Shown in pieces: positions 1 through 33,415 of a stretch of DNA of 33,415 bases. The position numbers and the translations under genes were made by a program. The stretch comes from an uncultured Cellvibrio sp. (GTDB lineage: Bacteria; Pseudomonadota; Gammaproteobacteria; Pseudomonadales; Cellvibrionaceae): the NCBI GenBank assembly GCA_903858205.1, contig CAIOHY010000125.1, forward strand, positions 1 to 33,415, written 5' to 3'. The notes below the pieces were generated by a model. The model did no database searches. It was given only the letters and a program-made list of their open reading frames with translations, and was not told where the DNA came from. Positions within the stretch are counted from its first letter, which is position 1, and each line of letters begins with the position of its first letter.

Positions 1-2
1 TA

Positions 3-950
3 AGTTTATCCGGCGTATTTTATGTTGGCGGTTCAGTCGCGGGAGTTGGCTCGTCGCTCACCGAAAAACCGGGTTATAGCGGTAGTTTTTTTACCGGTGT
101 ACTCGCCACCATTGTCGCCACACCATGTACCGCGCCATTTATGGCGGCGGCATTGGGTTATGCGCTCGCGCAACCTGCTGCAAAATTGTTGGCGATTTTC
201 TTAAGCCTCGGTTTGGGTTTGGCGCTGCCTTATTTGTTATTGACCTGTTGGCCGCGTTTGCAGCGCTGGTTGCCGCGCCCCGGTATGTGGATGGAGCGCG
301 CCAAACAAGTATTGGCGTTCCCGATGTATGCCGCCGCTATCTGGTTAGTGTGGGTGTTGGTGCAGCAGGCAGGCGTCAACTCAATTGTGATTGCATTGGG
401 CGGCATGTTGTTGATCGCTGTTGCTGCCTGGTTGTATGACTCAACCTTGTTATCAAGTACGGGCGTGCGCAATGCAGGCACTGCATCGGCATTGGCATTG
501 CTCTTGCTCGTTTTGGTCATTAGTTATGTAGGCATCAATTCCAGTAGCGCTAGTGTTGTAAATACAACAACAAATGGCTCGGAAAAAACAGCAGAGCAAA
601 ATTGGGAGCCGTACAGCGAAGCGCGCTTGAATGAATTACTGCGTGAGGGAAAACCGGTTTTCCTTAATTTCACCGCCTCCTGGTGCATTAGTTGTTTGGT
701 GAATGAACGCGTTGCCCTGAGTGATGCCAAGGTAAAAGAAACCTTCAAGCAAGAGGGCATTACTTATCTGAAAGGCGATTGGACTAATCGCGATCTGGCG
801 ATTACCCAATTCCTGCAAAAATTTAATCGCAGTGGTGTACCGCTTTATGTGTTCTATCCAGCAGGGAAGCCAGAGCAACCGGTCGAGCTACCGCAAATTC
901 TTACGCCGGATATGGTTATTTCGGCGGTGACTGATTCTTCATCCCATTAA
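3..950 (+). CDS. dsbD: DsbD/ScsB-type thiol:disulfide interchange protein, 5'-truncated by window edge
   Basis: The reading frame is open from base 3 and continues off the left edge, so the track's ATG at 141 is internal. Translation begins SLSGVFYVGG and contains TGVLATIVATPCTAPFMAAA. This is the conserved DsbD membrane segment, whose Cys in the PC-T-P context takes part in electron relay across the inner membrane. Further membrane helices follow, then a periplasmic thioredoxin-like domain with WCISC (a WCxxC active site). DsbD-family proteins move reducing equivalents from cytoplasmic thioredoxin to periplasmic thiol proteins. The N-terminal periplasmic domain and the first half of the membrane domain lie outside the window. 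The next gene, an exported redoxin, is a plausible client or functional partner. Family assignment is strong; DsbD versus the related ScsB cannot be decided without the N-terminus. Confidence 0.88.
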   Translation, partial: SLSGVFYVGGSVAGVGSSLTEKPGYSGSFFTGVLATIVATPCTAPFMAAALGYALAQPAAKLLAIFLSLGLGLALPYLLLTCWPRLQRWLPRPGMWMERAKQVLAFPMYAAAIWLVWVLVQQAGVNSIVIALGGMLLIAVAAWLYDSTLLSSTGVRNAGTASALALLLLVLVISYVGINSSSASVVNTTTNGSEKTAEQNWEPYSEARLNELLREGKPVFLNFTASWCISCLVNERVALSDAKVKETFKQEGITYLKGDWTNRDLAITQFLQKFNRSGVPLYVFYPAGKPEQPVELPQILTPDMVISAVTDSSSH

Positions 951-1035
951 CTTGCTAAAGGAGTAATTGCCATAACTAATAGAGTCTATTGTTAGCCCAA
1001 CCTTTAACCTTAAATAAACTTGATAGGAGTCCTTT

Positions 1036-1650
1036 ATGTCATTCTTAAAAATCGCCGCCGCAAGCCTCGCACTAGCATTTGTTAGTTCGCACGCAATGGC
1101 TGAACCCATTATCGATAAAGCTGCGCCCACTTTTTCTGGTAAAGCGGCAGATGGTTCAACAATTAATCTCGCCGATTTAAAAGGCAAAACGGTCGTATTG
1201 GAATGGACCAACCATGATTGCCCATACGTGATCAAACATTACGACCAAAGCGGAAATATTCCTTCGCTGCAAAAAGCGGCCGTTGCCGATGATGTTGTTT
1301 GGTTGCAAGTGATTTCTTCTGCACCGGGCAAACAAGGTAACGTTGATGGTGCAACTGCTATCAGCTTGAATGAAAAGCGTGGTGCAACACCAACCAACAC
1401 TATTCTTGATCCGGAAGGTACCATCGGCAAACTCTACAACGCACAAACAAGCCCGCACTTTTTTATTATTAATCCTGAAGGTACTTTGGTTTACAAAGGT
1501 GGTGTAGACAGTATTAAATCCAACAAAGCGGCTGATATTCCGAAAGCAGTTCCTTATGTAAAAGAAGCGCTGGAAGCCTTGGCTGCCGGTAAGAAAATTC
1601 CTAACCCAAGCACTGCGCCATACGGTTGTTCAATTAAATACGCAGGCTAA
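1036..1650 (+). CDS. Exported thioredoxin-fold redoxin (AhpC/TSA-like)
   Basis: This is a 204-aa protein with a clear signal peptide (MSFLKIAAASLALAFVSSHAMA, probable cleavage after AMA). The mature part follows the redoxin/AhpC-TSA layout: DKAAPTFSGKAADGS, LADLKGKTVVLEW, then HDCPYV with a single Cys where thioredoxins carry CxxC. Later elements include LDPEGTIGKLYNAQTSPHFFIINPEG, a thioredoxin-fold beta-hairpin with a cis-Pro-type region, and a C-terminal APYGCSIKY motif seen in this subfamily. The two Cys (CPYV and YGCS) could form the redox pair. A good Shine-Dalgarno (AGGAG) sits 7-8 bases before the ATG. It lies about 85 bp after the DsbD-type gene on the same strand and may be cotranscribed. 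Its substrate is unknown; peroxidase or disulfide-reductase activity is inferred from the fold. Confidence 0.85.
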   Translation: MSFLKIAAASLALAFVSSHAMAEPIIDKAAPTFSGKAADGSTINLADLKGKTVVLEWTNHDCPYVIKHYDQSGNIPSLQKAAVADDVVWLQVISSAPGKQGNVDGATAISLNEKRGATPTNTILDPEGTIGKLYNAQTSPHFFIINPEGTLVYKGGVDSIKSNKAADIPKAVPYVKEALEALAAGKKIPNPSTAPYGCSIKYAG

Positions 1651-1667
1651 ATAAATAGGAAAAGAAC

Positions 1668-1701
1668 TCTGCGTCGAGGGCGATACTGCACGCAGATTTT
1701 T
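1668..1701 (+). terminator. Probable Rho-independent terminator after the redoxin gene
   Basis: A 7-bp perfect stem TCTGCGT / ACGCAGA encloses a 15-base loop and is followed directly by five Ts. It begins 18 bases after the redoxin stop codon. It would separate the redoxin transcript from the cytochrome c' gene. The long loop makes the call moderate. Confidence 0.5.
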
Positions 1702-1796
1702 GCGCGATTTTGTGTTGCTAATTACACCGTAGTGCTAAATTCGCACAACCGGCTGGCCGTACTGAAACTTTAATAGTGATTAGGAGATAGGCGTTA

Positions 1797-2309
1797 ATGA
1801 CTCATGTATCAAAAGTAGCGAAATCGTTGAAATTATTGGGTGCAACTTTGTTGGTCACCTTGACTTCAGGTTTGTATGTAGCCGATGCTGCCGCACAACC
1901 TGCTGCTGATGCGGCTGCAGCAGCAAAACAAGCGGTTGCTGTGCGTAAAGCAGCATTTACCTTGATTGCTAATAATTTCAAACCTATTGGCGAAGTGTTG
2001 CAAGGTAAGGCAGCTTATAATCAGGTGGATATTGTTAAGCGTGCAGAGCGCGTAGCATTTCTGAGTTTGTTGTTGGATGGTACTTTCCCTGAAGGTTCAA
2101 ATCTGGGTGAGCCTACCACAAAATCCAAACCAGAGATTTGGGCCAAAAAAGCAGACTTTGATAAACAAATTAAAGAGTTTCAAGTAAATGCTGCTGCGCT
2201 TGCCGAAATTGCTGCCAAAGAATCAACCGCATCAGATGCTTTTAAAACAGCCGCAAAAGCGGTCGCTGAAGGCTGCAAAGGCTGTCACGATGCGTACAAA
2301 GCAAAGTAA
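1797..2309 (+). CDS. Class II cytochrome c (cytochrome c'-type)
   Basis: This is a 170-aa exported protein. A long signal peptide (KSLKLLGATLLVTLTSGLYVADAAA) precedes an Ala/Lys-rich four-helix-bundle-like mature domain. The single haem attachment site CKGCH lies in the last 12 residues (EGCKGCHDAYKAK), as in cytochrome c' (class II), where CxxCH is close to the C-terminus. N-terminal mature text (RKAAFTLIANNFKPIGEVLQGK) also matches the class II start, RxxxmxxlxxxxkpiGxvlkG. Family members carry electrons or bind NO in the periplasm. The start is supported by TAGGAGATAGG upstream of the ATG. The next gene is a cytochrome b561-type protein, a typical redox partner for cytochrome c'. Confidence 0.92.
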   Translation: MTHVSKVAKSLKLLGATLLVTLTSGLYVADAAAQPAADAAAAAKQAVAVRKAAFTLIANNFKPIGEVLQGKAAYNQVDIVKRAERVAFLSLLLDGTFPEGSNLGEPTTKSKPEIWAKKADFDKQIKEFQVNAAALAEIAAKESTASDAFKTAAKAVAEGCKGCHDAYKAK

Positions 2310-2348
2310 TAGCGGTGTAAAGGTTCCGGTTTGAAATAGCGCTCATCT

Positions 2349-2389
2349 AATCGCTCTTGCTGTGTTATGCAGCAAGAGCGATTTGTTTT
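2349..2389 (+). terminator. Strong hairpin terminator after cytochrome c' gene
   Basis: A perfect 14-bp inverted repeat (AATCGCTCTTGCTG / CAGCAAGAGCGATT) with a 7-base loop is followed by TGTTTT. It lies 40 bases after the cytochrome c' stop and before the cytochrome b561 gene. The T tract is interrupted by one G, so it could be a leaky terminator or attenuator between the two genes. Confidence 0.7.
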
Positions 2390-2431
2390 GAACAGCTGAG
2401 ATGTTAATTGAAATACCTGACAGGCCTGACT

Positions 2432-3187
2432 ATGACTGAACAACTTGTCGAATCCGCTGAAAATCCGATTGCCCTCGAAGGTGACAATAATCTTGCCAAG
2501 TCCCAGTTAAAAATATGGGATTTACCAACCCGGGTTTTTCATTGGTTGTTGGTTGTTTCTTTTATTGCGGCTTATATCACCAATTGGTTAGGTGTTAGTT
2601 ATTTTACCTATCATTTATGGGTGGGCTATTTTGTTGTTATCTTATTGGTCTTCAGGATTCTTTGGGGTATCGTCGGAACGCACCACGCCCAATTTGTTAA
2701 TTTTGTGCGGCATCCTATTGAAAGTGCAAAGTACGCTTTGCATCTCACTAAAGGAAAAGCAAAATCCTATCCTGGGCACAATCCATTAGGTGCCTTGATG
2801 GTGTTGACACTATTGTTGGTGTTGTTGCTACAAGCAATTACGGGGTTATTCGCCAATGATGAAATATTTAATATTGGCCCGCTCTATGGCTATATTTCTC
2901 ACGAATTAAGTTTAAAACTCACTGCTGTACATAAAGAGTTGTTTTATTGGATTGTCGGTGCGGTCGTTATTCATGTCGGCGCTGTGCTTTTTTATGTGTT
3001 TGTTAAACGTGAAAATTTGATCAAGGCGATGATCACCGGCAAGAAGCCAGCGCATGGTTTGGCGGAAGCGAAAGCGATTGACTCCTCGCGTGTGTGGTTG
3101 GCTTTGGTGTTGATTGTGATTATCTCGGCGTTGCTGGCGTGGATCATAGTGGCCGCACCGGAAGCCAGTTTGGACTTGGGTTACTGA
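2432..3187 (+). CDS. Cytochrome b561-type membrane protein (Ni/Fe-hydrogenase b subunit-like)
   Basis: The protein is 251 aa from the ATG at 2432; the track's start at 2408 is a TTG with no clear Shine-Dalgarno. The sequence KIWDLPTRVFHWLLVVSF is the classic opening of prokaryotic b561 / hydrogenase b-type cytochromes, with the first haem-ligand His in FHW. Four core helices follow, with further candidate His ligands in GTHHAQF and in VVIHVGAVLFYVF. There is an additional fifth C-terminal helix (SSRVWLALVLIVIISALLAWIIVA). The typical role is quinol oxidation in the inner membrane with electron transfer to a periplasmic c-type cytochrome. Adjacency to the cytochrome c' gene supports such a pair. 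Confidence 0.9.
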   Translation: MTEQLVESAENPIALEGDNNLAKSQLKIWDLPTRVFHWLLVVSFIAAYITNWLGVSYFTYHLWVGYFVVILLVFRILWGIVGTHHAQFVNFVRHPIESAKYALHLTKGKAKSYPGHNPLGALMVLTLLLVLLLQAITGLFANDEIFNIGPLYGYISHELSLKLTAVHKELFYWIVGAVVIHVGAVLFYVFVKRENLIKAMITGKKPAHGLAEAKAIDSSRVWLALVLIVIISALLAWIIVAAPEASLDLGY

Positions 3188-3233
3188 CAACCAGTTTAAG
3201 TTGAGCAATAAAACCAGGTGATTTGCGGAAATA

Positions 3234-3389
3234 GTGAATCAACGAGGAATTTCTGAAGTTTCTCATGCACAACCTGCGTTTGATGATTTGGAGCCAGAAT
3301 TGTCTGTTTATCTGAAGCAGCGTTTATTCGATGTTAAGCAAGTCGTAACGAGCAAGATCCAATACGGAAATCTCTATATCGCTTGGTGA
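3234..3389 (+). CDS. Candidate small ORF (51 aa), convergent with the JmjC gene
   Basis: A GTG-started ORF of 51 codons runs + strand and overlaps the 3' end of the - strand oxygenase gene by 66 bases. Its product begins MNQRGISEVSHAQPAFDDLE and is mildly acidic then basic, with no signal peptide or membrane helix. A Shine-Dalgarno is weak (GCGGA, or AGGTG too far upstream). I recognise no family. It could be a chance ORF; it is listed because the track excludes ORFs this short. Confidence 0.18.
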   Translation: MNQRGISEVSHAQPAFDDLEPELSVYLKQRLFDVKQVVTSKIQYGNLYIAW

Positions 3390-4499
3390 AAATTGTGGGA
3401 GCTTTGCACATAGATCTTCCCAAGGTAAGTAATTGATTTGTGTTAGAGCCTTGATCACCGCCTGGCCCACGGGGCTTAGTTTCAGATATCTACCATTAAC
3501 ATGGATATCTTGATTCAAGCTATTTCGTGGGTACACGCTGGTGAGCGAAAGGCTAGATTGGTTGTCTATTTTCGCAGTCGTTTTTTTGAGTGTTAATTGA
3601 GTGTGAAAATTACCGGTCAAGCGTTCGCGTGCTTGCAGGTAGTGCGTAAAGCTGGATAGATTGTTTTTGGATACTAATTCGGGTGTCGCTGATTCCAATA
3701 CCTGTTTTAGTAATTCGACTGTGTTGTCCTGATTTAAAAATCCACGACGTGCAGTGGGTATTTTTGGCAGGGCTGTGCTCAGTGCCCAGAGGAGATAATC
3801 CGTAAGGGTGGGCCCGTAGGTACCGACCGATAAATGCAGTGTGTCAACATTCAGCGGTATGACGTTGTGCCACCAGCCGCGTGGGATATACAAAACATCG
3901 CCCTCGCGCAAAACATAGTCGGCACTCGGTATTGTGGGCGCTTCATGCTGTAGTTGTTGACTCGTTTGATGGCTTAGCGGGAGTGGCAGCGTGGGCGGAA
4001 ATAACTGCCAGCGTTTTTCGCCCATTAGCTGGATGATAAATACATCATGGGTGTCCCAATGTTTTCCAAACGCGCTAGTGTCGTTCGGTGAAACTTTAGG
4101 AGTATTGTCGGTTAATACGTTGATGTAAATATTGCTGCTGGTTGGTTGCTGGGAAAATTTTCCAATCGCATGACAGAGATGTTTTGCGATTAAACAGTAA
4201 TCTTCTGCACGGTTGAGGACCAGTGTTGCTCCATGCTCAAGGTATTCGTAGAATCGGTGTTTGTTGATACGTTTTCGGTGGCGTCCGAATTCAAAGGTAT
4301 CATCAAGATAGTGTGCAGCGGAAACTTGACCTTTGTAAAATAATTGCAGCGCTTGTTCATCTGGCTCCATGAGTTGAAGCACCTGATCAAACTCCTGCCA
4401 GCTCATTAATGATTTACTGCAGGCATCGGTCATTAATAGCGGTTGTTGCTCAGCATAATTTTCCAGAAAGTGTTGGTAGCTGATGGGAATATTAAGCAT
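3324..4499 (-). CDS. JmjC/cupin Fe(II)/2-oxoglutarate oxygenase (YcfD/ROXA-like)
   Basis: The protein is 391 aa from the ATG at 4499, chosen over the track's GTG at 4508 because AGGTG lies 6 bases before the ATG. The central JmjC/cupin fold shows GKHWDTHDVFIIQLMGEKRW, giving the H-x-D iron ligands (His147, Asp149). GDVLYIPRGWWHNV supplies the distal His211. This arrangement and the C-terminal winged-helix-like tail match the ribosomal oxygenases (YcfD/ROXA), which hydroxylate an Arg of ribosomal protein L16. The family is confident; the ribosomal substrate is inferred. It is transcribed opposite to the cytochrome genes and downstream, on the same strand, of amidase 1, with a hairpin in between. 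Confidence 0.85.
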   Translation of the reverse strand: MLNIPISYQHFLENYAEQQPLLMTDACSKSLMSWQEFDQVLQLMEPDEQALQLFYKGQVSAAHYLDDTFEFGRHRKRINKHRFYEYLEHGATLVLNRAEDYCLIAKHLCHAIGKFSQQPTSSNIYINVLTDNTPKVSPNDTSAFGKHWDTHDVFIIQLMGEKRWQLFPPTLPLPLSHQTSQQLQHEAPTIPSADYVLREGDVLYIPRGWWHNVIPLNVDTLHLSVGTYGPTLTDYLLWALSTALPKIPTARRGFLNQDNTVELLKQVLESATPELVSKNNLSSFTHYLQARERLTGNFHTQLTLKKTTAKIDNQSSLSLTSVYPRNSLNQDIHVNGRYLKLSPVGQAVIKALTQINYLPWEDLCAKLPQFSPSDIEISVLDLARYDLLNIE

Positions 4500-4565
4500 G
4501 GGAGTCACCTAAAACCTACACAAATTCCCCTTTAAGGTGTTATCAGCAATCGCTGCAGCTTCCGT

Positions 4566-4628
4566 AAAAAAGTGTTGTCCTCTCCTTACAAGGTGGTAAT
4601 GATTCCTTGCGTATAAGCGAGAGGCAAC
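4566..4628 (-). terminator. Long imperfect hairpin followed by T6 (terminator/attenuator)
   Basis: Read on the - strand, GGTTGCCTCTC...GAGAGGACAAC forms an imperfect stem. Its paired blocks are GTTG/CAAC, CCTCTC/GAGAGG, CTTA/TAAG and CAAGG/CCTTG, about 19 pairs with small bulges and an 11-base loop. ACACTTTTTT follows. It lies between the 3' end of amidase 1 and the oxygenase gene, so it most simply terminates the amidase transcript. A second small hairpin (GAGTAG/CTACTC, 4634-4658) lies just before it in - strand order. Confidence 0.5.
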
Positions 4629-4723
4629 CAAAAGAGTAGAGTACCTGAAGAACTACTCGACCCACGAAGCTTGTGCAATTTCCAATACATTAGACGTTTG
4701 TTATTTCTAAACCCCTACCGGTC

Positions 4724-6397
4724 TTAGTTACCGCCTGACATCAATGGCGGTAAAAGTGGCGATGGTTTGCGCAAATTGCTGGCTTGCTCGTAAGCGAAAC
4801 CAAAACTGATTAATTTGCCTTCGTCATAGGGTTTTCCGAAAAAGGTGATGGCCATAGGTAGGCCTTGTGAACCGAATCCCATGGGTACAACTAAGGATGG
4901 AAAGCCCAAAGAACTGTATCCGCTCATGATGGCTGGTTGTGCTCGCTCGGATGCGACAAAGGTTGGATCATCAACTGTGAGTACAGGGTTCTTAATTGGC
5001 GGGGCAAAACTGCTTTGGTATGGAAATACCAAGGCTTCAACATTGTATTTTTTAAATAATTGCAGTTTGGCTTGAGTTGCATTGGGCAAGGTTTTTTCAA
5101 TCAGTTCTTTATAGGCAGGATCTTCTGTTGAAGTCGTCAACGAGGTTTTTAATAAATTCATTACGCTGTCTTCCACGGGTAAAGCCGATTTGCTGACTTT
5201 TGTTTCATATAGGCGAACGAATTCTGCAACGGTTTTTGGGGTTTTGGCATCGAGCGTAGCCAGGTATTTTTCCCAGTCGGCTTTAAAGCGATAATCACTT
5301 AGTTTGCGAATACTACGACCACCTTCGTTTAAGTAAGTATCGATAAAGTCATCGTCTAAATTGATGTCTACTAAGGTTGCACCCAGCGCCTGCATTTTTT
5401 TCAAGGCAGCTTCTGCCAGTGCATCAATTTCCGGATCACCGCCAAAAAAATCGCGTACCACACCCAAACGTACACCTTGTAAAGACTCTTTTTGCAAAAA
5501 TTGTGTGTAATCGATAAGTGGTTTCTTTTTGCTGAATATGTCGGGGTGCACGCGTTTGTATTCGTTCCACACTTGCAAGTTGAGCGAGTCAGCAACGTCG
5601 GGTGCGGCTAATACATTCAACATAGTGGCCATGTCAGTGATCGTGCGAGCCATTGGCCCGGCAGAATCGAAGTTAAGGTTTTTAGGTGCAATGCCATCGC
5701 GAGAAATCAGCCCGGTGGTGGGGCGTAATCCCACAATGCCGTTGTAAGCTGCGGGGCCACGCACCGATGTACTGGTGTCTGTACCTACCGCAAGCACCGC
5801 AAAATTTGCTGCGATTGCGGCACCTGAGCCAGAGCTTGAGCCTCCGGTATGGCGTTTGAAATGATAGGGGTTAATAGACTGTCCGGTTACCGAGTTGTAG
5901 CTCCCGCCTGCAAATTCACCCATAGCGGCCTTGCCCAGAATAATTGCACCGGCCGCACGCAGTTGATGAGCAATAAACGCATCATCGGGTGCTATGGAGT
6001 CTTTTAAAATCACTGAACCGTTGGTGGTGGGCATATCGAAGGTATCGATATTGTCTTTCAATAAAACAGGAATGCCGTGCAGGGTAGAGCGCTTGCCTTT
6101 TGTTTTGCGTTCTTTGTCGAGCATGATCGCCGTTTTTAGCGCGTCCTGGTTAAGAGTAATAATTGAATTCAGTGTAGGCCCCCCATCTTCGTAGGCGGCA
6201 ATGCGTGCGAGATACATTCGTACCAAGGCTTCGTAAGTGAGAATTCCACTGTCAACGGCGACTTGAATATCGGCAATCGTGGCCTCTTCCACCGAGAAGG
6301 TCACTGGATTTTCTTTAGTGTGCAAAGGAGTGGATATAAAAAATAGTGTGCTGGCGACGAAACCAGCCAAGGTGCAGCGCTGCAAAAACTGTGACAT
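4724..6397 (-). CDS. Exported amidase-signature hydrolase (amidase 1)
   Basis: The protein is 557 aa from the ATG at 6397. The track start at 6454 is rejected because GAGGAG lies 7-8 bases before this ATG and a signal peptide begins there (LAGFVASTLFFISTPLHT). It is an AS-family Ser amidase: Lys114 in VLLKDNIDT, cis-Ser187 in GGSSSGSGAA, and nucleophile Ser211, exactly 24 residues later as in the family. The normally conserved DTGGSxR loop reads DTSTSVR, so both oxyanion-loop glycines are replaced although the triad remains. AS enzymes hydrolyse C-N amide bonds; the substrate is unknown. It is divergent from amidase 2 across an intergenic region of about 190 bp and shares the N-terminal VEEATIADIQ block with amidases 2-5. 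Confidence 0.93.
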   Translation of the reverse strand: MSQFLQRCTLAGFVASTLFFISTPLHTKENPVTFSVEEATIADIQVAVDSGILTYEALVRMYLARIAAYEDGGPTLNSIITLNQDALKTAIMLDKERKTKGKRSTLHGIPVLLKDNIDTFDMPTTNGSVILKDSIAPDDAFIAHQLRAAGAIILGKAAMGEFAGGSYNSVTGQSINPYHFKRHTGGSSSGSGAAIAANFAVLAVGTDTSTSVRGPAAYNGIVGLRPTTGLISRDGIAPKNLNFDSAGPMARTITDMATMLNVLAAPDVADSLNLQVWNEYKRVHPDIFSKKKPLIDYTQFLQKESLQGVRLGVVRDFFGGDPEIDALAEAALKKMQALGATLVDINLDDDFIDTYLNEGGRSIRKLSDYRFKADWEKYLATLDAKTPKTVAEFVRLYETKVSKSALPVEDSVMNLLKTSLTTSTEDPAYKELIEKTLPNATQAKLQLFKKYNVEALVFPYQSSFAPPIKNPVLTVDDPTFVASERAQPAIMSGYSSLGFPSLVVPMGFGSQGLPMAITFFGKPYDEGKLISFGFAYEQASNLRKPSPLLPPLMSGGN

Positions 6398-6586
6398 GAA
6401 AGAACTCCTCGATTTTTTCCGCGATGCAAACAAGACGTCTATGAGTTCGATCACCCCCGTTTTATCGGAAGAGAGAATTTATCCGGCTTGATATGGCTTG
6501 CGCGCGGAAACCGAAAGCGGCGGTAGGGTAACTCAGTGAGGCGCACGTCTTGGTCTGTATTGATTATTTTATTCGGGGTTTTTGCT
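6398..6586. promoter_or_regulatory. Divergent control region between amidase 1 and amidase 2
   Basis: This 189-bp stretch lies between the two chosen start codons, which face away from each other, so it must hold promoters for both. The amidase 1 side carries its Shine-Dalgarno (GAGGAG on the - strand). No convincing -35/-10 pair or operator was identified by eye. If amidase 2 really starts at the GTG at 6536, the region shrinks to 138 bp. Confidence 0.5.
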
Positions 6587-8191
6587 ATGCGGCAGTTAAA
6601 AGTTTTCAGATCGCGTTTGCTATTGGGTATTTGTTTGACCTGGGCTTGTCCGGCGCTGTGGGCTGAAGCAATTCCTTTGGCATCTGCCACTATTGCTGAT
6701 CTGAATGCCGCATTCAAAGCCGGTACGCTTACCTCCGAACAACTGGTGACACGCTACCTGGCTCGAATAGAGGCTTATGATAAACAGGGGCCAAAAATTA
6801 ATGCCGTGATTACGGTGAATCCAAAAGCCTTGGAGCTTGCACGAGCGTTGGATGCCGAGCGCAAAGCGAAAGGACCGCGTTCACCATTGCATGGAATTCC
6901 GGTGGTATTGAAAGACAATTTTGACACCATTGATATGCCAACTACCGGCGGCTCCTTGATGCTTGAAGGCTCTATGGCCCCGGACGATGCGTTTACGGTA
7001 AAAAAATTGCGTGATGCGGGCGCGATTATTCTCGCGAAGGTAAACCTTTCCGAATTCGCATCGGGCGGTGCACATAGTTCTTTTGGCGGGCAAACATTGA
7101 ATCCCCATGATTTAACGCGAACGCCGGCGGGGTCGTCAGGCGGGACGGGTGCTGCGATTGCTGCAGATTTTGCACCACTGGGTATGGGCACTGATACCGG
7201 TGGCTCCATTCGCGGGCCATCCACCGTTAATGGGATTGTCGGTTTGAAACCAACGCATGGTTTGTTGAGCCGCGATGGCATTATTCCCTTGGCATTAACC
7301 TTTGATACGGGCGGCCCTATGGCGCGCAGTGTTTATGATATTGCTGTGTCGCTCGGTGTTATGGTTGGCGTTGATTCTGCTGATGATGCCACTAAAAAAA
7401 GTGACGGAAAATTTCATAAAGACTATACAAAATTTTTAAAACCAAACGCGCTGAAAGGTGCACGTATTGGTATAGCGCGTGATTTTATGGGTGCAGACGA
7501 GGAGGTAGATTGGGTAGTGGAATCCGCACTTTCGGCGATGCGCGCAGCGGGTGCAACAATAATCGATGTGCGCTACCCAAAGTGGTTGCTCGCTGCTAAA
7601 ACTGAATTTTACAGTGCGGTTCGCTATCCCGAATTCGCCAATCAAATTGATGAGTATTTAGCGACGACCGACGCTAAATATCCAAAAAATATCCAGCAGT
7701 TAATTGCCAAGGCAGATACGTTTCGCAGTCTGCGTGCTGATGGCGCCGGGCCCAATCCGCGCCGTTGGAATTTGATGAAACGCGAAGCCGCGAGCGGCAC
7801 TCTGGAGGATTATGCTTACACCTCTATTCGCGATGAAGGCTTGGCCTTAGTGCGCGTCACGCTGGACGCTATTCTCAGCAGCAATAAGTTGGACGCGATA
7901 GTGTATCCGACATCACCTTCGCGTCCCGCGCTGTTAACCGCGCCCGCCACAGCGGCAGTCGAGCTTGTGCCTTCGGCCACAAATTTTGCAAACCTTAGTG
8001 GCTTCCCCGATTTAATTGTTCCCGCTGGTTTTACTAGCGACGATTTGCCCGTGGGCATTTCCTTTTTTGGCCCGGCATTCAGCGAGCCTCGATTATTGGC
8101 ATTGGGTTACAGCTTTGAACAAGCCACCCGAGCGATTCGTATACCCGTGCATACTCCGGCCTTAGCGGGCGATAGCATTACGCTACCCTGA
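6587..8191 (+). CDS. Exported amidase-signature hydrolase (amidase 2)
   Basis: The protein is 534 aa from the ATG at 6587. A GTG at 6536 is possible but would place a second hydrophobic stretch ahead of a normal signal peptide (LLLGICLTWACPALWAEA). The AS catalytic triad is complete and canonical: Lys109 in VVLKDNFDT, cis-Ser183 in AGSSGGTGAA and nucleophile Ser207 in GTDTGGSIRGPS. The C-terminal part has the usual NLSGFPDLIVPAG and LPVGISFFGPAFSE elements. It is an amide (C-N) hydrolase acting in the periplasm or outside the cell; the substrate is unknown. It is followed after 60 bp by a TonB_C-domain protein on the same strand, and then amidase 3. It is the most canonical of the five amidases together with amidase 3. 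Confidence 0.94.
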   Translation: MRQLKVFRSRLLLGICLTWACPALWAEAIPLASATIADLNAAFKAGTLTSEQLVTRYLARIEAYDKQGPKINAVITVNPKALELARALDAERKAKGPRSPLHGIPVVLKDNFDTIDMPTTGGSLMLEGSMAPDDAFTVKKLRDAGAIILAKVNLSEFASGGAHSSFGGQTLNPHDLTRTPAGSSGGTGAAIAADFAPLGMGTDTGGSIRGPSTVNGIVGLKPTHGLLSRDGIIPLALTFDTGGPMARSVYDIAVSLGVMVGVDSADDATKKSDGKFHKDYTKFLKPNALKGARIGIARDFMGADEEVDWVVESALSAMRAAGATIIDVRYPKWLLAAKTEFYSAVRYPEFANQIDEYLATTDAKYPKNIQQLIAKADTFRSLRADGAGPNPRRWNLMKREAASGTLEDYAYTSIRDEGLALVRVTLDAILSSNKLDAIVYPTSPSRPALLTAPATAAVELVPSATNFANLSGFPDLIVPAGFTSDDLPVGISFFGPAFSEPRLLALGYSFEQATRAIRIPVHTPALAGDSITLP

Positions 8192-8251
8192 TGGTGAAAT
8201 TGCACGCTAAGGTTTTACCTGATCCCGCTCGTTGTCGAGAGGTGTATTGTG

Positions 8252-9097
8252 ATGAGATCCCGCTTGTTTTTGTTGCGCGCTTTTTCATGGAAGCGACCAA
8301 ACATTTTATTTTTAATAAATGTGCACAGGCTATTTTTCGCAAGCTCGTTTCTGTTTATCGCGTCGCCAATAGTTGCGGAACAAATACCTGCTCCAATCAG
8401 CACAGCTGCTAGCGAGGTTTTAAATTACACAATGCCAAAGTTTCCGCCAGAGCTAATCGGGGCGAAGATGGGCGATGGTGAAGCAGTAGTCGTGATTACT
8501 ATTGATGATCATGGCAAGGTGGACGATAGCCTGGCGTTAGAGGCGACTAATGACGCTTTTGCTAATGCAGCTACTAGCGCCGTTAGTGAATGGTTGTTCA
8601 AACCGATCAGCGCGATGGCTGCCAATTCGGCAATGTCCAATTCGGCAATGTCCAATTCGGCAATGTCCGATGCGGCAACATCGTCGCCGCGCCGTGAGGT
8701 GTTGCAATTTAATTTCAAACGCTCTGGCGTAGTGACCACCATGACCCATTCCGACGCAGCGAAGGATGCATTTGTGGGAACCCGCGGCCCTGAAGTGCGC
8801 ACAGTGGCCTGGAATGCGTTGGACAGCGCCCCGCGACCCATCAAAGTTGATATGCCTCAACTTCCTCCTTCCACTTCAGCAAAACGCGACAAAACACCTC
8901 TGGTCATTAATTTTGTAATTGATCGGCAAGGTCACGTGCGTGTTCCGGTAATACGGGGTGCGGCTGATCCCGCCTTGGCTAAGGCTGTGCTGTCCGCAGT
9001 AAAAACCTGGCGGTACACACCGCCTATGCAACAAAAACAGGCGGTTGCAGTCGAGGTGACTAACGCCTTGGTGTTGCCCGATCCGATTGCTCAATAG
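8252..9097 (+). CDS. Exported protein with two TonB C-terminal-like domains
   Basis: The protein is 281 aa from the ATG at 8252; an adjacent GTG at 8249 is equally possible, with GAGAGG just upstream. A long basic N-terminus leads into a hydrophobic segment (FFASSFLFIASPIVAEQ) that looks like a signal peptide or anchor. Domain 1 (about 55-150) reads like TonB_C: AVVVITIDDHGKVDDSLALE followed by AATSAVSEWLFKPI. Domain 2 (about 190-280) is clearer: LVINFVIDRQGHVRVPVIRG and AVLSAVKTWRYTPP. A Ser/Ala/Met/Asn-rich linker made of a 15-bp tandem repeat interrupts domain 1. The Pro-rich spacer of true TonB is missing and no ExbB/ExbD is adjacent, so it is probably not a classical energy transducer. 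Its function is unknown; position suggests a link to the amidases. Confidence 0.75.
   Translation: MRSRLFLLRAFSWKRPNILFLINVHRLFFASSFLFIASPIVAEQIPAPISTAASEVLNYTMPKFPPELIGAKMGDGEAVVVITIDDHGKVDDSLALEATNDAFANAATSAVSEWLFKPISAMAANSAMSNSAMSNSAMSDAATSSPRREVLQFNFKRSGVVTTMTHSDAAKDAFVGTRGPEVRTVAWNALDSAPRPIKVDMPQLPPSTSAKRDKTPLVINFVIDRQGHVRVPVIRGAADPALAKAVLSAVKTWRYTPPMQQKQAVAVEVTNALVLPDPIAQ
8624..8668 (+). repeat. Tandem repeat, 3 x 15 bp, inside the TonB_C-like gene
   Basis: The unit AATTCGGCAATGTCC occurs three times without mismatch, followed by a degenerate fourth copy (GATGCGGCAACATCG). It keeps the reading frame and encodes repeated NSAMS. Copy-number change by slippage would add or remove five residues. 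Confidence 0.95.
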
Positions 9098-9286
9098 GCC
9101 TACAGACGAACGCGCAAGAATTTCAATTCGCGGTGTAAATGCTGGTGGGGTGCACCTTGCAGAAGTCGTCTTAAGTAACGCAAAGGAGTGAATGCCGGGG
9201 ATGCAGAATCGTTTTTTGATTCGCTTTTTTAAACGAGCTTGACCTTGTTCCCTCTTAATCAAACCGCAAACAAAAAAGAAGCAGCT

Positions 9287-10951
9287 ATGATCCAGGTTAC
9301 GACGAATCTGAAGCACGCAATAGCTAAACGTCTGATGAGTTTACGGCATGCATTTTTTTGGTTTCGGCTCAGTGCGCTGCTAGTGCTCTTAGTGTTTCCC
9401 TTTAGTAGCCGCGCACTGACCGTGGAAGAGGCAACAGTTGCCGATGTGCAGGCCGCATTTTTATCCGGACAGATGAGCGCGCGACAATTAGTCACGAGTT
9501 ATCTGGAGCGAATTGCTGCTTACGATCAGCAGGGCCCTTACATTAATTCGATTATTAATCTGAATCCTGATGCATTGGCAGAAGCGGATGCGCTGGATAA
9601 AAAATTAAAGCGCGATGGAAAACTCAGTGGGCCACTGCACGGTGTTCCGGTATTAATTAAAGATTGTATCGATGCTACCGGCATGCCCATGACTGCGGGC
9701 TTTCAAGGCTGGAAAAATTATTATCCACCGACGGATGCGCCCTTAGTGGCAAAAATTAAAGCGGCGGGCGGGATTGTGATTGGCAAAGCATCACTCTCTG
9801 AATTTACGCGCGGCGGCGGTGACAATATTAATTCGGTGTTAGCCGGCTACACGCGCAATCCTTACAACACCGCCTATGCCACCGGCGGTTCATCGGGCGG
9901 CACGGGTGCGGCTATCGCTGCCAACTTCGCGTTGCTCGGTGTGGGTACAGATACGGGCGGTTCAGTGCGTATGCCGGCAGCACACAATGCGTTAGTAGGG
10001 TTGCGGCCGACCGTCGGTTTAATTTCGCGCACGGGCATTCAACCGAATAACAGTGTGCGCGATACCGCCGGGCCAATGACACGAACAGTGACCGATATGG
10101 CACTGCTGTTGGATGCCATGGTGGGTATTGATCCTGCTGATCCGGCAACGCAACGCGCCAAAGGGAATATTCCCAAAACCTATCGCACCAGTTTACGTAA
10201 AGATGCGCTCGCAGGCGCTCGTTTGGGTGTGCTGCGCCAAGTGTTTACCGCGCAAACAACTGACCCTCGCATCATTAAGAATTTTGAACAAACATTAAAA
10301 GAATTGCGTGCAGCCGGTGCCGTAATTGTCGATGACTTTGCAGTTCCGGAAATACAAAATTTGCCCCGCGCACCGCAAACACCAGCGCGTCGTAAAGCGG
10401 ACATGATTCAATTTATCGCTGCGCATCCGGGGATTCCTTACCCATCGCCTCAAGCAATTGCCGATTCAAAATTGGCTCATCCTCTCCATCAACCCGGTAT
10501 TGAAGCGGATGCGGCGGCGGGTTCACCACAAACAGATCCCGAAACGATAAAAGGTCTTGAAATTGAAGCGGCTTATCGCGCTGCTTTTACCAAGGCGATG
10601 GATGAAGGAAAAATTGATGCAGTCATATTTCCTACGTGGGCGCAATTGCCGGTGGTTAACGGTGATCGCAACACCCAGGTGATGGTCGATACCCCTAATC
10701 CGAAAGGTGGTGTGACTGGGTTGAGCAGTAGTCTCACGTTTGTCGGCAGCACCTTGCAGTGGCCAGCCTTGTCGGTTCCGAATGGATATTTAGGGCAAGG
10801 TTTGCCCGTCGGTTTGCAAATACTGGGGCGTGCGTGGGACGAAAGCAAAATTATTGGTTACGCCTACGCCTATGAACAGGTGACGCATTATCGGCGTCCG
10901 CCGGCGAGTACACCGCCATTAACGATTGAAACCATTCCACGGGGGCTTTGA
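9287..10951 (+). CDS. Exported amidase-signature hydrolase (amidase 3)
   Basis: The protein is 554 aa from the ATG at 9287. The track's TTG at 9239 lacks support, and an ATG at 9335 would give a shorter signal peptide. The hydrophobic core SALLVLLVFPFSSRA ends just before the shared LTVEEATVADVQAAF block. The AS triad is canonical: Lys125 in VLIKDCIDA, cis-Ser202 in GGSSGGTGAA and nucleophile Ser226 in GTDTGGSVRMPA. The region between the triad and the C-terminus is rich in Ala and Pro (PRAPQTPARRKADMIQF). The product hydrolyses amide bonds; the substrate is unknown. The stop codon lies 8 bp before the RND adaptor start, so amidase 3, adaptor and pump are probably one transcript. Confidence 0.93.
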   Translation: MIQVTTNLKHAIAKRLMSLRHAFFWFRLSALLVLLVFPFSSRALTVEEATVADVQAAFLSGQMSARQLVTSYLERIAAYDQQGPYINSIINLNPDALAEADALDKKLKRDGKLSGPLHGVPVLIKDCIDATGMPMTAGFQGWKNYYPPTDAPLVAKIKAAGGIVIGKASLSEFTRGGGDNINSVLAGYTRNPYNTAYATGGSSGGTGAAIAANFALLGVGTDTGGSVRMPAAHNALVGLRPTVGLISRTGIQPNNSVRDTAGPMTRTVTDMALLLDAMVGIDPADPATQRAKGNIPKTYRTSLRKDALAGARLGVLRQVFTAQTTDPRIIKNFEQTLKELRAAGAVIVDDFAVPEIQNLPRAPQTPARRKADMIQFIAAHPGIPYPSPQAIADSKLAHPLHQPGIEADAAAGSPQTDPETIKGLEIEAAYRAAFTKAMDEGKIDAVIFPTWAQLPVVNGDRNTQVMVDTPNPKGGVTGLSSSLTFVGSTLQWPALSVPNGYLGQGLPVGLQILGRAWDESKIIGYAYAYEQVTHYRRPPASTPPLTIETIPRGL

Positions 10952-10959
10952 CGAATTTC

Positions 10960-12195
10960 ATGACCAAAAAAGTGGTATGGGCTGCAGTCATTATCGCCAT
11001 CCTTGTCGGATTAGCTTATCCAAAGTACGCAGATATTTGGTTTCCAAAGTCTTCACCAGCGGTGACTTCTAGTAGTGGAAGTAAAGACAAATCGCCGGAT
11101 AAATCGGCGGGACCAACTGCGGCGCCAAAAGGGCAGGGTAGCGCAAAAGCTCCCGCTCCATTGCGTGTATCGACATACAAGGTTGCCCCGCGTGATTTTG
11201 CTGAAACCATTTCCGCAACGGGTACGGTGCTTGCGGATGAAGGTGTAGAGCTGCAAGCAGAAACGAACGGAAAAATTACGCGCATCAACTTTGTCGAAGG
11301 TGCGCCAGTTAAAAAAGGCGACTTGCTCGTCAAATTAAATGATTCTGATTTGCGCGCGAACCTTGACCGTTACAGTTACAGCAAAAAATTGGCAGAAGTA
11401 CGCTTTCGTCGCTACGAAAAATTATTCGCCCAAAAGGTGATTAGTCAGGACGACTACGACAACGCACTCAGTGAGATGAATGTGCAGCAGTCCTTTATTG
11501 ATTTATACAAAGCGCAGATTGAAAAAACCGAAATACGCGCGCCGTTTGACGGTGTTGTCGGTCTGCGTTACGTGAGCCTTGGAACTCTGGTGACTGCCAG
11601 TACGCGCATCGCGACCTTGCAGCGCCTGGACAATTTGAAAATCGATTTTGCTGTGCCAGAAAAATATTCCGGACGCATTAAAGCCGGTAGGGATGTCCGC
11701 TTTACGGTGGCTGGTGGATTGCGGCAATACGACGCGCGCATCTACGCGATAGACCCGAAAATTGATAGCAATACGCGCACCTTGTTAGCACGCGCTATTT
11801 CATACAACAACGACGGCACTTTGTTGCCCGGCGCTTTCACCAGTGTCTCCATTGAATTGGAACAGTTAACCGGCGCGCTGCTGATTCCCGCTGAAGCGGT
11901 GATTGCTGGTCTGGACGAAAAAAATGTTTTTGTAATTGAGCAAGGCGTTGCAGTGCGGCGGTCTGTTGAAACTGGATCACGCACCGCAACAGAAGTTCAC
12001 ATAGTTTCTGGTTTGCAGGCCGGTGATCAGGTAATTACATCGGGTTTACAGCAAATGCGGGCTAACCAGCCGGTTGAATCGCTGCAGCCCCTTGAACCTT
12101 CGCCGAATCCAAATAAAGATCGTGGTGCGGAGCAGAGTATGGCAAGCCCGAATAAATTTTTAACCAATTTTATTAGCGCCCAGGTTGCTCTATGA
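10960..12195 (+). CDS. RND efflux periplasmic adaptor (HlyD/AcrA-type MFP)
   Basis: The protein is 411 aa from the ATG at 10960; the track's TTG at 10948 overlaps the amidase stop and has no Shine-Dalgarno. A single N-terminal helix (VVWAAVIIAILVGLAY) anchors it, followed by a Ser/Lys/Pro-rich linker. The lipoyl/barrel-sandwich halves are visible as GTVLADEGVELQAETNGKIT with FVEGAPVKKGDLLVKL, and as IRAPFDGVVGLRYVSLGTLV. A short alpha-hairpin lies between them. The beta-barrel and membrane-proximal domains follow (LKIDFAVPEKYSG; GLQAGDQVITSGLQQM). It links the inner-membrane pump to an outer-membrane channel. It overlaps the pump gene by ATGA, indicating translational coupling. The short hairpin resembles MexH/MdtA-like adaptors. 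Confidence 0.93.
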   Translation: MTKKVVWAAVIIAILVGLAYPKYADIWFPKSSPAVTSSSGSKDKSPDKSAGPTAAPKGQGSAKAPAPLRVSTYKVAPRDFAETISATGTVLADEGVELQAETNGKITRINFVEGAPVKKGDLLVKLNDSDLRANLDRYSYSKKLAEVRFRRYEKLFAQKVISQDDYDNALSEMNVQQSFIDLYKAQIEKTEIRAPFDGVVGLRYVSLGTLVTASTRIATLQRLDNLKIDFAVPEKYSGRIKAGRDVRFTVAGGLRQYDARIYAIDPKIDSNTRTLLARAISYNNDGTLLPGAFTSVSIELEQLTGALLIPAEAVIAGLDEKNVFVIEQGVAVRRSVETGSRTATEVHIVSGLQAGDQVITSGLQQMRANQPVESLQPLEPSPNPNKDRGAEQSMASPNKFLTNFISAQVAL

Positions 12196-15100
12196 CTCTT
12201 GCTGAATTAAGTATTCGCCGGCCTGTCCTCACCATAGTGGCGTCACTGCTTATTTTATTAATGGGTGGGATCAGCGTATTTAAATTACCCGTGCGCGAAT
12301 ATCCCGCTGTTGATCCGCCTATTGTTTCAATTACCACCAGTTACCCGGGTGCAGCGGCGGAAGTTGTGCAAACCCAAATTACCGAGCGCATCGAAGAGGC
12401 GGTAAATACAGTCGCGGGTATAGACACGCTCAGTTCTGTGAGCCGTGAAGGCGCGAGTATTATCACTGCCGAATTTAAATTGGGTACAGATCTGGATGTT
12501 GCCGCCAGTGATGTGCGCGATCAATTAGCCCGTGCCGCACGCTTTTTACCTGCCGATATCAACCCACCGATTTTAAGTAAAACGGACGCGGATTCGCAGC
12601 CGATTTTTGGTATCTCCCTCAGCAGTCAATATCTTACGCAATTGGAATTGGGTGCTATCGCTGAAAACCTGCGTGAACGCTTACAGACTGTGCCGGGTAT
12701 AGCGGCTGTTGAGCAGCCTGCGGAAAAACGTTACGCGATGCGCTTGTGGATGGACCCGGAAAAATTAGCAGCCTATGGCGTATCGCCACTGGATGTTAAG
12801 CAAGTACTCGCCCGTGAAAATGTTGAATTGCCTGCGGGGCGCATTGAGGGATCTGCAATTGAGCTGCCGGTAAAGACGCTCTCTCGGCTGATCACGGTCG
12901 AGGATTTTAATAACCTGATTGTTAAACGAAATAACGACCGAATTGTACGTTTTAGCGATATAGGTCATGCGGAATTGGGCGCTCAAAATGAACGCAGCGC
13001 ATTGAAAATGGATGACAAACCGATTGCTGGCTTGTATTTCAAGCAGCAACCCGGCGCCAACCAAATTGAAATTGTGAATGAGCTGCGCAAGCGTTTAGTG
13101 CAAGTGGAAAAAGAATTGCCCGCGAACGTGAAGTTGGATATTGCTTATGACAACACGACCTTTGTTCGCCAATCCTTGTTTGAGGTCAGCGAAACCATTC
13201 TCGTGGCATTTGTGTTGGTCGTTATCGTTGTGTTTTTCTTTTTACGTGAATGGCGCACTACCTTAATTCCAGTATTAGCGATTCCGGTGTCTATTGTTGG
13301 TTCGTTTTGCATCATGTCGGCGGCGGGCTTTTCCATCAACACCCTCACCTTGTTGGGAATGGTGTTGGCGGTCGGGCTAGTGGTGGATGATGCAATTGTC
13401 GTACTGGAAAATATTTACGCGAAAGTTGAAGCCGGCATGGACCCTATTGACGCTGGCTTGCAGGGAACCAAAGAAATTTTCTTTGCGATTATTGCCACTA
13501 CCATCACCTTGAGTGTGGTGTTTTTACCGCTGTTATTTATGGGCGGCGTTTCCGGGCGATTATTTCGCGAGTTTGGTGTGACTATTGCGGGCTCTGTAAT
13601 TATTTCAGCGATGGTTGCTTTGACGCTCACACCCATGTTGTGTAGCCGTTTATTAAAACCGCAACAAGGGCATGGGTGGTTGTTTCGCGTGACTGAGCCA
13701 ATGTTCAGTGGTTTGGAACAGCAATATGAAAAGGGTTTGAAGCGATTTCTGCAGTATCGTTTTGTGGCCCTGGTGATTTTAGCGGTGGCCATGACGATTG
13801 TCGCGCTCATCGCCGCTGCTTTGCCGCGTGAATTATCGCCACTGGAAGACCGCGGTCGTATTTGGGTGCGTGCAACGGCATCGGAAGGTGCAAGTTACGA
13901 CTATATGCAAAACTTTATGGATGACGTTGCGCGTGCAACGCGCGAGCACGTGCCCGAAGCGGATGTAATGATGACGCAGGTTCCTGGCTCCGGTGGTTCA
14001 CAAGGTGTGCAGGGCGCTGCCAACAGTGGTTTTGTGCGCGTGTTTTTGAATGATGCAAAAGACCGTGAACGTTCGCAGCAGGAAATCGCAGAAAGTCTGC
14101 GATTTTTGCAGAAAGAATATACGGGTGCGAGCATCAATATTGGCCAGGAGCCCTCAATCGGAAGTCGGCGCGGGCAATCGGGTGTGCAGTTTGTGGTGCA
14201 GGCACCGGGTATTGAAGATTTACGCGAGGTCTTGCCTGCATTTTTGGACGAGGCACGAAAAAATCCCGTGTTTAATTTTGTTGATAGCGATTTGAAATTC
14301 AGTAAGCCGGAATTGCAGGTGAGCATCAATCGTGAAAAAGCCCAAGCCTTGGGCGTTAGCACCTTGGACATTGCGCAAACCTTGCAGGCAGCCTTAGGTG
14401 GGCAACGTATTGGCTATTACATTTTCAACGGCAAGCAATATGAAATTGTGGGGCAGTTGACGCGTGACTTTCGCTCCAGACCCGCTGACCTCGACAACAT
14501 TACCGTGCGCACCAGCAGCGGCCAGTTAGTTAAACTCAGCAATTTGGTGACGCTCTCGGAAATCAGTTCGCCGCCTGAACTGTTTCGTTACAACCGTAAC
14601 AGTGCCGCTGTGGTTTTAGGTGTGTTGGCACAGGGGCGTACTATTGATGAAGGTATCGCCGCCTTTCAACAAATCGCTGAGGCTAAGTTGGATGATCGCT
14701 TTAGTACTGATTTAACCGGCACCGCGCGCGAATTTGTCGAGAGTTCATCGTCGCTGATGTGGGTTTTTATTTTAGCCCTGGTGTTAATTTATTTGGTGTT
14801 AGCCGCGCAGTTTGAAAGTTTTCTCAGCCCCGTGGTTATTTTGCTCACAGTGCCGCTCGCTCTGTGCGGTGCGTTAATTACGCTTTGGTATTTCAACCAA
14901 ACGCTCAATATTTTTTCCCAAATCGGTTTGATCATGCTGATTGGTCTGATCACCAAGAACGGGATTCTAATTGTTGAATTCGCCAATCAGCGATTTGAAG
15001 CTGGCGCGATTTCACGTCTGGTCGCCGTGGAAGAAGCCGCGCGCGCACGCCTACGTCCTATTTTGATGACTACTCTCGCCACGGTGTTGGGTATTTTACC

Positions 15101-15323
15101 GATTGCATTAGCGTCGGGTGCTGGCTCTGAAAGCCGTTTCTCTATGGGGGTTGGTGTTATCGGTGGTTTGTTATTCGGTGCCGCGCTTACGCTGTTTGTT
15201 ATCCCGTCTATGTACGTCATGTTGCATCGCAGGCTGCGCTCAGTTTCTTCGGTGAAGACTGTTGATGAACCTGGAGCGGTTCCAGAAGAAAATCACGCGA
15301 TTAGTGGAAATAAATTATTGTGA
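12192..15323 (+). CDS. RND multidrug efflux pump, inner-membrane subunit (HAE1/MexB-like)
   Basis: This 1043-aa protein is the full length of AcrB/MexB-type RND pumps. It starts with the usual RRPVLTIVASLLILLMGGISVFKLPVREYPAVDPP and has twelve expected helices in two repeats with large periplasmic loops. TM4 carries the Asp-Asp proton relay pair in VGLVVDDAIVVLENI. Later conserved elements include FLREWRTTLIPVLAIPVSIVG and LIGLITKNGILIVEFANQ, the TM10-11 region with the conserved Lys. It is a proton-driven exporter of drugs or toxic metabolites. Start and operon are fixed by the ATGA overlap with the adaptor. No outer-membrane factor gene is in the window, so it would need a TolC-like channel from elsewhere. 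It is sandwiched between amidases 3 and 4. Confidence 0.95.
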   Translation: MTLAELSIRRPVLTIVASLLILLMGGISVFKLPVREYPAVDPPIVSITTSYPGAAAEVVQTQITERIEEAVNTVAGIDTLSSVSREGASIITAEFKLGTDLDVAASDVRDQLARAARFLPADINPPILSKTDADSQPIFGISLSSQYLTQLELGAIAENLRERLQTVPGIAAVEQPAEKRYAMRLWMDPEKLAAYGVSPLDVKQVLARENVELPAGRIEGSAIELPVKTLSRLITVEDFNNLIVKRNNDRIVRFSDIGHAELGAQNERSALKMDDKPIAGLYFKQQPGANQIEIVNELRKRLVQVEKELPANVKLDIAYDNTTFVRQSLFEVSETILVAFVLVVIVVFFFLREWRTTLIPVLAIPVSIVGSFCIMSAAGFSINTLTLLGMVLAVGLVVDDAIVVLENIYAKVEAGMDPIDAGLQGTKEIFFAIIATTITLSVVFLPLLFMGGVSGRLFREFGVTIAGSVIISAMVALTLTPMLCSRLLKPQQGHGWLFRVTEPMFSGLEQQYEKGLKRFLQYRFVALVILAVAMTIVALIAAALPRELSPLEDRGRIWVRATASEGASYDYMQNFMDDVARATREHVPEADVMMTQVPGSGGSQGVQGAANSGFVRVFLNDAKDRERSQQEIAESLRFLQKEYTGASINIGQEPSIGSRRGQSGVQFVVQAPGIEDLREVLPAFLDEARKNPVFNFVDSDLKFSKPELQVSINREKAQALGVSTLDIAQTLQAALGGQRIGYYIFNGKQYEIVGQLTRDFRSRPADLDNITVRTSSGQLVKLSNLVTLSEISSPPELFRYNRNSAAVVLGVLAQGRTIDEGIAAFQQIAEAKLDDRFSTDLTGTAREFVESSSSLMWVFILALVLIYLVLAAQFESFLSPVVILLTVPLALCGALITLWYFNQTLNIFSQIGLIMLIGLITKNGILIVEFANQRFEAGAISRLVAVEEAARARLRPILMTTLATVLGILPIALASGAGSESRFSMGVGVIGGLLFGAALTLFVIPSMYVMLHRRLRSVSSVKTVDEPGAVPEENHAISGNKLL

Positions 15324-15411
15324 ATTTGTGTCAGCGGTGCGCGCCTTTTGTCGCGCTTTAACAAGTTGCGTTAACCAATATCATTCGCCAGCAGTTTGTT
15401 GAGATAAATGT

Positions 15412-17439
15412 ATGAAACTCTATAGCGGTAAGTCTTCACTAAAAAAAATGGCCAGTGTGTTTTTGTTGTTGGCATTCAATCTGCAATTATCGCACGCAGC
15501 GGCCGCAGCGGAATTTCATTTGGAAGAAGCCACCATCAGCGATATTCGCGCGGCTATTCTCAATAAAAAATTGACCGCTACACAATTAGTAGAGTTGTAT
15601 TTAAAGCGAATAAAAGCCTACAACGGTACTTGCGTTAATGAACCTCAGGGAATCCTCGGCCCTATTACAACAATTCCAAATGCCGGGCAAATTAATGCAT
15701 TGGTCACTTTGAATCTGCGCCCGGCGGTACGTAAGGCCTGGGGTTTTGACGACCGCAAAGCGCGCAGTCTTACTGACGCCATGGATGATTCTGCCGCAAT
15801 GCCCGATGCGCTTGAAGTTGCCGCAGCATTGGATAAACATTTTGCCAAGACCGGAAAATTGGTGGGCCCATTACACGGTGTAGTGATGGCGATTAAAGAC
15901 CAATACGATACCCTCGATATGCGCACTACCTCAGGTGCCGATGTGCCCTATGCCAATGATCGTCCACCGGAGGATTCTACTTTCGTCGAACGGTTGCGGG
16001 CGGCGGGCGCCATTATTATCGCCAAGTCCAATTTGGGTGAATACGCATCGGGTGTGCCGCGCAGTTCTTACGGCGGCACTTTTTGTAATCCCTATGACAC
16101 CGAGCGCTCGCCCTTGGGTTCCAGTTCGGGGTCGGGTTCGGCGGTGGGTGCCAATTTAGTTACTTGTTCAATTGCGGAAGAGTCGGGCTCGTCGATTCGC
16201 GGACCCGCGAGTGCGGCCAGTACCGTGGGCATTTCCGCAACTCAGGAGCTGGTGAGCCGAAAGGGTATGGTGCAATACGGAATTAATACGCGCGTGGGTC
16301 CAATTTGCCGCACGGTAAAAGATGCTGCAAAAGTCCTGGATGTGATTGCCGGTTACGACCCTAAAGATGAGTTGACTGCATTCGGCGGTGGCCGGATGCC
16401 TTCTGCATCCTATGAAAGTATGACGGATTCAAAACGCCTCGATGGTGTGCGTATTGGTGTTGTGCGCGAATACATGCATAAAAAATTATTTACCAAGGCA
16501 GATGAGCAAACGATCGACATAGTGTCGGCAGCGGTAAATGATTTAAAAAAATTAGGCGCGACCATTGTTGATCCCGGCGAGGGCGATTTGTTCACCAGTT
16601 GCATTCGCAAATATGCGCCGCAAAACCTCAATGTTTTATTGACCACGCGTTATCCCGAATTATTTCCGGTGGACGCCAATGGCAATCCAACGGTTGATCA
16701 CACCAGTAAATTGCTCGACATGAAAATGAATCCGGATTTGGTTCCCGCCAATCTGACGCTACGTGAATTCGGTACTGCGGCACCTGATGGACAAAACAAA
16801 TACATGTTGAATTTGTATTTACGCGAACGCGGTGATGCAAAAATTAAAAGCAACGCCGATTTGATTGCCTATTCAAAATTCCATCAAGACCCGACCTTTC
16901 CCGATCGCAAAAAAGCGCGTGAAAATGCCGAGAAAATGTTGGAACTGAATATGGCCGAGCGCATGTTGTTGCGCTTCTCGGTGCAGCAGGTCATGACGCA
17001 ATGCATGACGGAGCAAAAGCTGGATGCGATTGTGTACCCCACCAGCAATATCGCACCGACCAAATTGGGTTCACCAGCTGGCCCGCCAGTGAATGGCCGC
17101 AGCGGCACCGGCGTCTGGACATTTATCGGTGCGCAAGGCTTACCGGTGGTTACCGTCCCGGCCGGTTTTACGACTGAGACCTACGATTTGATTCGCGACC
17201 CCAGCGCACCACAAACTCCTGAATCGGCCTGGGGGACACGCGGCGGTGAAAACCGTTTGGCAGGGGATGATCGCACTCGCTTAACCGGCCCCTTCCCCGC
17301 CAAATTACCGGTGGCTATGGATATCGCCGGGTTGCCATTTTCAGAACCGGTGCTGCTGAAAATTGCTGCTGCTTATGAGGCGGCGACCAAGCGGCGCGAG
17401 CCACCTGCGGCATTCGGCCCTCTGGCGGGCGAGCCCTAA
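15412..17439 (+). CDS. Exported large amidase-signature hydrolase (amidase 4)
   Basis: This 675-aa protein is longer than amidases 1-3 because of an insert of about 60 residues before the catalytic Lys (NGTCVNEPQGILGPITTIPNAG onwards) and a longer C-terminal half. Its signal peptide is MASVFLLLAFNLQLSHAAAA. The AS triad is present: Lys162 in MAIKDQYDT, cis-Ser237 in LGSSSGSGSA and nucleophile Ser261. The GGS loop reads EESGSSIRGPA instead of DTGGSIRGPA. Cys residues at matched places (NGTC, TFCNP, VTCS, PICR, TSCIR, TQCM) are shared with amidase 5 and may form disulfides in the periplasm. It is the closest paralogue of amidase 5 in the window. The next gene starts only 6 bp after its stop. 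Confidence 0.93.
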   Translation: MKLYSGKSSLKKMASVFLLLAFNLQLSHAAAAAEFHLEEATISDIRAAILNKKLTATQLVELYLKRIKAYNGTCVNEPQGILGPITTIPNAGQINALVTLNLRPAVRKAWGFDDRKARSLTDAMDDSAAMPDALEVAAALDKHFAKTGKLVGPLHGVVMAIKDQYDTLDMRTTSGADVPYANDRPPEDSTFVERLRAAGAIIIAKSNLGEYASGVPRSSYGGTFCNPYDTERSPLGSSSGSGSAVGANLVTCSIAEESGSSIRGPASAASTVGISATQELVSRKGMVQYGINTRVGPICRTVKDAAKVLDVIAGYDPKDELTAFGGGRMPSASYESMTDSKRLDGVRIGVVREYMHKKLFTKADEQTIDIVSAAVNDLKKLGATIVDPGEGDLFTSCIRKYAPQNLNVLLTTRYPELFPVDANGNPTVDHTSKLLDMKMNPDLVPANLTLREFGTAAPDGQNKYMLNLYLRERGDAKIKSNADLIAYSKFHQDPTFPDRKKARENAEKMLELNMAERMLLRFSVQQVMTQCMTEQKLDAIVYPTSNIAPTKLGSPAGPPVNGRSGTGVWTFIGAQGLPVVTVPAGFTTETYDLIRDPSAPQTPESAWGTRGGENRLAGDDRTRLTGPFPAKLPVAMDIAGLPFSEPVLLKIAAAYEAATKRREPPAAFGPLAGEP

Positions 17440-17445
17440 TCCGGT

Positions 17446-19542
17446 ATGCAGCCGTCATGGGATCACACCGGTGTGAATGTCGAGGCAATGGCACCGGCAG
17501 ACTTGTTGGCCCATAGGCGTTCGCTGCCGCGCTTTCAGCGCGCCGCTATTCAGGCCGGGATTTTACGGCGGGTGTTAGTGGTAGGTATCCTATTAGTCGG
17601 GCTTTTGTGGTGGTTATTGACTTTGCCTACACCCGCCGGGGTGGTTATGTGGCAAGCCTTATTAGTGACTTATCTGGCGACCTTGCTGGTGTTAGTGGCC
17701 GCCGTTTATTCCGTCTGGTGGAGCGCGCGCTGGCGCGCTCAGGCTCTGGTCGAGTCGGTGATTTCCGCCACGCCTAGCGATCATTTACCACCGACAGTAT
17801 CACCCTCCATGAATGCCGCTCAGCCCGGTTGGCGGCGGCGACTGGTTCAGCGGCTCTCCCGCATTGCGGTTTCCAGCGCGACTTATCTGCGCGCCCGGTT
17901 CAGTGCTATTGGCGCCATCCTGGGCGTGAGTGTGTTTGCTCTGCTGGCGTTGATGGTGGTTATTGGCAACTGGAATACAGCGGCCATTCCTGCGCCATCC
18001 AGTGATAGTTCCATCGCTGTATTCGCCGGCATCCCGCTGGTGCTGCTACTGGTGGTGGGTCTGTTGTCGCTGGCGTTTGCCATGTTGGTGGTCGAGCGCT
18101 ACTACGCTGGCAACCGTTCTAAAGAATTACCGGAAGCCGTTGTTGTAGTGTGTTTTTTGCGCGTTAGCATGACCCTCTCGCTGTTGCTCTGTGTAGCCCT
18201 ATTGCTGGTGGATAGCGAACGGCAATGGCCACTCACAGTGATATCCTGGTTGGCGCTCTTGCCCGCAGCGATTGCGGTTGAACTCTTGCTGCGCACCCTT
18301 CTTACCCTCTTTTCCCCACCACACCGACAGGCTGAGCCAGAGCTTTTGGCCACCAGCCTCATTGCCGCTATGTGGCGCTGGCCCATCCAACCGTTCAGGC
18401 ATTTTCAAGACGAACTGAAAGAGCGTTTTGGCGTAGATCTTCGCCAGAGCTGGGCCTTCGCCTATATGCGCCGCGCCTGCCTGCCAGTAGCGGCAGTGTT
18501 GTTGGGGATTGCCTGGCTACTGAGTGGATTGGTGGAGATCGGCATTGCCGAACGCGGAATCTACGAACGCTTCGGCGCACCTGTGGCGGTATGGCAATCG
18601 GGTTTGCACTTGGGCTTGCCTTGGCCCTTGGGCCGAGTCCAGAGACTGGAAAAGGGCGTTGTCCACGAACTGGCGACGGCCTCCGCCACTGACGATGGCG
18701 CCCAACCGGCACAGACTCTGGTGGAAACGGTTGAAGATCCCGCGCCTGTGGCCGCCAATCGTTTGTGGGATGCCTCACATGTTGCCGAAAAATCGCAAAT
18801 TATCGCCAGCGAGGTCGTCACATCGGCGGGCATTCGCCAGAGTTTTCACATCGTCAACATGGATGTGCGGTTTATGTACCGTATCGGCCTCTCGGACGAG
18901 GCTGCCTTGAAAGCGCACTACCACAATGCCGATGTCCCAGCACTGATTCGCAGCGCCGCTAACCGCATTCTGGTGCGTTATTTTGCATCGCGTACGCTGG
19001 AAGGGGTGTTGGGCGATGCACGTCGGCAACTGGCTTTGGATATAGGGCAGCAACTGCAGACAGATTTGGATGGGCTGAATAGTGGTGTGGAAATAATGGC
19101 AACGGTGCTGGAGGCAATTCATCCGCCTGCGGCAGCGGCCAATGCCTATCACTCGGTGCAGGCGGCGCAGATTAATGCGAGCGCGATTATTGCTCGGGAG
19201 CGCGGTAACGCTGCCCAAACGGTCAACCTTGCCCAGGTGCGTGCAGGCATTGCGCGTGACCAAGCAACGGCCGGTGCCCGTGAGACTCTGGCCACTGCCG
19301 AAGTTGCCGAACGGCGCTTCAGTGCGGAGCAAGTGGCTTATCAACAGGGTGGTAAGGCCTTTCTTTGGGAACAGTATTTCGCACAGCTGGTAAAGGGGTT
19401 GGGCGATGCGTCGTTCACATTAATTGATCACCGTCTGGCCAACGCCAATGCCACTATCGACTTGCGTCGCTTTGCATTGGGCGACAGCTCGCCGGTCTCA
19501 TCAACGACCGGTTCAGCGCCGGTCAACGCCGCTGAGGAGTGA
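17446..19542 (+). CDS. Seven-TM membrane protein with C-terminal SPFH (HflK-like) domain
   Basis: This 698-aa protein has about seven hydrophobic helices in its N-terminal half (approximately 42-60, 68-91, 152-174, 191-215, 229-254, 260-289, 343-365). An SPFH/Band-7 domain then follows, with IAERGIYERFGAPVAVWQSG and GLHLGLPWPLGRVQRLEKG, the HflK-type 'G.h...P.P......' signature. Residues 540-640 are Ala/Glu/Arg/Gln-rich (QAAQINASAIIARERGNAAQ), typical of the SPFH coiled-coil stalk. True HflK has a single N-terminal helix, so the extra six-helix block is unusual. The Shine-Dalgarno at the ATG is weak; an internal ATG at 17488 (preceded by GAGG) is an alternative. It starts the operon with two more SPFH genes and a P1B ATPase. 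GC content is well above that of the upstream genes. Confidence 0.8.
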   Translation: MQPSWDHTGVNVEAMAPADLLAHRRSLPRFQRAAIQAGILRRVLVVGILLVGLLWWLLTLPTPAGVVMWQALLVTYLATLLVLVAAVYSVWWSARWRAQALVESVISATPSDHLPPTVSPSMNAAQPGWRRRLVQRLSRIAVSSATYLRARFSAIGAILGVSVFALLALMVVIGNWNTAAIPAPSSDSSIAVFAGIPLVLLLVVGLLSLAFAMLVVERYYAGNRSKELPEAVVVVCFLRVSMTLSLLLCVALLLVDSERQWPLTVISWLALLPAAIAVELLLRTLLTLFSPPHRQAEPELLATSLIAAMWRWPIQPFRHFQDELKERFGVDLRQSWAFAYMRRACLPVAAVLLGIAWLLSGLVEIGIAERGIYERFGAPVAVWQSGLHLGLPWPLGRVQRLEKGVVHELATASATDDGAQPAQTLVETVEDPAPVAANRLWDASHVAEKSQIIASEVVTSAGIRQSFHIVNMDVRFMYRIGLSDEAALKAHYHNADVPALIRSAANRILVRYFASRTLEGVLGDARRQLALDIGQQLQTDLDGLNSGVEIMATVLEAIHPPAAAANAYHSVQAAQINASAIIARERGNAAQTVNLAQVRAGIARDQATAGARETLATAEVAERRFSAEQVAYQQGGKAFLWEQYFAQLVKGLGDASFTLIDHRLANANATIDLRRFALGDSSPVSSTTGSAPVNAAEE

Positions 19543-19545
19543 TTT

Positions 19546-20682
19546 GTGGCTGCCGACACGTCCCATACCGATGCCCATACCCATGATCACGACGACGAAT
19601 GTGACGGCCATGGTCATCACAACCACCACAACCACAACCACAACCACAACCACAACCATAGCCACGGTCATGGCCACAGTCATGGTCATCACGGCCATCA
19701 CCACGGCCCGCGCCCGACGGGGGGCAAGTTTCCCTGGGTGCGCATGCTGGTAGCGGTGCTCCTGCTCAGCGTGGCATTGATGGCGGCCAGCCTGGTGCAG
19801 GTGCGAGCGGGATTGGCGTCGGTAGTGACGCGGTTTGGCAACCCGGTGCGGGTGTTGATTGAACCTGGTTTAGCGCTGCGCTGGCCTGCACCGTTTGAGT
19901 CGATCATCCCGGTGGACTTGCGCTTGCGCACCACCTCCAGCGGGTTGCAGGACGTAGGCACGAGGGATGGTTTACGCATTATTGTGCAGGCCTACGTCGG
20001 CTGGCAGGTAAGGCCGGATGCCGAGCATGTGCAACGGTTTATGCGCGCGGTGCAAAACAAGCCGGACGAAACCGCGCGCCAGATTCGCACGCTGGTAGGC
20101 TCCGCGTTGGAGACAACGGCAGCCTCGTTTGATCTCGCCCATTTGATCAATACCAATCCAGCTGAGGTTCGGCTCGCGGATTTTGAAGCGAAACTGGCGC
20201 AGCAGATCAATCAGCAGCTCCTGAATACCTACGGTGTTCATGTGCTGCAGGTTGGGGTAGAGCGGTTGACGCTACCCTCAGTCACCTTGTCCGCCACCGT
20301 AGATCGCATGCGCGCCGAGCGCGACACTATTGCGATTGAGCGCACAGCAGTGGGTAAGCGTCAGGCGGCGGATATCCGCTCAGCCGCCGAGCGCGATGCT
20401 CGTGTGATTCAGGCGGATGCCCTGGCGGAAGCCGCGCGCATTGAAGCCCAGTCGCGGGTTGATGCCGCTGCGCTCTACGGTCGCTCGTACAAAGATGCCC
20501 CTGAGCTATACAGCCTGTTGCGTTCACTCGATACCCTGGGCGCCATTATCAACCCGCAGACACGTTTGATCTTACGCACCGATGCCGCTCCGTTTCGGGT
20601 GCTAGTCGATGCGCCACGCGCGATAGGCGAGTCGCGCCCCACCGATACTGCTCCGGCAGGAGGGAATCGTGCAGAGCGCTGA
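19546..20682 (+). CDS. SPFH/Band-7 protein (HflC-like) with His-rich N-terminal tail
   Basis: This 378-aa protein starts at a GTG preceded by GAGGAG (8-base spacing), only 3 bp after the previous stop. Residues 1-53 contain 23 His, mixed with Asp, Asn and Gly (DAHTHDHDDECDGHGHH, then alternating HN and HG), a likely Zn/Ni/Co/Cu-binding tail. One helix follows (about 65-84), then an SPFH domain (GLASVVTRFGNPVRVLIEPG, LALRWPAPFESIIPVDLRLR) and the basic/Ala coiled-coil region (AERDARVIQADALAEAARIEAQ) typical of HflC. If topology follows HflC, the His tail is cytoplasmic and the SPFH domain periplasmic. No FtsH gene is nearby. A role in metal handling with the downstream P1B ATPase is inferred. 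Confidence 0.85.
   Translation: MAADTSHTDAHTHDHDDECDGHGHHNHHNHNHNHNHNHSHGHGHSHGHHGHHHGPRPTGGKFPWVRMLVAVLLLSVALMAASLVQVRAGLASVVTRFGNPVRVLIEPGLALRWPAPFESIIPVDLRLRTTSSGLQDVGTRDGLRIIVQAYVGWQVRPDAEHVQRFMRAVQNKPDETARQIRTLVGSALETTAASFDLAHLINTNPAEVRLADFEAKLAQQINQQLLNTYGVHVLQVGVERLTLPSVTLSATVDRMRAERDTIAIERTAVGKRQAADIRSAAERDARVIQADALAEAARIEAQSRVDAAALYGRSYKDAPELYSLLRSLDTLGAIINPQTRLILRTDAAPFRVLVDAPRAIGESRPTDTAPAGGNRAER
19629..19658 (+). repeat. Hexanucleotide repeat (CAACCA)5 encoding the His-Asn tail
   Basis: Five perfect CAACCA units sit inside the His-rich tail of the HflC-like gene, coding for alternating His and Asn. Slippage in 6-bp steps would preserve the frame and change the number of His residues. 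Further CAC/CAT codons flank it. Confidence 0.95.
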
Positions 20683-21736
20683 TGCTCCAACAATCACTTC
20701 TGCCAGCCCCTGGTTGCAGGCGATCAGCATCGCGTTTGTGCTGTTTTATGTGTTTACGCTGTTAGCGGCGCTGCGCTGGTTAACCACCAATGTCATGGAG
20801 GTGGGCGCCGGGCACCGTGCGGTGGTTATTCATGGTGGCGCTATAGCGCGGGAGCAGACATCCGGCCTGCTGTGGGCGTGGCCCGAGCCGATCGACCGCG
20901 TGGTGCTGGTGCCCTCGGCCGAGACAGTGCTGGAGCGACATGTGCAGAACCTGCAGCGCTCCCTGCAAGCGGTTAACGCGGAAGCCGCAGCCTATGATGA
21001 TGACGAAGGCGGTGCCCTAACCGATGCTCTGGCGGGCTCGGGTTATCTGCTCACCGGGGATGGCGCCATAGTGCAGTTGGATGTGCGTCTGTTTTACAAA
21101 GTCACCGATTCCTACTCCTACGTGCTCAATTTTGATTACCTTTTGCCCGCGCTGGATCGGCTGGTCACCCGCAGTGCGGTGGTGGTGGCCGCCGCGCGCG
21201 ATCTCGATACTATTCTGGTCGCACGCCCCGAACTCTTGCAGCATGGCAGTGCCGATGCCACCCAACGCGAGCAACTGCGCCACGACCTGCTCGCCGATAT
21301 CAACCGTCGCCTTGCCGATCTACAGCTGAACGGCAGTGGCCTGGGGGTTGAGGCCCTGCGGGTCGATATCCAATCGGCGCTACCGCGCGCCACCTTAAAT
21401 GCATTCAATGCCGTACTCACCGCCAGCCAGCAGGCCGAGCAAGGGGTTGCCGATGCCCGTTCCGATGCTGCGCGCATTATCCAGCAGGCCACCCAGGAAG
21501 CCGATCGCAGCCTGCAAATCGCCAGCGCCAGCGCCGCCGAGAGACTCGCAAAAGCCGAGGCGGATACCGCTAGTATCGCCTACTTGAGCACATCACTGCG
21601 CGATCGCACTGAACCGGAATTGTTGATGCGGGTATATCGCGAACGGCTGCCGGGCATCCTTCAGCGGGCGGGTAGCGTCATCACTATGGATGCGGATAAA
21701 GATGTGCCACTGATCATTTCCGGGGTGAATCCATGA
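20669..21736 (+). CDS. SPFH/Band-7 protein (HflK-like), third in operon
   Basis: This 355-aa protein starts at a GTG with AGGAGGG five bases upstream and overlaps the preceding gene by 14 bp. One N-terminal helix (about 15-38, LQAISIAFVLFYVFTLLAAL) is followed by an SPFH domain: VMEVGAGHRAVVIHGGAIAR, TSGLLWAWPEPIDRVVLVPS, GYLLTGDGAIVQLDVRLFYKV. That last block matches HflK ('mLTgDeNiv.v...v.yrv'). The stalk is Ala/Gln/Asp-rich (DARSDAARIIQQATQEADRS). The acidic insert AAAYDDDEGGALTDAL is unusual. It presumably hetero-oligomerises with the other two SPFH proteins. It ends in an ATGA overlap with the ATPase gene, so the whole operon is translationally coupled. Confidence 0.85.
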   Translation: MQSADAPTITSASPWLQAISIAFVLFYVFTLLAALRWLTTNVMEVGAGHRAVVIHGGAIAREQTSGLLWAWPEPIDRVVLVPSAETVLERHVQNLQRSLQAVNAEAAAYDDDEGGALTDALAGSGYLLTGDGAIVQLDVRLFYKVTDSYSYVLNFDYLLPALDRLVTRSAVVVAAARDLDTILVARPELLQHGSADATQREQLRHDLLADINRRLADLQLNGSGLGVEALRVDIQSALPRATLNAFNAVLTASQQAEQGVADARSDAARIIQQATQEADRSLQIASASAAERLAKAEADTASIAYLSTSLRDRTEPELLMRVYRERLPGILQRAGSVITMDADKDVPLIISGVNP

Positions 21737-23655
21737 GCCAGAGTTCTGTTCCTCCTGCGCCTTCCATCCTCAGCCATGCCGAACAGCGCGTGGCGGCGCT
21801 GCAACTCACTCTGGCGATGCTGGCGCTCGGTTTATTCAGCCTCGGGCTGCTGTGGCGATGGTGGTTGCCAGCGCAAACCGGAGTCAGTGAATTACTCCTA
21901 GGGGCAGCGGCGCTACTGGTGGCGCTGCCTGTGATCAGGGCAGGGTGGTTTGCACTGCGCTACCCCGATCTACATGGGGTGACGGATTTATTAATCGCAA
22001 TGGCCATGATTGGCGCCTGGGCCGTAGGCGATTTGCTCACGGCGGTGCTCTTGCCCATCGTGATGATCTTTGGGCATGTACTGGAAGAGCGGAGCGTTAT
22101 AGGTTCCCACGAGGCCATCGCCTCCCTCGCGCAACTGACCCGCACCCAGGCAAGGCGCATCGAGGCTGACGGCTCGGTGGCTCTGGTCACTAACAGCGAG
22201 TTGCATAAAGGCGACAAAGTAGAGGTGCGCGCCGGGGATCGCATCCCCGCCGACGGGCGTGTACTCAGCGGTCAGGCGAGTTTGGATACCGCGCCTATCA
22301 CCGGCGAATCCGTTCCAGTTGAGGTCAGTCCGGGGCAGGACGTGTTTGGCGGTGCGATCAATCTGGATGGACTCCTGTGTATACAGGTCACCCGTACCGG
22401 GCAGGATTCCACGCTCGGGCGAGTTATCGCCCTGATGCAAGATGCAGAACAGGCCAAGCCGCCGATCACCCGCCTGCTTGAGCGCTATGCCAGTCAGTAC
22501 TTGATTCTGGTGTTATTAATTGCCGCCTTAACCTGGTTTCTCTCAAACAATGCTCAGGCCATGCTCGCCGTGTTGGTGGCGGCCTGCCCCTGCGCATTGG
22601 CGCTTTCGGCACCGGCAACGTCAATTGCGGGGATTGCCGTTGCTGCGCGCCATGGAATTCTGATTCGCGGTTCGGCATTTCTGGAAGAACTAGCGGATAC
22701 CAGTTCCTTGATCATCGATAAAACCGGGACTCTGAGCACCGGCGCATTGCGGTTGCATCAGCAACGCTTCGGGGCGGATGTGGATGCTGATTTCGCCCTG
22801 CGTTTGGCCGCCAGTTTAGGGGCCGCAAGTAGTCATCCGGTGAGCCGCACAGTCGCCGCGCAAGTCAGCCCCGAGTCCTATCTTCCGTTGGAGGATGTGC
22901 GTGAGCGCTCCGGTTTAGGGGTAGTTGCGCGGCTTGCCGGTCGGCCTGCCGTGGTGGCACTTGGGCGGCCGGAATTGCTGACTCAGTTGGGCATCGCGGG
23001 GATCAATCCGCCTGAGCACGATGGGTCCTTGGTCGGCGTGGCGATTGATCAGAAACTGCTGGGTTGGCTGCTGCTGGCGGACACCCTGCGGCCAGAGGCA
23101 GTCGCTGCTATGGCCGATTTGCGTGACCAGGGTCTGGTGCGCCACACCCTGTTAACGGGCGACAGGCGCAGCGTCGCCGAGACGGTGGCCAAGCGTGTAG
23201 GTATAGAGCGGGTGATAGCCCAAGCCTTGCCCGAGGAAAAATTGCACTGTGTCAAAACCGAGATAGAGGCGGGCTTTCGTCCGATGGTGGTGGGCGACGG
23301 CATTAATGATTCGCTCGCCCTGAAAGCGGGTGTGGTCGGCGTGGCGATGGGCGTCGGCGGTTCCGACATCGCCTTGGCATCGGCCGATGTGGTGTTAATC
23401 GGCAGCGATCTGCGCCGCTTGGGTACCTGCTTACGCCTGAGCCGCCAGTGCCGCAGTACCTTGATCGCCAATGTGATCATTGGCTTGGGTTGGACGCTGG
23501 CCATTGTACTGGCAGCGGCGTTTGGCTGGCTGGGTGCGGAAGGTGCACTGGTAGCGGCGATTCTGCACAACCTCAGTACATTGCTGGTGTTGGGCAACGC
23601 CGGGCGATTGTTACGCTTTCAAGAGTTTTTGCCCAGATTGAGCCTGCAACCCTAG
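21733..23655 (+). CDS. P1B-type heavy-metal-transporting ATPase lacking HMA domain
   Basis: This 640-aa protein carries every catalytic P-type ATPase motif: TGES (190-193, actuator), CPC in TM4-equivalent AACPCALAL (285-287), DKTGT (329-333, phosphorylated Asp), SSHP (the P1B-specific HP motif, His368) and GDGINDS (521-527). It pumps a metal ion out of the cytoplasm at the cost of ATP. There is no N-terminal HMA/CxxC metal-binding domain. The final helices read NVIIGLGWTLAIV and LHNLSTLLVLGNAGRLLRF. ZntA-type pumps have a Lys in the first and an Asp in the second, both absent here, so Zn/Cd specificity cannot be assumed. It overlaps the SPFH gene by 4 bp (ATGA). The His-rich SPFH partner may replace the missing metal-binding domain (inference). 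Confidence 0.93.
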   Translation: MSQSSVPPAPSILSHAEQRVAALQLTLAMLALGLFSLGLLWRWWLPAQTGVSELLLGAAALLVALPVIRAGWFALRYPDLHGVTDLLIAMAMIGAWAVGDLLTAVLLPIVMIFGHVLEERSVIGSHEAIASLAQLTRTQARRIEADGSVALVTNSELHKGDKVEVRAGDRIPADGRVLSGQASLDTAPITGESVPVEVSPGQDVFGGAINLDGLLCIQVTRTGQDSTLGRVIALMQDAEQAKPPITRLLERYASQYLILVLLIAALTWFLSNNAQAMLAVLVAACPCALALSAPATSIAGIAVAARHGILIRGSAFLEELADTSSLIIDKTGTLSTGALRLHQQRFGADVDADFALRLAASLGAASSHPVSRTVAAQVSPESYLPLEDVRERSGLGVVARLAGRPAVVALGRPELLTQLGIAGINPPEHDGSLVGVAIDQKLLGWLLLADTLRPEAVAAMADLRDQGLVRHTLLTGDRRSVAETVAKRVGIERVIAQALPEEKLHCVKTEIEAGFRPMVVGDGINDSLALKAGVVGVAMGVGGSDIALASADVVLIGSDLRRLGTCLRLSRQCRSTLIANVIIGLGWTLAIVLAAAFGWLGAEGALVAAILHNLSTLLVLGNAGRLLRFQEFLPRLSLQP

Positions 23656-23695
23656 CGTAAAAGGTGGGGGAAAGTGTTCCCGGTGCGTCCTTGTT

Positions 23696-23720
23696 AGATA
23701 TCGCGTTTAGCCGGATATCT
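23696..23720. promoter_or_regulatory. Inverted repeat upstream of the formamidase-family gene
   Basis: AGATATC / GATATCT, 7-bp perfect arms separated by 11 bases, lies 33 bp before the chosen ATG and 40 bp after the ATPase stop. No T tract follows, so an operator is more likely than a terminator. A chance repeat cannot be excluded. Confidence 0.3.
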
Positions 23721-23753
23721 ATCTCTACATCACGCATCCAAGAGAACTTTCTC

Positions 23754-24884
23754 ATGACCAACCTACCCATAACTTTACCCGCGATGAAGCAGTCCTCGGG
23801 GCTCATACTGGCGCTCTTGTCCGTGCTAAGTTTCAATGCTTTTGCTGAGCCTGCTTTTGATCATTACGTAAGGCTCACCCCCGAAAACTCGGCCATTGGT
23901 AATTATCCCGCGCAGAAAGAGGCGATTCTTACCATCAAGTCGGGCCAGACGGTGAAAATTGATACGGGCGGCGGTGCAGGTTGGCGCAATCCGGAAATGG
24001 ATCCGGCTGAGTGGTTGAAGAAAAATAATATTCCTATCACGGTAGATCATCCTGCGATCAAAGAAACCATCGAAGTCTGGGCAAAAACAAAACGCTATGC
24101 CGATATTCAAACCGGCCACTTTCTTGTAGGGCCCATCAACGTCGAAGGCGCTATGCCGGGTGACTCGCTGGAGCTGCGCATTCTGTCGGTAGTGCCGCGC
24201 ATTCCTTACGGCAGCACGGGTGCGGGCCCGGGGCGTAGCCTCAGAGGAGCAGATGATCCCAAGCCGCCAGCACACATCACCCCGCTCGATTTGAAACGCA
24301 ATGTTGGGTTGTTTACTAACGGCGTAGAGGTGCCATTAGCACCCTTCATGGGAGTGATGGGCGTGCAACCCGCCGTTGAGGAGGGCAGTAACCGCAGCAG
24401 CAGTCCACCGGGTAATTTTGGCGGCAACCTGGATGCGCGCGAGTTGGTTGCAGGCACCACACTTTACTTGCCCATATTTGCCCCCGGCGCGCGCTTTTTT
24501 ACCGGCGATGCTCACGCTGCCCAAGGCGATGGTGAAATTACCGGTACTGCAATCGAAACCGCCAACACCGTGATTATCACCTTCATTTTGCATAAGGGAA
24601 AAACCCTGAAGATGCCGCGCGCCGAAACCGCGACCCATTACATCGCTTACGGTCTTGATCCCGATCTCGAGAATGCGATGCAGCAAGCAGTGGACGAAAC
24701 GGTTGCCTACATCAATGACATCACCGGTTGGACCGGCAGTGATAAAGCCTTACCGCTGGCCAGTATAGGGGTGGACTTTCACGTCACCCAGATAGTGGAT
24801 TACACCAAGGGTATCCATTCAAAAATCCCGAAAAAGCTCTTCAAAAATATCAAGAACACCTACTGGTATCAGCCCGCGCGCTAG
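23754..24884 (+). CDS. Exported acetamidase/formamidase family protein (FmdA/AmdA fold)
   Basis: The protein is 376 aa from the ATG at 23754. The track's GTG at 23664 adds a non-signal leader; an ATG at 23784 would also give a signal peptide. The core KQSSGLILALLSVLSFNAFAEP is a Sec signal, which is unusual because textbook formamidases are cytoplasmic. Family blocks are clear: GHFLVGPINVEGAMPGDSLE, FGGNLDARELVAGTTLYLPI and FFTGDAHAAQGDGEITGTAI, matching the FmdA metal/active-site regions. Family members hydrolyse short-chain amides to ammonia and a carboxylate. It is unrelated in fold to the AS amidases around it, so this locus combines two amide-hydrolase folds. Substrate unknown. Confidence 0.9.
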   Translation: MTNLPITLPAMKQSSGLILALLSVLSFNAFAEPAFDHYVRLTPENSAIGNYPAQKEAILTIKSGQTVKIDTGGGAGWRNPEMDPAEWLKKNNIPITVDHPAIKETIEVWAKTKRYADIQTGHFLVGPINVEGAMPGDSLELRILSVVPRIPYGSTGAGPGRSLRGADDPKPPAHITPLDLKRNVGLFTNGVEVPLAPFMGVMGVQPAVEEGSNRSSSPPGNFGGNLDARELVAGTTLYLPIFAPGARFFTGDAHAAQGDGEITGTAIETANTVIITFILHKGKTLKMPRAETATHYIAYGLDPDLENAMQQAVDETVAYINDITGWTGSDKALPLASIGVDFHVTQIVDYTKGIHSKIPKKLFKNIKNTYWYQPAR

Positions 24885-24951
24885 ACGCCGGGCCTGTCCA
24901 CTTTCCCTGAGTGATTCCTATTTTGTGTGTTTAAACAGTGTTGGAGGTGTT

Positions 24952-26958
24952 ATGGGTGTTTTCAGCCTTGTGCATGGGCGTGTCTGCTCGATTAGCCCGC
25001 GTATTCTGCTGGTGTTGGGCTTAGTGTGTGGCGTCGGTTTCTGGAGTGCGGGCGCGGGTGCAGCAAAGCCGGAATTCACCGTGGAAGAGGCGACTCTAGA
25101 GGAAATCCAAACTGCTTTACGCGCCAAAAAGGTGACCACAGTAGGGTTGGTTACCCTCTATTTGCACCGCATTAAGGCATACAACGGCCAATGTGTTGAC
25201 CAGCCTCAAGGGATTCTTGGTGCTGTCACCACCATTCCCAATGCAGGCCAACTGAATGCGCTATCGACGCTGAATCTGCGCCCGGCAACTCGCTCGGCGT
25301 GGGGGTTCGATGAACGCAAGGCGCGCTCCATGACCGACCTCAAGGACGATGATCCAACCCTGCTGGATGCACTCGAACAGGCGGCCGCGCAGGATCGCTA
25401 CCTGGCCAAAACCGGGAATTTGGTCGGGCCATTGCACGGAATGATTGTGGCAGTCAAAGACCAGTTCGATACCCGCGATATGCGCACCACCTCTGGCGCC
25501 GACGCCCAGTACGCCAATGATCGGCCACCCTCCGATTCGACCTTCGTTACCAAAATGACAGCGGCGGGCGCCATCATGCTGGCTAAGGCCAACATGGGTG
25601 AATATGCCAGCGGTGACCGCAGTAGTTTTGGGGGGGTGTTCTGTAATCCCTATGACACCGAGCGCAGTCCCGGTCGTTCCAGTGGTGGTTCGGCTTCAGC
25701 AGTGGCCGCCAATTTAGTCACTTGCGCGATCGGCGAAGAGTCCGGGCCATCCGTACGCAACCCCGCAAAAAACAACAATGTGGTCGGCTTAGCACCCACG
25801 CAAGAGCTAGTTAGTCGCGCTGGTATGATTCGTGCGTCAGCAATGAATGACCGGGTCGGTCCAGTGTGTCGCAATGTGCAGGATGTTGCAAAAATTTTGG
25901 ATGTTATTGCTGGCTACGATCCAAAAGACGAATTAACCGCATTTGCGGTGGATCGTTTACCAACACAGCCTTATCAGTCATTTACTACGGAACGCAGTCT
26001 TCGAGGAATTCGCATTGGTGTAGTGCGAGAGTTTATGAACCGGGAATTGTTTAGCAAGGCCGATGAAGAAAGCATCGCCATTGTAGAACGCGAGGTTAGT
26101 ATGCTTAAAAAATTAGGCGCGACCATTGTTGACCCAGGTGCAGGCGGAAACTTATTCCAAAGTTGCGTTGAAAAATTTGTACCGTCGGTTTACAGCGCTA
26201 TTTTTACCAAACAATTTCCTGCGCTTTTTCCTGTCGATGGAAAGGGTGCGCCAAGTGCCGACCATATACCTCTGTTGCTCAGCATCGCAGACGGTGACAG
26301 CGCATTTCCTGCAGGGCCCAGTATTCGCAATTTGAGTGAAGCACCCTCCGTAGGAGAAGGGCGTTATGTACTGGAGTCTTATCTTAAAGCGCGCGGTGAT
26401 GCCGCTATAAAATCGGTGGACGACTTAATCAAGAAGTCTACTTTTTTTACCGATATTCGTATTGGCTCAGGGTTTTCCGACAAAAAAGAAGGACTCTTAA
26501 CGAAATACAAAGATAAAACATTGGATCTGAGCACCCGCTTACAAACGCGCTTTGCGCTGCAACAAATTGTGATGCAATGCATGGCCCAGCAACAACTGGA
26601 TGCCGTGACTTATCCCACTGGAAATATTCCCGCTCCAAAATTAGGTGCGCCGGTTGAACCAAGTATTAATGGCCGCTCAGCGCTAGCCTGGACGTTGCTG
26701 GGCGCGAACGGTTTTCCAATTATTTCAGTTCCCGCTGGATTTACTACGCAGGTATATGACCGTGTTGTTGATACCAGTTCGCCTGACGGCACACGCATGG
26801 TTGGTCCTGTAGCGGCCGAATTGCCCGTCAATATTGATTTTCTAGGTAGACCTTTTTCTGAACCGGTTTTGTTTCGTATTGCAGCCGCGTACGAGGCAGC
26901 CAGTAAACATCGAAAGGCGCCGAACGGATTCGGTGAACCTCGTCAGGCACAGGATTAA
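24952..26958 (+). CDS. Exported large amidase-signature hydrolase (amidase 5)
   Basis: The protein is 668 aa from the ATG at 24952, with GGAGG four bases before the start region. The track's TTG at 24925 is less likely. The hydrophobic leader ILLVLGLVCGVGFWSAGAGAA is a signal peptide. The triad is Lys169 (VAVKDQFDT), cis-Ser243 (GRSSGGSASA) and nucleophile Ser267. The loop reads EESGPSVRNPA instead of DTGGSIRGPA. It shares with amidase 4 the NGxCVxxPQGILG insert, the matched Cys residues and blocks such as IAGYDPKDELTAF. GC content drops from about 60% in its first half to about 35-45% in the second, with the change near 25870. Substrate unknown. It is probably transcribed separately from the TonB operon, which starts 182 bp later. 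Confidence 0.93.
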   Translation: MGVFSLVHGRVCSISPRILLVLGLVCGVGFWSAGAGAAKPEFTVEEATLEEIQTALRAKKVTTVGLVTLYLHRIKAYNGQCVDQPQGILGAVTTIPNAGQLNALSTLNLRPATRSAWGFDERKARSMTDLKDDDPTLLDALEQAAAQDRYLAKTGNLVGPLHGMIVAVKDQFDTRDMRTTSGADAQYANDRPPSDSTFVTKMTAAGAIMLAKANMGEYASGDRSSFGGVFCNPYDTERSPGRSSGGSASAVAANLVTCAIGEESGPSVRNPAKNNNVVGLAPTQELVSRAGMIRASAMNDRVGPVCRNVQDVAKILDVIAGYDPKDELTAFAVDRLPTQPYQSFTTERSLRGIRIGVVREFMNRELFSKADEESIAIVEREVSMLKKLGATIVDPGAGGNLFQSCVEKFVPSVYSAIFTKQFPALFPVDGKGAPSADHIPLLLSIADGDSAFPAGPSIRNLSEAPSVGEGRYVLESYLKARGDAAIKSVDDLIKKSTFFTDIRIGSGFSDKKEGLLTKYKDKTLDLSTRLQTRFALQQIVMQCMAQQQLDAVTYPTGNIPAPKLGAPVEPSINGRSALAWTLLGANGFPIISVPAGFTTQVYDRVVDTSSPDGTRMVGPVAAELPVNIDFLGRPFSEPVLFRIAAAYEAASKHRKAPNGFGEPRQAQD

Positions 26959-27085
26959 ATTATTTTCCAGTTCACGTTGATTCGCAGTGTGAAGTTGTAG
27001 GGTACGAAAAAATTCTGACGTCTTAAATGTTGAAGACTGTTTTTTAAATAGCATTTTTTTCTGAATGGAATATGGCGATTGAAAT

Positions 27086-27095
27086 TAGTCGACTA
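27086..27095. promoter_or_regulatory. Perfect 10-bp palindrome upstream of the TonB operon
   Basis: TAGTCGACTA lies 45 bp before the first start codon of the TonB operon. With one bulge it extends to GAAA-TAGTCGACTA-TTTC. It could be a repressor site in the operon leader. No regulator was identified, and it may be chance. Confidence 0.28.
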
Positions 27096-27140
27096 TTTCG
27101 GAAGTAAAGATGTGGCCCCTGAGATGAGGAAAACTGAGAT

Positions 27141-27926
27141 ATGAACCAAAAACCTAAATGCGTAATTCGTTCAGTCATTATGGCTGCTTGCGCTAGTTCT
27201 GTACTTTTAGTGATGGCCCAAGGGGTTAGTGCAGCAGACGCTAATACTGTCAATGTTGCGGTTGCTGAACAGACTAAAACTGAACAGGCAGCCGTAGCGT
27301 CGCAGAAAAAAATTGTAGCGCTGGATGATGAGGCCAGTAACTCTGTTGCCAGTTATCGGCAGATGATTGCCGAAGCACAAAGTTTGAAAGGCTACAACGA
27401 GCAGATTGCTGCGCAGGTTGAATCACAGCAGGGTCAAATCATAGAAATGACCGGGCAGATCGAAACTATTGAAACCACGTCGCGCGAAGTATTGCCACTA
27501 ATGGACAAAATGCTTGACGCATTAGTGTCTTTTGTTGCTCTCGATGTGCCCTTTCTACCGGAGGAGCGCAAAAACCGTCTCGCGCAATTGCAGGCAATGA
27601 TGGCGCGCGCTGATGTTTCTACATCAGAAAAATATCGCCGTCTCGTTGAGGCTTACCAAATCGAAGTTGAATATGGTCGCACCATCGAGGTGTACCAAGG
27701 TAAGGTCGACGAAAAAACCGTTGAATTTTTGCGTAGCGGACGTGTGTCACTGATGTATCAATCTCGCGATGGAAAAGAAACGGGTTATTGGGATATCGAC
27801 GCCAAGAAATGGGTGATTGATAACTCCTACAGCGGCTACATGATTGAAGCGCTCAAAGTTGCTAAAAAGCAATCTGCTCCAAACTTTCTTGAGGTTGCCA
27901 TTAATTCTCCAAAGGAGGTTAAGTAA
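27141..27926 (+). CDS. DUF3450 periplasmic coiled-coil protein, first gene of TonB operon
   Basis: This 261-aa exported protein has a signal peptide (SVIMAACASSVLLVMAQGVSAAD) and a long Gln/Glu/Ala coiled coil (about 40-110). It then has the DUF3450 features VPFLPEERKNRLAQLQ, YRRLVEAYQIEVEYGRTIEVYQG and a beta-rich GRVSLMYQSRDGKETGYWD. DUF3450 proteins are regularly encoded at the head of TonB2-type operons with a large TolQ-like protein; their precise job is not established. The stop overlaps the next start (TAATG) and AAGGAGG at its 3' end serves the next gene, so coupling is tight. A palindrome lies in its leader. Confidence 0.9.
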   Translation: MNQKPKCVIRSVIMAACASSVLLVMAQGVSAADANTVNVAVAEQTKTEQAAVASQKKIVALDDEASNSVASYRQMIAEAQSLKGYNEQIAAQVESQQGQIIEMTGQIETIETTSREVLPLMDKMLDALVSFVALDVPFLPEERKNRLAQLQAMMARADVSTSEKYRRLVEAYQIEVEYGRTIEVYQGKVDEKTVEFLRSGRVSLMYQSRDGKETGYWDIDAKKWVIDNSYSGYMIEALKVAKKQSAPNFLEVAINSPKEVK

Positions 27927-29320
27927 TGAAAAATCTATATCTTTCAAAACTCATCGCGTTGGGTGTAATGACTTTCTCGCTCGGCGTCACTTCTGTACAG
28001 GCACAAACGCCAGCCAGTTTGGATGACCTGCTTGAGCAAACACGTAATGTTCGTGCGGCGGAAGCAAAAGTGAATGCTGAGCGGGAAGCGAAGTTTTTAG
28101 CAGAACGCGACAATCAGGTAAGCTTGATGAATCAAGCGCGTGCTGATTTAAATGAGCAACAACAACGCAGCGCGCAACTTACATCTACCTTCGACGCAAA
28201 TGAGAAAACGCTCACGGATCTCCAGGAACAGTTGGATGCGCGCGCGGGAAATCTGGGTGAAATGTTCGGTGTGGTGCGTCAAGTCGCAAACGATTTTTCA
28301 TCGGTAGTAACTAACTCAATGATCAGCGCCCAGTTTCCGGGGCGTGCTGCATTTACAACTGGCTTGGCGCAATCAAAAGCACTGCCGTCGATTAATGATC
28401 TCGAACGTTTCTGGTTTGAATTACAACGTGAAATGACCGAGACCGGAAAGGTTGTTAAATATAAAACAAAAATTATTACCGCTGAAGGCAATACCGAAGA
28501 CGGGGAAGTCGTTCGTGTCGGCCCCTTTACTGCCCTCTCGAATGGTAAGTACATGGCTTATCTACCTACCCAAGAACAACTTGCCGTTATGGCACGTCAA
28601 CCCGGTTCCAAATATGAAACTCCCGCTCGGGATTTCTCGGAAAGTGAAAGCGGTTATGCGAAAGGAATTATTGATCCTACGCGCGGCACACTCTTATCCA
28701 TTTATGCGCAGCGCCCAACATTGTGGGAGCGTGTCGAAACGGGCGAAGCGGTGGGCTATGTGATCATCGTTGTGGGTATTTTAGGGTTTGTTTTAGGCCT
28801 GTACCAACTGTTCTACTTGACGCTCGTGCGCAACAAAGTTCGCGATCAACTGAATTTCCTTACAGATCCGCAACCGACAAATCCGCTTGGCCGCGTCTTG
28901 GCAACATTCAAAGGTGCAGATACGGAGAAGTTGGAAATGTCCGCAGAAGTTGTCGAGCTGCGAATTTCCGAAGCGGTACTAAAAGAAATTCCGGCGCTGG
29001 AGCGTTATCAATCCCTGCTCAAACTCTGTGTGGCGGCAGGACCTTTACTGGGCTTGGTTGGTACGGTAGTGGGAATGATCATAACCTTCCAGGTTATTAC
29101 TGAATCGGGATCAAGTGATCCTAAGTTGATGGCTGCCGGTATCTCCGCTGCGATGATCGCTACGGTATTGGGTTTGGGAATCGCGATCCCGCTACTGTTT
29201 ATGAACGCATGGTTAGTTTCTCTATCCAAATCCGTCACCCAAGTCTTGGACGAGCAAAGCGCTGGCCTGTTGGCAGAACGTCTGGAGGCCCTGGAGGCAC
29301 AGGGGAAAAAATATGCTTGA
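27926..29320 (+). CDS. Large MotA/TolQ/ExbB proton-channel protein (TtpC-like)
   Basis: This 464-aa protein has a signal peptide (LIALGVMTFSLGVTSVQAQ), a periplasmic coiled-coil region (about 28-110), a further periplasmic domain to about 270, then the TolQ/ExbB membrane part. Helix 1 is AVGYVIIVVGILGFVLGLYQLFYL. The diagnostic block is LKLCVAAGPLLGLVGTVVGMIITF, followed by GISAAMIATVLGLGIAIPLLF. This N-terminally extended ExbB type matches TtpC of the Vibrio TonB2 systems, which works with ExbB2/ExbD2 and TonB2. It probably couples the proton gradient to TonB. It overlaps ExbB by 8 bp. Confidence 0.92.
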   Translation: MKNLYLSKLIALGVMTFSLGVTSVQAQTPASLDDLLEQTRNVRAAEAKVNAEREAKFLAERDNQVSLMNQARADLNEQQQRSAQLTSTFDANEKTLTDLQEQLDARAGNLGEMFGVVRQVANDFSSVVTNSMISAQFPGRAAFTTGLAQSKALPSINDLERFWFELQREMTETGKVVKYKTKIITAEGNTEDGEVVRVGPFTALSNGKYMAYLPTQEQLAVMARQPGSKYETPARDFSESESGYAKGIIDPTRGTLLSIYAQRPTLWERVETGEAVGYVIIVVGILGFVLGLYQLFYLTLVRNKVRDQLNFLTDPQPTNPLGRVLATFKGADTEKLEMSAEVVELRISEAVLKEIPALERYQSLLKLCVAAGPLLGLVGTVVGMIITFQVITESGSSDPKLMAAGISAAMIATVLGLGIAIPLLFMNAWLVSLSKSVTQVLDEQSAGLLAERLEALEAQGKKYA

Positions 29321-29837
29321 TCTAATCATGGCACCCTATTACTCGCTCGTGTCTATGCGTCAACTCGGTGGTCCGGTAGTCGATTATATATTCATCAGCT
29401 GCGTGATTATGTGGACCATCGTGTTAGAGCGTGTCTGGTACTTCAACAAAGTATTGCCGGAGTTGACCTCGACCAGTTTGGCAAAGTGGCATGCCCGCTC
29501 GCACAAAATGAGCTGGGCTTCACGCCAGATCAGAGCAGCGATGATCTCGCGGCTCAACTCCGGCATGAACCACAACTTACTGGTTTTAGGCGTGTTAGTT
29601 CCAATGTGCCCTCTCTTGGGTTTGGTGGGAACCGTGGTGGGGATGTTGAGCGTTTTCGACTCTATGGCGGCACTAGGTTCGGCAGATGCAAGGTCCATGG
29701 CGACGGGCGTTTCCGAAGCCATGATCTGCACCCTCACGGGGCTTTCTGTAAGTATGTCAGGATTGTATCCGGTGTATTTTTTCAGAAAAAAAGTATCCAG
29801 AGAGACCGAACGATTAGCTGATAAATTTTCATTTTAG
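29313..29837 (+). CDS. exbB: ExbB proton-channel subunit
   Basis: This 174-aa protein is of the short ExbB form found in TonB2 operons. It has an N-terminal helix (GPVVDYIFISCVIMWTIVLERVWYF) and the conserved pair of helices with VPMCPLLGLVGTVVGMLSVFD and MATGVSEAMICTLTGLSVSM. Together with ExbD it forms the proton-driven motor in the inner membrane. The start is an ATG overlapping the 3' end of the TtpC-like gene by 8 bp. The following gap of 64 bp is the largest inside the operon. Confidence 0.93.
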   Translation: MLDLIMAPYYSLVSMRQLGGPVVDYIFISCVIMWTIVLERVWYFNKVLPELTSTSLAKWHARSHKMSWASRQIRAAMISRLNSGMNHNLLVLGVLVPMCPLLGLVGTVVGMLSVFDSMAALGSADARSMATGVSEAMICTLTGLSVSMSGLYPVYFFRKKVSRETERLADKFSF

Positions 29838-29901
29838 CAGTGATGATATCCAGTAAATTTTATTCGCTATCAGTCGGTGCGAATACAGTGGGAGTTAGGG
29901 T

Positions 29902-30315
29902 ATGCGATTAAAAAGACGAATGTCTGCAACATCGGATGAAACCGGAATTGATCTGGCACCCATGCTCGATTTCGTTCTCAATCTCCTGATATTTTTCATT
30001 ATCACTGCTGTATTTGCCAAAGAAGTGGGGTTGACAGTGAGTCGCCCCAACTCTTCAGCAGCAACAGAGAAAAAAGAAGCAGGAAGTATCGTGATCGTTA
30101 TTGATGCTGCCGGAAAAATCCTTGTGGATAAAAAAGGCGTTGATGTGCGTGCGGTACGCGCAAGTATCGAACGGTTGCACGCGCAACGTCCTGATGACTC
30201 GGTGGTTGTGGTCGCTGAAAAAGGCGCGCAGACCGGCATATTAGTGCAGGTCATTGATCAGGTTCGTCAGGGCGGAATTCAAAATGTTTCTATAGCTGCA
30301 TCTGAGCGAGGTTAG
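29902..30315 (+). CDS. exbD: ExbD biopolymer transport protein, copy 1
   Basis: This 137-aa protein has one N-terminal helix (MLDFVLNLLIFFIITAVFAK) that carries the essential membrane Asp in GIDLAPMLDFVLN, and a periplasmic ExbD domain. IVIVIDAAGKILVDKKGVD and VVVVAEKGAQTGILVQVIDQVRQGGIQNVSIA are typical. It has GGGAG before the ATG. It is paired 5 bp upstream of a second ExbD of identical length; the two share the membrane block but diverge in the periplasmic domain, so they may form a hetero-dimer. Confidence 0.94.
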   Translation: MRLKRRMSATSDETGIDLAPMLDFVLNLLIFFIITAVFAKEVGLTVSRPNSSAATEKKEAGSIVIVIDAAGKILVDKKGVDVRAVRASIERLHAQRPDDSVVVVAEKGAQTGILVQVIDQVRQGGIQNVSIAASERG

Positions 30316-30320
30316 TTGAA

Positions 30321-30734
30321 ATGATCATAAAACGTCATAGTGAAGAGAGTGAAGAAACAGGCATAGATTTAGCGCCAATGCTCGACTTCGTGCTCAATCT
30401 ACTTATCTTTTTTATTATCACCACTTCGTTTGTCAAAGAATCCGGCATCTCAGTGAATAAACAATTAGCGATGACTGGCGAGAGCCAGGAGTCAGGGAAT
30501 ATTCTTATTGCCATACGCCCCAACGGTGACATCTGGATGGATAAACGACGAGTCGATATACGCGAAGTGCGTCCGTTAATTGAAAAGATGCACGTTGAAC
30601 GTGTAGAAGATACGGTAGTGATTATTGCTGACCGTGAATCACAAACTGACGTTCTCACAAAAGTGATGGATGCAGTTAAAGCCGGTGGAATTGCTGAAGT
30701 ATCAATTGCTACCTTATCTGGCGATGAGGGGTAA
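30321..30734 (+). CDS. exbD: ExbD biopolymer transport protein, copy 2
   Basis: This 137-aa paralogue of the preceding gene shares ETGIDLAPMLDFVLNLLIFF with the essential membrane Asp. Its periplasmic part, ILIAIRPNGDIWMDKRRVDI and VLTKVMDAVKAGGIAEVSIA, differs. The stop TAA overlaps the TonB start by one base. Two ExbDs per ExbB unit are common in this type of operon. Confidence 0.94.
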   Translation: MIIKRHSEESEETGIDLAPMLDFVLNLLIFFIITTSFVKESGISVNKQLAMTGESQESGNILIAIRPNGDIWMDKRRVDIREVRPLIEKMHVERVEDTVVIIADRESQTDVLTKVMDAVKAGGIAEVSIATLSGDEG

Positions 30735-31396
30735 TGATGATGAACAGCACTGTACCCGCTAAGAACGCCTGGCTCGCCAAAAGTGTTTCTATTCCGGCTG
30801 CCTTACTTGCACTTCTACTTACGCTAATCATGTTTGCCATGATGCACGCAATCATTACGGGTGTGCATGGCGGGCCCGAGGCAAAAGAGGCGTTGCCGAC
30901 GATTGATTTTGTGCGGTTGAAACGCGACTCAGAACCAGAATCCTTATCCAGAAAAAAACCGCCACCACCAGCACCACCGCCACCACCGCCAGCCAAAATG
31001 AAAGTGACTGCCGCTGCGGCGCCAATGGAAGGGTTGTCCGGCATGGAAATTCCCGATCTGAATCTCGATGCAAATCTTGGCGGGAGCGCGATGGGGGGAA
31101 CAAAAGCGATGTTTGATGGCGACATAATTCCTTTGCAATGTCCACCCGTTTCATATCCGAGTGATGCACGCAGAGCAGGGTTGTCCGGATGGGTACAAAT
31201 TGAATTTGTGGTGGGGCCCGATGGATCGGTGCGCAGCGCGAAAGCGGTCGATGCAAAACCACGCGGCGTATTTGAGGCTGCTGCAGTTGTCGCTGCACAA
31301 CGCTGTCGGTTTAAACCAAAAATGGTTGACGGAAAACCGGTTGAGCAACGTGGACGTAGAAAGTGGAACTTTGATTTAAGCAAGCCTGCGGGGTAA
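30734..31396 (+). CDS. tonB: TonB energy transducer
   Basis: This 220-aa protein has an N-terminal helix (SVSIPAALLALLLTLIMFAMMHAII), a Pro-rich spacer (KKPPPPAPPPPPPAKMK) and a C-terminal TonB domain: YPSDARRAGLSGWVQIEFVVGPDGSVRSAKAV followed by AAVVAAQRCRFKPKMVDGKPV. The spacer is shorter than in E. coli TonB, as in TonB2-type proteins. It transfers proton-motive energy to outer-membrane receptors. A Cys pair (LQCPPV and QRCRF) could form a disulfide, as in some TonB homologues. It is followed after 5 bp by the TPR gene. Confidence 0.94.
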   Translation: MMMNSTVPAKNAWLAKSVSIPAALLALLLTLIMFAMMHAIITGVHGGPEAKEALPTIDFVRLKRDSEPESLSRKKPPPPAPPPPPPAKMKVTAAAAPMEGLSGMEIPDLNLDANLGGSAMGGTKAMFDGDIIPLQCPPVSYPSDARRAGLSGWVQIEFVVGPDGSVRSAKAVDAKPRGVFEAAAVVAAQRCRFKPKMVDGKPVEQRGRRKWNFDLSKPAG

Positions 31397-31401
31397 ACAG
31401 C

Positions 31402-32667
31402 ATGAAAAAAAGTGAATCCAGACTCAGACGAAAAATGGTTGCACTATTCATTGTGCTCGGCATGAGCTTTATTCCTAACCTAACGCTTGCAGTCGAGTGT
31501 GGCAAAGAAGAGCCACAGGAGGGTGCAGAGTTAGGCGAGGATACTTATGGCACTGTGCAGACAGCGACTGAATTACTAGGCAAAGAAAAATATGCCGAAG
31601 CAATTGAGAAGCTCAGCAAGATTGCCGACAAGGGCTCTGATTATGAAAAAGCCTTAGTCAATTACAATCTCGGGTTGGCGTACAGTGCAAAAGAAGATTT
31701 CCCCGGTGCTACAGCAGCATTCGCAAAAGCACTGGTGACAGATTCATTGCCGCGTGCCAACCGTGAGCAGTTACGTTTCAACCTCGGTCAGCTTTATATT
31801 GTTACTGGGAAATATGATGAGGGCATCACAACGCTGATGAAGTACCTCGAAACAGCTTGCGGAACAATTCCCGCAGAAGCGCATATTTTTCTAGCCAATG
31901 CTCTGTCGGAACGTAAACGCTATACGGAAGCCCTGCCGCAAATTGATTTGGCAGTATCGAAAGCGAAAGAAATAAAAGAGCAGTGGCTACAAATGAAGTT
32001 AGCCATTAGTTACGAATTAAAGGATTATAAAACCTCGGCAGAATCCTTGGTGCAGCTCATCGTTAAGGTGCCAGGCAAGCCTGAATATTGGCGGCAACTG
32101 TCCAGCGTGCTCTACGAAATGAAAAATGAAACTGAGTCTTTAGCGGTTCTTGCGCTTGCTGAAGAACAAGGTTTTCTGGAAAAGCCTACTGAAATTAAAA
32201 ATCTCTACAGTGTGTACATGACGTTAGAGTCGCCATACAAGGCCGGCAAATTGTTAGAAGATGCAATGGCAAAAAATATTATGCCAGCAGACGAAACCAA
32301 TTTGAGTTCTCTATCCGATGCATGGATCAACGCCCGAGAAGTGGAAAAAGCTGAAACCACACTGAAAAAGTTGGCGTCCATGTCAGAGAAGGGGGATTAC
32401 TACTACAAGCTAGGTGCCATGTACGGTGATAATGAGCGATGGGAAGAATCCAGAGACATGATCAATAAAGCCTTGCAGAAAGGTGGATTGAAACGGCCAG
32501 GAGAAGTATGGATGCGCTTGGCGGTGGCGCAATACGGTTTGAAAGATAAGGTCGCCGCAATAGATGCGCTGCAAAAGGCCATTACTTTCGATGAGTCTCG
32601 TAAACAAGCCGACGAATGGCTGAGAGCCCTGACCGCGCAAGTCGCACTGGAAGAGGGAGAGTCGTAG
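31402..32667 (+). CDS. Exported TPR-repeat protein, last gene of TonB operon
   Basis: This 421-aa protein has a signal peptide (KMVALFIVLGMSFIPNLTLAVE) and repeated helical pairs of TPR type through its length, for example YEKALVNYNLGLAYSAKEDF, LRFNLGQLYIVTGKYDEGIT, YYYKLGAMYGDNERWEESRD and VWMRLAVAQYGLKDKVAAID. TPR proteins terminate many TonB2 operons and are thought to interact with the TonB complex in the periplasm; the precise partner here is unknown. The terminator at 32723 ends the operon. Confidence 0.9.
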   Translation: MKKSESRLRRKMVALFIVLGMSFIPNLTLAVECGKEEPQEGAELGEDTYGTVQTATELLGKEKYAEAIEKLSKIADKGSDYEKALVNYNLGLAYSAKEDFPGATAAFAKALVTDSLPRANREQLRFNLGQLYIVTGKYDEGITTLMKYLETACGTIPAEAHIFLANALSERKRYTEALPQIDLAVSKAKEIKEQWLQMKLAISYELKDYKTSAESLVQLIVKVPGKPEYWRQLSSVLYEMKNETESLAVLALAEEQGFLEKPTEIKNLYSVYMTLESPYKAGKLLEDAMAKNIMPADETNLSSLSDAWINAREVEKAETTLKKLASMSEKGDYYYKLGAMYGDNERWEESRDMINKALQKGGLKRPGEVWMRLAVAQYGLKDKVAAIDALQKAITFDESRKQADEWLRALTAQVALEEGES

Positions 32668-32722
32668 TAAATAATTGCTTGCAATTTCTGCAAGCAGTAA
32701 CACCATCAATGCGATAAAAAAT

Positions 32723-32757
32723 AACCCCGAGTCAGATTGCTGATCTCGGGGTTTTTT
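32723..32757 (+). terminator. Strong Rho-independent terminator of the TonB operon
   Basis: CCCCGAG-TCAG / CTGA-T-CTCGGGG forms an 11-bp stem with one bulged T and a 4-base loop (ATTG). TTTTTT follows directly and AA precedes it. It begins 56 bases after the TPR stop. Confidence 0.95.
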
Positions 32758-33259
32758 CTTTCTGACATGTGCTCTCGCTCTGTGTTGCCCGTCTATTATG
32801 TTTTGTTTATCGCACACTAAAAAATTTCTAGTAGTTGATTCGGAAATTGATCTTTTTCGTTAGTTTTTTTGCAATTAACTAACGTAATGGTGATATGTAT
32901 CTGTGTTGGTGCGTTTTCGCGACAATTTGTTTTCTTGTTGTGACGATAAAAATAAGATTCTATCTTTTCGTGCACTACTATGAGTTTTTGTGATTTTTTT
33001 CTGCATTAAAGTGGTTCAATTTTGGCGCTGTTCGCAGTGTTTTATTAAAGATCGTAAAAGTGAAAAAGTCGCTGACGTTAAGCATATTAATCAATGCTGA
33101 TCGATTTAATAAAGCGTTGAGTGAATTTTTGTAGGGGTAGAATTGTCATGGTAATCATTGCGTCTTCGCTGGAGGCCAATAGCTGCCGTAGCTAGTGCTA
33201 AAAATAATTGTTGTGTGGGGTTTAAAATTTAATTGAGATTTTTTTTAATTTTAAATTTT

Positions 33260-33358
33260 ATGAAAAACGTTTTAATTAAACTATTACCAATAATTTTTTA
33301 TTGCACCGATATTGGGATTTCTGCTGTAGCTGCACCAGAATGGACGTGCAAAAAATAG
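33260..33358 (+). CDS. Candidate short ORF with signal-peptide-like sequence, ends at TAG near window edge
   Basis: An ATG opens a 32-codon frame whose product, MKNVLIKLLPIIFYCTDIGI then SAVAAPEWTCKK, looks like a signal peptide with an AVA-A cleavage site. It ends at a TAG located inside the loop of a perfect A/T-rich inverted repeat (TGCAAAAAA / TTTTTTGCA, 33347-33369). After the TAG the same frame is open to the window end. No good Shine-Dalgarno is seen. It may be the 5' part of a broken exported-protein gene, a leader peptide, or chance in AT-rich DNA. Confidence 0.25.
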   Translation: MKNVLIKLLPIIFYCTDIGISAVAAPEWTCKK

Positions 33359-33369
33359 TTTTTTTTGCA
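33347..33369. repeat. Perfect A/T-rich inverted repeat around the TAG codon
   Basis: TGCAAAAAA and TTTTTTGCA, 9-bp arms, with a 5-base loop TAGTT. The stem is nearly all A-T pairs, so it is too weak to be a normal terminator. Confidence 0.7.
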
Positions 33370-33415
33370 GTTAACGAATGCGGTTGTTGCCACTTTTAAC
33401 AGTGATGTTTTTTCA

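Follow-up and report, generated by a model that had tools for sequence, protein, structure and literature searches.

The stretch of DNA analysed here (the window, 33,415 nt from an uncultured Cellvibrio sp.) carries four consecutive genes encoding three proteins with an SPFH domain (SPFH1, SPFH2 and SPFH3) and a P1B ATPase (Table 1). An earlier note on this DNA gave their content and their spacing (+3, -14 and -4 bp between successive genes), and the ORF coordinates agree with it exactly; its identification of the products as a 7-TM/SPFH fusion, a His-rich HflC-like protein, an HflK-like protein and an HMA-less P1B ATPase is likewise upheld by Pfam, NCBIfam and hydropathy. Its reading of the coupling as a sign of fixed stoichiometry does not follow, as overlap between genes does not entail it.

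Table 1. Genes and features of the locus, in positions of the window.
Feature	Position	Strand	Description and basis
SPFH1	17446-19542	+	698 aa; ORF list
SPFH2	19546-20682	+	378 aa, GTG start; ORF list
SPFH3	20669-21736	+	355 aa, GTG start; ORF list
P1B ATPase	21733-23655	+	640 aa; ORF list
N-terminal multi-TM domain of SPFH1	17509-18549	+	no recognised family
His-rich SPFH2 tail, residues 6-54	19561-19707	+	sequence; predicted cytosolic
CPC metal motif, ATPase membrane helix M4	22585-22593	+	invariant in 86/86 ATPases
DKTGT phosphorylation motif of ATPase	22717-22731	+	once in each of 86/86 ATPases
HNLST motif, last membrane helix of ATPase	23566-23580	+	HN-x-[SG]-T in 83/86

All three SPFH proteins match the Band_7 (SPFH) family in Pfam (E 4.5e-16, 1.9e-28 and 2.1e-17 for SPFH1, SPFH2 and SPFH3, respectively), and averaged hydropathy gives seven TM segments for SPFH1 and a single one for each of the other two. 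SPFH1 consists of a 7-TM domain (approximately residues 22-368), an HflK-like SPFH domain (Band_7 match at residues 365-589) and a long C-terminal helix, located at residues 561-653 in the AF2 model. The TM domain of this model has a pLDDT of 81, and the SPFH domain was below pLDDT 50 in the first fold, so that no cage geometry is claimed here. The N-terminal domain of SPFH1 has no consistent Pfam match across 28 members, and at E<=0.001 no fold in the PDB matches it. A reading of this 7-TM domain as a CDF transporter was rejected, with CDF structures matching only at E>=4, no conserved His, and no conserved Asp in a predicted TM segment.

The HflK/HflC equivalog models (TIGR01933/TIGR01932) match the whole trio with 52, 99 and 74 bits for SPFH1, SPFH2 and SPFH3, against cut-offs of 159, 134 and 159 bits that none of them reaches, and these proteins are therefore described as HflK/C-like rather than as HflK or HflC. 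The score of SPFH2 was obtained with the hflC model, and this protein also matches a solved HflC structure. In the tree, the three SPFH paralogues make up a clade each, in which the window protein groups every time with the same set of relatives, and these clades are separate from the HflK and HflC of the same genome, with long branches and an unsure deep placement. A mis-call of housekeeping HflK/C is ruled out, since the genome has a separate hflX-hflK-hflC set elsewhere (contig C593). No FtsH gene was found within the window, as the earlier note had stated.

The ATPase shows the P1B core, which comprises the E1-E2 domain (E1-E2_ATPase, Pfam E 2.3e-51), DKTGT and CPC in M4, and it scores 523 bits with the heavy-metal P-type ATPase model TIGR01525 (NCBIfam), above the cut-off. 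Its Pfam matches are limited to E1-E2_ATPase and HAD-type domains, with no HMA domain found. Among solved structures, its closest relatives are exporters or bear the name of one. Aligned to CoaT-type and ZntA structures, the HNLST motif is unlike the Asp of ZntA and the SS of CopA; the three of 86 ATPases in which the HN-x-[SG]-T pattern is unmatched include at least two whose ORFs end prematurely at the locus edge.

The SPFH trio and the ATPase are one real, conserved unit. The order SPFH1-SPFH2-SPFH3-ATPase is kept in 86 of the 87 loci inspected in alpha-, beta- and gammaproteobacteria, the sole exception being a 3.3 kb contig; SPFH3 lies directly upstream in all 34 loci that were found through the ATPase alone, and the pairwise distances of the four proteins correlate (r 0.94-0.98). 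These results bear out the coupling proposed in the earlier note, and a gene order unique to this genome, which the note had named as evidence against its proposal, is not what was found. A whole-class search with SPFH1 matched only this genome among 369, an apparent uniqueness that was overturned by plasmid, genome and Pseudomonadaceae searches: the module is carried by Rhizobium, Burkholderia, Paraburkholderia, Klebsiella, Pseudomonas and Cellvibrionaceae, on chromosomes as well as plasmids, and the ATPase was found in 121 of 399 Pseudomonadaceae genomes. The His-rich N-terminus noticed in SPFH2 is real and conserved, with seven or more His within 20 residues in 85/86 of the SPFH2 proteins, and a His-rich tail, predicted to be cytosolic, is present on SPFH2 or on the ATPase in every one of 86 loci.

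The window holds, in these four genes, another copy of the hmtA operon already known from Pseudomonas. SPFH1, SPFH2 and SPFH3 are the orthologues of PA2439/PaFlo5, PA2438/PaFlo6 and PA2437/PaFlo7, and the ATPase is that of HmtA (PA2435); the three SPFH genes stand directly upstream of the pump gene in the HflK-HflC-HflK/C-like order by which this operon is recognised. The copy of a P. aeruginosa-group genome (L153), a near relative which we take to stand in for P. aeruginosa itself, has the same gene order plus one extra 162-aa ORF ahead of the pump. Its proteins are 48%, 71% and 57% identical to SPFH1, SPFH2 and SPFH3, and its ATPase is orthologous over the full length (71% over 635 aa). The system can thus not be called undescribed, as the earlier note had it, since it is orthologous to an operon described in several studies of Pseudomonas (PMC4542158, PMC8531726, PMC11761036), whose SPFH genes are named paFlo5-7 in a further one (PMC13086221).

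In P. aeruginosa, this operon belongs to the response to zinc scarcity. PA2434, PA2435 and PA2437-PA2439 are 5.6-14.4-fold up in a znuA mutant (PMC4542158), Zur with Zn binds the PA2439 promoter (PMC8531726), and Zn depletion raises the protein levels of the operon (PMC11761036); in one study, added zinc did not repress hmtA mRNA (PMC8531726). For HmtA itself, import of Zn/Cu is reported (PMC8456098, PMC10393844, PMC5353632), and according to reviews it takes in Zn and Cu, but not Ag and Cd (PMC8456098, PMC10393844). One of these reviews describes Zn/Cu accumulation and hypersensitivity upon HmtA overexpression in P. aeruginosa, and considers that import by HmtA needs confirmation (PMC10393844).

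The regulatory signature is widespread among the inspected loci. The Zur-box palindrome GTTATANNNTAAC is found upstream in 75 of 86 loci and in none of 1720 control windows; a palindrome of this type occurs across the Pseudomonas loci, being weak in the P. aeruginosa-group copy, and the module of P. sprentiae adjoins ZigA and a zinc ABC importer. No Zur box was found near the operon in the window or in two Cellvibrionaceae relatives, and across the entire window the only match with at most two mismatches, at 32713, is at chance level. The same genome has Zur-like boxes at znuA/zur-znuCB and near dksA2-zigA. Judging from these sequences, zinc control of the operon may have been lost in this lineage. 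Upstream of the operon lie an RND pump and adaptor belonging to a family with metal-efflux systems among its members (Pfam, NCBIfam). The operon in this lineage looks horizontally acquired; GC3 is 62-68% in its genes and 47-53% in the genes just upstream.

We hold with moderate confidence that the locus is an HmtA-type operon in which an SPFH ring or cage surrounds an inward pump for Zn, and probably Cu. The ATPase would act as a P1B pump for zinc, probably also copper, moving the metal from the periplasm to the cytosol when it is scarce. SPFH1-3 would assemble together into a ring or cage of the HflK/C type, anchored in the membrane by the 7-TM domain of SPFH1, whose periplasmic SPFH domains would wall off the patch of inner membrane containing the pump and thereby stabilise or concentrate it, and the His-rich tail (on SPFH2, or on the ATPase in some species) may buffer or accept the ion in the cytosol. 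We infer the direction of transport in this organism, as well as the cage and its role. Export, the direction given in the earlier note, is disfavoured by the reported Zn/Cu import through the orthologous pump and by the place of the operon in the response to zinc starvation. A scaffold or cage formed by the trio around the pump is plausible, and the stomatin ring is a structural precedent for an SPFH-enclosed transporter (PMC12407830); no publication testing an SPFH cage around the ATPase was found. More tentative, and rather doubtful as a whole, is the detailed proposal that a P-type ATPase importing metal sits inside a dedicated three-component SPFH cage, held in the membrane by an undescribed 7-TM domain, and that this cage hands the ion over to a His tail in the cytosol. 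If true, no bacterial SPFH assembly before this caged metal pump would have been shown to contain a transporter instead of a protease.

An unlikely alternative is a metal-efflux platform, where the ATPase would export Zn/Cu/Cd and the SPFH trio would scaffold it in the way that PacL1, which carries a metal motif and is encoded in the operon of its pump, keeps the P1B ATPase CtpC in membrane foci (PMC9374683). Most P1B ATPases are exporters, in line with the nearest solved relatives of this one, and feeding an exporter would also fit the cytosolic His-rich tail; the lack of a detected Zur box in the window and the two relatives and the RND pump upstream are consistent with efflux as well. However, an orthologue 71% identical to the window ATPase reportedly increases both the Zn/Cu content of cells and their sensitivity (PMC10393844), expression of the orthologous operon goes up when zinc is scarce, with Zur binding at its promoter (PMC4542158, PMC8531726), and the Zur-type palindrome recurs across the Pseudomonas loci, all of which speaks against efflux.

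We give even less credence to a trio acting on FtsH, which is a zinc protease, or on other quality-control proteases in metal stress, with an ATPase that is co-regulated but no physical partner. This is how the SPFH genes were treated in the zinc papers, namely as FtsH modulators (PMC11761036, PMC9431628), and it agrees with the binding of FtsH by HflK/HflC of E. coli, with the profile matches of the trio and with the HflC structure matched by SPFH2. Those matches, however, stay below the HflK/HflC cut-offs, the clades lie apart from the HflK/HflC of the genome (as far as their deep placement can be trusted), and the strict linkage to the pump, together with a His tail able to sit on either partner, points to the pump. 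Finally, a general lipid-microdomain (flotillin-like) scaffold that has no specific pump function and owes its place in a metal operon to history is very improbable. SPFH proteins do organise membranes in general, and deletion of paFlo5-7 had only mild phenotypes (PMC13086221), but the overlapping genes, their strict co-occurrence and their joint inheritance across three classes of proteobacteria argue against it.

The operon has appeared in zinc regulon lists since 2015, but the zinc studies and the SPFH study consulted here do not connect: in the accessible part of the PA14 SPFH study, no mention of an ATPase was found and zinc limitation is not among the reported tests (PMC13086221). What is new here are the His tail on SPFH2 or the ATPase, the Zur palindrome in most loci, and the amidase/RND setting and apparent horizontal acquisition in this lineage. 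The questions are whether an SPFH assembly encloses a P1B pump and whether this explains why the pump is reported to work inward, and the strict conservation in three classes of proteobacteria, together with the swappable His tail, makes a direct test worthwhile.

Among known systems, the hmtA operon of P. aeruginosa (PA2439-PA2438-PA2437-PA2436-PA2435(-PA2434)) is like the window copy in gene order and in all four families, and its P. aeruginosa-group copy shares the His-rich SPFH2 tail and the CPC and HNLST motifs. The window copy differs in that SPFH3 is followed by the pump gene without an intervening exported ORF of the PA2436 kind, that no Zur-like box lies upstream, and that it is placed within an amidase/RND/formamidase cluster. 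The HflK-HflC pair of the FtsH complex has in common with the window trio the SPFH fold, the single TM segment of SPFH2 and SPFH3 and the pairing of HflK-like and HflC-like chains, whereas the trio has three chains instead of two, a 7-TM fusion, and neither FtsH nor hflX/hfq as a neighbour. In PacL1-CtpC from Mycobacterium (PMC9374683), a P1B ATPase is also encoded with a membrane scaffold bearing a metal-binding segment; PacL is a small DUF protein rather than an SPFH protein, the function is zinc export, and the window operon cannot be counted in this family, its partners being Band_7 proteins and not DUF1490/PacL scaffolds. The stomatin ring around aquaporin-1 and UT-B (PMC12407830) is an SPFH ring enclosing membrane transporters, but it is eukaryotic, made of a single SPFH protein and without an operon link, and thus serves as an analogy only.

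The four genes spanning 17446-23655 form a real, conserved module, and this module is an orthologue of the hmtA operon of Pseudomonas aeruginosa; therefore, it is not the undescribed system that the earlier note had proposed. The four ORFs were recovered at the coordinates claimed there, with the same spacings of +3, -14 and -4 bp, and the predicted identities held: a clear SPFH domain (Band_7, Pfam) is present in each of the first three proteins (SPFH1-3), and the fourth is a P1B ATPase in which the domain search found no HMA domain. HflK and HflC equivalog models match the SPFH proteins with scores under their cut-offs. By averaged hydropathy, SPFH1 has seven TM segments and SPFH2 and SPFH3 one each, and the N-terminus of SPFH2 is indeed His-rich. 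None of these features (layout, domains, TM segments, His-rich start) is at chance level.

Features of the window and of the compared loci
Feature	Coordinates	Strand	Remark
SPFH1	17446-19542	+	7-TM/SPFH fusion
SPFH2	19546-20682	+	His-rich start
SPFH3	20669-21736	+	
ATPase	21733-23655	+	P1B type
Formamidase	at 23664		
Amidase-rich cluster	4724-26958		five amidase-signature proteins, one acetamidase/formamidase (FmdA family); RND adaptor and pump in its midst
Recurring part of this cluster	9239-24884		also in L008 and L009, loci of two relatives
Second TonB	8249-9097		
Energising cluster	27141-32667		DUF3450, ExbB-type, ExbB, ExbD, ExbD, TonB, TPR; adjoins the amidase block
PA2436-like ORF	L153:8481-8969		P. 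aeruginosa-group locus; 162 aa, exported-looking
Zinc-sparing locus	L175:2799-5112		contig C327 of the window's genome (G000)
MNIO/DUF2063 examples	L041:15294-16193; L031:16171-16959		Pseudomonas loci

The conservation of the unit was evident from both of its ends. Among 84,980 species genomes scanned, 444 stretches related to SPFH1 were detected, of which the best 80, mostly from Pseudomonas, were retained. Among the 87 loci inspected, window counted, a sample where Pseudomonas dominates and members are not independent, the complete four-gene set is present in unchanged order in 86, mostly with 4 bp overlaps; the remaining one is a 3.3 kb contig that stops after SPFH1. When the search was reversed and only the ATPase served as query, SPFH3 lay directly upstream in 34/34 loci, and the ATPase is present in 121 of 399 Pseudomonadaceae genomes. 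On plasmids, tblastn recovered this order in Rhizobium, Burkholderia, Paraburkholderia and Klebsiella as well. SPFH1, SPFH2 and SPFH3 form separate clades in a tree built from the SPFH parts; in each clade the window stands beside one and the same pair of relatives, and the HflK and HflC encoded elsewhere in the genome lie outside these clades on long branches. Pairwise distances of the four proteins correlate (r 0.94-0.98), which shows co-inheritance rather than contact.

The orthology was established with L153, whose genome we take to be of the P. aeruginosa group, since it has both P. aeruginosa 16S primer sites 956 bp apart. This locus encodes SPFH1 (667 aa), a His-rich SPFH2 (344 aa), SPFH3, a 162-aa ORF and the ATPase (662 aa), matching PA2439-PA2438-PA2437-PA2436-PA2435; identities with the window are 48% (SPFH1), 71% (SPFH2), 57% (SPFH3) and 71% (ATPase). 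The window lacks the PA2436-like ORF before the pump. PA2435 is HmtA; PA2439-PA2437, the SPFH genes, received the names paFlo5-7 in 2026 (PMC13086221; locus tags matched via PMC9431628).

Regarding direction, the earlier note's export is the minority reading, given what has been published on the orthologue. PA2434, PA2435 and PA2437-PA2439 are up 5.6- to 14.4-fold in a znuA mutant, with a weak predicted Zur site (PMC4542158); Zur binds the PA2439 promoter when zinc is present (PMC8531726), and the operon's proteins are more abundant on zinc depletion (PMC11761036). On overexpression of HmtA, cells contain more Zn and Cu and become more sensitive to both metals, which was read as import (PMC10393844, PMC8456098), and the greater acetate sensitivity of E. 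coli expressing HmtA was ascribed to metal influx (PMC5353632). On the other side, added zinc did not lower hmtA mRNA in one study (PMC8531726), and import is in need of confirmation according to a review (PMC10393844). Export by the window ATPase is unlikely.

A palindrome, GTTATANNNTAAC (at most one mismatch), which resembles the published Zur box, lies near the SPFH1 start in 75/86 loci, all 75 from Pseudomonas, and in 0/1,720 control windows taken from operon bodies. It was not found in the window or its two Cellvibrionaceae relatives, even though the window's genome has Zur-like boxes between znuA and zur-znuCB and, at its zinc-sparing locus, in the gap that separates an additional Fur-family gene from a divergent DksA-like gene; therefore, Zur control of the window operon is probably absent or indirect. 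Next to that DksA-like gene, which lacks three of the cysteines normally present and is read as dksA2-like, comes a COG0523 (zigA-like) gene. In P. sprentiae the operon adjoins ZigA and a zinc ABC importer. In about 25 Pseudomonas loci the operon is directly followed by an MNIO (DUF692) gene paired with one for DUF2063, an arrangement typical of copper-binding bufferins and a possible copper link.

The GC3 of the operon (62-68%, against 47-53% just upstream; 60%, intermediate, in the formamidase) suggests horizontal acquisition, and the operon occurs in 2/21 same-genus genomes examined, the window's included. Since the order amidase, RND adaptor, RND pump, amidase, operon, formamidase recurs in both operon-bearing relatives, either the acquisition predates the window strain or the whole block moved together.

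The 7-TM domain of SPFH1 is modelled by AlphaFold as a confident helical fold (pLDDT 81, pTM 0.77) that matched no solved fold at E<=0.001, gave no consistent Pfam match and showed no conserved membrane His or Asp, and would serve for anchoring rather than for transport. The full-length model shows a long HflK-like helix towards the C-terminus; as its SPFH domain is unreliable, no cage geometry is claimed. Seven or more His fall within a 20-residue stretch of the SPFH2 N-terminal region in 85/86 loci; in the single exception, Klebsiella, the ATPase N-terminus is His-rich instead, and some species have both tails. Both are predicted to be cytosolic, which suggests exchangeable components of a single machine. 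In the favoured reading, a zinc/copper-importing P-type ATPase would be held within an SPFH assembly of HflK/C type that carries the histidine tails on its cytosolic side. No test of the SPFH trio together with HmtA was found in the open-licence literature.

As for known systems, stomatin rings around transporters (PMC12407830) and PacL1-CtpC platforms (PMC9374683) are precedents by analogy only. The pump itself is distinguished from CopA and ZntA by its motif combination: CPC in M4 and one DKTGT in 86/86 ATPases, HN-x-[SG]-T in the last helix of 83/86, and no lysine at the ZntA M5 position, whereas ZntA has its Asp-containing motif in place of HN-x-[SG]-T and the 7qbz protein has HEGST.
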